From Lindgomyces ingoldianus (Eukaryota; Ascomycota; Dothideomycetes; Pleosporales; Lindgomycetaceae): DNA of 64,000 bases. Each line of letters begins with the position of its first letter. The first letter of the stretch is position 1. The DNA is taken from NCBI RefSeq assembly GCF_010093535.1, contig NW_022985228.1, positions 183,284-247,283 of the forward strand, written 5' to 3'. Shown here piece by piece: positions 1 to 64,000 of this stretch. The translations under genes were made by a program, and so were the position numbers. The notes beneath the pieces are model-generated. The model was not told the DNA's origin. It did no database searches and was given only the letters and a program-made list of their open reading frames with translations.

Positions 1-649
1 TTGACCCGGTCCGAGGGTCAGCCAATATATGTACGTGTGAAGCGTAGTGAGTGAGGCGTAGTGAGTGAGGCGTAGTGAGTGAAATCCTACAAGCGCTTCA
101 CCTGCCCGTATTGACAAACGCAGGCACGGCCGCTAGAATCTGTCTAACGAGTATCCTTTTGTTATCTTTAGAGAGATTTTACCCTTGTTAGCCAATGCTT
201 TTGGGGATATCATGCCTAGTATCTATTATCAAGTGTGTTGTTGTCTTTCTGCGGCGAAGAATGGCCCGTGCCAAGGCGGATCGGACCGAGCATCGTCATC
301 TGCGTTGGAGCTGGCATATTCATTTCTATGAGTAGTCATGAGCAGATAGGTCTTGTCATGGTTTCTCAGACAGTATAAAAGAAGGGCTGTGGTTGATAGG
401 GAAGACCGTGGGTTTAAGGATGCTGTGGCAGGTAGGAAAAGCGGGGGTCGTTCATGTGGGTTTGTTTAGCAGGGCAGCAATTCACTAGCGAGTGACCTAC
501 ATTAGCGAGCGCGCTACCTTTGCTAAGACCCTACTAATCTATTTTATTTATCATTAGGGATCTCTCCGCGCATACTCATAAATACTAAATGCACACTCTT
601 GGCATTCCAAGGTTTGCCGCGCGCAATACTTATTGGACATGTTCCCACT
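1..649. other. Largely un-RIPed flank, no gene recognised
   Basis: This stretch has fairly balanced composition and keeps CpA and TpG, unlike most of the window. I see no convincing open frame on either strand. Around 500-535 it contains the phrase 'tttgctaagaccctact', which also lies just inside the terminal inverted repeats of the Fot1-like elements further on, so an old Fot1-type terminus may sit here. It lies beyond the 3' end of the TRM1 relic. Confidence 0.4.
42..83. repeat. 14-bp tandem repeat, three copies
   Basis: The unit gcgtagtgagtgag is repeated three times head to tail, with one terminal change in the last copy. No function is evident. Confidence 0.85.
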
Positions 650-1795
650 AACAATCTAGTATCTAGACGTGTGCAGATCAAAGACTTCCTAGTTTGACAA
701 GAGGATCAAGCCGCGTTATGCCAATGTTTGAGCATCCAAATCAGAGTGCAGCCTAAGCAAGGCCCGCAAGGGCGGAGCAAGTAGTGGCTCCTGGGACGTA
801 GCTCATTTGGTTATTTTAGCGCGAGACATCAGCCCCTAATTCTCGCGCAGCGCGAGTTAATACCAAACATACTTTCCTCTGTCGTGATCTCTTCCAAGGG
901 CCTTGTTAAACACAACTTTGTAGCTAACGCCTAAGTATAATAGTCGTACGCCCCCCTAGCGCGCCTGTGTGGACGCAGTAGCATCCTAAGGTCCCGCATT
1001 CACTCCTAGATCATTAACTTCCATAGCCAGCGCATCTGCTGCTTTAGCTAACACTACGTCTCTAGAACATTCTCTATTCGTTCGTGCGTCTCCAGCTTGA
1101 TACGCAGTGGCCTTAGATATGATAGCATATCTAGGAATTTCTTTTCTCAGAGGCTTCTTTAAGGGAGCCTTCTAGCGGCACTATTCTAACATAATGTGCC
1201 ATATGTTGGTCTAGGAAGCATCAGTACAAATAGATCTAGGTTTGCAGTGGCTTATAGTAACCCTAAAGCCGGCCGAACGCAGGGCCCCTCGCACTGCAGC
1301 CAAAGGAGGCGATTGACAGTGTATCACCTTCGCCACTAAACTTGGAATGAAAAAGAACAGGCTATGATTAATCTCTACAGGATTAACTCTTGGTATGAAC
1401 GGGCCTAGCAGCGCAGCTTCCTCTAACAATGTAGATATTTTGTCCCTTATGCCAAAGGTAATCTCCTCTAGTGCAGTGTAAAGCATGCCCTCTATCTAAT
1501 CCTTCGCTGCATAGGCATTGTATTTAGACTTCTAGACATGTGCTAGCATCCTCTTAATAAACTCTAGGTTATGTAGTGGACCGCTATACATGGGGCCAGA
1601 AAGCTAAGGCGCTGTCAGCGCGATGATCTAGGGATTTGTGTTTTTGCTTACATGAGTTTTAATGCTGCAATGCTCGCACAACTGGTTTGCATATAGCCCT
1701 TGCGTAAAGGAGTGCTTATAAGACGTAACCTTATTTTTGTTTTAGGTAGGCTTGTTGCGAGCGAGAAATTAAGTAGACTAAGATCCGCACCTATT
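650..1795 (-). pseudogene. TRM1 tRNA dimethyltransferase relic, 3' part
   Basis: Minus-strand translation matches the C-terminal half of tRNA (guanine26-N2)-dimethyltransferase, the SAM-dependent enzyme that makes m2,2G26 in nuclear and mitochondrial tRNAs. Recognisable pieces in order are CEHCSIKTHV, SGPMYSGPLHNLEFI, IEGMLYTALEEI, the motif ISHCKPRSICTDAS at about 1,213-1,255 (family form SH..P..IKTDAP), then LRKGTPGYAI and finally RDHDRGKYVWY and a RENWGP-like tail near 800. In-frame stops occur where RIP would convert Trp, Gln or Arg codons. The true stop codon is not certain, so the lower boundary is approximate. The gene is cut at 1,795 by a Ty3/gypsy element and continues at 9,486. The family assignment is strong; loss of function follows from many stops. 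Confidence 0.82.
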
Positions 1796-2388
1796 TGTTA
1801 CGGTCTACAGTTGGACCAGCGTAACTCCACCGACAGTGCTCCACAATCTAGCTGGATTGGGACAGGGCTCGCTTAAAGACCAGTCGGAGGACACAGAGGC
1901 AGCGCAGCTGCCTGAAGTCATGGAAGAATGCGTCGTCCAGTAGGAAAGCAGGCCGCGAGTCCAGGGAGCTAAAGGGAGCCCATAGGAGCTCCTCTTAGCA
2001 GGCTCCTATAAACTCCCGCCAGCTCCCCTTAGCACTTTAGCACATGTATATAGTACGCACATTAAGCAACCTTTAGAAGGTGTGTTTAACATTTAGTTTA
2101 TTCTTTATATAGACTAAGTCGCATTTAGCTTTTTAAAGAGCTGTAATACTATTTATATATCTTGCACTATATATACCTCTAACCCTGTCTACTAGGACTG
2201 TTTAACCTAGCCTCTCTACTGCTGCATTAAGGGCAAACTACAATCTAGTCTCCCTATCCCTCTTTATTAGCCTAATAGCCTGTACGTAGGACTGTACACC
2301 TTACTAGATTAGCCTCTTCCCTCTAACCTCCTTTCTACACTAGGAGCATTCTAAGACCTAAGTGCTTCTTAAAGCAAGAATTATAACA
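1796..2388 (+). repeat. 5' LTR of gypsy-1
   Basis: 593 bp, starts TGTTACGGTC, ends TATAACA. It is preceded by CTATT. It is more RIP-mutated than its partner at 8,888-9,480, mainly over its last third. Confidence 0.93.
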
Positions 2389-5300
2389 TTAAACACTACC
2401 CCTTTAAAAAGTATAGTAACCTTATAACATAACTTAGATTCTAATATAGCCTATGCTGCGCTATTAGGATCTACAGAAGTTCCTACCTAAAGTAAAGCTG
2501 TTCTAGCAGAACAGATTAACTTAATCTAGGATAATATTAAAGAACTCTAGTAGATTAGTAATAAAGTTAGTAAGCTTAAGAAACTTAAGCAAAAAATTAC
2601 TAACCTCTAATAAAAAATAGTAGAACTATAAAATCTTTAAAAACCCCTAAGCCTTTAAAAAGCTACTAACTAAGCTTATTAGATATATAAATTATAAGTA
2701 AAGCTAGTAAAGATCTAGAACATTTTAATAAAAAAAGCAAGTATTATAGCTAAAAAGACTTTAAGACTAGCTCTTTTAAAGCTTTTTAAAGAATTATTAA
2801 AGAACCTCTAACTATTTTTTATAAAATGTTACCTCTACATGCAATATAATAAAAGAGTATTTTAGACTAACACAGAAATAATATTCTAAATAGAACTACA
2901 CCTAAAAGGCCCCTTTATAATTTAGTTTTAACTTTATGTAGACAACTAGATAAACTTTAAAGTAAATAGTAAAGCACTTACTTTTAAAACTAAAGAAATA
3001 TTTAGCAGCATTAAAAACTTTAAAGAAGCCTTAATAGCTATTTATAAAACTTTAAATAAAAAGAAAATTGCAGCTAATAAGCTAGACACTATAAAACAAA
3101 GAAATAACTTAGTTTAGAATTATGCAGCACGCTTTAGAGAATAACAAGCTATCTGCAGATAGATAGACTAGAAAGCTCTCTGCTACATGTTCTATAATAG
3201 ACTAAGTAAAATAGTAAAGGATAAGTTTATGCATAGTAATAAGCTAACTACCTTTAAAAATTTTATTACGTAAGTAATAACCTATAACAACTGCTATAAA
3301 GAGAGTAAGAGAGAAAAGAAATAAAAAGGAACTCTCTAAAAACTAAAGTTTATTCTTAAAAAAAGAAAGCTTTTATAATATAATAAAAAACTAATAGACC
3401 TTAGTTACATAAAGCATACATAAAGCCCCTCTTTTAAAAAGAGCTAAGTTTTAGAACATAATAAGCTGCCCCTAATAAAGAAATAATAAAAGTGGCTAAA
3501 AAATAAGGCCTGCCTAAACTATAGAAAAGTAGGACATTTCTACTAAAACTGCCTAGACTTCTAGAAGAGGGAGAATAAAAATACTACTATAATAATAAAA
3601 GCTATTACTGCTAAATACAGCCTTATAGATAAGAAAATATTAAAAAGATTAAATAACAGACTTTGCTAGTAATATAAAAGCAACTACTCTTTAAACAACT
3701 ATTTTAAAGTGTACTAAAAAGTAGTTATTTAAAACTTTAGTAGCCTTAATATAGTGTTACAGGACCTTATAATTCTTAAGGGATATAGAGAAAAGACTTA
3801 AATCTAAAGATACATTATAAATGTTTATAAAAAAGAAGAATAGTTTCTTCTATAAGACTAAATCTCTAGCACTTTAGTAAAAAAGCTCTTTTAATAGTTT
3901 TAAAAATGTAAATGCTAGAAATGTAGTCTATAACATAACTACTTAAGTTATTGCATAGTTATGCTTTACTAAGTAAATATTAGCAACAACTATCTTACAT
4001 TTAACATTATATAACATATAGCTAAAGTTAAATATAACATTATAAATAAAAAGAAATAATAGCAGTTTTTTATAAAAATCTAAGACTAGAAACTAGAAGG
4101 ACTAGGCAGACCTGCTAGGTTTAAAGTCCTAAAGCTAGTACTTAGGAAGCCTAAGACACTACTTCCTAGCCTTATAATTAGCAGAAAGGCTTTAGTAATG
4201 CAATAGAGCTATAGTTAGTGCGCACTCTGTAGAAATAAAACCTATAGCACTAATAATTACTAATAAAAAGGACACCCTGTTTAGATAGTACAAACGCAGG
4301 AATACTCTTAGTAGACCTAGGAGAGTCCTCTTAACACATTACATAGACCTAATAATTGTCTATACCCCTAGTACTAATGCACATAACAGTATTGCCTTAA
4401 GCATTAGAATAATAAGCATAAGATAGGCTAGTAGCCTACATAGAAAAAGAACTATAATAGATGCCTATAGTAAGGAACAGCCTTAGCCTGCAAAACTATA
4501 AACTGTTACACCTGCTAAATAGCGCCCCTACACAAGCAGAAGAAATAGGCAGCATGTAAAAAATAAGATAACTATAAGTTTTACTATTTTTAATAAAAAG
4601 CAGTAAGAAAAGAAGACTACTTAATGTTACATTACTTAGTTAAAGATTATAAATGTAAAGCAGCTAACTACTATAATAGAGAACATTAAATTAATAAAAA
4701 AAAAAATAAGTTTAATAATAACTTATAGAATATTAACTTATATCTTTTTTTAATAAAGAAGTTAAACATAACATAGCAGCAGTAATTATAGTAGAACAAG
4801 AGGCAGGACACAGCCTAACAACTACCTTTATGTATAAAGGGTAGCCTAGACTAGCTCTTGTAGACAGCAGATGCACCTTTACTGCTATAGATAAGGATTA
4901 AGTAGATAAACAAAGTATACTATTCTATATTAAAAAAAACTTATTTATGGTAACTCTTACTAACACATTATTAATTAAATATAGTAGAGAATAGATTAAC
5001 CTAGAAACTTATAAGAAAGACTTTAAGACCTCTAACATAAAAGACTAGAGGTCTATAAACATACTTAAGCTAGAAGGCAAATATAATATAATTTTAGGCT
5101 ATAATTAGCTTAAAACACATAATTCTGTAATTAACTAAAGGACTATAACTATAAAAACTTCTAACAACTATGCACACATAACCTAGTTAGCATGCTATAA
5201 TAACTAATGCCTAGTCTATAAATAAGCAAAATAAGGTAGCAGTTACTACTTAAAAAAAGAAAACTTTAGAAGTTCTCTTACTAAAAGCTAAAAGCCTAGG

Positions 5301-8100
5301 TAATAAAAATAATAAAAAAAAAACTTAAAAAAGTCCCTTATAAAAAAATTAAAGCTAATAAAGATGTAAAATAAATTAGCATTATCTAAGTCTAAGAAAA
5401 GAGCTACATCCCTGCTAAATATAAAAATTATAAGAATATGTTTAAGACACTAGAGGACCTAAAAGAACTACTACTACACTAGCCTTAGAATTATGCTATT
5501 AACTTAATAAAAGATTCTAACTTAAAAACCTATAAGCTCTGTCCTTTAATAAAGACATAAAAAAAAGCCTTATAAGAATACATTAATAGAATGCTAGCAT
5601 AAGGCTATATCTAAGAAAGCTATAGCTTAGTAGCTTTAGCTGTAGTTTTTGCAAAAAAGAAAAAAAAATTTAAGTTTATTAAAACTATAAGACTTTAAAT
5701 AATAACATAATCTAAAATTAGTTTTTTTTACTAATTATATAAGATATTATAAACTAATTAAAAGGAACCTAGTACTTTATAAAGTTTAATGTATAAGATA
5801 AATTTAATAAGATAAGAATAAGAGAAAGTAATAAATAGCTTACAGTGTTTAGAACCCTATAAAGACTTTATAAACTATTAGTAATACTGTTTAGCTTAAT
5901 AAATGCCCTAGCAACATTCTAGTAAATTATTAATACAGCCTTTAACCTATACCTTAATGTCTTTACTTTAGTATATTTAGATAACGTCCTTATCTATTTA
6001 AAAGATACTCTAGAAGACTATGTATAAAAGGTACAAAAAGTTTTAGAGCAGCTTAGAAAGTACAGACTTTACTTACAGCTCTCTAAATGCAAATTCTATG
6101 TTACTAAAATAGAATACTTAGAATTTATAATTAATAAAAAAAAATAAAAATTAACCTAGCTAAAGTATAAAAAGTACTTAAATAGCTTAAACCTATAATA
6201 GTTAAAGAAGTTAAAGAATTTCTAGGACTATCTAGGTATGTTAGATAAATAGTTAAAAACTATTTAAAAATTACTATACTATTAACTAACGCTATAACTA
6301 AAGAATAAGTAATAGCAAAATTTGTTTAGACTCTAGAAATAAATAAAGTATTTCTAGTGTTAAAGCAAGCTATAACAGCTAAGCTAGTGCTAAGAATGTA
6401 TAACCTATAGTTAGATACTAAAATCCACACAGATGCGTCCCTAGAAGCTAGCAGAGCGACCCTCTATTAAAAACAAGAAGACAGAAAATAGCACCTAGTT
6501 GCGTACTATTCTGCTAAGTTCTTAGGACCTAAAGCAGGGTACAGCATACCTAACAAAGAGTTAAAAGCAATACTAAATGCTGTAAGAGTATAGGCTATAG
6601 AGCTATATAAAATAGCAAAGCTGTTCTATATTATAACTAACTATGTAAATTTAGTTATGTTTCTAACAGTAAAGAAACTCTTACTAATGCATATAAAATA
6701 AGTAATAGAGCTTGCCTAGTTTAACTGCATTATTAAGTATGTTCTAGAAACATAGAACTAGTAGGCTAACGCCTTTAGCTAAAGACTAAACTACTTTAAT
6801 AAAGAAAAGAAAAGAACTAAAAAGTTTACACTTTTTAAAAAAACTAATAAAGAATAGATTTATAATAGGCCTAAACTTATAAAAGAATTCTACATACTTA
6901 TAGCTAGTAAGTAAAGATAAAAAAATTTAATCTAGAAATATTACAAATCTCTAATGTTTAGACACTTAGGAATAGGCACTTTTTAGAAAAAGCTAAGAGC
7001 TGCTATTTTTTAATATATACTAAAGATAAAGTAACTATGCACAGAGGTGCTTAGAGAATGTAATACCTATAATAGAAACAACTTATAAAGGCATAAGGCC
7101 TATAGGTACCTTTAACTAATTAAAGCCCTAAAGTTACTATAGATAATAATTATAATAAACTTTATTATAAGATTACCCCTGTCTAAAGAACTAGAGACAG
7201 ACAGGATGTGCAACATAATTATAGTAGCTCTAGATAAAACTACTAAGTATCTTTATACTTAGCCTTTAAAAAAGATAATAACTGCTAAAGAATTTATTTA
7301 TAAATTAAAACAGAACATAATATTAGTATATAAATGCTTTAGAATTATTATCTCTAACTAAGATAAATTATTTACTAGCAGCTTCTAGAAAGTAGTAATA
7401 AGGCACCTTAGTATAACATATAAGCTATTAACTGCCTACTACCTACAGACAGACAGCTAGACTAAAAGAGTAAATGTAGAAGTAAAGAAATACTTAAGAA
7501 AGTACATCTTCTATACTTAGAATAATTAGGCAGTATAGCTTCTAATAGCACAGCTAGCTATTAACAATGTAGAATTAGCTATAATAAAAAAAACACTATA
7601 TAGAGCTAATTTTAGATATAACTCTTACTTTACATTACATAGAAATTAACCTATAGACTTATAGAAATTAATAGATTAGCTAATAAACCTATATTAGATA
7701 TATAAAAAGTTAGCTGTAGAAGCTAGAACTAGCAGAGAAATAATAGAAACATATGTAAACAAATTATAACAGCTAAGACTAGAAATCTGCCTAGAAGACT
7801 ATGTCTACTTTAATATAAAAAACTTTAAGATACCTAGACCCTTTAGGAAGCTAGTAGAAAAAAAAATAAGACTTTATAAAGTTTTATAAACTTAGTAAAA
7901 TAACTGCAAGCTTAAGCTTTCTTTACACATAAAAATCTACTTATAGTTCTATATCTCTAGACTAGAAAAAGCACTTAAAGAGATTCCTTTATCTACACAG
8001 AGATAAAAGAATAAAGAAACAGAATATAAAGTTAAACACATTATAAGTAATTAAAAAAACTAGAAAAAATTTTTAGTAAAATAAAAAAGGTAGCTTACTA
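2389..8100 (+). pseudogene. gag-pol relic of gypsy-1
   Basis: No frame is open, but domains are legible in order. A zinc knuckle at 3,511-3,552 reads C-L-N-Y...GH....C, with the second Cys changed to Tyr. A retropepsin core at about 4,854-4,890 reads LALVDSRCTF, where the family has DSG. The reverse transcriptase active site at 5,974-5,985 reads YLDN for YLDD. An RNase H TDAS motif lies at 6,429-6,440. Integrase follows from about 7,150, with AYYLQTDS at 7,434-7,457 (family form AYHPQTDGQ). Each damaged catalytic residue is explained by one G-to-A or C-to-T change. The product would have been the Gag shell and the polyprotein for reverse transcription and integration. Confidence 0.9.
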
Positions 8101-8329
8101 GTAAAAACACATAGAAACTAGCTAAGAATTTGCAGAACGCGCAGCTGTTAGTATAAGAGTACCTTTAGGCTTATCTAAAAGAAACTAGCTAGGCAATAAA
8201 GCACCTATATTAAAAGGAACAGCTATGTTATTACTAGATAGCAGTAGCCTTTAGAGATAAGTCCTAGCTGATAAAGGCTAAGAGAGGGAATAGCTTTTTA
8301 CTTTAGCCTTAAGGGCTTTTATCTTGTCT

Positions 8330-8640
8330 AAGAAGGAGAGATTCTTTTTTAAGTACTTTATATAATAAGCCTTTAATAGATCTAATAACTTTTAGATATA
8401 ATTTTATCTAAAACGCTCTTTATTTATTACCTCTAGCATTTTCTTTTGTAAACAGAGTTGTTTCTAGACTTAAGCCTGCTACTTATTCTATAACACACAG
8501 TCCTAGGCCTGTAAGGTCTTAGCTTTATAAAAAAGCGTCTCTCTTTCTTTCTCTAAATAGTTCTATGTAGCATTAGAAATAAAGGTGTTGCATTTACTGT
8601 GCTTTTTTACACACTTAACGCATTTATCTAAGGACAAAGT
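8330..8640 (-). pseudogene. Antisense cysteine-motif ORF relic in gypsy-1, between integrase and 3' LTR
   Basis: On the minus strand, opposite to gag-pol, a frame begins LDKCVKCVKKHSKCNTFIS, continues NYLEKERE, and ends KLLDLLKAYYIKYLK. Interruptions are RIP-type stops. The order CxxC....C, a charged helical stretch, then a C-terminal YxIxYLK segment is also found in the second gypsy element at 14,957-15,238 with the same relative position and orientation. The CxxC cluster suggests a small zinc-binding or DNA-binding protein, but I do not recognise the family and make no functional claim. Conservation of the amino acid pattern in two diverged elements supports real coding in the past. Confidence 0.6.
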
Positions 8641-8887
8641 TAATATATAAGACAACTTTAAAAATTAGTAAGCGCTATAGGGTCTTATCTTTGTCTAGTA
8701 AAAAGAATTAAAATAAAAAGCAACATAAAGATAATAAAATAAACAGGACTAATAAGCTATTTAGTATAAAAAGAATAAATGTTAAGGACGCTTTCTAGTA
8801 AGAGAATGCACACTTTATAAATAAACTTTTACTAACACAGTTGTGTGAGCAGAGCGGCAAGGACGCCGCTAGGGAGCGGGGGCAGCG

Positions 8888-9480
8888 TGTTACAGTCTAC
8901 AGTTGGACTAGCGTAACTCCACTGACAGTGCTCCACAATCCAGCTAGATTAGGACAGGGCTTGCTTAAAGACTAGTTAGAGGACACAGAGGCAGCGTAGC
9001 TGCCTAAAGTTATAGAAGAATGCGTTGTTTAGTAGGAAAGCAGGCCGCAAGTCTAGAGAGCTAAAGGGAGCCTATAGGAGCTCCTCTTAGCAGGCTCCTA
9101 TAAACTCCCGCCAGCTCCCCTTAGCACTTTAGCACATGTATATAGTACGCACATTAAGCAACCTTTAGGAGGTGTGTTTAATGTTTAGTTTATTCTTTAT
9201 ATAGACTAAGTAGCATTTAGCTTTCTAAAGAGCTGTAATACTATTTGTATATCTTACACTATATATACCTCTAACCTTGTCTACTAGGACTGTTTAACCT
9301 GGCCTCCCTACTGCCGCATTAAGGGCAAACCATGATCCGGTCTCCCTATCCCTCTCCATTAGCCCAATAGCCTGTACGTAGGACTGTACACCCTACCGGA
9401 TTGGCCCCTTCCCTCCGACCTCCTTTCCACACCAGGAGCATCCTAAGACCCGAGTGCTTCCCGAAGCAAGGATTGTAACA
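8888..9480 (+). repeat. 3' LTR of gypsy-1
   Basis: 593 bp, starts TGTTACAGTC, ends GTAACA, followed by the CTATT duplication. Its distal end keeps GC-rich sequence such as 'gatccggtctcc' that is degraded in the 5' LTR. Confidence 0.93.
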
Positions 9481-9485
9481 CTATT

Positions 9486-10670
9486 CTAGTAGTGATATAT
9501 AATCATTGTCTTACTAGCTAGAAGTTTGACATTATTTAGAGCCTTGCGGATACAGACAAAGACATAAATGTAGTAGTCAATAGAAAGTAACAAGAGAGGC
9601 TTAATAGCCATGCTATAACGAGCTGCTGATGAAGCGACTGCATGTAATATTAACTAGAGGCCTCCCTCGTGGCAAGGTTCTCCCTTGAAGGGCAGGCCGC
9701 TATACTGCAAGTATGTCTTTTCTAGGTAGCCATGCGAGGCGAAGCTAGCTGAGTCTGTGCAAGTTACACATAGGAGGCCACTGTCATTAATTGCCTAGAT
9801 AGATGCATCTATAAATAGAGCGGCAGTTCTGTACGGATCTAGGTTAATAACCTTGTAACTAATCTTCTTAACAAAGCTGTACATGTACGCAATAGCATTA
9901 CTAGTATTAGCCTTGATCTTTTCTTCTAGCTTGTTATACTTAACATTAAGTTTAATAGAGTCTATTGCTAAACTAGATAAGCTGTTTGCCGTGATAGTTG
10001 TTGTAAACGGAATCTCCTTTGCATAATGCAAGGCCCTAAGACTAGTAGCAGATAGCGCGTCTAGAATTTAAAACTAGGGTGTGTATGCTCCGCTTCTGTT
10101 TAGTAATTTTATAGGATTGTTAGACAGAACTAGTCTATAGAGATCTGTATTCCTATTTGAAGAAATATCTAGGATAGGATGTGCTGTGGTTTCTATCTCC
10201 TCTAAAACATTCTTAGTAGCCATGCCCGCTAACGCATCTGATGTACCTGTACCTTCTGTCCTTGTTTTCTTTAAGGGAAGCCCCAGCTTCGCATTCGAGT
10301 TCGCCTGTTGGCCGTTAGCGTCCTTGTCTTGTAACTTCCTCTTCTTTTGCCTATTTAACTTCTTTAATGCTGCTTCGTGTTTCTGTCTCTTGCGCGTAAC
10401 AAAGTCTTCCCTAAAAGTCTTGATCGCAAGGACACTAAGATCGCAATTAAACTGCTATATAGGGTTATAAAAGACTTGCTGTTTCTAACTATCTTCCTTT
10501 GATATTTTCAAGTCCATGGAGGTTAGTGTTCCCTAGGGTACCAAGATGTAGGCAAGACCTTCCCTAATAGTAGTGTAGTCCCTTACCTTATAACTAACAT
10601 CCTAACTAGCCTCTAGTTCCATCTCTATTGTATTTAAGAGCGTATAGGCTTTTTCTCCTTCTGAGGCCAT
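9486..10670 (-). pseudogene. TRM1 tRNA dimethyltransferase relic, 5' part
   Basis: The ATG at 10,670-10,668 opens a frame reading MASEGEKAYTLLNTIEMELE, then TTIREGLAYIL, then DLSVLAIKTFREDFVTRKRQ, a low-complexity Lys/Arg insert, and ALSATSLRAL. The methyltransferase core follows: YAKEIPF, SIKLNV, the SAM/guanine-site motif INLDPYRTAALFIDA near 9,800-9,855 (family form DLDPYGTAAPFIDAA), GLLCVTCTDSASFA, GYLEKTY, GLPFKGEPCHEGGL, and MAIKPLLLLSIDYYIYVFV. This is the canonical TRM1 order. The damaged positions, for example G to R in DPYGT, are RIP-compatible. Its 3' continuation is at 650-1,795 beyond the gypsy insertion. As a full-length host-gene copy it implies a functional paralogue elsewhere in the genome. 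Confidence 0.87.
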
Positions 10671-11544
10671 TTTTAACGAGGTAAAAATCAGTCACAGAGC
10701 TAGGCTACTAATGATCCAAGCCTCTCAAGCTATTAATTAAAGGGATGCCGGCGCACATAGATAGCAGAGGGGGAAAGAGAAGGCAGCTAGAATTTGCTGT
10801 TAGGTAAGAGCAGCGTGGGTGGTTTTAGGTTGTTGTAAGGGAGGACGTTAGGTGCACTCTGTTTTCGTGACTGTGCAAAGCCTCGACAGTTAACAAAATT
10901 TTAAAGGTTATTTTTAGATGCAATTTAAGCTTAAAATTAGCGTCTTGGCAAACGTATTCATAGCAGCCATAAGCCTCTTGTTCCTTACTACAACTTGCTA
11001 TAGAATACGTGCTTGTATATTCTAATGCTTCTAGACAGCCTGCTCTTGCTTCTTAGGCTTGATGCCTACAGCCTACTTGTTGACGTGGGGTAGCGTTTTG
11101 TGAGGCAATTTTCTCGTATTGATCCTTTAAGGACGGGTAGGTAAGCAGGTGCCTAAACCTAGCTCCTAAACAGGGCGAGTTTGAACCACTAACACCCGCC
11201 TTGCCGCAGCCTCTAATTACTTTCTCTTACAAACAAAGGGCTGACTTCTGCTGTTCTGTTTGTTGTTATATCCTTCTGTTCTCTCCATCTTACTCTAGAC
11301 CTACACATTATCCCTTACTAATATTTTTATTGCACTTTAAACTATAATAGGGAGAACTACGACTACGCTAGCCTCTAAGGCTTATCGTGACGACCTAGAT
11401 GCTGTCTTGATGCACACAACCCTAGACGATTACAACAATGACGCGCCTAAAATCACAGGTCTCCTGCCTTTATATACAAATAGCAAGAGCGCTGTCCTAC
11501 CCCTAATGCCTATCCACTACATCTAACCTCCCCCCGCTGTTATA
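10671..11544. other. Spacer between TRM1 relic and recombinase relic
   Basis: Moderately RIP-affected sequence. Around 11,340-11,530 a plus-strand frame reads TLASKAYRDDLDAVL and LDDYNNDAPKITGLLPLY without stops, which may be a short relic of an unrecognised gene, but it is too short to name. Otherwise I see nothing. Confidence 0.3.
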
Positions 11545-11767
11545 TGTAATGAGGTAGGCGCCCCGCCTGCCAAGCCGATACTATACGACTTTCCCCACTG
11601 TACCAAAAGGTACGCACGAGAATACTTAAGCTAAGTATTCTCGCATAGTATAATATATATATAGGTAATGCTAGGGTAAGCACTAGCACTGGCGGTTGTC
11701 TCTAGCCTAGCCTAAACCTCTATGAGCGAGAGAGGGCCACGTGGTTGACCGTGCCGACATCGTTACA
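11545..11767 (+). mobile_element. 223-bp solo-LTR-like element, TSD TTATA
   Basis: Starts TGTAATGAGG, ends ATCGTTACA, and is flanked on both sides by TTATA. The TG...CA termini and 5-bp duplication are typical of an LTR element reduced to a single LTR. It contains a perfect hairpin, gaatacttaag/cttaag-type, near 11,610-11,645. Further copies are at 37,677-37,899, 52,289-52,511 and 52,658-52,878. Confidence 0.85.
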
Positions 11768-11789
11768 TTATAGATCATAACAAAGGATT

Positions 11790-13010
11790 TTAGATAAGCA
11801 GGGGAAAGGTTATCATAGGAAACACTTAAACATTAATAGATGCTTGCTATAATAGCGACCTGTAATATCTTAAGAAGGGTATCTGCTAATTCGCGCAGGA
11901 GCGACCCATTCTATATGCGTACATTATAGGCACACATAGGGAGACAGTCTAATGCAGAGACAAGAAGGAGACAAAAACTATTACTGACTTTAGAGTCGTG
12001 ATTAGCATGTAGTTGTGCTTGTGGACTAACTTTAATGTAGTTAATACACGTTTGCTTAACCTCTAAACTATAGAGAATAGACTTAAATTCTTAGTTTTAT
12101 TAAGATTAACGTTTACTAAAATAGTGCCCTGTCTAGGGTACTTAATGCTAGGAGCTATCATAATCTTAATATTGTTAAACGTAAGGGCTATAATAGCTGC
12201 TAGCCTAGAGGCAGTAACTAAAGACAAAATAAAGAAGAGGGATATAAAGATTTAGACTAGGCCATTCAGCAGTTGCCTGTCGTTAATCTATAATGCGTAA
12301 AGGATAGCATATAAGTCCTTAACATACATAGCGTGCTTTTCGCTCTTAGATGTGTTAAGTTCTAATTTAGGAATCCACTATAACTATATTAGTAATCTGC
12401 TACGCAGAGAGAGTAGGGGGAGCGTACGTTGCAGATATTATCTAGAATGTTAGCATCTATATAGTACCTAGCGACGTCCTAGTAGGTCTAGCTAATCCTC
12501 TTCTAGTAACTTGTTATTAAGCTTTGCTTCTTAACGCGATAATGTTTCTTTTGCTAGCGTAGATAGCCTTTAAACATTTTAGGTTAGCACGTAAGTAGTA
12601 GTTCTTCTAGTAACTTCTTCGTCTTCTTTGTAATCTTTAGGCAATACCTAGCTATGATTTTATAGTTAGCAGAGTACGAGAGGCTAAGGTGCGAGTCCTA
12701 AGACAGGCTAGCTTGCCTGTTCTAGATTTTACGTTCGCTCTTCTACAGTTTTACTGTTTATAGTTTATGTCTAGATCTTGCTAGTCCCTTAAACTTGAAC
12801 TTAGCAATGTCCTTTATAATTTCCTCGCCTTCTAAGTCTAGCTCTAAGTCTAAACCTCCCTTCTAGGTGTTGTCTTTAATACCTTCTAAGGCAGCAGGTT
12901 TAAGGCTTACGTTCACTTTAGCGTTAGTATCTAGATCTAATTGTATGTACGAGGATAAACTTAAGGTGTATCCGCTCTCCTAGTCCAAGTCTAGGGTCGT
13001 GGGCTAGGTA
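11790..13010 (-). pseudogene. DUF3435 tyrosine recombinase relic (Starship captain family)
   Basis: Minus-strand frames, joined across a few RIP stops and one or two frame changes, read KKLLEELLLTCQPKMFKGYLR, then RVKKQSLITSYQKRIS, then TYQDVARYYIDANILDNICN (about 12,430-12,490), then KSEKHAMYVKDLYAILYAL, then VTASRLAAIIALTFNNIKIM (12,165-12,224), and GTILVNVNLNKTKNLS. This is the layout of fungal DUF3435 proteins: an N-terminal 'RPEDFKGYL...SSITSYWKRLS' helical part, then the recombinase domain with a T(G/A)SRPGA arginine motif and a YKD-type segment. The C-terminal HxxR and Tyr part was not found; a 223-bp element sits where it would continue. Such proteins drive Starship giant mobile elements and lie at their 5' end. 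Here the next gene downstream is the TRM1 relic. Family assignment by eye. Confidence 0.6.
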
Positions 13011-13560
13011 GATAGATGCGATGGATAGCAATTTCGCGCGGGAGTGCTATTTGCATAGGATGTAGAGATCATAGAGAAGGACGAGGACGAGGAGAAGGCG
13101 GTGGTGGTAGTGATAGCCATAGCAACAGCTAGCTCTCTACGAGCAGTTCGCGCTATAGGAGCCATTAGAGCTGTTAGTGAAGCAGCAGCGGCAGACAAGC
13201 AGGCGCTGCTAAAGACAGTGTAGAAGAGCAGGAAGAGGGATAGAGAGCAGGCAGCCGTAGTAGTGGTCGAGCAAAGCGTGGGTCTGCTATTGCTTTAAAT
13301 AGGCGCTAGCAACAAGAAGGGCCAACAACAAGCTGCGCTATATAGGCCGCCGACTAGAAAGGTAAGGCGTAAGTAAGAAAGATAAGCAAAGACGTTACAA
13401 GGGGCAGGAATAAGGCTCCTCTTAGCGTCTTGTAAGCGAGCACGTAGGCAGGGGACTTGTAAAAGCGGCAACGTGGAAGGGGTTAAGCAAGGTAGAATTG
13501 CCTCTAAAAGCGGCAGCGCAAACCTGCCTAACACAGATGCAATCCCACTGTCACATGCAT
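13011..13560. other. GC-richer uncharacterised stretch upstream of the recombinase relic
   Basis: CpG-rich sequence with alanine/serine-rich frames on both strands, none convincing. It would be the 5' flank of the DUF3435 relic. If that gene was a captain, one end of the former mobile element should lie here or just beyond. No terminal repeat was identified. Confidence 0.3.
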
Positions 13561-13599
13561 TTTATAAGTAATAAAAAAAATAGTGCTACTAAAGTTTAT

Positions 13600-13900
13600 T
13601 TAAAAATATTATAACTAACTAGTCTGTTTAAAAAAGATGATTTTACTTAACTTTATATTTTATAAACTTAAATATATTAAGTAGAGTAAGCTTTACTAAT
13701 AACTTACTTTATTTTTAGTAATACTATAAAGATAATAAAATTATTACTATTTATATACTTTTTTTTTATTACACTTTTTATAGCTACTTAATATAGATTG
13801 TTTTCCTTTTTTAAAAGAGTTATATAGACGCTAAGCTAAAAACTTTATATAGAACTAAATTACTTATTATATAGTAAGCTTATAAGTAAAGCAATACTTA
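13600..13900 (+). pseudogene. Fot1/pogo-like transposase fragment
   Basis: Near-identical at nucleotide level to 28,165-28,330 of the complete family-2 element (27,226-29,088): the segment that encoded 'NKII...' and the 'LLQPLN' region of the DDE transposase. The matching right end of a similar element lies at 40,240-40,645, beyond the big gypsy insertion, so both may once have been one transposon. Confidence 0.65.
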
Positions 13901-14107
13901 AAAATAAATACTAGCTAGCTAATTCTTAGCTTTAATTAGGTTAGTAAAATTTCTTTTTTAAAAACTTAATGTTTATATAAATTTAAGATTAGTTATTTTA
14001 GAAATTAGTTAATTATTAGCTGTAATTAAGAGAACACGTTCTAGCTGTAGCCTTTAACGCGTTTCTACTGTTGCAATAGTCTTTCTCTTCTTTACACCTT
14101 ACAGTCT
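13900..14107. other. Left piece of an unnamed repeat split by gypsy-2
   Basis: Ends ...ttacagtct at the insertion point of gypsy-2; its continuation starts agtctctagcg at 39,748. The joined sequence matches, inverted, the unit around 37,460-38,160. No coding content seen. Confidence 0.5.
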
Positions 14108-14694
14108 TGTTACAATCCTTGCTTCGGGAAGCACTCAGGTCAATGTTGTTCCTAGGGATAGGACGGAGGCTAGGGGCTGACGGTAGAGTGTACAGTCCTA
14201 CGTAACGGCTAATAGGCTAATGGAGCAGGCTAGAGTGACCAGATTGTAGTTTGTCCCTATGGCGGCAGTATAGTGGCCAGGTTAAACAGTCCTGTTAGAC
14301 AGAATTAGAGGTATATATGTTATAGATATTTAAATAGTATTATAGCTCTTTAGAAAGCTAAAACGCTACCTAGTCTATATAAAAAATAAACTAAACATTA
14401 AACACACCTTTTAAAGGTTATTTAAAGTTAGAACTATATACATATTTAACAGTGCTAAGAATAAGTTGTTTAAGTTTAGATAAGCTTACTATATAGTAAA
14501 CTTATCTAACTTACTTAGACTTGTTTTATTCCCTTAGCCTTCTTTTCAACTAGACAATGCATTCTTCTGTAAGCCTAGGCAGCTGCGCTGCCTCTACATC
14601 TTCTAGTTAGTCTGTAAACAAGCTCTGCTCTAACCTAGCTAGATTGTAGAGTACTTTAGGTAGAGTTATATTAGTCTAACTATAGACTATAACA
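14108..14694 (-). repeat. Left LTR (3' LTR) of gypsy-2
   Basis: 587 bp, starts TGTTACAATCCTTGC, ends CTATAACA. Related in reverse orientation to the end of the gypsy-1 LTR (shared 'gtgcttcccgaagcaagg' block). Confidence 0.92.
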
Positions 14695-14956
14695 CACTGC
14701 CTCCCCTCTCTAGTAGCGTTCTTACTGCTCTGCTTATACAACTGTGTTAGTAAAAGTTTATTTATAAAGGAAGTGTCTACCTACTAAAAGGCGTCTGTTA
14801 TATCTATCTTTCTTATACTAAATAGCTTATTAGAAGTGTTTATTTTACCTTTTTTATACTACTTATTATTTTAATTCTTTTTATTAGATAAGGATAAAAC
14901 TTTATAACACTTACTAATTATTAAGTTTAACTTATGTACTAACCTTATTCTTAAAT

Positions 14957-15238
14957 AGGTATGTAGAGTGTGTAAAAAAAACATAACTAGTGTAACACTT
15001 TTATTTCTAACACTATATAAAATTATTTAAAGAAGAAAAGAGAAGACCTTTTTTAATCTGCTAAGGTAATAAAAGTTTATAAGTAAAAGCTTATAAACAA
15101 ATATTTACACCTAGTAGAAAAGCTTCTTAAGAAGGCAGCAAAGATAAAAATAATGTTAGAAAAAAAGTGTTTTAAATAAGATTATATTTAAAAATTACTA
15201 AATCTATTAGAGGTTTATTGCATAAGGTATTTAAAGGG
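14957..15238 (+). pseudogene. Antisense cysteine-motif ORF relic in gypsy-2
   Basis: Reads opposite to this element's gag-pol. Legible pieces are a damaged CxxC, CNTFISNTI, NYLKKKRE, LLKKAAKIKIMLEKKCF, and KLLNLLEVYCIRYLKG. The same order is present in gypsy-1 at 8,330-8,640 on its antisense strand. The predicted protein would be short, with an N-terminal Cys cluster and a long helical C-terminal part. The family is unrecognised. Confidence 0.6.
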
Positions 15239-15986
15239 GGACCTTTTTTTCTTAAATAAAATAGCAGCTTTTAAGGCAGTAGTAGAGGGTTAATTACCTT
15301 TCTAACCTTTTTCTACTAGTACTTATCTTTAAAGGCTACTGCTATGTAATAATAACATAGCTATCTTTTTTAAAATAAGGGCCTTATTACTTAGCTAGTT
15401 CTTCTTAGAAAAGTTTAGAGGTACTTCTATACTAATTACTGTAAATTCTGCAGGTTTTTACCTAGTTTCTAGGTGTTTTTACTAGTAAGCTATTTTATTT
15501 ATTTTACTAAAAATTCTTTTTTATTTTTTTAGTTACTAATAATTTATTTTACTTTATATTTTATTTCTATTTCTTTTTATTTTTATATTAATAAGGGAAT
15601 TTCTTTAAGCACTTTTTCTAACTTCAAGATGTAGAACTATAGGTAGATTCTTATATGCAGAAAAACCTTTAGTTTATTATTGTTCTATTAAGTTTAAAAA
15701 ACTTTATAAAGTTGTATTCTTTTTTCTATAAGCTTCTTAGAGGGTTAGAGTAGTTTAAGGTTCTTTATTTTAAAGTATACATAGTCTCTAAAGTAAATTT
15801 CTAGGCTGCGTTTTTATGTCTAGTCTATGTATTATTCTATTATTTTTTAACTAGATTTAGCTTTAACTACTAACTTTTTATATATATTTTATAAGTTTAT
15901 TAGGCAGTTAATTAGTTCTAGTAGGTCTATAAGTTAATTTCTATAAAGTGTGTAGCAAAGATAGTAACTAAAATTTACTTTATATA

Positions 15987-16139
15987 TGTAAGGACGGAGC
16001 TCTGTACCACTACGCCAATACAACCAAAAAGGTGCGAGTAATCAACCAACAGTTAATTATTGCGTACAGAATAGTATATATACCCGTCGCACGTAAGCAC
16101 CATCTCGGCCTTACACGTAAGCGCCATCCCGGCCTTACA
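15987..16139 (+). mobile_element. Solo LTR of the TRIM-like family, TSD ATATA
   Basis: 153 bp, starts TGTAAGGACGG, ends CGGCCTTACA, flanked by ATATA on both sides. It is hardly RIP-mutated although it sits in ruined gypsy-2 DNA, so it is a later arrival. Its last 24 bp are tandemly duplicated (cgtaagcRccatcYcggcc), which accounts for the extra length over the 129-bp copies at 46,851 and 47,275. Confidence 0.88.
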
Positions 16140-16359
16140 ATATAAGGTTTTCTTTATTATAGTAGATTCTACTATGTTAATAGTAAGCTGTGCTATTAGA
16201 AGCTATTCTGCCTAATTATTCTAGCTATAAAATAAGTACTTTCTTAAGTATTTTTCTACTTTAGCATTTATCTATTTAGTCTAACTGTCTGTTTATAAGT
16301 AGTATACTATAGACAACTTATGTGTTACACTAAGATGCCTTATAGCTACTTTTTAAAAG

Positions 16360-16629
16360 TTGCTAGTAAATAGCTTATTTTTATTAAAGATAAGAATCTT
16401 AAAGTATTTATATACTAAAACTATGTTTTATTTAAGTTTATATGTAAATTTCTTAGCTATAATAGTTTTCTTTAATAGCTATATATATATAAATTTAGTA
16501 GTTTTATTAAAAGCTATAGTTATTATATTCTACATTCTTTCTATACTAGGTTCCTTTAACAAAGAAAGGCTAGTTATAAAGTCTATAGTAATTATTATCT
16601 ATAATTGCTTTAAATCTTTAATTAGTTAA
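16360..16629 (-). pseudogene. gypsy-2 integrase-region relic (open frame on the plus strand is spurious)
   Basis: Part of the reverse-oriented pol of gypsy-2. An 89-codon open frame on the plus strand is rich in Ile, Leu and Tyr, as expected for the complement of RIP-ruined DNA, and matches no family. Confidence 0.55.
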
Positions 16630-16671
16630 AAGTATCTATAGGTTTTATGCCTTTAGAGGTTACTTCTATTA

Positions 16672-17803
16672 ACGTACCTAACGGGTTGGCCGGCCACACG
16701 GGTTGGCCGGCTACTTTTGCTAAGCCCCCACCAAACTCTACCTATCTACATAATGCCTTAACAACAACACTAGATTAAATCTTCTAAAGAATGTTAGATA
16801 CAGCTTACTCTTTAGGCTCTTAAATAAAACTTAAAACTCTTCTTAGAACGCGCTATAGCTATCTATAATGTCTCTTACACAACACTAAGTAATTAACGCG
16901 CTAGACAGCCTTTATAAGCAGAATGCTAGCCTAAATTAAGGAATCTAACTAAGCTTAAAAAAAAAGTAGTTGTTAAGTACATACTTAAGCTTATTACACG
17001 CAGATTTCCTCTTAGGGTTACAGCTATAGCTAATATAGCTAATTTCTTACCCGCAAAGCGCAATCTAGGCTAGGTTAGCTTAAACTAGACTAGTATATAA
17101 GTTAAGCACTACCCTAAGTTTATAATAAAGTTTAATTACAAGTATAATTATAAAAAAGCGCTTTATAAGAATTTAGAGGTTATCTAGGGCTAGTTTTGCC
17201 TAGTAGCTAACATAAAAGCTAAGTATAGTATTTAGAATAAAAATAGGTATAACTTTAACAAGTTAGGCTTTATAATAGGCTAGATATTAACTAGAGTAGT
17301 TATTATAGCTTTAGAGAGACAAAGACAGCTAAAGGCAATATAGTAAAGTAATAAAAAGTAGATAATAGTTATCTAAGGCATTAACATAATAAAGTAGGCT
17401 ATAAGATTATAAAGCTTTAAGCAGCAAATAAAGCTGCTACGTAATATAAATTGCATAAAAAAAAGCAAATTTAGGTAAAAAAGACTTTAATAGTTAAAAA
17501 TAGAGCTTATTTAACTGCTCTAAAGGAGTTTAGAGCGCGTAGTAATAAGAAGAAGCTAAAGACACAAGTGCGCGCTAAAGAAAGTAAGCTAAGTTAAAGG
17601 CAATGCAGGTAGTGCAATTAGACTAGGCATAACTTGCGTATGTGTAAGCAAGTAGTAAAAGTAGACTCTAAATAATATCTTATGTTATATTACTTTATAC
17701 AGGGCTAAAGTGGGCTGTTTTGCGAGAGAATAGAGTAGTTTTAGTAGGGGCTTGGCAAAAGTGGCCGGCCAACCCGTGTGGCCGGCCAACCCGTTAGGTA
17801 CGT
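16672..17803 (+). mobile_element. Fot1/pogo-like DNA transposon, family 1, internally deleted copy (A)
   Basis: TA target duplication, then terminal inverted repeats ACGTACCTAACGGG...CCCGTTAGGTACGT. Inside each end the block GGGTTGGCCGGC occurs twice, probably the transposase-binding sites. Relic translation contains KAKYSI, YNFNKLGFIIG and VVIIALERQ, the family form being KYGI...YNFDETGFMMG...RR. Most of the DDE domain is missing: sequence jumps from the '...NAK' region to the C-terminal part. Length 1,132 bp, identical to copy D, with the same deletion. Inserted in gypsy-2. Confidence 0.88.
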
Positions 17804-17805
17804 TA

Positions 17806-19294
17806 CATGTATTATATTCTTTAAGTACTTCAATGCATAGTTGCTTAATCTTAGGTATTAGTTAAAGTATAGTTGCCCTTAGCTTCTTCTAAAGAGTGCT
17901 AATTTCTAGATGTCTAAACATTAAAAATTTATAATATTTATAAATAAAGTTTTTTTATTCTTTCTTAGTTATTATAAGTGTGTAGAATTTTTAATAGGCT
18001 TAAGTTTATTATACTCTAATCCTTTCTTTAATTTTTTTTTTAAAAAGGGTAAACTTTTTAGTTCTTTTTTTTTATCTATTAAAATAGTTAAGTTTATAGC
18101 TAAGAGTGTTAGCTTACTAGTTTTAGGCTTTAGAAACATGTTTAATAACATAATTAAACTAAGTAAGTTTTATTACTTATTATATGTGCATTAGTAAAAG
18201 CTTTTTTATTATTAAAAACATAACTAAAATTGCGTAGTCTATTATAATATTAAAGTGTTTTCTTATTCTATGCAGTTCTATTACCTAGACTTGTACTACA
18301 TTTAATATTACTTTTAATTCTTTATTAAGTATACTATAGTCTGCTTTAGCTTCTAAGAACTTTGCTAAGTAGTATACTACTAGATGCTATTTTCTGTCTT
18401 CTTATTTCTAATAAAAGGCTGCGCTGCTTGCCTTTAAGAATATATCTATATAGATTTTTATATCTAATTATAAGTTATATATTTATAGTACTAGTTTAAT
18501 AGTTTTAGCTTATTTTAATATTTAAAGGGCGTTACCTATTTATAAAGTCTAAGTAAATTTTATAACTACTTTTTCCTTAGTAGTAGTGTTAGTTAGAGGT
18601 AAAGTAATTTTTCAGTAGTCTTTAATTATTTATTTAACATACTTAGATAATTCTAGAAATCTTTTAACTTTTTTAACTATTATAAGCTTTAGCTATTCTA
18701 AGACTTTTTATATCTTAGCTAGGTTAATTTTAATTTTATTACTATTAATTATAAACTTTAGATATTTAGTTTTAGTAACATAAAATTTGCATTTAAATAG
18801 CTAGAGATAGAGTCTATATTTTTGTAGCTTGTCTAAGACTTTTTGTACCTTTTATACATAGTCTTTTAGGCTGTTTTTTATGTAAATAAAGACGTTGTCT
18901 AAGTATACTAGCATAAAGACATTAAGGTATAGGTTTAGAGCTATATTAATAATTCTTTAGAATGTTGCTAGGGCATTTATTAAGCTAAATAGTATTACTA
19001 GTAGCTTATATAGTTCTTATAAAGTCTAGAAGGCTGTTAACTATTTATCTTCTTCTTTTATCTATATTTTATTAAATTTATCTTGTATGTTAAACTTTAT
19101 AAAGTACTTAACTCTTTTTAGTTAGTTTATAATGTCTTAGATAATTAAAAAAAAACTAGTCTTAAATTATATTATTATTTAAAGTTTAGTAATTTTAGTA
19201 AACTTTAATCCTTTTTTTTTCTTCTTTATAAAAACTACTGCTAAGGCTACTAAGCTATAGCTTTTTTAAATATAGCTATATACTAATATTTAGT
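17806..19294 (-). pseudogene. Reverse transcriptase/RNase H relic of gypsy-2
   Basis: Minus-strand reading gives the RT active site YLDN (18,905-18,894) followed by VFIY, where the family has YLDD, and an RNase H part near 18,390-18,420 that matches gypsy-1 6,440-6,490. The D-to-N change is one RIP transition. Confidence 0.82.
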
Positions 19295-19296
19295 TA

Positions 19297-22278
19297 ACGT
19301 ACTTCACAGGCGAGTTGCTTACACACCTAAGTTACTTACTTTTACTAAGACTCTACTACACTATTCTTCTTACACTAATGCATTCCTAATAACACTACTT
19401 AAATGTGTTAAAAGAATATTAGATGTAGCTTATACTCTAAGCTTTTAAATAAAACATAATACTTTTTAAGCAACACACTACAGCTATCTATAAAGTCTTT
19501 TAAAAAATAATAAGTAACTAACATACTAAATAACTTTTCTAAGCTAATTATATAGCTAACTTATACAAGCTAGATAATAATAAAAAGTAAGTAATTATTT
19601 AGCATATACTTAAGCTAAATATATAAAGATTTCCCTCTTAGCTAGTAGCTGTAGCTAATATAGCTAATTTTTTACACACTAAGCATAATATAAGCTATAT
19701 TAGTATAAACTAGCTTAATATGTTTATTAAGTGTTACTTAAAGCTTAAAGTAAAGTTTAAGTATAACGTACCTAACAGGTTGGCCAGCTACACAGGTTAG
19801 CCAGCTACTTTTGCTAAGCCCCTACTAAAACTACCCTATTCTCTTGTAAAACAGCCTACTTTAGCCCTATATAAAGTAAGACAACATAAGATATTATTTA
19901 GAGTCTACTTCTACTACTTACTTACATATATGTAAGTTATGCCTAGTCTAATTACACTACTTATATTGCCTTTAACTTAGCTTACTTTTTTTAGCGCGTA
20001 CTTGCGTCTTTAGCTTTTTCCTATTACTACGCGCTTTAAACTCCTTTAGAGTAGTTAGACAAGCCTTATCTTTAACTATTAAAGTCTTTTCTACCTAAAT
20101 TTACTTTTTTTAATGTAATTTATATTATATAGCAGCCTTATTTACTACTTAAAGCTTTATAATCTTATAGCCTACCCTGTTATATTAATGCCCTAGATAA
20201 CTATTATTTACTCTTTATTACTTTACTATATTACCTTTAGCTGTCCTTATCTCTCTAAAGCTATAACAACTGCTTTAGTTAATATCTAGCCTATTATAAA
20301 GCCTAACTTATTAAAGTTATACCTGTCTTTATTTTAGATACTGTACTTAGCTTTTATGTTAGCTACTAAGCAAAACTAGCCCTAGATAACCTTTAGATCC
20401 TTATAAAGCGCTTTCTTATAATTATACTTGTAATTAAACTTTATTATAAACTTAGAGCAGTGCTTAACCTATATACTAGGCTAGTTTAAGCTAACCTAGC
20501 CTAGATTGCGCTCTACAGGTAAGGAATTAGCTATATTAGCTATAGCTGTAAGCCTAGAGAGAAATCTATGTGTAATAAGCTTAAGTATATACTTAATAAC
20601 TACCTTTTTTTTAAGCTTAGTTAAATTCCTTAATTTAGGCTAGCATTCTGCTTATAAAGGCTGTCTAGCGCGTTAATTGCTTAGTGTTATGTAAGAGACA
20701 TTATAGATAGCTGCAGCATGTTGCAAGAAGAGTTTTAAGTCTTATTTAAAAGCCTAAAAAGCAAGCTGTATCTAATGTTCTTTAGAAGATTTAATCTAGT
20801 GTTGTTGTTAAGGCATTATGTAAATAGGTAGAGTTTAGTAGGGGCTTGGCAAAAGTAGCCGGCTAACCTGTTAGGTACGTTAAGTATAACTATAAAAAAG
20901 CTTTTTATAAAAATCTTATAGTAATTTAAAGCTAGTTTAACTTTATAAAAAATATTAAAGCAAAGTATAGTATCTAAAATAATAATATATATAACTTTAA
21001 TAAAATAAAGTTTATAATAAGCTAAATATCTACTAAAGAAGTTATTATAAGTTTAAAGAGATAAAGATAGCTAAACGCAGTCTAACTAGGTAACTAGAAG
21101 TAGATAATAGCTATTTAAAGCATTAATGCTAAAAAGTAGGCTATTCTACCTTTTATTATTTTCTAGAGTAGTAACTACTTTTTAAACTAGTATAAAAAAG
21201 AAAATTTACTTTAAAATTAAGTTATTATAATCTTTAAGTGTAGCTAGACTACTAATTAGCTTAGTCTAGACTAGTTAAAGCACTTTAATGTGCATATAAA
21301 AAAGTGTACTATTTGTAGCTACTATCTGCTAGTTATTAATAGCTATAAAAGCTATAACTTACTTTATTTTTAGTAATACTATAAAAATAATAAAATTATT
21401 ACTATTTATATGCTTTTTTACTTATTATACTTTTTATAGGTACTTAATGTAAGTTGTTTTACTCCTTTAAAAAAGGTGTATAAGCGCTAAGCTAAAAACT
21501 TTATACATAACTAGATTACTTATATTATAAAGATAAAATTCCTACTATGCTTTAAAGTAGCTTATAATACTATAATTACTTTTAGTAATATTTAAAAAAG
21601 GTTTTAAAGCGCTAGATTAATTCTTTTTAACCTATAATAAGTTATAATAAGCTTTAATGTAAAGTTATGCACTTTATTACTACTACTACTTATATATAAT
21701 AAGCCTTAGTAGTTATAAACTTTAAGTAATACCTTAGAACTTAAGTTATAATTAATACTTATAAAAATAAAAATCTAAAAGCATATAAATAGTTTACTAA
21801 CTTTTATAGTTAAGGTGTTTAAAAAGGTTTTAAAAAGAGTAGTAATAATAATTTATAAGCTAGTGTTAGTATAATCAAAAATTACTAAGCTTTAAGCAGC
21901 TAATAAAGCTGCTATGTAATATAAATTATATAAAAAAAGTAGATTAAGGTAGAAAAAACTTTAATAATTTAAAAAAGCCTACCCTTAATAGCTCTAAAGA
22001 AGTTTAAAGCGCATGGTAACAAAAAAAAAGCAAAGAAGCAGGTATTAGCTAAAGTAGGTAAGCTATTCTAAAGGCGCTGCAGATAGTGTAATTAGACTAG
22101 GCATAACACGCAAATGTGTAAGTAAGAAGCAGAAGTAGTATCTAAATAATATTCTAGGCTGTACTATACTATATAGTGCTAGAGCAGGTTGTTATAGGCT
22201 ATAATAGAGTTTATTAGGGTGGGGTCTTAGCAAAAGTAAGCAACTTGGGTGTGTAAGCAACTTGCCTGTGAAGTACGT
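19297..22278 (+). mobile_element. Fot1/pogo-like DNA transposon, family 2 (B), carrying a nested family-1 copy
   Basis: TA-flanked, with inverted ends ACGTACTTCACAGGCGAG...CTTGCCTGTGAAGTACGT. Without the insert it is about 1,865 bp, the same as the complete copy at 27,226-29,088. Transposase relics are legible before and after the insert, including the 'LLVINSYKSY' region, where the family has LILDGHxSH with Asp as a DDE catalytic residue, here Asn. Inserted in gypsy-2. Confidence 0.88.
19766..20880 (-). mobile_element. Fot1-like family-1 deleted copy (C), nested in B
   Basis: 1,115 bp, reversed relative to its host. The join is clean: removing the insert and one TA restores the host sequence as seen in other family-2 copies. 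It shows the same internal deletion as A and D. Confidence 0.88.
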
Positions 22279-22280
22279 TA

Positions 22281-22715
22281 ACATATTTTTATAAGGCTTT
22301 CTTCTATGTTCTTGTTAAAGGACAGAGCTTATAAGTTTTTAGGTTAAAATCTTTTATTAGGTTTATAGCATAATTCTATAGGTAGTGTAGAGGGACTTTT
22401 TCTTAGTTCTTAGGTGTTTTAAACATGTCTTTATAATCCTTATATATAGTAGAGATAGCTTTTGTTTTTAGATTTTATAAATACTAACTTATTCTGCATC
22501 TTTATTAGCTTTAAGTTTTTTATAAAAAACTTTTTTTAGTTTTTTTTTATTACTTTTATTACTTTAGCTTTTAGCTTTTAATAAGAGAATTTCTAAAGTT
22601 TTTATTTCTTTAGATAGTAACTACTACCTTATTTTACTTATTTATAAATTATGTATAAGTTGTTATAGCATACTAACTAGATTATACGCGCATAGTTTTT
22701 AGGACTTTTTATAGT
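22281..22715 (-). pseudogene. gypsy-2 pol relic between insertions
   Basis: Matches, in reverse, gypsy-1 at about 5,440-5,570 (block 'aaaggacagagcttata'), placing it in the spacer between protease and reverse transcriptase. Confidence 0.7.
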
Positions 22716-22856
22716 TGTCGCGTATACTAAGGGCCTTAGCTAGGGCTTAGAGCCTAGGACTAGGGCTTAGAGCCTGGGACGCAGCTTAAGATCTAGAGAT
22801 ATTATGTTCTAAAGCTTAGTGTATATAAGAAGAGCCTTTAGCTCTTTTAGATAGCA
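22716..22856 (+). repeat. 5' LTR of the copia element
   Basis: 141 bp; contains a doubled 'gggcttagagcctRgga' block. The partner is at 30,679-30,819. Confidence 0.88.
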
Positions 22857-24004
22857 GAGTTACTTTATCTAATCTTCTAAACAGCTACTGCTAGGCTATT
22901 TTACCCTTTATAGTTATAGGCCTAGCGCTTTAAGAACCTAGAATAATTCTTCTTACATAACTATAGCACTATTAAAAGCTATTTTAAAGCTCTTTTATTT
23001 TTATTACCTTTAAAGCCTACATTATAGCTAATTAAAATGCTTCTCTTCTAACAGAAGTGTACTAGCTTAAGGACTATGTAAGCTAGCCTCTCTAGTTTAT
23101 CTAGCCCTAGTTCTATGCTCTTAGTAAAAACCTATAGAACATAATTAATCTAGATAGACTAGACGCTCTAAATTCTATAGACAGCGCTTTAAAAATGCCT
23201 ACACTTAAAGTAATTACTGCTAAGAACTTACTAGAAAAGGCTAACATATAGTACTAAACTAATATTACTAAGTACTAAGCTTACTTAAGTAACTAGGCTT
23301 CCTACATAACATATTTTTAGATAATTTAGAACTAAGTTAATGTAACTGTTGCACTAGAGCTTCTTAGATCTATAATAATATAGCTTATATTAAAAAACTA
23401 ATTTACTTTATAAGCACTTATATAAGCCTTAAAATAAAAGCTAGCACTAATAAACATAAGCATAAAAAAATTTATATAAGTAAAGTATAAAGCTTACTTT
23501 ACTAAAGTAAAGCATAGCACTATAACCTTAAAAGCTTAGTACTAGCAGTAGTACTTTTTATACACTAAGGTAAAAACCTATAAGATTTTTAATATAGAAG
23601 GCTAGCTAGCTGTATAAGACTTTTTAGACACCCTAGCTTTAAAGCTTACACTAGACTAGGCGCGCTTTATACACTAAAGGGTTATAAAGGCTAGTACACT
23701 TAGTAAGAAACTTTTAATAATTTAAAAAATTAGTAAAATTATTTTACTAATACTTTAAAAGCACTTTTTATATATAAGTAACTAAGGTATAAGTATATTT
23801 ATAATACTTAGTACATAATTAGATAATAATTTAGCCTAATTTATTTTAGCCTAATTAGGCTACTTATGCTTATGTAAAGCTTTAGAGTAATTTTTTTATT
23901 TATAAAAAGTAGTAAACTATAGAGACTTTATATTAGTAGTTGCTAGAAAGCTAAAAAACCTTAGTAAAACTACATACTAAAAGATTTTTAAAAGGCTTAA
24001 GTAG

Positions 24005-24292
24005 GTGCAGTATAAGAAAGTAAAAGCTATACTGCTTAAAAAAAGCTATATAATTTTAAATAAAGCTTTTTTTACTTTAAAAGCTATTAAAGAATTAGAT
24101 AAGCTAGTATTTATAAAAGGCATTATTACTATACTTATTAACTTAGCACTTTTAGTGAAACTAAAAATACATATAACTATAAATTTTAACACTTACTTAC
24201 TTTTTATAAGCATAATTTTAGATAATAAAAGTGCTATGCACTTAGTAAATAGTATAAAGCTACTTATACTTAAGTTATTTAAAAAAGCTTAA
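24005..24292 (+). pseudogene. copia protease-region remnant
   Basis: A 95-codon stretch happens to be free of stops. It contains ILDNKSAMHLVNSIKLL, where copia proteases read W-ILDSG(A/S)..H. The catalytic DSG has become DNK through RIP-type changes. It is a remnant of the polyprotein, not a gene; its first codon is an accident. Confidence 0.7.
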
Positions 24293-27223
24293 AGTTTATA
24301 TATAGTAAAAGCTAGCACCTAGTTATTCTTAATTTAAAGAATAAAAACTAAAAAGCTTAAAAAAGTGTTAAATAAGGTATAAAAAAAGCATATAAAAAAT
24401 CTTATACTATAAAAAGTAGTTATAGTAGAAAGATTTTACATTAATATTATCTTAAAAGCTTATTTAAAAGAAAAAGGACTATAGTATTTAAAACTTAACT
24501 ATATACTATGCATATGTATACTAAAAAAGAATAAAGTACTTATAACACTTTACTAAAAACATAACTTTATGTTTATTAAATATAAAGCTGTTTTTTTTTA
24601 CTTACTAGTGTAAAGTATACTTTTAAATTACTAACACTTATAAACTATATTTTTATGCTTAGACTTAAAAAAGCTTTAGTATATATATATAAGATACTTA
24701 GGCTCTAAAGCTTTATAAGCTTTAGTTAAAAGCGTAAAAAACATATAAATAAGAAGTATAAAGTAAGTACACTATAAGCATTATATAATAACACACGCTA
24801 AGCAAGTTATATTAAAAAATCTAAAACAGTAAGGTTTCTGCCTATTCTAAAAAATTATATAAAACATGTTTAATATGCTATTAGAGTATAGTAATGCTTT
24901 ATAAATGATAATTATTAAAAATAAATATAGTAGTAAAATCTTTTTATACTTTTTTTAAGTAAAAACACTTTTAGAAATTTAAAAAGTAATAAAATACTTT
25001 AAAGCATAGTATCTAATTAATATAAGCTTTAGATTAGTAAAATATAGTAAGATAATAACACTATTACACTTCTTTAGTATAAAAAGTTAAAGTATAAGCT
25101 TTATGTAAAAAAGTTTAGTATTAATATTAAAAGCTTTTTACTATACACTTATAAGCTAAATAGAGCTATAAAAAAAGTAAAATAAAAAATAATTATAAAG
25201 TTTATTAAAATAAAAAGCAGTGTAGAACTCTCTAAGAAGCTCTAGCTAGAAGTAGTAGACACATTAACATAGCTGTATAATATAAGCCTGTTCCACATAT
25301 ATAACCTATACTTACTAAATAAAGTTTTAGACATGTAGTTTATAAACTACTTTAAATACTATAAGATAAAGTAAGTAAGAAGTGCTATAGTTAATCTAAA
25401 GCCTAATTAGAGCAGAATATATGCATATAGCTATTATACTTACCTACTAATAAGAAGTAAGCAGCTAGGCGTTAAAAGTAAAGCTTTAAAGTAACTTTAT
25501 AAGGCTATATAAAATATCTTATAGGCTATAAAGCTTTAAATATTTATAAAATATAAGTCTTATTACTTAACTAAGTAATTACTATAAAAAATATAGCTTT
25601 TAATAAGACATACTTTTATAAAAATAAAAGTAATAAGCTAATTCTTTAAAAAAAAAAAGCTTTTAAAATTTTTAAAATTTTTAATAAGTAAAGTAAAATT
25701 TATAATATAAAAAAAGCTTTTAAGCTTTTACTTTAAAACTTAAATAAGTAGTAAAGTAATATACTAATTTAAAAGCTTTAAAAGTGTAAGCTTAAAAGTG
25801 TAAAAACTAAAAAGGTTATTAAAGCTTAAGTTAGCTAGCTAAAGAATTAGCACTTAAAAGTAGAGGTAACTACATAAGTAATAAGTATAATAAGTAAGTT
25901 ACTAAGAATTTACATAGTTTTTAATAAACATATAGCACTTATTACTTTAAAGCTAACTTCTAAGCTAGAGCTTACAGATAGCTCTATAACACGCTCTATA
26001 TAAGATAGGCATAAGTATACTAGTAATCTTTAAGAAGTGCACTTAACTAAAAAAGTAGATTTACTAAGCTTATTAAGTTAAACAGCTAACTTACTAGTTA
26101 AAAAATTACCTTTTACTTTTTATACTAAAATATTATTTTTTATAGCTTTAATTAAAGTAAGTAAGGCACTTTTTAAATATGTGTATAATAAAAAAAGCTA
26201 AGAACTAGCTACACACATAAGCTAAAAAATATAAAAGTAAGATCTTAATAACCTAAGTAAGCTTAGAGGTGTAGAAAGTAGAGGTATATATATAACACTT
26301 TTAAAAAGAAGTAGCATACACTTTACTTTAGTTAATTTAGAGCACCTTTAAAAAAACTTTTTTAAAGCATTTATTACTTATAATAATAAAGCGCTTAAAA
26401 CACTTTATATAGTGTTTTTATAGCTACTTTTTTTAGGTAGCCGTATCTAAGAGCTTATAAGCTTTTAAAAAAACTTTTAAAATAAAAAGATTTATATAAA
26501 TACTTATATAAAATTTTTTTTAAAATTATAGTATAAAAAAGGATAGCTACTCTACTTAAAAAAAGCACTTAAAATATATATATATATATAAACTAAAGTA
26601 ATATTTAAGCTACTTCTACTAAAGTAAGTTTTTATATATAAATTTAACTAAAATAAGTATTTTACTAAATGTAAAGCTTATATTTATGTATATAGTAATT
26701 TTTAAGGTAAGGACTTACTTTAGTTAACTTATGCTACTACTTTTATAGCTAGATTTTTCTAAATAGTACTAGTAATAGCAGCTTAGTTTAACTTAAAGAT
26801 TAATTAATATAATGTTATAAGCATATTTTTAAACATATACTATAAAGGCAAGCTAAAAGTAATATATAAGCTTCTAAAAAGCTTTATAAAGCCTAGCATA
26901 TATGTTAAGCTTTTCTAAGCCTTATATAAACTACGTAACCTACTAATTTTATAGTACTAAAAGCTTTTATAAGCTTTTTAAAAGCTTAAGCTTATTTTTT
27001 AACTATAATTACTATATTTTACTTCTCTTTCATATAAATAACATACTTTATATTTATTACTATAATAATAAGTTAAAAGCTTACTAATTAATTAGTGTAA
27101 TTAAAAAAATATATAAGCTAGAAAATTAAAAGCTATATAAATAGTTTTTAAAAATTAAAATAATTAAAAATAAAAAAGCTAAAATAATTTAGCTAGTACA
27201 TAACATATATATTAAAAAAGTAG
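24293..27223 (+). pseudogene. copia integrase and reverse transcriptase relic
   Basis: Extremely AT-rich sequence between the protease and the Fot1-like insertion. The plus-strand frames are broken throughout and I could not place individual integrase or RT motifs with confidence; their presence is inferred from position between protease and RNase H. Confidence 0.5.
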
Positions 27224-27225
27224 TA

Positions 27226-29088
27226 ATGTACTTTATAGACAAGTTGCTTACACACCTAAGTTGCTTACTTTTGCTAAGACCCTACTACACTACTTTTCCT
27301 ACACTAATGCATTTCTAACAACACTACTTAGACATGTTAAAGAAACATTAGATGTAGCTTACACTTTAAGCTTTTAAATAAAACATAACACTTTTTAAGT
27401 AACACGCTGCAGCTATTTACAAAGTTTTTTAAAAGATAATAAGTAACTAAGACGCTAAATAACCTTTTTAAGCTAATTATATAGCTAACTTATAAAAGCT
27501 AGATAATAATAAAAAGTAGGTAATTATTTAGCACATACTTAAGCTAAATGCATAAGGATTTCCCCCTTAGCTAATAGCTATAGCTAATATAGCTAATTCT
27601 TTACGCGCTAAGCATAATATAGGCTATATTAGCATAAACTAGCTTAATATGTTTATTAAGTGTTACTTAAAGCTTAAAGTAAAGTTTAAGCGTAAGTACA
27701 ACTATAAAAAAGCCTTTTATAAAAATTTTATAGTAATTTAAGGCTAGTTTAACTTTATAAAAAATATTAAAGCTAAGTATAGCATTTAGAATAATAACAT
27801 GTATAACTTTAATAAGATAAAGTTTATAATAGACTAGATATCTACTAAAGCAGTTATTATAGGTTTAGAGAGACAAGAACAGCTAAAAGCAGTCTAGCTA
27901 GGTAACTAGAAGTAGACAACAGCTATCTAGGGCATTAATGCTAAAAAGTAGGCTATTTTACTCTTTATTATCTTTTAGAGTAGCAACTACTTTTTAAACT
28001 AGTATAAAAAAAATCTACTTTAGAATTAAGTTATTATAATCTCTAAGCGCAGCTAGACTACTAATTAGCTTAGTTTAGACTAGTTAAGGCACTTTAACAT
28101 ATATATAAAGAAGTGTACTGTTAGCAGCTACTGTCTACTAGTTATTAACAGCTATAAGAGCTATAACTTACTTTATTTCTAGTAATACTATAAAAATAAT
28201 AAAATTATTACTATTTATATGCTTTTTTACTTATTACACTTTTTATAGCTACTTAATGTAAGTTATTTTACTTTTGTAAAAAAAGTGTATAAGCACTAAG
28301 CTAAAAACCTTATATATAACTAGATTACTTATATTATAAAAATAAAGTTCTTACTATGCTTTAAAGTAGCTTATAATGCTATAATTACTTTTAGTAATAG
28401 TTAAAAAAAGTTTTAAAGCGCTAGATTAGTTTCTTTTAACCTATAATAAGTTATAATAATCCTTAATGTAAAGTTACGCACTTTATTACTACTACTACTT
28501 ATATATAATAAGCCTTAGTAGTTATAAACCCTAAGTAATACTCTAAAACTTAGGTTATAATTAATGCTTATAAAAATAAAAATTTAGAAGCATATAAATA
28601 GTTTACTAACTTCTATAGTTAAGGTGTTTAAAAAGGTTTTAAAAAAAGTAGTAATAATTACATACAAGCTAGTGTTAGTGTAATAGGAAATTACTAAGCT
28701 TTAAGTAGCTAATAAGGCTACTACATAATATAAATTATATAAAAGAAAGTAAATTAAAGCAGAAAAAATGTTAATAATTTAAAAAGGCCTTTACTTAACA
28801 GCTCTAAAAGAGTTTAAAGCGCGCAGTAACAGGAAGAAGGCAAAGAAGCAGGTGTAAGCTAAAGTAGGTAAGCTATTCTAAAGGCGCTGCAGATAGTGTA
28901 ATTAGACTAGGCATAACACGTAAATGTGTAAGTAAAAAGTAGAAGTAGTATCTAAATAATATTCTAGGCTGTACTGTACTATATAGTGCTAGAGCGGGTT
29001 GTTATAGGCCATAATAGAGTTTGTTAGGGTAGGGTCTTGGCAAAAGTAAGCGACTCAGGTGTGTGAGCAACTCGCCTATGAAGTACGT
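27226..29088 (+). mobile_element. Fot1/pogo-like DNA transposon, family 2, complete copy (H)
   Basis: 1,863 bp, TA-flanked, with inverted ends ATGTACTTTATAGACAAG... and ...CTCGCCTATGAAGTACGT, the left one RIP-altered. One broken reading frame covers KAKYSI, YNFNKIKFIIDWIS, VWLGNWKWTTAIWGINA and NKIITIYM, followed by a C-terminal zinc-knuckle-like 'CRRC..LGITRKC' trace. These match the Fot1/pogo (Tc1/mariner superfamily, DDE_1) transposase 'KYGI..YNFDETGFMMG...QPGNREWVTVIQ.INA...NKIIxLCMPPHSSH.LQPLDV'. It is the reference copy for reading all family-2 fragments in the window. Confidence 0.88.
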
Positions 29089-29099
29089 TAATTATTTTA

Positions 29100-29520
29100 T
29101 AAATATATTATTTTACTTTTTAAAAAACTAAATTTATAGAAAGTAGCTTTTTAGTTAATAGTAACTACATTTATAATAAAAGCTAAGCTACTTACTTTAG
29201 TGCATATTATAAAAGAATTACTAGCTTTAAAACACTTTATTAAAAAGCTTACTTTAGAGCTAGGCACACTATAGTAGATCTACTGTAATAACTAGCAAAT
29301 AATTTAGTTAGTAGTAAAGAAGAACGCCTAGATAACTACCTACCTGCGCTATATTAATATCTAGAACATGTAGCGACGCTAGAAGCACATAAAAGAATCT
29401 TTTAAAGTGCACTATATTAAAATAAGTAACATACTAGTAGATAAACTTATAAAGCACTTACTAAAGTAGTAATTTAAGCACTTTAAGTAGCTTCTTAACT
29501 TTAAAGACATATAAATAAGC
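29100..29520 (+). pseudogene. copia RNase H remnant
   Basis: Reads HIIKELLALKHFIKKLTLEL, then IYCDNQQTIWLV, then HIKESFKVHYIKISNILVDK, then LLKQQFKHFKQLL. Copia RNase H has AEYMAL..A.KE..WL...L, CDNQ.AI.LA, KHID...HFIRE and LADILTKPL in this order. This fixes the element as copia and plus-oriented. Confidence 0.8.
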
Positions 29521-30678
29521 TTTTAAAAAAAGAAAGTATTAATTATTAATAGAAAAGACATTTTTACACTGCCTAGAAATCAGAGTTTTATCTACTAGCA
29601 AAGACACTTCTTTATGCTATAAAGTTTAAGTACGGATTTAGTATATAAAATGTGTAAAAATATAAAAAATATAAAACACTTAAATTAGAAAAAGATTAAC
29701 AAGCTTACCTAAAAGCTTCTTAGTGCGCTAGCAACACGCTAGAAGCTTAAAGAAAATGTTACTTTACTTTTTCTCTTTTTTTTTTATTTTCTTTACTTTT
29801 TTTTACTTTTTTTTCTCTTTTTTTTTTTTCTTTACTACACTTTTTTTAAGCAGAGCTTAAAAAACTAGCTAAAGCTAGAACATAGCCTATAGCTTATTAG
29901 TCTAATCTAGGGTATAATACATAATCTTTGTAGAGAAGCTTACCTACTTGTCCTCTGCAACAAGCGCTATAATAAGGCGCTGTGCATAGATAATAGTAAT
30001 AAGGGGACTATAAATAAGTTAAAAGCTAGATTACCCTACACACTACTACAGGGCTTATAGGGGCAGGTAGCTGTGCCTAGAGGAATAGCGCTAACAGTGT
30101 AAACTGCTAAAGGCAGAATTATAGCACTTTTTACTAGAGCGCCCTGCAAGCGCACTCTTTATGCAGCCTAGACAGGACTGCGCGCGGAGCGCACTAGGGG
30201 GAGGCCGGCGGGGAGTCGAGGCCGGAGCGGGGAGCGGGCGCCGGCGGGGGGTGGTGGGTGCGGGATTGCGGGTGGTACGCGCAGGGCGGCGGAGGGTAGC
30301 AGGCGCAGGCTTGTGGGCAGCGCGGCCCTGCAGAGCAGCAGCACGCAAGCAGGCAGCTCTTTTAGCTTTATTAAGCTATAGATGCATATTAGTAAAGATT
30401 ATAGATAGGTTTAAAGTTATTTTTAAAGCTTTTAAAAGCATTAACTTACACGCAGCATATTAGTTAGACTTATAAAAAAAAAGCTTAAAAAGTAAAAGAA
30501 TTTATTTACCTTTATTATAGTAATTACAGCACGCATGTGACCTACACTGCCTAGGGAAATAAGCATTATACTGCCTAAGGCAATAAGCACAAATATAGAG
30601 CAAATGCGTAGCGCTGCTCTAACAAGCTAAGTTAACGCTTAACGCAGGTAAGCTGCGCAGCAGCTTACCTAGGGGGTG
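29521..30678 (+). other. copia 3' untranslated region
   Basis: Contains a long T/C tract at 29,765-29,850, the GC-rich block at 30,130-30,345, and short palindromes such as gtaagctgcgcagcagcttac near 30,647. No gene is seen. Both open frames across the GC block (about 30,091-30,463) are low-complexity Ala/Arg/Gly-rich and antisense to each other. Confidence 0.55.
30130..30345. other. Very GC-rich block inside RIP-ruined DNA
   Basis: About 215 bp of strongly G-rich sequence with many CpG, runs of four to six G and spaced G-triplets capable of G-quadruplex formation. It contains few CpA/TpG sites, the RIP substrate, which may explain its survival; alternatively it arrived after RIP. No coding claim. 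Confidence 0.7.
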
Positions 30679-30819
30679 TGTTGCGTATACTAAGAGCCTT
30701 AGCTGGGGCTTAGAGCCTAGGACTAGGGCTTAGAGCCTAGGACGCAGCTTAGGATCTAGAGATATTATGTTCTAAAGCTTAGTGTATATAAGGAGAGCCT
30801 TTAGCTCTCTTAGATAGCA
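30679..30819 (+). repeat. 3' LTR of the copia element
   Basis: 141 bp, starts TGTTGCGTATAC, ends TAGATAGCA, followed by TAGT. Confidence 0.88.
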
Positions 30820-30921
30820 TAGTACTTGTCTTCTAGCAAAAGTATGCTTATAAACTTTTAGTTTTTTATATTTAGCGTTACTAAATCTTTTTTATATATT
30901 TCTAGGTTAATTTATCCTTTA

Positions 30922-32021
30922 ACGTACTTTACAGGCGAGTTACTTACACACCTAAGTTGCTTACTTTTGCTAAGACCCTACTATACTACTTTTCCTACAC
31001 TAATACATTTTCTATAACACTACTTAGACGTACTAAAAAAAATGTTAGATATAGCTTACACTCTAAGCTTTTAAACAAGACATAAAACTTTTAAAGAAAT
31101 ATGCTATAGCTATATATAAGGTCTTATAAAAAATAATAAATAACTATAGTGCTAGATAACCTTTATAAGCTAATTTTACAGCTAAATTACAGAGGCTAGG
31201 TAATAGAAAAAAGTAAGTAGTTATTAAGACTATACTTAAGCTATTTACATAAGAAATTTCCTCTTAAATAGCATTTATAGCTAATATTACTAATTTTTTA
31301 TGCGCTAAGCATAATCTAGGCTATGTTTATATAAACTAGCCTAGTATGTTTATAAAGCGTTATTTAGAGCTTAAAGTAATATTTAAGTGTAAGTATAACT
31401 ATAAAAGAGCTTTTTATAAAGGTTCTAGTGTAATTTAAGACAAGTTTAGCCTTATAAAGAATATTTAAGCTAAGTATAGCATCTAAAATAATAACACATA
31501 TAACTTTAGTAAAATAGGCTTTATAATTAGCTAAATATCTCTTAAATATACTTATGCTTAAAACTTTACTTTAAGCTTTAAATAACACTTTATAAATGTA
31601 CTAGGCTAGTTTATATAAATATAGCCTAGATTACACTTAGCGTGTAAAGAATTAGCTATATTAGCTATAAATGCTATCTAAGAGAAAATTCCTTATGTAT
31701 ATAGCTTAAGTATAGTCTTAATAAATACCTGCTTTTTTTATTGCCTAGCCTTTATAATTTAGCTGTAAAATTAGCTTATAAAGGTTATCTAGCGCTATAG
31801 TTATTTATTGTCTTTTATAGAACCCTATATATAGCTATAGCCTATTTCTTTAAGAGTTTTATGTCTTACTTAAAAGCTTAAAGCATAAGCTATATCTAAC
31901 ATTCTTTTAGCACGTCTAAGTAGTGTTATAGAGAATGCATTAGTGTAAGAAGAGTAGTTTAGTAGAGTCTTAGTAAAAGTAAGCAACTTAGGTGTGTAAG
32001 CAACTTGCCTGTGAAGTACGT
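30922..32021. mobile_element. Foldback (palindromic) derivative of Fot1-like family 2 (I)
   Basis: TA-flanked and bounded by the family-2 ends. The left arm (about 30,922-31,396) and the right arm (about 31,553-32,021) are both copies of the family-2 left end, in inverted orientation, around a spacer of about 155 bp taken from the N-terminal transposase region. It has no right end of the parent. Arms differ by RIP-type transitions. Inserted in gypsy-2. Confidence 0.82.
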
Positions 32022-32023
32022 TA

Positions 32024-33154
32024 CTATATTCTAATAAAAAGGCGTTAGTAAAGGTTACCTTAAATAGACTTTTTTTAATTTAGAATAAAATGCTTTACTA
32101 GTCTACATAGGTTACCTTAGTTTATTCTTTAAATATAAAGGTTATAGTTAAGCTTTACTTTAATCCTTAGCTTATAGCTACTAAAGCCTTTATTTTATAG
32201 AATATTTTCTTTTTATTATTTATAAAGTATAAGTTAATGTCTTTTTATAAATTATTAAATTTATTAAATTTTTCTTTTTTATAAAGTTAATGTTTTTTAA
32301 CATAATAGTTAAGTGCCTTACATTTATAATTTTCTACTAAGTAGTAAGTTAGTATATAGTCTTCTTTATAAGCAGCTTTTTATTAGAAATAATCGAATCT
32401 GCAACTGTTCTAGTAGTTATAGTTAAGCTAACTCTTTAGTTTTTTTTAAGTAGGTAAAGTCTAACATATATAACAGTTTGTTATTTTGCATATTAAATTA
32501 GTGCCTTTCTAAGAGTCTCTGTCTAGATGTCTTTTCTACATAGGCTACTAACCTGCTTAGTGTTTATTATTCTAATGCTTTATATAGTACTATTATATGC
32601 ATTAGTACTAAGAGTATAAACAGTTCTTTAGTCTATGTAGAGTGTTAAGTAGATGTTTTTAGGTCTATCTAAGGTATTCTTAAGTTTATACTAGTTATAC
32701 AGAGTGTTCTTTCTACTAGCAATTATCTGTGCTATAGAAAGTGCTACTATAGAGAAAACACTATCTATAGTTTTATTATAATATAAAGGCTTTTCTACTT
32801 ACTGCTAGCTCTAGGAGCAGAGTTTTTAGTTACTTAAAGTTTAGTTCTAGAACTTTAAACCTAGCAGGTCTACCTAGTTCTTTAAACTTTTAGTTATAAA
32901 TTTTTATAAAGAACTACTATTATTATTTTTTATTTATAATGTTATATTTTACTTTAGCTATTTATTACACTATGCTAAATGTTATGTAGTTATTACTAAT
33001 GTTTATCTAGTGTAGTAACACTATGCATTCTTTAAAATAATTATGTTATTGCCTACACTTCTAGCATAAGTAACTCTAAAACTATTTAAAAAGCTTTTAT
33101 GCTAAGGTGCCTAGTGTTTTATTATTAAAGAGGAACTACTTTTATTAATATTTA
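32024..33154 (-). pseudogene. gypsy-2 gag/protease relic
   Basis: Reverse match to gypsy-1 between about 3,700 and 4,900. Frames are broken. No separate gene seen. Confidence 0.7.
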
Positions 33155-33156
33155 TA

Positions 33157-34288
33157 ACGTACCTAACAGGTTGGCCGGCCACACAGGTTGGCCGGCCACT
33201 TTTGCTAAGCCCCTACTAAAACTACCCTATTCTCTCGCAAAACAGCCCACTTTAGCCCTATATAGAGTAATACAACATAAGATATTATTTAGAGTTTACT
33301 TCTACTACTTACTTACACGTACGTAAGTTATGCCTAGTCTAATTGCACTGCCTACATTACTTTTATCTTAGCTTACCTTCTTTAGCGCGCACCTGCGTCT
33401 TTAGCTTCTTCCTATTACTACGCGCTCTAAACTCCTTTAGAGTAGTTAGACAAGCTCTATCTTTAACTATTAAGGTCTCTTCTGCCTAAATCTGCTTTTT
33501 TTTATGTAATTTATATTATGTGGCAGCCTTATTTACTGCTTAAAGCTTTATAATCTTATAGCCTACCTTATTATGTTAATGCTCTAGATAACTATTGTCT
33601 ACTCCTTATTACCTTACTATATTGCCTTTAGCTGTTTTTATCTCTCTAAAGCTATAATAACTACTCTAGTTAATATCTAGCCTATTATAAAGCTTAACTT
33701 GTTAAAGTTATACTTATTTTTATCCTAGATACTGTACTTAGCTTTTATGTTAGCTACTAGGCAAAACTAGCTCTAAATAACCTTTAGATCCTTATAAAGC
33801 GCTCTCTTATAATTATACTTATAATTAAACTTTATTATAAACTTAGGGTAGTGCTTAACCTACATACTAGTCTAGTTTAAGCTAACCTAGCCTAGATTGC
33901 GCTCTGTAGGCAAGGAATTAGCTATATTAGCTACAGCTGTAAGCCTAAGGGGAAATCTGCGCGTAATAAGCTTAAGTATATACTTAACAACTACTTCCTT
34001 CTTAAGCTTAGTTAGATTTCTTAATTTAGGCTAGCATTCTGCTTATAAAGGCTGTCTAGCGCGTTAATTACTTAGTGTTGTGTAAGAGACATTATAAATA
34101 GCTGCAGCGTGTTGTAAAAAGAGTTTTAAGTGTTATTTAAAAGCCTAAAGAGCAAGCTGTATCTAACGTTCTTTAGAAGATTTAATCTAGTGTTGTTGTT
34201 AAGGCATTATGTAGATAGGTAGAGTTTAGTAGGGGCTTGGCAAAAGTGGCCGGCCAACCCGTGTGGCCGGCCAACCCGTTAGGTACGT
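33157..34288 (-). mobile_element. Fot1-like family-1 deleted copy (D)
   Basis: 1,132 bp, TA-flanked, ends ACGTACCTAACAGG...CCCGTTAGGTACGT, with doubled GGTTGGCCGGCC blocks at both ends that are almost untouched by RIP. Shares length and internal deletion with A. Confidence 0.88.
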
Positions 34289-34290
34289 TA

Positions 34291-35480
34291 ATGTATCTTT
34301 AGATTTAAGTCTTTTTTTTACATTTTTTAACGATTATAAGGTTCTGCAACACCTAATTAAGGCTACTAAAGTTTATAATAACTATTTTTTAATATAGTTT
34401 AAAGTAGTTTTTTAAAAAATAGTTTTCTTTACATTACTAGTAAAGTCTTTTATTTAATTTTTCTAATATTTCCTTATCTACAAGGCTATATTTAGTAGTA
34501 ATAGCTTTTATTATTATAGTAGTATCTTTACTCTTCCTCTTTTAAAAGTGTAGGTAGGCTTTATTCTCTAGCTATTTCTATTACTCTTTAGTTAAAGGCA
34601 GCTTATTATGTTCTAAAGCTTAGCTTTTTTTTAAAAAAAGAGCTTTATATATATTTTATATAGGTAAGGTCTATTAGTTTTTTATTATAATAAAGGGCTT
34701 TTCTTTTCTAAAGAACAAACGTAGGTTTTTAGAGAGCTTCTCTACACTATTTTTCTTTTTTATGTTTTTTATACCTATTATTATAAAATATTACTTTGAT
34801 AATAAAAATTTTAAAAGTAGTTAGCTTTTTATTATATGTAAATTTATTTTTTATTATGTTTTTTAAACTGTTATAAAACGTTTAGCAGAGAGCGTTTTAG
34901 TCTATCTATCTATAGATAGCTAGTTGTTCTCTAAAATGCGCTGCATAGTATTAGGCTATGTCTTTTTTTTATTTTAAAGGGTCTAGTTTGTTAACTGCAA
35001 TTTTTTATTTATCTATAGTTTTATAGATAGCTATAAGGGCTTTTTTAAAAGCTTTTACACTACTAAATGTTTTTTTAGTTTTAGAATTTAGTGTAGTGCT
35101 GTTTACTTTAAAGTTTATCTAATTATCTCTGTGTAGCTAGAACTAGATTATAAAAGGTTCTTCTAAATGTAATTCTATCTAGGATATTATTTCTACATTA
35201 GTTTAAAATGCTTCTTTATTATACTACATATAAAGGTAGTATTTAGTAAAAAAAGAGTAAAGATTTTTAGGTAATCCTTTAAAAGGCTTTAAAAGGGCTA
35301 GTCTTAAAGTCTTCTTAGCTGCAATGCTTACTTTTTTAGTTAATATATTCTAAAGTTTAGCTAGCTTTACTTATAATATGTGTATCTAATTTTTAGCAGA
35401 GCTTGCTCTGCTTATTATCTTCGGGTTTGCAGAACGAAAAGTTTAGCAGAATCTCCTCTTTTAGACGCGCTAGTTAGTTA
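34291..35480 (-). pseudogene. gypsy-2 gag relic
   Basis: Reverse match to gypsy-1 gag, including the zinc-knuckle segment near 34,500-34,570. Frames are broken by RIP. Confidence 0.7.
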
Positions 35481-35668
35481 GAATTTCTTTAGATAAACCC
35501 TAGTAACGCTGTTTCTCTGTTAGCTTATGTGTTTCTTATATTCTTTTTTAAAAAAAATGTATACCTAATGTAAGTGCACTTTTATGCTAATTTGCATGCA
35601 GTTTGCTCTAGCATGCGTTGTGTAAAACATATTTAAATTATAGTTAGTTGCGTCTGTTCCACCTCTCT

Positions 35669-35839
35669 AGCCACATCAGTGTGTTAGGGATTGGCATCAG
35701 CCACATTAGTGTGTCGAGGATTGGCATCAGCCGCATCGGTGTGTCGGGGATTGGCATCAGCCACATTGGTGTGTCGAGGATTGGCATCAGCCGCATCGGT
35801 GTGTCGGGGATTGGCATCAGCCGCATCAGTGTGTCGGGG
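35669..35839. repeat. 30-bp minisatellite, five full copies and a partial
   Basis: Unit agccRcatYRgtgtgtcgRg plus gattggcatc, in register every 30 bp from 35,669. It ends where the first MITE begins. RIP-degraded copies of the same unit occur at 38,185-38,240, and a single unit in reverse near 40,646-40,672. Frames through it are long only because 30 is a multiple of three. Confidence 0.9.
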
Positions 35840-36171
35840 TGTCAGATATGCGCACCTACTGTCAAGACAGGAGGAACGCTGGCCGAAAGCTGCTACATAG
35901 TACGAGCAATAAGCTCGAACAGTATGTTGCTGCAAATTGCTGCATGTTGCAGCATTTTGCAACAAATTGCAGCATGTGGCAAGCTGGTCGCGTATAGGGC
36001 TAGTGCGCGAGGGACTTGGACTGGAAAAACAAAAGCCAAGCAACACGAGAAGAGGAGACAAAAAAAAAAAGAAACATTAATTAATTAATACAATTAATCA
36101 TTATCCTATACATTATATCCAAAACCCATCATTCATCTTAGGAAGCGTAGAAACAGTGCTTCAATCTGACA
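35840..36171 (-). mobile_element. MITE copy 1 (TIR TGTCAGAT), un-RIPed
   Basis: Starts TGTCAGATATGCGC, ends CTTCAATCTGACA; inverted copy of the element at 36,338-36,698. It contains 10-bp-spaced TGCTGCA-type repeats. No transposase. Hardly RIP-affected, so young. Confidence 0.78.
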
Positions 36172-36337
36172 AGCCTATAACAACCCGCTCTAGCACTATA
36201 GAGTAGAGTACAGCTTAGAATATTATTTAGATACTACTTCTACTTCTTGCTTACACGTTTGCGCGTTATGCCTAGTCTAATTGCACTGTCTGCAGCGCCT
36301 TTAGGATTGCTTACCTACTTTAGCTTACACTTGCTTC
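36172..36337 (-). mobile_element. Fot1-like family-2 right-end fragment
   Basis: Reverse match to about 28,840-29,010 of the complete copy, including 'gcctagtctaattgcactg', the C-terminal zinc-knuckle part of the transposase. It continues beyond the MITE at 36,699-36,900. Confidence 0.72.
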
Positions 36338-36698
36338 TGTCAGATTGAAGCACTGTTTCTAGGCTTCCTAAGATGAATAATGGGTTTGGATATGATGTAT
36401 GGGATGATGATTGATTGTATTGATTTATTGATTCTTTTTCTGCTCTACTTGTGTTGCTTGGCTTTTTGTTTTGCCGATCTGAGTCCCTCGCGCACTTGCC
36501 CTATGCGCGACCAGCTTGCAACATGCTGCAGTTTGCTGCAAAATGCTGCAAAATGCTGTAACATGCTGTAACATGCTGCAATTTGCTGCAACATGCAGCA
36601 ATTTGCAGCAACATACTGTTCGAGCTTATTGCTCGTACTATGTAGCAGCTTTTGTCAAGCGTTCCTCCTGTCTTGACAGTAGATACGCATATCTGACA
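36338..36698 (+). mobile_element. MITE copy 2 (TIR TGTCAGAT), TSD GCTTC
   Basis: 361 bp, from TGTCAGATTGAAG to ATATCTGACA, flanked by GCTTC on both sides. Removing it and one GCTTC restores the Fot1-like host sequence seen in other copies. A central block has about ten repeats of a 10-bp unit like aacatgctgc. Confidence 0.83.
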
Positions 36699-36950
36699 GC
36701 TTCTTTACCTTCTTACTGTCACTACGCGCCCTAACCTCCTTTAGAGCTGTTAAGCGCAGGCCTTTCTAAATGTAGCTGCCTTATTAGCTACCTAAAGCTT
36801 AGTAATTTCCTATTACGTTAAACTAGCTTATGCATAATTATTGCTGCCCTTTTTAAGGCTTTTTTTCTAGAGACATTACCCCTCTATAACCCTCTCTATA
36901 CGTAGAGCTACTTGTAACACAACTAATGTCACGGTCGGCATGCTCAAGCT
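36699..36950 (-). mobile_element. Fot1-like fragment and start of unnamed repeat
   Basis: Reverse match to about 28,640-28,840 of the complete family-2 copy, then sequence that recurs inverted at 40,200-40,240. Confidence 0.6.
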
Positions 36951-37159
36951 ACAAGCAAGAGGTGGTGTAACTCAACTAGATTAAACTAAGGAGCAGAGGA
37001 GCTGCTCTGCGAGTTTAAATATACATGTGTGCCCCCTGCCAAGGCGCTACTCGTAGCACTAGCGTGCTACTCGTTGCGCAAGCGAGGGAGCTGATGCCGC
37101 AGAGCATGTGAGGCGGTACACGCCGTCACAACTAATATCTACTAGAGATTGCTACCTGC
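36951..37159. other. GC-rich un-RIPed insertion in the unnamed repeat
   Basis: Starts after 'gtaacacaactaatgtcacggtc' and ends before 'cacaactaatatctac'; the phrase cacaactaat on both sides suggests a short target duplication. The block tgtcacggtc...gccgtcaca forms imperfect inverted ends. It is absent from the inverted sister unit at 40,180-40,215. No gene. Confidence 0.45.
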
Positions 37160-37325
37160 TGCTGTAATCTACTGTAGTTTGCTGTAATTTACTATAGTTT
37201 GCTGTAGTTTGCTGTAGTTTGCTGTAGCTTGCCGTAGTTTGCTGTAATTTGCTGTAGTTTGCTGCAATTTGCTGCAGTTTGCTGCAATTTGCTATAGTTT
37301 GCTACAATTTGCTGTAATTTACTTT
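37160..37325. repeat. 10-bp tandem repeat tttgctgtag
   Basis: Some sixteen units of tttgctRYaR, in register every 10 bp, about one helical turn. A shorter inverted block is at about 40,125-40,160, and similar 10-bp phasing is present inside the MITEs. Confidence 0.85.
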
Positions 37326-37469
37326 ATGCATTTCTTAACACTAGCAGGTAATCTCTTACTAACACCTCTAGGCATTAGCCTATTATATTTAAACAGTAGT
37401 TAAAAAAGCTAAACTAGCAGTTATGCAAGCAAAACAACTTGTTAAGGTATTACATGTACTACATTAATC

Positions 37470-37510
37470 TTTGCGGCAATAGAGAGGCAGAGGCAGAGGC
37501 AGAGGCAGCG
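37470..37510. repeat. (gaggca)n microsatellite
   Basis: Hexamer run; its inverted counterpart (gcctct)n lies at 39,918-39,962 in the inverted sister unit. Confidence 0.85.
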
Positions 37511-37676
37511 CTAGAGCTCCCTAGCACTCTAAGAAATTCCTGCAGAGGCAACAAACTACACAAGCTACAGCTCTACAACTAGAGCTTTAATGCTAAAACA
37601 ATTAAATTAAAGATATTAGGTAGCAGTATTAGGCATAGCGTAGCAGTATTAGGCGGTAAAAGGAACAGGCGCAATG

Positions 37677-37899
37677 TGTAACAAGGTAGGCACAGTTAAC
37701 CACGTAGCCTTCTCTTGCTTATAAAGGTTTAGGCTAGACTTAAGACAACTGCTAGTGCTAGTGCTAGCCCTAGCATTATCTATATATATATTATACTATG
37801 CGAGAATACTTAGCTTAAGTATTCTTGTGCGTACCTTTTAGTACAGTAGGGAAAGTTGCATAGTATTAGCTTAGCAGGCAGGGCGTCTACCTTATTACA
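37677..37899 (-). mobile_element. 223-bp solo-LTR-like element, reversed, TSD CAACG/CAATG
   Basis: Starts TGTAACAAGG, ends CCTTATTACA. Flanks are caatg and caacg, one RIP-type base apart. Same length as the copy at 11,545. Confidence 0.8.
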
Positions 37900-38184
37900 C
37901 AACGCTAGAGACTGCAAGGTGCAAAGGGGAGGATGTAAGAGGTATTAAGCAGGAAACACAGGCTACAGAGAGGGAATGCAGGATAGGGGGTAACAAGAGA
38001 GAGTAAACCTTAGGGTTAGAGGCAGAGGTACAGAGGCTAAGGAGCCTATATACCCTGTGCAAATCCCTTAGGGTACTTAGGGGTTAGATAGCTATAACAT
38101 AACTGTAACAAAGGAAGACTATTGTAAAGGCAGGAACGCGTTAAGAGCTAGAGCTAGCTATTATTTACTTTTTTTTTTTAGCTA
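37900..38184. other. Right part of the unnamed repeat
   Basis: Continues the unit interrupted by the 223-bp element and corresponds, inverted, to the sequence around 13,900-14,107. No coding content. Confidence 0.45.
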
Positions 38185-38590
38185 TATTAAGTAGTGTGTT
38201 AGAGATTAGCATTAGCTATATTAGTGTGTTAGTAATTAGTTACATGCTATAGTTAAATGTTGTTATTATACATCTATTACCTGTCTAATACTATTTTGCT
38301 AAGCATTATACTATAACTATTCTTTAACCTAGACAACCTACTTTAATGCGCTAACTATTACTGTTGTGTAAGAAGAGCACAGGGACCTAGCGTCGCGCAC
38401 ATAGGCCTGGTGTTGCGCCTGTGTTTTAGACAAGCAGCCTAAGACAATTAGCGCCTAAGCTCTCTATAAGCCTCTTATAGTTAATAGACTTGCGTCTTAT
38501 TGCTCTCTAATTAGCAGTTGCGATAATTACTCTAAGCAAGCTTTGCTTTTACAGATTATTTATAAACTGTTTTAGTATTTTAGAGTTTAT
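38185..38590. other. RIP-degraded minisatellite remnant and unassigned sequence
   Basis: 38,185-38,240 carries two degraded copies of the 30-bp minisatellite unit. The rest, including a GC-richer part near 38,380-38,440, is unassigned. Confidence 0.45.
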
Positions 38591-38865
38591 AGCTATTTAA
38601 AAATTTATTAGAGTAAGTTAATTATTAAATTTAGTTACTTTTTAATATAAAGTTTTTACTTTTTTATAAAAACTAAGTAGCTTATTAATCTTATTACTAA
38701 TCTATTAAAGTTTCTTAATGTTATCCTAGATACTATTAATTTGTTTTGCTAAGACTTTTTTATTAGCTATTAGAACTTCTATTAATTCTAATAAGGCTAT
38801 ATAAGCTATGTTAGAATTAGAGTTATGTTAAGTAGTTATACTTTTTAAAAGGGTTTAGTGTTTAA
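38591..38865 (-). pseudogene. gypsy-2 leader and gag start
   Basis: Reverse match to gypsy-1 2,389-2,660, immediately inside the LTR. Confidence 0.75.
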
Positions 38866-39747
38866 TGTTACAATCCTTGCTTTAGAAAGCACTTAGGTTA
38901 ATGTTGTTCCTAAGGATAAAACAGAGGCTAGGGGCTGATAGTAGAGTGTATAGTCCTACGTAACACCTAATAGGCTAATAGAGTAGAGTAGAGTGACTAG
39001 ATTATAGTTTGTCTCTATAGCAGCAGTATAGTAGTTAGGTTAAACATTCCTGTTAGACAGAATTAGAGGTATATATGTTGCAGATATACAAATAGTATTG
39101 CAGCTCTTTAAAAAGCGAGAACGCTACTTAGTCTATGTAAAAAATAAACTAAACATTAAACACACCTTCTAAAGGTTGTTTAAAGTTAGAACTATATACA
39201 TGTCTAATAGTGCTAAAAACAAGTTGTTTAAGTTTAGATAAGCTTACTATACAGCAAACTTGTCTAACTTACTTATGTAACAGCACAGGCAAGACAATGG
39301 GTCCGAATGCGGAGGGAATCCACTCAGAGGCATATGGGAGTGCGTGGGGACTCTGAACCTGGGAATGCCATTAACACCTATAGGCCTTGTACAAAAGAAT
39401 ATCAGAAAACTACTAAGCTAGCTACAGGGGCAAGGTGCGACTAAATACATGAGGGAATAGGGGTAACTGCGGGGGACTGGGTCAAGTCATGGTCGGGGCC
39501 GATACGGGGACCCTTCGGATAGGATCCGAGCGATCCGAGATGGAACGATTCGTAGAATCGTTATAACTTAGACTTGTTCTGTTCCCTTAGCCTTCCTTCC
39601 TACTAGACAATGCATTCTTCTGTAAGCCTAGGCAGCTGCGCTGCCTCCACGTCTTCCGGTTGGTCTGTAAACAAGCTCTGCCCCAACCTGGCTAGATTGT
39701 GGAGTACTTCGGGTGGAGTTACGTCGGTCCAACCATAGACTGTAACA
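38866..39747 (-). repeat. Right LTR (5' LTR) of gypsy-2, split by a small LTR element
   Basis: Starts TGTTACAATCC, ends CTGTAACA. 882 bp including a 290-bp insertion and 5-bp duplication; 587 bp without. Its outer end (39,600-39,747) is far less RIP-mutated than its inner part. Confidence 0.92.
39276..39565 (-). mobile_element. Small solo-LTR-like element, TSD ACTTA
   Basis: Starts TGTAACAGCAC, ends AATCGTTATA, flanked by ACTTA on both sides. The uninterrupted LTR at 14,510 shows the empty site. Barely RIP-mutated. Copies at 47,581 and 53,254. Confidence 0.88.
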
Positions 39748-39752
39748 AGTCT

Positions 39753-40239
39753 CTAGCGTTGCGCCTGTTTCTTTTACCGCCTAATACCGCCACGCCACGC
39801 CTAATACTGCTACCTAATATCTTTAATTTAATTGTTTTAGCATTAAAGCTCTAGTTGTAGAGCTGCAGCTTGTATAGTTTATTGCCTCTGCAGGAATTTC
39901 TTACAGTGCTAGGGAGCTCTAGCGCTGCCTCTGCCTCTGCCTCTGCCTCTGCCTCTACCTCTTTGTTGTTGCAAAGATTAATAGAGTGCATGTAGTACCT
40001 TAACAAGCTGTTTTGCTTGCACAATTGCTAGTTTTGTTTCTTTAACTGCTATTTAAATATAATAGGCTAATGTCTAAAGGTGTTAGTAAGAGATTACCTA
40101 GTAGCGTTAAGGTTTACATAAAGTAAATTGCAGCAAATTGCAGCAAACTACAGTAGATTATAGTAGCAGGCAGCAATCTCTAGTAGATATTAGTTGTGTT
40201 GCAAGTAGCTCTACGTATAGAGAGGGTTCTAGGGGTGTA
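39753..40239. other. Unnamed repeat, right piece
   Basis: Inverted sister of 36,900-37,676 with the (gcctct)n run and the 10-bp repeats. It follows directly on 14,107 once gypsy-2 is removed. No gene seen. Confidence 0.5.
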
Positions 40240-40645
40240 ATGCCTTTAGAAAAAAAAAGCCTTAAAAAGGGTAGCAATAATTACGCATAACCTAGTGTTA
40301 GCGTAATAGGAGATTACTAAGCTTTAAGCAGCTAGCAAGGCAGCTACATTTAGAAAGGCTTGCGCTTAACAGCCCTAAAGGAGTTTAGGGCGCGCAGTAA
40401 CAGGAAGAAGGCAAAGAAGCAGGTGCAAGCTAAAGTAGATGAGCAATCCTAAAGGCGCTGCGGACAGTGCAATTAGACTAGGCATAACGCGCAAACGTGT
40501 AAGTAAGAAGTAGAAGTAGTATCTAAATAATATTCTAGGCTGTACTGTACTATATAGTGCTAGATCGGGTTGTTATAGGCCATAATAGAGTTTCTTGTGG
40601 TGTGGTCTTGGCAAAAGTGGGCAACTCAGGCGTGTGAGCAACTGC
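40240..40645 (+). mobile_element. Fot1-like family-2 right end, truncated
   Basis: Matches 28,640-29,075 of the complete copy, including the 'gactaggcataac' C-terminal block and most of the terminal repeat, but stops before the outermost ...GTACGT and runs into a reversed minisatellite unit. It is less RIP-affected than other copies. Confidence 0.7.
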
Positions 40646-40839
40646 CAATCCCCGACACACCGATGCGTGCTCGTTTGATAGGCAACTCTTTTCCAACCTT
40701 TTTTCGCCATCTGGCTTTTAGGCGCTTGCCCTGCTATCAAGACTTTCTAGCAACGCTGCATCTTTCTACCACCGCGCGGCCTTCCGAGGTTTTGCACGTC
40801 GTCCGGTGTCGGCGCACCTAGATCTTGCGCTGACAAAGG
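40646..40839. other. Start of the un-RIPed gene island
   Basis: Composition becomes balanced here. The first 27 bp are a reversed minisatellite unit. The rest is the 3' flank of the next gene. No terminator motif was singled out. Confidence 0.45.
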
Positions 40840-42978
40840 CTAAGAATTCTCTGTCTTGCAAGAGCTAGCAGTCACCCCATCTTTGCTCCTTTGGGTTGTG
40901 GCATGCTCCCTATGTGACTCGTGCGTGCATGATCCGCTATCGCAAATCACATCATTTCCACCATGGGCCTCGCTAAGAGCAATCGACTGAAAGACCGATG
41001 GGCTGGGGAAGAAAGGGCTCACAGGGCGCATTTCCTCCAGCAGCGCATCGTACTTTGCACGTTCTGCCTCTATTAATCGAACCGTTGATGGCTGCCATTC
41101 TTTGCTGTGACACTCTAACGCTTCAGCGCATTGCTTTGCAGCCCACTTAGCGATTACTAGCTCCATTATCTTGCACAAGTCGTCTGCTGCACTTTTCTCT
41201 CTCAGCGCCGGGTTTTGCGCTACCTCTGGGATACAGGAGATTGATTTGCAAACAGCCTGAGCAATTGCGGATGCAGGTTTTGAGCTTATCTCCCTAGGAT
41301 CCTTAGTGTTGAACTGCACCAGGCATTCGTGCTGTAGATGCGGGCCGGCCAACTCAACAACAAGAATCAACATGTCTCTCCATGCCTGATGCTCGAACCG
41401 TTTAGCATAAGCATCCCTGGTATTGTCTGGGTACTCGTGTAGGTAATGCTCCATTGCTGGGCTGGTGAAATCGCTCATTTTGTCTCTGACGTACCCCAAA
41501 AGACGCTCCTGGAGTTTTATAGACTGCTTCTCCGCATCATCGCCGCACTTCTCCCGCAAAGCTGGCAGGAGATCCTTGCGTAGGAGAGGCTTGTTGTTGT
41601 CACGCTCGCCGACTCTTGCAGGATCACGGTTCAGCCATTGGCCAACATGGGACATTACAATGCTCATTACCTTCCCCTCCTGCTTCGTGGTCTTAAGGAG
41701 AGAGTGGACGTCCGCAAAGCCCAGGTCTGGCGTTGAAAGCACAAATCGATACAGCCTATCGTATACGTCGTCGCCAGCTGTCAAGAAAAAGTTTCGCTGC
41801 CGGCAGAGGGTAACATCTTTTTGTTTGTTTTGGTTTTCCAGGTTAGGGTAGAACAGTTGTTGAACATCTGCAGGCTTTCGTATTTGCGGGAGACTCGCCA
41901 ACTTAATCCAGTCACTGGACTGGACGTCAATGCTGAATTCACTGCGTATTCGAGATATTGAATCGATTACTGAGTGGAACGTGGTGAACCAGAACTGTTG
42001 TACTCTTAGTGTTAGTGCGATTCTAATTGCTCTCAGTAATATCCACTTACATCGTCTATCCTGCAGCTCGCCATCCATTCAAATGTAGAAATGTTAAATG
42101 TTGCCTGACCAAGCGAGAATTCGCACCATCTTGTAATCATTCGCTTCCAATTCTGATTCCTCCATAGAGTGCACAGTCGCCTCACCGGAAATTTGACTGG
42201 ACCACTTAGCCGAAGGTGTTCTAGCATTTCCCGCTCTACGTCTGTCTTTGGGCCTTGGAAGAGTGTGTTATCTGAAGACGACAAGGTCGCCAACTCCGTC
42301 CATATCTGGCCATGGTTGTCAGGCAGAATCAAATCTTCTCGGTTGGCCCGAAGCTTGATGCGCAGATGCAGTGGCAGTGCGTCTTGTTTAGTATTAGCTC
42401 GCATCAGTTAACTTGTCTCAGGGGGGGGGGTTTTAACCTTTGTCGTAAATATCGCAAATCCACCACCGCTCTTCATTGCCACACCCTAAAAGCCGCAGGC
42501 GCTTCTTCAGAGCCTCTACTCTATGATTACCCGCCATAAGTTCGGCCTTCTCTCCCACTACCATATCCCACTCTTCAAATGAAGGCCACTCGAACTCCTC
42601 TCCCCGCATATCCTCTCTTGCAGCGGCAACATGTCCATCCTGCGCCTGCTTCCAGCTGAGATGATCTAGCATCTTCTTCACCTGCTCTTTGGTGCACGCT
42701 ATTCTAAGTCGATGACCTGGATCCCTTCGAAGAAGGCCTTGTTCACTGAATATCTCACAAAGCCGCTGCTTGTGCGCCTCATTGATGGATCGGTTTCCGC
42801 CGACAGTCCATTCTGGGGTGAGCGCATCGATCGGGAATTTCGCTGTAGCCAGTTGATACGGTTTTGCTTGCTCAGAAACTGACTCTATCTCCTTAAGGGC
42901 TAAAGCTTTAGAGTTAGGCTCTTGACAACGCTGCTTCTTCCTTCCCTCGCTAGGGATTGATGGGTTTTGGCGTTTCAT
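40840..42978 (-). CDS. Fungal protein with ParB/Srx-like GNHR motif, DUF3723-like layout (675 aa, 3 exons)
   Basis: Exon 1 is 42,978-42,438, exon 2 is 42,382-42,051 and exon 3 is 41,994-40,840. The introns are 55 nt (GTTAAA...AAACAAG, with GCTAAT as a likely branch site) and 56 nt (GTAAGT...CAACAG, branch CTAAC). Splicing joins the three frames into 675 codons without a stop. The start ATG has A at -3. The N-terminus is basic (RKKQR, possible nuclear signal). Residues about 148-180 read AGNHRVEALKKRL then ERWWICDIYDKD, resembling the G-x-H/N-R motif of ParB/sulfiredoxin-fold domains and the 'GxHRIxAA...WWxVDLY' signature of DUF3723 proteins. The helical middle part contains FNISTFEWMASCRIDDFWF and DNNKPLLRKDLLPAL; the C-terminus is Ser/Thr-rich. 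Codon use and GC are normal and no RIP is seen. Function is unknown; DUF3723 genes are frequent Starship cargo. Gene structure is well supported, the fold assignment less so. Confidence 0.78.
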
Positions 42979-44197
42979 TGTACAATGGGTCTGGCGTTGA
43001 ATGCGAACAAGATAACAGGAAGAAGGAAGGCAGACAGGAATTTGGTTTTATAAAGTGTAAGTCTGAGGACAGGGAGGAAGCGCGGGCGGTAATTAGCTTT
43101 AGCGAAGCCACTTTAGTTATTACTCCCAGGGGCAGGGATGCGGGGCGGGAACCACAGGGGCAAGCCTCTCGCATGAGCTGAGAAGTGGTGAAAGGGTAAG
43201 CGAGTCAACAAGGTATTAAGATCCAAACAAGGTGAATCGTACCAATGGATTGTAAGGTCTAAAGAGCGAGAGAGAGCTCTGGGCTAACTATATACTGTAC
43301 GAGAAAGGAGCTAGTCCTAATGAGTGAATAGCGCAGTACATGGGTATAGTATCGCGTGAGACACGTGCGACAAAGCCTCTGGGACAGTCGCCAGACGCAA
43401 GGACAAAAGGGGGGGGAAAGCTCTTGCCCAGGGGCAAGCCTTCAGGGAAGAGGGCAGAGGCATAGATGCGGGGAAAGCCTTTAAGGCAGAAGCCAGAGGC
43501 ATGGATTCAAGGCGGGAAGTTCTTCCCTAGGGGAATCCTTGAGGGCAGAAGTCGTGACAGCAATATGAATTCTTGCCCCTGGGGGCAACCTAACCCTATG
43601 GCAGTAGTACTGTTTACCGTGTGACCATCTGTTTGCAATGATGACACTCTGATGCATCGTCAGCATAGTCACACGATAGTCGGATGTGTCGGATGTGTCG
43701 TCACACGATGGTCGGATGCATCGGCAGATGCATCAGCACCATAGTCTGTTGCCAAGACCCACCCACTTATTTCGCATATTTATAGACTCCTGCAAAGGAC
43801 TCCTTGAGCAATGCATTCAATGCAGTTCCTCATGTCTCTGGTGCCTCACATAGCTTCACACCATCAATCACCGTAGTATAATAATACTAATAATAATAGG
43901 GTCCAGCCACGGGCTGGGTGACGGATTCCATCCGTTCTCTGCTCGCTTAGGCGGGGCGCTAAACGGAATGCCAAAGTTAGGGTTACAGAACCTTGGGGAT
44001 CTGTCGCCATATATCAGTTGCTAGATACGTAACAACTAAGTCTATGTTCGACTAGAATAAGCATGACGCAATGTTCTTCGCCGAGAGCTTGGAGGGTCGG
44101 CGGGTCGGCGCTTGGCACAGCCCAACCACCGGACCAGCACAACAACATCAACTCGAGGTCGAACTATCCTGTCCGTCTCCACTTCTCCCCACTCTCA
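42979..44197. promoter_or_regulatory. Divergent intergenic region between the two island genes
   Basis: About 1.2 kb separate the two start codons, which face away from each other, so both promoters must lie here. Features seen: a C/T tract upstream of the ParB-like gene, imperfect direct repeats of a block like 'aaagcctttaaggcagaagc' between 43,420 and 43,560, and short repeats cacacgatRgtcggatg between 43,665 and 43,740. The alternative upstream ATG of the nuclease-like gene is at 44,063. No TATA box was assigned. Confidence 0.5.
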
Positions 44198-45940
44198 ATG
44201 CATCCCATCTCAGTCGCTGCCTGGATCCGCGAACTCGAAGCTCCCACTCCCACCCGCACTCGACCATATCCTTCTCCCTCGCGCACTTGCAAGCGACGGC
44301 AGCCCGACAATTGGGAGGCCCCGCGCCCGCGAAAGCAGGCACGCCGTGTTGTGCTGGGCGAGATGGCGGCGAACGACCAGAACATTTTCATGCCTTCCTC
44401 CAAGAGCAAATCGTCACGCCCAAAAAAAAGTATTGACAAGAAGCGCATGCGCACGCCCTCGCCTTCGAAAAATCAGCGCCAATTTCCCGACGACGCGTAT
44501 TCGTCCGACGATATCGACAATGCGACCCCTCGCCCGGACCGCTTCGCACGCAGCGCATATCCCATTCCTAACCTCTCATACAGAGACGCTATTGCCAACG
44601 AGCCCATCGAAGACGGCGACGACCTCCAGGCCTGTTCGCCTACTCGATCGTACACACAGTCGCAATCTTCCAACCGCTCGACCAGCCCCAAGAAGATCAC
44701 TTCTTTATGGAACGTTGGAAATGGGGTGACATACACACACTTGGCGAACACGACCGCTTCGAAACGTAAGCAGCTCGGTGGAAACGGGTTTGCTCTCTTG
44801 GAGAAGCTGGAGGATGTGGGCGATGGGGCTGTAGTGCCTGCAAAACTCAAACAACGGCTGGCGGAGGCGGATATGGGCAAGGTAAAGCAGCACCATTTCG
44901 ATACATCGGATGAAAGGCCCGTGGACGAGCTGCTGTGGGAGCTGCGGACCATACAGGACATCATTTCGCTGTCGCACCGGTGTTCTGTTAACGGGACCAT
45001 GGGACTGAGTGGAACAATCGCGTGCACACCAAGGTGCTGGAGCTGGCGTTGGGAAACAATGAGACGAGTGTTGGGTTCCGAAGCGTGTGAGTACTCTTTG
45101 GCCCGTCCATGACTTGGGACACTCAAAAGAGCTTTGCTGACCAGAGTGACACCATGCAGAACTGCAGCTAGAATTACACCGGAATATCGCCCCACGCATT
45201 CGAACAACCTCACAACTGGCAAGATTGTTGACTACGCCATTCACCTTGAGCCCTCTAGTCGTTCACACGACATTATATCATCCCTTATTGGCATGTCGAC
45301 CGATTCCATTAACCATGTTGGCTACGAGGGTCTGCGCTCTCGACCTATCGCTGTATCGATCGAGACCAAGACGGAGAGTCGGACTGTGGAGGAGGCGAAG
45401 GTACAACTGGGTGTGTGGATGGCGGCGCAGGTGTCACGGATCGAGACACTCGTAGGGCAGCCTACTCCGCTTGGGGTGAAGAAGCCGGCAGCAGAGGCAC
45501 GGCCTTACCGATTTGAATCGGAGATGGTCACACGAGGTCGACGGAAAAGCCGGGGGAGAGGTGGGAGAATATCGCGAGCCCAGCAGCCACAGACGCAGGA
45601 ACCAACCCCGACTCCCGCCGTCGTGATGGTCCCGGATCCCTCTGATATCCTCTCACAGACTGAATTTCCACTCGTCGACATCCAATCCGAGGCGTGGTCG
45701 CTCTTCTTCGCTCGGGTCATGCCCTCAAACGCTCCCCCGCCATCGAATTCGGATATTCGCAAACCACTGTCGAATATTCAAATCTTCCATTCGGTTCCCT
45801 TAGGAAACACGGCGAATACAGTGCAGACATATCGGCTGGTCAAGAGCTTAAAGGTGCTGAGGGATTGGGTCGATGGGGACTTCCGCAAGTGGTGGGATGG
45901 GCTTCTAGGGGTTCGCGACGCTGAAGCGGGCGGTGGGTGA
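44198..45940 (+). pseudogene. PD-(D/E)XK nuclease-like gene, frameshifted
   Basis: Exon 1 runs to 45,086, then a 73-nt intron (GTGAGT...CCATGCAG, branch GCTGAC at 45,136), then exon 2 from 45,160 to the TGA at 45,938. Start chosen at MHPISVAAWIRELEAP because the family begins this way; an in-frame ATG lies 45 codons upstream (44,063). The N-terminal half is Ser/Pro/Lys-rich and probably disordered. The nuclease-like core contains LLWELRTIQDII, EWNNRVHTKVLELAL, SVTAARITP, KIVDYAIHLEP (catalytic Asp codon 45,230) and PIAVSIETK (Glu 45,362, Lys 45,368), then VQLGVWMAAQ. Between 44,992 and 45,012 the frame must slip: LRTIQDII and EWNNRVH are in different frames, and no intron of sensible size fits. 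Read literally, translation ends at a TAA formed across the splice junction, before the catalytic residues. It may be a true pseudogene or a one-base sequence error. Confidence 0.75.
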
Positions 45941-46489
45941 GATGGCATCAGTAGCACTTTGTATTGAGACTTGTTGTGAAATACAATAGCGTTTCGCATT
46001 GCCCTTTTCTATATATTTACATACCCTGGATGGTGATTTGAGACTGTGTGTCGCTCGTGCAATGGACATCCGTCGCGCCACGAACAGGCCGATTCTTCTG
46101 ATTCCCCAGTTCGATCCTTGAAGGGTGAGCTGTCTGGCTGCAAGCTATCAGTTGCACTTAACTCTGCGATGTAATCTCTTAGATTATCTTTGTATAGCGA
46201 ATAGGAGGACACGCTTTAGCTTATTAACATAGAGAAGATAGCGTAAGAAGAGCTTTGTACTTTTAGCTTTTACAGCCAGCCGCCAAAAGTCTGGTTCGCC
46301 AAGCCACCAACACGAGTCCACGCCTTCTACCCAGCATCATTGCATTGCAATTGTATGTTAACCACATAGTAATTTAATGCGATTTTAAGATTTCTAGCGT
46401 TGCAATATACTTAGTATTTAGTCTAGTACCCACGCGCGGGCTGTACAGCCTATAGGTGTTGAGGCATACTGTAAATAAGCTTTTTAATA
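45941..46489. other. 3' flank of the nuclease-like gene
   Basis: Un-RIPed to about 46,440, with no convincing open frame; one 67-codon minus-strand frame (46,009-46,212) has no recognisable features. Ends at the TA target of the next transposon. Confidence 0.4.
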
Positions 46490-46850
46490 ACGTACCTAAC
46501 AGGTTAGCCGGCCACACAGGTTAGCTGGCCACTTTTGCTAAGCCCCTACTAAACTCTACCTATCTACATAATGCCTTAACAATAACACTAGATTAAATTT
46601 TCTAAAGAACGTTAGATACAGCTTACTTTTTAAGCTTCTAAATAAGACTTAAAACTCTTCTTATAACATACTATAGCTCTCTATAATGTTTTTTACATAA
46701 CACTAAGTAATTAACACGCTAGACAGCCTTTATAAGTAGAATATTAGCCTAAATTAAGAAATCTAACTAAGCTTAAAAAAAAGTAGTTATTAATTATATA
46801 CTTAAGCTTATTACACGCAGATTTCCTTTTAGGCTTACAGCTATAGCTAA

Positions 46851-46979
46851 TGTAAGGACGGAGCTCTGTACCACTACGCCAATACAACCAAAAAGGTGCG
46901 AATAATCAACCAACAGTTAATTATTGCGTACAGAATAGTATATATACTCGTCGCACGTAAGCACCATCTCGGCCTTACA
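46851..46979 (+). repeat. Left terminal repeat of the TRIM-like element
   Basis: 129 bp, TGTAAGGACGG...CGGCCTTACA; nearly identical to 15,987-16,139 without its 24-bp duplication. Confidence 0.88.
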
Positions 46980-47274
46980 TTATCCCCCTTCTTAGCAGAC
47001 GCATGTCCCAGGCGTCACATGACCTACCCGCAGCTCAGAGGCGCCTATGCACATGTCTCGGTTACCGGCCAGAGGCTGACCACCTACAGCCCAGAGGCGC
47101 GGGATAAATAACGACGCTTAGTGGCCCACGCCAGCTAAGCCATATACACTAGACCTTCCAGCAGCTACAACGTGGCGCCAGAAGAGGCCGCCTCACGTTT
47201 CAGTCTAAAAACTGGCTAAGCTGTCCAAGGTGTGGGTCGAACGCGCGACCGTCCTCGTCGTTGGTTGATTATTA

Positions 47275-47403
47275 TATAAGGACAGAGCTCTGTACCACTA
47301 CGCCAATACAACCAAAAAGGTGCGAATAATCAACCAACAGTTAATTATTGCGTACAGAATAGTATATATACCCGTCGCACGTAAGCACCATCTCGGCCTT
47401 ACA
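47275..47403 (+). repeat. Right terminal repeat of the TRIM-like element
   Basis: 129 bp, TATAAGGACAG...CGGCCTTACA, followed by GCTAA. It differs from the left repeat mainly by G-to-A at its start. Confidence 0.88.
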
Positions 47404-47580
47404 GCTAATATAGCTAGTCTCTTGCGCGTAAAGCGTAATCTAGGCTAGGTTAGCTTAAACTAGCCTAGTATGTAGGTTAAGCACTGCTTTAAGTTTATAA
47501 TTAAGTTTAATTATAAGTATAGTTATAAAAAAGCGCTTTATAAGAATCTAAAGGTTATTTAAAGCTAGTTTACCTAGTAG

Positions 47581-47893
47581 TGTAACGATTCTCGTTCCAT
47601 CTCGGGTCGCCCGGAACCCATCCGAAGGGTCCCCGTATCGGCTCCGACCCTGGCTCGACCCTGACTCGACCTGGCCCCGACTCTGCCCTGCCCCCTGCTG
47701 TTACCCCTATTCCCTCATGTATTTAGTCGCACCTCCCCCCCCCGTAGCTAGCTCGGTAGTTTTCTGATATCCTTTCGTACAAGGCCTATAGGTGTCAATG
47801 GCATTCCCAGGTTCAGAGTCCCCACGCACTCCCATATGCCTCTGAGTGGATTCATACCGCATTCGGACCCATTGTCTTGCCTGCGCCGTTACA
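47581..47893 (+). mobile_element. Small solo-LTR-like element, TSD AGTAG
   Basis: 313 bp, TGTAACGATTC...GCGCCGTTACA, flanked by AGTAG. The empty site is seen in element A near 17,200. Almost no RIP. Contains a run of ctcgaccctg-like direct repeats near 47,650. Confidence 0.9.
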
Positions 47894-48124
47894 AGTAGCT
47901 AACATAAAAGCTAAGTATAGTATTTAAAATAAAAATACATATAACTTTAATAAGTTAAGCTTTATAATAGGCTAAATATTAACTAGAGTAGTTATTATAG
48001 CTTTAAAAAGATAAAAATAGCTAAAGGTAATATACTAAGGTAATAAAAAGTAGATAATAGGGATCTAAAGCATTAATATAATAAAGTAAGCTATTTTACT
48101 TTTTATTATTTTTAAAAGCTGCTA

Positions 48125-49964
48125 ACGTACCTAACAGGTTAGCTAGCCACTTTTGCTAAGCCTCTACTAAAACCACCCTATTCTAGCGCAAAACAGCCTA
48201 CTTTAGCCCTATATAGAGTAATATAATATAAGATATTATTTAAAGTCTACTTCTGCTACTTTTTTACATATATATAAGTTATGCCTAGTCTAATTACACT
48301 GCTTATATTACTTTTAACTTAGCTTACTTTTTTAGCGTGCACTTATGTCTTTAGCTTCTTTCTATTACTACGCGCTTTAAACTCCTTTAGAGTAGTTAAA
48401 CAAGCTCTATTTTTAACTATTAAAGTTTTTGTTGCCTAAATTTACTTTTTTTTTGTAATTTATATTGCGTAGTAGCCTTATTTACTACTTAAAGCTTTAT
48501 AATCTTCTTTTATACTAACACTAGCTTATGTGTAATAATTGCTGCCCTCTTTAAAACCGTTTTAAAGGCCTTTATTATAGATGTTAGTAAGCTATTTATA
48601 TGCCTTTAAATTCTTACCTTTATAAGTATTAATTATAACTTAAATTTAAGAGTATTACTTAAAGTTTATAACTACTAGAGCGTGTTATTAATAGGCAGTA
48701 GTAGTAATAAAGTACATAACTAAATGTTAAGGGCTATTTTAACTTATTTTAGGTTAAATAAGACTAAACTAGTGGTTTAAAACCTTTTTTAAATATTACT
48801 AAAAGTAATTACTGCATTATAGAAGCGTATAAAGCATAGTAAAAACTTAAGTTTTATAATATAGGTAATTTAGTTGCGCATAAAATTTTTAGCTTAGCAC
48901 TTATATGCCTTCTTTAAAGAGGCAAAACAACTTACATTAAGAGGCTATAAGAGGTGTAATAAGTGTAAAAGTATATAAATAGTAATAATCTTTTTTTTTA
49001 TAGTAGTACTAGAAATTAAGTAAGTTATAGCTTTTATAGCTAGTAATAATAAAAAGCTAATAAGTGCTTATAACTTTTTTTTATATGCTTATTAAAGTGC
49101 TTTAACTACTGCAGCTTAAGCTTATTTATTGTCTAGCGGTTTTTAGAGACTATAATAACCTAGTTCTAAAGTAGATTTTTTTTATACTAGGCAAAAAAGT
49201 AATAGCAGCCCTTAAAGATAATAAAGAGCAGAATAGCCTACTTTATTATGTTAATACTTTAAATAACTATTATCTACTTTTTATTACTTTACTATATTAC
49301 CTTTAGCTATCTTTATCTCTTTAAAGCTATAATAACTGCTTTAGTTAATATCTAGCCTATTATAAAGCCTACCTTATTAAAGTTATACATGTCTTTATTC
49401 TAGATACTATACTTAGCTTTTATATTAGCTACTAGGTAAAACTAGCCCTAGATAATCTTTAGATCTTTATAAAGCGCTTTTTTATAATTATACTTATAAT
49501 TAAACTTTATTATAAACTTAAAGTAGTGCTTAACTTACATACTAGGCTAGTTTAAGCTAACCTAGCCTAGATTACGCTCTACACGCAAGGAATTAGCTAT
49601 ATTAGCTATAGCTAAAAGCCTAGAGAGAAATCTGTGTGTAATAAGCTTAAGTATATACTTAATAACTGCCTTTTTTTTAAGCTTAGTTAAATTTCTTAAT
49701 TTAGGCTAGCATTCTGCTTATAAAGGCTGTCTAGCGTGTTAATTACTTAGTGTTATATAAAAAAACATTATAAATAGCTATAGTGTGTTATAAAAAAAGT
49801 TTTAAGTCTTATTTAAAAGCCTAAAAAGTAAGCTATATTTAACATTCTTTAGAAAATTTAATCTAGTGTTGTTGTTAAGACATTATGTAGATAGGTAGAG
49901 TATAGTAGAGGCTTAGCAAAAGTAGCTAGCTAACCTGTGTAGCTAGCTAACCTGTTAGGTATGT
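48125..49964 (-). mobile_element. Fot1-like family-1 full-length element (F), nested in E
   Basis: 1,840 bp with TA duplication, reversed relative to E. Inserted in the DDE region of E; the host sequence resumes at 49,967 as expected from sister copies. Transposase relic throughout, RIP-ruined. Confidence 0.85.
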
Positions 49965-51067
49965 TATTACTTCTTTGCCTAGTATAAAAAAAATTGCTTT
50001 AGAACTAGGTTATTATAGTTTGTAAGAATAGCTAGACAATAAATAAGCTTAAGCTGCAGTAGTTAAAGTACTTTAATAAGTATATAAAAAAAATAGTTAT
50101 AAGCGCTTATTAGCTTTTTATTATTAACAGCTATAAAAGCTATAACTTACTTAATTTCTAGTAGTACTATAAAAAGAATAAAATTATTACTATTTATATG
50201 CCTTTATACTTATTACACCTTTTATAGCCTTTTAATCTAGGTTGTTTTGCTCTTTTAAAGAAAGTATCTAAGCGCTAAGCTAAAGATCTTATATATAACT
50301 AAATTACTTATATTATAAAACTTAAGTTTCTACTATGCTTTATACACACTTATAATGCAGTAATTACTTTTAGTAATATTTAAGAAAGGTTTTAAAGCAC
50401 TAGTTTAGTCTTATTTAACCTAAAATAAGTTAAAATAGCTTTTAACATCTAGTTATGTACTTTATTACTACTACTACTTATTAATAATAACCTCTAGCAG
50501 TTGTAAACTATAAGTAATACTCTTAAATTTAAGTTATAATTAATGCTTATAAAAGTAAGAATTTAAAAGCATATAAATAGCTTACTAATGTCTATAGTAA
50601 AGGCCTTTAAAAAAGCTTTAAAGAGGGTAGCAATTATTACGCATAAGCTAGTATTAGTGTAAAAAGAGATTATAAAGCTTTAAGTAGTAAATAAGGCTGC
50701 TACATAACATAGATTACATAAAAGAAAGTAGATTTAAGTAGAAAAACCTTAATAATTAAAGATAAGGCTTATTTAGCTACTTTAAAAAAGTTTAAAGCGT
50801 GTAGTAATAGAAAAAAGCTAAAGACATAAGTGTGCACTAAAGAAGGTAAGCTAAGTTAAAAGTAATGTAAGTAGTATAATTAGACTAGGTATAACTTACA
50901 TATATATAAGTAAGTAGTAAAAGTAGACTCTAAATAATATCTTATGTTATATTGCTTTATACAAGGCTAAAGTAGGCTGTTTTGCGCTAGAATAGAGTGG
51001 TTTTAGTAGAGGCTTGGCAAAAGTAGCCGGCTAACCTGTATAGCCGGCTAACCTGTTAGGTACGTTA

Positions 51068-52288
51068 TATAAATTAAAAATAAGTTGCTATGCCTCCTTT
51101 AATGTAGCGTAGAACCTCTTCTACCTCTGTGCAGAGTATCTAAGAGTGTTTAATTTAGGATGCTACTTATGTAAAGCTCTTCCTAGCTGCTACTACATGT
51201 GCTTAATAAAGTTAAAATTTAGTAAATAAAGTAAAAAGTTAACAACATTAAATTATACTTAGCTATTTAATTATAAGTATAAAGGGTGGTGCAGATTTAA
51301 GCGTTATGTTATAAGAATTAATTCCTATAACAATAGTTATACAAAAAACCCCCCCTCTAGCGCCTAAGCATAGCTGTGCGCTAAGATCCTCTGTGTAGTA
51401 TATTAGAGTTTTTTTTTATAATAATAAGTAGGCTCTTTTATACACGCCTTTTTTATTAATTTAGATTAACGCTTACACTCTCTGCTAGTAAAGCTTGTTT
51501 ATAAAATAGTTTTTAATTATTTTAAGCTACTATTTCTTATAGAGATACTAAAAGCACTACTTATAATTAGCGCTAAAATCTAACTAAACTAAGCACTTAT
51601 TTAAGAACTAGATAGTTTGCTTTTAAAAATTAAAATTTATTTACTCTCTTCTCTAGCAATAGTGTAGTGTAGTAGTTATGTAAGTTTTCTTTAGATTTTT
51701 TTTACACTTAAACTTTTAAATCTCTTATTCTTTAATACATAGTATGCTATAGTCTTTAAAAAAGTTTTAAAAATCTAATTTTTAAAAAATTTCAAGCTTA
51801 ATAATAGAGCTACTAAATGTACCTACACGTAAGCTTTAAAAACTAGCTAAAGTAAAGGCGTAATTAATTAGTGCCTGTATTAAGGTATTAATTAACAGTG
51901 TTACATATATACTTTATTATGTAGCTAAATTTCCTCGCTAACTCTACTACAGGTGCGCTAGCCTTCTTCTTTTAAATAATTAAATTCTAAGATTTTATAG
52001 ATAATTTAGCGTTACGCTAACAATTTGCGCTAATCTTTTAACTAAAAGAATAGAGCTGCATGGTAGCGTAGCGCGTTTTAGTGTTAGCGGCTAAGTGAAC
52101 TAGACTTTTAGCGTAGTACTATAGCTTTAAAACTTCTTCTTTAAGCTAGTTACTTTAGGTACTAAGCTTAAGAAAATTTATTATTATTAATTATAAGAAA
52201 AGTAATACTTTATTATTACTACCTATAAAGAATCTTATAAGCTTATAGATTACAAAATTATAAAAACAGTTAATTATCTATAGTAAAG
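51068..52288. other. AT-rich RIP-degraded sequence, unassigned
   Basis: No legible protein family on either strand. This is the DNA into which element E and the following 223-bp element inserted. Confidence 0.4.
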
Positions 52289-52511
52289 TATAATAAGATA
52301 GGCGCCCTGCCTGCTAAGCTAATACTATACAGCTTTCTCTACTGTATTAAAAGGTACGCACGAGAATACTTAAGCTAATTATTCTTGCATAGTATAATGT
52401 ATAGAGAGATAATGCTAGGGCTAGCACTAGTACTAATAGTTGTCTCTAGTCTAGCCTAAACCTCTATAAGCAAGAGAATACCACGTGGTTAACTATGTCT
52501 ACCTTGTTACA
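52289..52511 (+). mobile_element. 223-bp solo-LTR-like element, RIP-mutated
   Basis: Same family and length as 11,545-11,767, starting TATAATAAGA (TG lost to RIP), ending CTTGTTACA. No target duplication recognised. Confidence 0.75.
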
Positions 52512-52657
52512 CTATCCCCTCTCTTAATAGTCTTAGCCTCTAAGACATAAAGCTAAGAAGATATATCTACTCTACTCTAATTATAGGCTCTGCTATAATC
52601 TAAGCTAGAGTAATTACTAGAACTTAAACTCTTAACCTTTAAGTAGCTTAAGTATTA
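52512..52657. other. Short sequence between two 223-bp repeats
   Basis: About 146 bp, unassigned. Two same-orientation LTR-like copies this close could mark a tiny TRIM-like unit, but no shared flanking duplication was found. Confidence 0.35.
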
Positions 52658-52878
52658 TATAATAAGGTAGGCGCTCTGCTAGCTAAGCTAATACTATACA
52701 ACTTTCTCTACTATACTAAAAGGTAAGTATAAGAATACTTAAGCTAAGTATTATTACATAGTATAATATATATAGATAATGCTAGGGCTAGCACTAGCAC
52801 TAGCGGTTGTCTCTAGTCTAGCCTAAACCTCTATAAGCGAGAGAAGGCTACGTAGCTAACTATGCCTACCTTGTTATA
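52658..52878 (+). mobile_element. 223-bp-family solo-LTR-like element, RIP-mutated
   Basis: Starts TATAATAAGG, ends TTGTTATA (TTACA before RIP); 221 bp. Confidence 0.72.
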
Positions 52879-53253
52879 CAAAGTGTATATAGAATTAGAA
52901 TATAAAAGTATAAGTATAATAAAAGTTAATTTTTTTAAAGAGTATTAAGTTTACATTAAAATTAAAATTAAAATTACAAAGTTAATTAGTTAACAACTGC
53001 TATAATTAGCCTCTATGTATTTATTTTACTACAGTAGTATAGACCTTATTTAGCTCTACTCTATAGCCTAGCGCTACTTTAATAGAGACTTACATAAACA
53101 TTATACAGTAGGCAAGTATACTAAATAGTATAAAACATAGCTATTCTACTATAAATTATCTACTATACTAGTGCTAGCTATAGTCTAATTTATAGTAATT
53201 ATATAATATTAATTTAGTTTTCTAGTTATTACTATTAGAGCTAATAAGAAGTG
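52879..53253. other. AT-rich RIP-degraded sequence, unassigned
   Basis: No gene or repeat boundary recognised. Confidence 0.35.
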
Positions 53254-53542
53254 TGTAACGATTCTACGAATCGTTCCATCTCGGGTCGCTCGGATCCTAT
53301 CTAAAGAGTCTGTGTATCAGCCATGACCATAACTTAACCTAGTCCCCCGCAGTTACCTCTATTTACCTAAGTATTTATTTACACCTCTCCTCTTAGCTAG
53401 CTTAGTAGTTTTCTAATATCCTTTTGTATAAGGTCTATAGGTGTTAATAGCATTCCTAGGTTCTAAGTCCCCACGCACTTCTATATGCCTCTACGTAGAT
53501 TTCTACTGCATTTAGACCTATTATCTTGCCTATGCTATTACA
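53254..53542 (+). mobile_element. Small solo-LTR-like element, older RIP-mutated copy
   Basis: TGTAACGATTC...GCTATTACA, same family as 39,276 and 47,581 but clearly RIP-mutated. No matching target duplication. Confidence 0.8.
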
Positions 53543-55849
53543 TTATATTAAAAAACTTACTTTTACTAGTAACAGCCTTATTAATAATATTACACTAATT
53601 ATTTATTTAACTATGTTTAACTCTAAAAAGTGTTTAATTTAGTTTAAGTTATAGTTTTTATATACTATTACATTAAATTATTTAGTTATTATAGATAAGA
53701 TTTTAGAAACCTTTTATAAACTAAAGCTTTTAAGATTAGAACTTTTTATTTCTTATAATTTAAATTACTTTTAAAAAAGGTATAAAAAGTGCGCTAAGGT
53801 AAAAACCTAAAGACTACTAATAACTTATTAAGATTAGAAATAACTACTAATGCTTAACTTTTAACTACTTTTAAACTTTAGTATAAAGCTTATAACACGC
53901 TCTAGCTACTGCTAAAGTAAGATACCTACTACTAGAGCTAAATAACTACTAACCTTAACAGCTAAACTTTCTTTTATAGAACTTAAAGCTAAAAACCTAC
54001 TAGATTTAAAGTTAAACTTTAGTAATATAGCTTTTAAAAACTAAGTAGCTTAATTAAAGGCATAAATTAAATAGCTAACTAGATTAAAAACTATTAGTTT
54101 TAATTAACTCTTACTAGCTACTAAATTACTTTTAATAATGCCTTAAATTACTTTTACTACACTAATAGTAAGACACTTTTTAAGCACTTTTAAGGTTTTA
54201 TAAAGTTACTTCACTAAATGTATACTTAAAATTAAGAACTTTATAGATAGTAAAGAACTTATGTTTAAATAATAGTAAGCCTTTATTATAAATAGACTTA
54301 ATATTAATTTAAATTACTATTAGAGTAAGCGCGCACGCATGGCGTTAGTATAAAAACACACTACTAGTATTGCAAAGGAATACCTAGAGCCTAGATACCT
54401 AGCTAAATTAAATAGCTTTTATAAACTTACTTTATTACTAGTAATAAAAAGATAGAGGTGTAACAAGTGTTTTAGACTTTAAAAATAAGTATAAAAAGGT
54501 GTTTTTTACTTTTAAGGCTTACTTTATTAGTGCTGCTGTTAAAAAGTTTATATTAAAGCTAAAATAGTTCTTCTACTTATAAAAAAAGATACTGCTTAGC
54601 TTAAAAGTACTAAACTTAAGTTTTAAACATACTTAAAAAAGCTTTTTTAAGATAATAGTAGCCTACTTAATAGCTTATAATATAGAAAGAAAAAACACTT
54701 TTACTATTTTAAAGTAAACTATTAACTACACATAACATTTTAATATTAGACTTATTATAAATTAATTTTAGAAGGTTTCTAGAGATACATCTAACACAGT
54801 ATACTATTCTAGTGCACTCTAACGTGCACCTATGTTAGTACCCTAATCTACCCTAGCTACCTACTAACAACCTAGCTAGACACTTGCCTTTAAAGGATAA
54901 ATAACTTCTAGTAACTATTATAATTATAGTAAACTAGAACATTTTATAAGTAATTATCTTATCTCTAGAGGGTAAGAAATTAAGGTAGAGTAATAAAAAT
55001 CTTAGAAAAAGTTTATAAATATAAATAATTATAAGCTAGACTTTTTTTAAATAAAAAATAAAAACACTTAGAAAAAATTTTTATATTAGGCTTAAATAAG
55101 TATAACTTAGTAAATATTAACTTATTATACTTATTTAGAAAAAAACATTTTTAAGTTTTTACTATATTATGCTTAAAAAGCATTAGAGTCTAATTAAATC
55201 CTTTAGTTAATACTAGCATATATAGGTTTTTATTTATTAACTTAACAACTGCTAAGTTTTTATTCTAATGCCTTTATGTTTTTACATAGTGTTTACTTTT
55301 TAAAGTTATAGTTAAGAGTTTTTAAGCCTAAATTTAAGTTTCTGTTTACTAGTATATCTGCCTACACATGTAAATTAATAGTAGAAGCATCTAAAACTGC
55401 TTCTTTATAATTATAAACTTTAGCTTATAAAATTATATTATTAGCATTAAATAGCTATGTTATTTTAAACTTTAACTAAATATAAAAAAAAATTATATAG
55501 CTTAGTAAGTATTTTACTACTTATAAACTTTTACTAACTTTGCTTATATAATTAAACTAGCCTACATGTAATAAAAGAAGTAGAGTTAGATATTAAATAA
55601 CACAATACACTATAAGAAAAGAAGTAGATTTAGTAATTATACAGCTAAACAATTTACTACATTAAGAGTTTACTAAGGCTACTAAAATTATACTACTCTT
55701 CTATTACTTATAGTCTAAAGACACTTAAATTATTAATCTACCTATCTATTAAGAAGTTTAAAATAGGTTTAAAGAACATTTATTTTTCTACTATTACTTT
55801 TATCTTAGTAAATACTTTTTATTTTAATATAAAAAGAAAAAAAAGGTTT
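53543..55849 (+). pseudogene. Probable gag region of a third gypsy element (gypsy-3)
   Basis: Heavily AT-rich with no open frame. It precedes a legible gypsy protease/RT in the same orientation, so gag is inferred from position only. No LTR was found. Confidence 0.4.
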
Positions 55850-56535
55850 TTTTTTAACTTTTATTTATAAAATTAAGCATTTAATTAAAGATAAGCAAAC
55901 CTTACTATTAGATAATAGATGTAAAACTAAAGCATTAGTAAACCTTTAATTACTATTTAAATACTATTAGTACTAAGATGTATTTAGCTATAGTATAGCT
56001 TACTAATTACTAGCATATTACTTATACAACTATAAGATTATCTTTATAGAACTTTTTTCTAATAGTTACAGCCCTTTATACAAACAGAACATTACAGAAC
56101 TAGAGGTAATAAAAAAATATGTTATAAATAATTTAAAATATAGCTTTATTAAGTAAAGTTAGAGCTTTTTTACATTTTTTATTTTTTATGTATAGAAACT
56201 AAATAGCAACTTGTGCATTTATGTTAATTACTATAAACTTAACACTATTACTTATAAGAATGTGTATCTAATACTACACATAAATATACCTTTATTAAGA
56301 CTTATAAAAGTAGCTATATTTATAAAGTTTAATATTTACATAGCTTTTAACAAGATTAGAATACACCTAAGCTTTAAAAAGTGTACTACCTTTTAAACAT
56401 AATATAAAACATATAAATATAAAGTTTTGCTTTTTAGATTATATAATAGCCTAGTAATTTACTAGCACTATATAAATAACATATTAATTAACTATCTAAA
56501 TAACTTTTATATTACTTATTTAAATAACATTTTTA
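55850..56535 (+). pseudogene. gypsy-3 protease and reverse transcriptase relic
   Basis: LLLDNRCKTKALVNL near 55,900 corresponds to a retropepsin (LxDSGCxxxAL). Then PLYKQNITELEVIKKY and IYVNYYKLNTITYKNVYLI (family CVDYRGLNAITIKNRYPLP), IKVAIFIKFNIYIAFNKIRI (family AKIFTKFDI.AAFNRIRI) and FYITYLNNIFI at the active site (56,517-56,528; YLDD to YLNN). The 61-codon open frame 56,211-56,396 is only a stop-free part of this. Continues at 58,974 after two DNA transposons. Confidence 0.8.
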
Positions 56536-56539
56536 TCTA

Positions 56540-57115
56540 ACGTACTTCATAGGCGAGTTGCTTACAAACCTAAGTTGCTTACTTTTGCTAAGACTCTACC
56601 ACACTACTTTTCTTACACTAATGTATTCTTAATAATACTACTTAAACGCGTTAAAAGAACATTAGATGCAGCTTATACTTTAAGCTTTTAAATAAAACAT
56701 AATACTTTCTAAGCAACACGCTGCAGCTATTTATAAGGTCTTTTAAAAGATAATAAGTAACTAACACACTAGACAACCTTTCTCAGCTAATTATATAGCT
56801 AACTTATAAAAGCTAGATAATAATAAAAAGCAGGTAATTATTTAGCACATACTTAAGCTAGATGCGCAAGGATTTCCCCTCTAGCTAGCAGCTATAGCTA
56901 ATATAGCTAATTCTTTACACGCTAAGCATAATATAGGCTATATTAGCATAAACTAGCTTAATATGTTTATTAAGTGTTACTTAAAGCTTAAAGTAAAGTT
57001 TAAGTGTAAGTATAACTATAAAAAAGCTTTTTATAAAAATCTTATAGTAATTTAAAGCTAGTTTAACTTTATAGAGAATATTAAAGCTAAGTATAGTATT
57101 TAGAATAACAACATA
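56540..57115 (+). mobile_element. Fot1-like family-2 left part (J), truncated
   Basis: Starts with the family-2 end ACGTACTTCATAGGCGAG after TA and runs to the 'YSI*NNNI' transposase region, where element K begins. Its right half is absent beyond K, so it was deleted around or after K's insertion. Confidence 0.8.
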
Positions 57116-57117
57116 TA

Positions 57118-58971
57118 ACGTATTCCACCACCGAACCCGCTAAACCACTGAACCCGACAAAATCTCTTAGCATTGCAAACACCACGTACAAGACGCGATA
57201 TCTAAACAACACAAGACTATACTAACTTAGCAAGAAGGCAGAATTGTCCTTATGCTCTAGGCCTACTGCTTACGCTAATTTAAATGTGTACAACAAGCTG
57301 TAGCAGCTTTTAACGTGCCTTATTAGTAGCTTACTGCTTAGCTTAACAAAATTATGTTTTAACCTACTATATAACTAAATTACTAGAAACTTACTACAAC
57401 TAAAAAGTAGATAATTATATAATATATTCTTAACCTTAATTTGCAAGAATTCGCGCCCTAGCTATGTAAGGTAGTAGATATAGCAAACAGACTGTTAGCT
57501 GCGTGTAGTAGGACACTAGTAAGGACAAACTAGCCTACATAGTTTATGTCTTGTATAAAAAAGCTTAAGATAGCGTTTAATTAAGTAAAGGACTGCTAGA
57601 GAATACTTTAAAAAGACTTAAAGTTAATTGTAAAGTAGTTTAAGCTTATATAAAACATAATAGCAAAATATAGCGTTTATAATAATAATATCTACAACTT
57701 TAACAAGACTAGCTTCTAGATAGGCATAATTAGCACTATAAAAGTTATTATAAGTTTAGAAAGATGTACAAGGCCTATTCTTACATAGCTAGGTAACTAG
57801 GAATAGGTTACTGTAATCTAGAGCATCTGCGCTGCTAGCTACGCTACTCTGCTATTTATTATTTATAAAGAACGCGTCTACATCTCTGCCTAGTATAAAA
57901 AGATGTTAATACTGTGTAATTAGACGCTATTAGTTTTTAAAAATAGCTAGACAAATAACATACTTAGTTTTAAGTAGTTAAAGCACTTTAATAAGCATAT
58001 AAAGACGTGTTAGGTAGGGGTATATAGGCTGCTTATACTAGATAGCTATAAAAGCTACCTAAACTAGGATTTTAAGGATTATTACTTTATATAAAAGATT
58101 CTTATGCTTTATATGCCTGCGCATTTATTACATATCCTCTAGCTACTTAATGTAGTGTGCTTCTTGCTGTTAAAGCTTAAGTACTTTTAGCGTATATAAG
58201 ACTTAGCATGCTAATATGTGCAGTATGTTAATAAAGAACACTTCTTTCTAGCCTTTAAAGACGCGTTTTTAGACATTTTTATATATAATAACTATAAAAA
58301 GGCCTTTAAGGCATCTAGACTAGTTTTTATTAACACGCAAGTAGTCCTTAATTATCTTAACATGCAGCTGCGTACCCTACTACTAGGACCTCTACTAGAA
58401 ACGCTATAGCAATTAAAGACCCTAAGTAATTTATGTAAATTTAGATTATAATTAAAGCTTATATGTAATTCCTTTATATAATTACTAATAACAGCATAAG
58501 AAAGCTTTTTACAGCTTATAAAAAAAGCTAAAAAAAAGCTACATAGAAATATACTTATAAAGGCGCGTGTATAAAAGCTTAAAAAGTAATTAGCAGACAT
58601 AACTAAGCGTAAGGGGCGTAAAAGAAAGCAGATCTAGTAAGGTGGCATAATAGAGTATAGGACTGCAGTAGCGCAGGTAGCTGCTAAAGTGTCTGTAGTA
58701 GTAGCTTAGCAGTTAAAGAAGGCTTATAGTGGTGGTAATTAAGAAAGAGCCTAACTAGCTCTGCAGCGCTGTAGGAACTGTAGGGAGACTAGGCACAACG
58801 CTTGTACGTGCAAAAAGGATATAAAAAAAAGCACTAGAATTAGATGCAGGCACGTTGTACGTAGGTTCTCTATTTAGTTGTGAATAAAATTAGAGTTTTG
58901 TACGTAGTGTTTGCAATGCTAAGAGATTTTGTTAGGTTCGGTGGTTTAGCGGGTTCGGTGGTGGAATACGT
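57118..58971 (+). mobile_element. Fot1-like DNA transposon, family 3 (K)
   Basis: 1,854 bp, TA-flanked, with about 65-bp inverted repeats beginning ACGTATTCCACCACCGAACC and well preserved. Interior RIP-ruined but legible: TTIKVIISLERC, WNRLL-type segment, a DSYKSYL trace and 'LLHILQPL' positions, and a C-terminal transposase part (see 58,218). Same superfamily and size as families 1 and 2 but a distinct terminal sequence. Confidence 0.87.
58218..58409 (+). pseudogene. C-terminal transposase remnant of element K
   Basis: A 63-codon stop-free stretch reads EHFFLAFKDAFLDIFIYNNY, then KAFKASRLVFINTQVVLNYL and LRTLL, matching the Fot1/pogo C-terminal part 'DFLxAFxxAFxxAxTxxNIxxAFRGAGLVPFDPxxVLxxLxVxLRTPTP'. 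It is not a gene of its own. Confidence 0.78.
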
Positions 58972-58973
58972 TA

Positions 58974-59265
58974 CTTTTAAATAAAGGACTAAAGGTTAAC
59001 CTAGAGAAAGTAGAGGTGCTACACAACTAGCAAGTGCTTACTACTATAATAAGTGTAAAATCTTTTCTAAGCTTTACTAGATATTATTAATAATTTATTT
59101 TAAACTTTTTTTATATAGTAAAACTAATTATTATGCTTTAAAGTTTTACTACTCTTTTTATATAGACTTTAAAGTGTAATATAGCTTTTAAAAAGCTAAA
59201 GTTTACACTACTAAGTATACCTACACTTTACTATTTTAACTTTATGTTATAAATTAAAATTAAAA
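58974..59265 (+). pseudogene. gypsy-3 reverse transcriptase/RNase H continuation
   Basis: Reads RLKVNLEKVEVLHNQQVLTT, SVKSFLSFTRYYQQFI, NFFYIVKL, corresponding to gypsy 'GLKVNLEKVEAVRDWxxPTT...GVRSFLGFANYYRRFIKNFSxIAxPL'. Follows element K directly and ends where rDNA sequence begins. Confidence 0.78.
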
Positions 59266-59274
59266 CTAACTAGG

Positions 59275-59468
59275 CGCCCCTCTCTTACTTTAGTTAGCAT
59301 CTGCTAGGTGATTTCCTCTTCTTAGGCAAAGAAATTAATCCTATGCTAACTCCTAGACCCTTTATTTATGTGTACCCTTTATTTCCTTAGCAGGCTTGCC
59401 TGCCAATAGGGACTCCAACAAACGCTTTATGTAGTGGCAGTGTCTGTGGAATTATTTAAATCTTATTA
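59275..59468 (+). pseudogene. ITS1, 3' part, RIP-mutated
   Basis: Contains a Pleosporales-like ITS1 segment: 'cctagaccctttattt', 'tgtgtaccctttatttcc', 'aggcttgcctgcc', and 'agtggcagtgtctgt' just before 5.8S. The 18S and first part of ITS1 are absent. Confidence 0.75.
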
Positions 59469-59625
59469 AAACTTTTAATAACAGATCTTTTAGTTTTAGC
59501 ATTAATAAAAAACGCAGCAAAATATAATAAGTAGTGTAAATTATAGAATTTAGTAAATTATTAAATCTTTAAACACACATTGCGCCCTTTAGTATTTTAT
59601 AGGGCATGCCTGTTTAAGCGTTGTT
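59469..59625 (+). rRNA. 5.8S rRNA pseudogene, RIP-mutated
   Basis: About 157 nt, the normal length. Conserved blocks are readable with C-to-T/G-to-A changes: 'aacttttaataacagatctt' (AACTTTCAACAACGGATCTC), 'aacgcagcaaaatataataa', and an unaltered 'acattgcgcccttt' and 'agggcatgcctgtt'. Confidence 0.9.
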
Positions 59626-59779
59626 TTAAACCTTTAAGCTTAGCTTAGTATTAGGTGTGTGTCTTACTACTTACATAGACTTACCTTAAAATTATTAGTA
59701 GTAGACATTATAGCTAATTGCGCAGCAGATACGCACCTAAAGCTAGATGTTAGCTCTCTACAAGTGTAGCCTCTTTTTA
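59626..59779 (+). pseudogene. ITS2, RIP-mutated
   Basis: Lies between 5.8S and LSU at the expected length; divergent sequence. Confidence 0.75.
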
Positions 59780-62700
59780 GTTTAACTTTAGATTAGGTAG
59801 GGATACCTGCTAAACTTAAGTATATTAATAAGTAAAGAAAAAAAAACTAATAAGAATTACTTTAGTAATAGTAAGTAAAGCAGTAACAGCTTAAATTTAA
59901 AATCTAGCCTCTTTAGAGCCTAAGTTGTAATTTATAGAGAGTGCTTTAGCGTTAGCTATAGTCTAAGTTCCTTAGAACAGGACGTTACAGAGGGTGAGAA
60001 TCCTGTACGTGGCCGCTAGCCTTTGCTATATAAAGCCTCTTTAACAAGTTAAGTTGTTTAGGAATGCAGCTTTAAATAAGAGGTAAATTTCTTTTAAAGC
60101 TAAATATTAGCTAAAGACTAATAGCGCATAAGTAAAGTAATTAAAAGATAAAAAGCACTTTAAAAAGAGAGTTAAAAAGCATGTAAAATTATTAAAAGGG
60201 AAGCGCTTATAGCTAGACTTGCTTGTAGTTACTCATCTAGGCTTCTGCCTAGTGCACTCTTCTGCAGGCAGGCTAGCATTAGTTTAGGCAGTTAGATAAA
60301 GGTCTTAGGAATGTAGCTCTCTTTAGAAAGTGTTATAGCCTATAGCGCAACGCGACTAGCCTAGACTAAGGTCTACGCATCCGCTAGGACGCTAGCGTAA
60401 TAGCTATAAGCAGCCTGTCTTAAAACATAGACTAAGGAGTCTAACATCTATGCAAGTGTTTAGGTGTTAAGCCTAAGCGCACAATAAAAGTAAACAGAGG
60501 TAGGAACCTGCAAAGGCGCACTATTAACTAATTCTAATGTCTTTAGATAGATTTAAGTAAGAGCATAGCTGTTAAAACCTAAAAGATAGTAAACTATGCC
60601 TAAATAAAGTAAAGCTAGAGAAAACTCTAGTAGAGGCTTGCAGTAGTTCTAATGTGTAAATTAATTATTAAATTTAAGTATAGAGGTAAAAGACTAATTA
60701 AACTATTTAGTAGCTAGTTTCTGCTAAAGTTTCCCTTAGAATAGTAGTAATGTTTTTAGTTTTATAAGGTAAAGTAAATAATTAAAGGCCTAGAGGTTAA
60801 AACAACTTTTACTTATTCTTAAACTTTAAATATATAAGAAGTTCTTATTACTTAATTAAATGTAGACATTTAAATGTACTGTTACTAGTAGGCTATTTTT
60901 AGTAAGCAGAACTAGCAATGTAGAATAAACTAAACATATAGTTAAGGTGCTAGAATGCACGCTTATTAGACACTATAAAAGGTGTTAGTTTATCTAGACA
61001 GTAGAACAGTAGCTATAAAAGTTAGAATCTGCTAAGAAGTGTGTAATAACTTACCTGCTAAATAAACTAGCCTTAAAAATAGATAGCGCTTAAGTGTGCT
61101 ACCTATACCCTGCTGCTAGAGCACATATTATGCCCTAGCAAGTAGGCAGGCGTGGAGGCTTGTAACAAAGCCTTAGAGGTAACCCTAGGTTAAACAGCCT
61201 CTAGTGCAGATCTTAGTAGTAGTAGCAAATACTTAAATAAAAACTTTAAAAACTAAAGTAGAAAAAAGTTCTGTGTAAACAGTAGTTAGACATAGGTTAG
61301 TTAATTCTAAAAGATAAAGTAACTCTATTTTAATGTTAGCACTTGCGCTACGCCCTTAAAAAGGAAGCTAGTTAATATTCTAGCACCTAGATGTAAATTC
61401 TCTGCAGTAACGTAATTAAGAGCAGAGACCTTAGCAGAAGCCCTAAAAAGAGTTCTCTTTTCTTCTTAACAGTCTGTTACCTTAAAATTAGTTTGTCTAG
61501 AGCTAGAGTTTAATAGCTAGAAAAGCGCTAGACTTTTATAGCATTTAGTGCGCTCCTAATAAGCTTTAAAAATCTGCTTAAAAGAATAGTTTTTACACTA
61601 GGTTATACTTATAACTGCAGTAGGTCTTTAAGGTAAAAAGCCTCTAGTTAATAAAACAATGTAGATAAAAAAAGTTAGTAAAATAAATCTATAACTTTAG
61701 AAAAAGAATTAGCTTTAAGAGTTAAGTATGTTAGGCCTTAGGCTAAAGCCTCTAGCGCAGATTAGCACTAGCTGTAAGGTAGGCGCCTTTTAGCGCTAGG
61801 GTGTAGACGCTTTTAGCAGGTCTTAGCTGTCTAGCGTACGCTTAACAACTAACTTAGAACTAGTACAAACAAGAGGAATCTAACTGTCTAATTAAAACAT
61901 AGCATTGCGATGGCGCCATCGCAATGCTATGTTTTAATTAGACAGTCAGATTCCCGTTGAACAACCAACTTAGAACTGGTACGGACAAGGGGAATCTGAC
62001 TGTCTAATTAAAACATAGTATTATAATAGCTAGAAAGTAGTGTTAACGCAATGTAATTTCTGCCTAGTGCTTTAAATGTTAAAGTAAAGAGATTTAACTA
62101 AGTGTAAGTAAATAGTAGGAGTAACTATAACTTAACTTTTTAAAAGTTATAAGAGAGGCTGTGTAAGTAGGCCCTTAGTTAGCAGTCTTTAGCAGCAACA
62201 CTATTAAATTATAAGAAACTCTTAAAGCAGTTGCTACTACAGCCCTCTAAAAGGTAGGGTGCAGCACTAGGCATAACCTTCTAGGTATAGTAAAAATGTA
62301 ACTAATGCAATAATAGACAATCTATAGCTAAGCGCTAACAGCTCTTAGAGGCCCACGCATGTAGTTTAATAACTAAATAGTAGTAAGTCTCTAGTTTAAA
62401 AGGGCTTAAGATATAGTCTAGCTTAAGTCTAAAAAGGCTTAAAGAAGTAAGTGCTCTTAAAGTAGCTAAATGCCTTATTATTTAATTAGTAACACACATA
62501 AATAAATTAATAAAATTCTTACTATCTCTATTTACTATCTAGCAAAACTATAGCTAAGGAAATAAGCTTAGCAAAATTAGTAAGAAAAGAAGACCCTGTT
62601 AAGCTTAACTCTAGTTTAACATTATAAAAAGACATAAAGGGTGTAAAATAAGTAGGAGCTTTAGCGCTAGTAAAATACTACTACCTTTATTATTTTTTTA

Positions 62701-63560
62701 CTTATTTAATAAAGCAGAGCTAGGTCTTACTGCCTAACTTCTAGTGTTAAGGTCCTTTATAGGCTAATCTAGGTTAAAGACATTGTTAGGTAAAAAGTTT
62801 AGCTAAGGCAGCACATCTATTAAACTGTAACACAGGTGTCTTAAGAGGGACTTATAGAGAACAGAAATCTCTAGTAGAGTAAAAGGGTAAAAGTCCTCTT
62901 AATTTTAATTTTTAGTGTAAATATAAACTATAAAAGTGTAGCCTATTAATTCTTTAGTCCTTTAAAATTTAAGGCTAGAGGTGCTAGAAAAGTTACTATA
63001 GAGATAACTAGCTTATAGCAGCTAAGCGTTTATAGCAACGTTGCTTTTTAATTCTTTAATATTAGCTTTTCTTATTATACTAAAGCAGAATTTAGTAAGT
63101 GTTAGATTGTTTACCTACTAATAAGAAATATAAGCTAAGTTTAGACTATTATAAAACAGGTTAGTTTTACCCTACTAATAACTCTTGCCCTAATAGTAAT
63201 TCTGCTTAGTATAAAAGGAACTATAGATTTAGATAATTAGTTTTTACAGCTGTCTAACTAGGCATTGCCGCAAAGCTACTATTTGCTAGATTATAGCTAA
63301 ACACCTCTAAGTCAGAATCTATGCCAGAACAGGGTAATATCTGCCTGCACATTAATGTTAGATACAAATAGGCCTTCAGCCTAAAACCTTAACAGGCTAG
63401 TAACTACATCCCTATTAAAATTAGAGCTGCTAGCTGGCGTATTGCAATTTTACAGTGGCGCAGGATTGAATCCTTTGCAGACGACTTAGTTGTCTAGCCG
63501 GGTCGTGTAAGTAGTCGAGTAGCCTTGTAGTTACGAGCTACTGAGCGTAAGCCCGCCGCT
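59780..63560 (+). rRNA. 28S (LSU) rRNA pseudogene, RIP-mutated
   Basis: Starts 'gattaggtagggatacctgc' (GATCAGGTAGGGATACCCGC) and shows D1-D2 landmarks 'aacaggacgttacagagggt' and 'ggccgctagcctttgc', the domain IV block 'aacaatgtagat', and the 3' part 'aattctgcttagta', 'ggcattgccgc' and 'cctctaagtcagaatc'. The last 130 bp, ending near 'gagtagccttgtagttacga', are almost unmutated. At about 3.78 kb it exceeds the usual 3.3-3.4 kb; part of the excess is the palindrome and duplication at 61,845-62,018. It is one ectopic or array-edge copy, not a working rRNA gene. Confidence 0.92.
61845..62018. repeat. Palindrome plus direct duplication inside the LSU relic
   Basis: 61,874-61,914 and 61,915-61,955 are inverted copies of 41 bp with no spacer (centre tggc|gcca). 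The normal LSU segment 'aacttagaactggtacggac...aaaacatag' occurs twice, at about 61,845-61,902 (RIP-mutated) and 61,961-62,018 (nearly wild type). Confidence 0.88.
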
Positions 63561-64000
63561 AGCTTGGTTGAACGTTATTTCCCCATTTACGCTGGGCCTC
63601 TTATCTGCTTGGCTGGAGGGGGAGTTTGTTAACAGAGTTTAAATTGTTTCTAGTTTTTCCTAGAAGCACCATGCACATGCATGTTTGGACCCATTAAAAT
63701 GGATTCTGAACTACAGTAAGTTACTACTAGTGTATTTACAATAAATGCAAATCAGTTGAAGCAATTATATTATAATATTAATTAATACCTCATGAGGACT
63801 CACCGTAATACATCTGAGAGATATCTATCTAGACTAGACAATGATATATTATGTATTAATATATACATGTATAAATAATATATATAGACTTGAGCATTAA
63901 TTATTATTACTAACTAATATTATAGCACTGCTGTATTATATATAATTTTGTAATTGCATACTAACTAATAGTGCAAGGCTTGCAAGCTAAATAATTTAAA
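63561..64000. other. Downstream of LSU: spacer-like sequence
   Basis: The first 60 bp still resemble LSU 3' flank. From about 63,700 it is AT-rich but keeps CpA/TpG, unlike RIP-affected DNA. No gene or repeat recognised; it may be rDNA intergenic spacer. Confidence 0.4.

What the first reader, a model, noticed from the sequence alone, without database searches (positions are those of the whole stretch)
11790..13010. Ruined Starship-captain-like tyrosine recombinase (DUF3435) next to a host-gene duplicate
Minus-strand relic reads KMFKGYLR, SLITSYQKRIS, TYQDVARYYIDA, YVKDLYAILYAL and TASRLAAIIA, the N-terminal and arginine-motif signatures of DUF3435 captains. Captains lie at one end of Starship elements and are transcribed into the cargo. 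The next gene downstream on the same strand is the TRM1 relic, which raises the possibility that a Starship-like element once carried or captured TRM1. DUF3723-like and PD-(D/E)XK genes lie only about 2 kb away once the 25.6-kb gypsy-2 is removed, though on the other side of the recombinase.
Basis: partly seen in the sequence, partly recalled or inferred. Interest (0 to 1): 0.8.

Follow-up and report, generated by a model that had tools for sequence, protein, structure and literature searches.

The report
Dead Starship captain beside foreign genes
In a freshwater fungus, the wrecked front end of what looks like a giant "Starship" transposon sits fused to two broken genes that look as if they came from a related fungal genus, so it may be the remains of a gene transfer between fungi.

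Summary
The relic is real. On the minus strand at 13165-12081 lie the first 303 residues of a DUF3435 recombinase (PF11917), with 14 in-frame stops and one 50-bp intron. Its closest relatives found are Lentithecium and Polyplosphaeria proteins; the captain of the Starship Sanctuary is more distant. It keeps the catalytic R and K but lost the YxxR and catalytic tyrosine. Upstream, 400 bp before the start codon, its DNA breaks into the interior of a high-copy repeat at ATTACT, which fits Sanctuary's published direct repeat ATWHCT. A second captain relic (contig C66) breaks into a related repeat at the same hexamer. So this is probably a Starship 5' edge.

DNA from 803 to 12078 (less insertions) is TRM1 plus the start of its divergent neighbour gene, fused to the captain where both genes are cut. 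It is not a recent copy of the resident gene: four of four trees place this TRM1 with Clohesyomyces aquaticus, not resident Lindgomyces TRM1. Best reading: a derelict Sanctuary-like Starship joined to foreign, possibly Starship-borne, cargo. Not shown: the element's 3' end, or that it carried TRM1.

The parts
12428..13165 (-). captain (DUF3435 tyrosine recombinase) relic, exon 1, residues 1-204 of P0002; 12 in-frame stops
   Evidence: tblastn P0002, 54% identity; stops listed
12378..12427 (-). 50-bp intron GTACGC...TACTAATAT...TAG between the two exons
   Evidence: sequence and frame change at residue 204/205 of P0002
12081..12377 (-). captain relic, exon 2, residues 205-303 of P0002; holds the equivalents of Sanctuary R260, A263 and K308; 2 stops; rest of the gene missing
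   Evidence: tblastn P0002 69%, P0001 76% identity; residue map
13166..13565 (-). 400 bp of DNA upstream of the captain ATG, read as the 5' terminus of the element; single-copy as far as 13560
   Evidence: search with 11800-13560 finds only itself; ends at repeat R
13566..13572 (-). edge: ATTACT(T) on the minus strand, fits the Sanctuary direct repeat ATWHCT
13566..14102 (+). interior part of high-copy repeat R, continued after gypsy-2 at 39752-40057
12078..12081 (.). fusion point: captain cut after residue 303, neighbour gene cut after residue 168
11773..12078 (+). neighbour gene relic, residues 67-168 of the resident 409-aa protein
   Evidence: tblastn 48% identity
11545..11767 (.). 223-bp mobile repeat TGTAAT...GTTACA inserted in the neighbour gene, TSD TTATA; 40 other near-full copies at 94-99% among the 40 candidates scored
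11347..11538 (+). neighbour gene relic, residues 1-63
   Evidence: tblastn 49% identity
9492..10670 (-). TRM1 relic, 5' part; 72% identical to Clohesyomyces aquaticus, 60% to the resident gene; 8 stops
1796..9480 (.). gypsy-1 inserted in TRM1, TSD CTATT (1791-1795 / 9481-9485)
806..1789 (-). TRM1 relic, 3' part; 65% identical to Clohesyomyces aquaticus, 56% to the resident gene; 14 stops
14108..39747 (.). gypsy-2 with nested insertions, TSD AGTCT, inserted in repeat R upstream of the captain

Best explanation
This is the 5' end of a derelict Starship of the Sanctuary kind, in a genome that is most likely Lindgomyces ingoldianus. Shown here: a captain relic (first 303 residues), dead by stop codons and by loss of the YxxR and catalytic-tyrosine half. 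Well supported: its 5' edge lies at 13565/13566, where the element inserted at ATTACT inside a high-copy repeat. Inferred mechanism: the captain acted as a tyrosine recombinase that cut and pasted the element at ATWHCT-like sites. After insertion, C-to-T mutation at CpA (RIP, or its spread from neighbouring repeats) and a deletion killed the captain. The deletion fused it to a segment holding the start of one gene and all of TRM1. That segment derives from a Clohesyomyces-like lineage rather than from a copy of the resident locus. The simplest account of both facts is that the segment was cargo of the Starship and came in with it. A 223-bp element, gypsy-1 and gypsy-2 broke the block up further; the order of these insertions relative to the fusion was not tested. 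The step 'cargo of the Starship' is inference (about 0.5 on its own); captain relic 0.98, 5' edge 0.85, foreign TRM1 0.8.
For: Captain. It is sister to Lentithecium and Polyplosphaeria proteins at 100/100, masked or not (23 of 39 relatives used). The wider family includes P0003, which has the 786 aa and the six active-site residues published for the Sanctuary captain (R260, A263, K308, Y424, R427, Y458). Edge: repeat R runs uninterrupted through the point in 4 of 4 other copies fetched. The break is at ATTACT; the Sanctuary consensus ATWHCT was read only afterwards. The chance of the motif within 1 bp of a random point in R on that strand is 1.7%. The distance to the ATG is 400 bp, against about 350 bp in Sanctuary. 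A second edge at C66 breaks a related repeat at ATTACT in the right orientation, 598 bp from the captain-like ATG; this one was looked for after the motif was known. Foreign segment: relic plus Clohesyomyces at 100/98-99 in 4 of 4 trees. With TpA-ambiguous residues masked, identity is 0.81 and 0.81 (two TRM1 parts) to Clohesyomyces, 0.67 and 0.67 to the resident gene, and 0.73 and 0.70 between those two. 490 transversions against the resident locus are too many for RIP of a recent copy.
Against: The element's 3' end and its partner half of R were not found in the 50 kb to the left. A pattern search for one form of the 3' junction, up to 1 mismatch, found 0. The captain/cargo junction is a broken one, so adjacency need not mean co-transfer. 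The AU test (masked sets) rejects relic plus resident TRM1 for the first TRM1 piece (p 0.000175) but not for the second (p 0.144). No Clohesyomyces protein appears among the named ones of the 39 captain relatives. Lindgomyces and Clohesyomyces TRM1 lie far apart for one family (69%), so hidden paralogy is not excluded. The relic is only 32-41% (exon 1) and 45-50% (exon 2) identical to P0003.
Confidence: 0.6

Rival explanations
1. The captain relic and its 5' edge are real, but the TRM1 segment has nothing to do with the Starship: a separate transfer, introgression or rearrangement put the two side by side.
For: The junction at 12078/12081 cuts both genes, as an illegitimate join would. No 3' end of an element enclosing TRM1 was found in the 50 kb to the left.
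Against: The segment lies exactly on the cargo side of the edge with no other DNA between, and it is foreign on the tree, which a mobile element would explain.
Confidence: 0.25
2. Hidden paralogy: TRM1 and its neighbour were duplicated before Lindgomyces and Clohesyomyces split; Clohesyomyces kept the relic-type copy, Lindgomyces the other.
For: In one family the two genera's TRM1 are only 69% identical. The AU test does not reject relic plus resident for the second TRM1 piece.
Against: It needs a two-gene duplication, long survival of both copies in a lineage whose genome bears RIP-like marks, and reciprocal loss. The first TRM1 piece rejects relic plus resident.
Confidence: 0.15
3. Genome-wide hybridisation with a Clohesyomyces-like parent left many second copies, of which this is one.
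For: It would also give a Clohesyomyces-like TRM1 with its neighbour in order.
Against: Two single-copy families tested, eIF-6 and Ssl1, each match at one place only, with no relic second copy found.
Confidence: 0.05
4. A lone DUF3435 recombinase pseudogene without a Starship; the break into repeat R is an ordinary deletion or translocation point.
For: DUF3435 recombinases are more often found solo (PMC12134995, passages).
Against: Two captain relics in this genome break into related repeats, both at ATTACT and both reading away from the edge.
Confidence: 0.12

Closest known systems
Sanctuary captain and Starship (Bipolaris sorokiniana; PMC12506042, passages)
   Same: Same wider captain clade; catalytic R, A and K positions kept; direct repeat ATWHCT; captain a few hundred bp from the 5' edge.
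   Different: Relic about 32-41% identical in exon 1 and 45-50% in exon 2 to P0003, which I take for the Sanctuary captain; truncated and RIP-marked; no 3' edge found; TRM1 is not among the Sanctuary cargo named in the passages seen.
Lentithecium fluviatile K458DRAFT_312707 and Polyplosphaeria fusca EJ04DRAFT_606100 (PF11917)
   Same: Closest sequences found: 0.83-0.86 identity at residues not open to RIP; one clade at 100/100.
   Different: Without stops; their genomic setting was not available.
Derelict Starships such as the Horizon fragments in Parastagonospora nodorum (PMC12506042, passages)
   Same: Broken element seen as a trace of horizontal transfer.
   Different: There the cargo is shared with an intact element in another species; here no intact element is known to me.
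Frontier (Alternaria ventricosa; PMC11857905, passages)
   Same: Captain of the Sanctuary group (98.1% identity to the B. sorokiniana captain).
   Different: 81.9-kb element; no TRM1 was mentioned in the passages seen.

Membership tests
DUF3435 (PF11917) | sequence match to the family | tested here: met
   Both closest proteins, and all 39 listed relatives of P0002, carry PF11917; bare hmmscan of the relic is under the cut-off, E 0.034
Tyrosine recombinase (working) | full R...K...YxxR...Y active site | tested here: not met
   R, A and K equivalents present; the Y424, R427 and Y458 equivalents are absent with the lost half; 14 stops
[quoted passage not shown]
   Edge 400 bp upstream of the ATG, captain reading away from it; the edge rests on repeat copies, not on an empty allele
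Starship element | short direct repeats at both ends | tested here: inconclusive
   5' ATTACT found; 3' end not found in 50 kb
Starship element | presence/absence between isolates, empty site | not testable with these tools
   Only one genome held; uninterrupted repeat copies serve as a stand-in
Starship element | accessory genes (DUF3723, FRE, PLP, NLR) | tested here: inconclusive
   No DUF3723 match in the 40.8-43 kb gene, which lies outside the predicted element anyway; the cargo side was not screened for these families
Sanctuary navis | captain orthologous to the Sanctuary captain, same direct repeat | tested here: inconclusive
   Same wider clade and a repeat fitting ATWHCT, but 32-50% identity and outside the tight Bipolaris/Pyrenophora/Alternaria group
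Copy of the resident host gene | relic TRM1 closest to the resident TRM1 | tested here: not met
   Groups with Clohesyomyces at 100/98-99 in 4 of 4 trees

The most novel reading that the evidence does not exclude
A Sanctuary-like Starship moved a housekeeping tRNA methyltransferase gene with its syntenic neighbour from a Clohesyomyces-like fungus into Lindgomyces, two freshwater genera, and was then silenced. It would be a fossil of Starship-borne transfer of core genes, with mobile elements nested in it that could date it.
Probability: 0.4. Interest if true: 0.7.

Novelty: new member of a known kind. Interest (0 to 1): 0.55.

Why it matters
Starship edges are usually set by comparing isolates. 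Here an edge was placed in a single genome by using high-copy repeats as stand-in empty sites, and it agreed with a direct repeat published for a related element in another fungus; a second captain relic in the same genome agreed too. If the TRM1 segment came with the element, it shows that Starships can carry core genes between genera, not only accessory or adaptive ones, and that such loads may be destroyed rather than kept. The captain's nearest kin are 83% identical between two families (Lentitheciaceae and Tetraplosphaeriaceae) whose TRM1 proteins are 61% identical in the same two species, which is itself a sign of horizontal movement of this captain clade.

Tried and rejected
Bare Pfam search of the relic: too weak to decide. 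DNA paralogues in the own genome: the first search scored only 40 of 223 candidates, all copies of the 223-bp repeat at one end of the query; repeated without that repeat (11800-13560) it found only itself, 1 candidate of 1 scored. Protein copies of exon 2: only itself. Rest of the captain (residues 301-706 of P0002, with the matching parts of P0001 and P0003) and rest of the neighbour gene in the window and 50 kb to its left: none at E up to 1. A tRNA gene suspected near 11.2 kb: ARAGORN found none. The Hephaestus motif TTAC(N7)A (seen) also fits the edge (note), but it occurs 11 times in the 1,267 bases of R on that strand and belongs to another family, so I do not lean on it. Genome-wide hybrid: not supported by two single-copy families. 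DUF3723 at 40.8-43 kb: no match. Edges at the other DUF3435 places of this genome (six places): one shows an edge of this kind, C66. At C14, C8 and C12 no repeat shared with the other sequences held lies within 1 kb upstream of the captain match; at one C74 place the nearest repeat ends about 1.4 kb before the only match, and at the other none of the 39 captain relatives matched. The repeat at the C66 edge is not R itself but one that shares a stretch of about 175 bases with R; the break lies in that stretch, and six of six other copies printed run on alike past it. Papers: passages only of PMC12506042, PMC9594970, PMC12134995, PMC11857905 and PMC12153272; search listings only for Lindgomyces ingoldianus (6 papers) and Clohesyomyces aquaticus with 'horizontal' (8 papers; one paper is in both lists). 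None of those titles is about this locus or about Starships in Lindgomyces; I read none of them, though one is about ToxA transfer between wheat pathogens. The search (DUF3435, Starship, captain) listed 9 papers.

Full report
WHERE. The window is contig C67:183284-247283 of a 68.4-Mb genome. The protein record P0041, named Lindgomyces ingoldianus, lies on a contig of 1,664,003 bases, the length of contig C9 here, and 4 of 5 stretches of 60 residues of it read letter for letter from the C9 locus L039. So the host is most likely L. ingoldianus, Pleosporales, Lindgomycetaceae; Clohesyomyces is in the same family. That both are freshwater fungi is recalled, not looked up.

THE RELIC. tblastn of the Polyplosphaeria fusca PF11917 protein P0002 finds residues 1-204 at 13165-12428 (54%) and 205-303 at 12377-12081 (69%), E 5e-88 together; Lentithecium fluviatile P0001 gives 76% in the second part. 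Between them lies a 50-bp intron with GT, a TACTAAT branch site and TAG. There are 12 stops in 246 codons and 2 in 99, all TAG or TAA, in a stretch with raised TpA (12001-13000: TpA/ApT 2.03, the other RIP index 0.57). Masking every residue open to C-to-T/G-to-A change at TpA raises identity to 0.83-0.86. On a tree of the relic and 23 of the 39 relatives it stands with Lentithecium and Polyplosphaeria at 100/100, masked or not.

WHICH CAPTAIN CLADE. A search with P0002 (7,996 candidates scored) listed 39 proteins including itself; the named ones are mostly Pleosporales, with a few from elsewhere such as Geoglossum, Elasticomyces and Coniosporium (names; their placing is recalled). P0003 has exactly the length and six active-site residues published for the Sanctuary captain, so I take it to be that protein or a near twin (inference). 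The relic keeps the equivalents of R260, A263 and K308 and has lost Y424, R427 and Y458. The missing residues were found neither in the window nor in 50 kb to its left. Apart from itself the relic has no DNA copy in the genome.

THE 5' EDGE. At 13566 the DNA upstream of the captain meets a repeat. In 4 of 4 other copies fetched the repeat runs on through this point (in three of them it begins about 435 bases earlier), so the window copy is interrupted, not at its own end. On the minus strand the shared sequence ends ...TTATTACTT. Only after that did I read that Sanctuary's direct repeat is ATWHCT; ATTACT fits. A motif within 1 bp of a random point of R is expected at 1.7% on this strand. A second captain relic, on C66, of the same broad family, lacks much of its middle. 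Its upstream DNA meets a related repeat at ...AAAATTATTACTA, again at ATTACT and in the right orientation, 598 bp before the ATG. For that strand the expectation is 1.2-1.3%, so both together about 2 in 10,000 if the edges are independent; against this, C66 was looked at after the motif was known and is one of six other DUF3435 places, the other five showing no such edge. Sanctuary's captain lies about 350 bp from its edge; here 400 bp.

THE NEIGHBOURING SEGMENT. With relaxed scoring, 803-1796, 9491-11490 and 11774-12077 align with the resident TRM1 locus (L039) in order. They hold TRM1 and, read the other way, residues 1-63 and 67-168 of the next gene. gypsy-1 (1796-9480, TSD CTATT) and a 223-bp element (11545-11767, TSD TTATA) interrupt them. 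The segment stops at 12078, three bases from the last matched captain codon, so both genes are cut at one fusion point. Against the resident locus the changes are 417 of RIP type, 204 reverse transitions and 490 transversions over three blocks, which RIP of a recent copy does not give.

ORIGIN OF THE SEGMENT. The relic's best protein match is Clohesyomyces aquaticus TRM1 (72%, 576 bits) before the resident one (60%, 457 bits) (the best 120 of 1,736 hits were listed). Masked identities in the two TRM1 parts are 216/267 and 183/226 with Clohesyomyces, 174/258 and 149/224 with the resident gene, and 188/258 and 156/224 between these two. All four trees (two parts, masked and unmasked; the relic plus 29 of the 120 listed hits, chosen by me) join relic and Clohesyomyces at 100/98-99, and these with the resident gene at 98-100/93-95. 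In masked 16-row sets the AU test rejects relic plus resident for part one (p 0.000175) and not for part two (p 0.144). eIF-6 and Ssl1 match at one place each, so no sign of a hybrid genome in 2 of 2 families. I favour transfer from a Clohesyomyces-like source; old hidden paralogy is the main rival. The neighbour gene's own origin was not tested by a tree.

HOW IT WORKED. From the family (PMC12506042, passages): the captain is a Cre-like tyrosine recombinase that moves the element by excision and re-insertion between short target repeats. Here the recombinase inserted the element into repeat R at ATTACT (inferred), the captain then lost its catalytic half and gathered RIP-type stops, and the block was broken further by other elements. 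The TRM1 segment lies on the cargo side of the edge and is foreign on the tree, so the simplest account is that it was cargo; the fusion point then marks a deletion inside the element. I could not show the element's other end.

WHAT IS NEW. Derelict Starships and captain relics are known. Specific here are the host, the placing of edges by repeat copies, and a probably foreign housekeeping gene fused, with its neighbour, to a captain. Two listings showed no paper title on this locus; that is not proof of absence.

On recheck I repeated the paralogue search, confirmed the two families and corrected the C66 repeat from 'the same family' to 'a related repeat'.

Noticed in passing
L045 (C66:107500-117499), 3619-5588: Second captain relic of the same broad family, lacking much of its middle (catalytic part included), its 5' flank breaking into a repeat related to R at ATTACT: a second candidate Starship edge.
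   Followed up: partly
C67:181915-183300 (1368 bases left of the window to window 17), minus strand: 462-residue stop-free stretch; the 2 kb around it have GC about 50% and no RIP marks; no convincing Pfam match; perhaps the later part of a transcription-factor gene (impression only). It sits just beyond TRM1. Window 1-820 is single-copy in the genome.
   Followed up: partly
window 45113-45940: Open PDDEXK_12 (PF20516) frame in a GC-rich stretch without RIP marks, about 5 kb beyond gypsy-2.
   Followed up: no
   Followed up: partly
window 11545-11767: 223-bp repeat with ends TGTAAT/GTTACA and 5-bp TSD, 40 other near-full copies at 94-99% among 40 scored of 269 candidates: a young mobile element or solo LTR.
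   Followed up: partly
L040, L041, L042, L043, L044 (C14, C8, C12, C74 twice): Other, more distant DUF3435 genes or relics in the same genome.
   Followed up: partly
proteins P0001 and P0002: The captain is 83% identical between Lentithecium and Polyplosphaeria while the TRM1 proteins of the two species are 61% identical, which suggests horizontal movement of this captain clade.
   Followed up: partly
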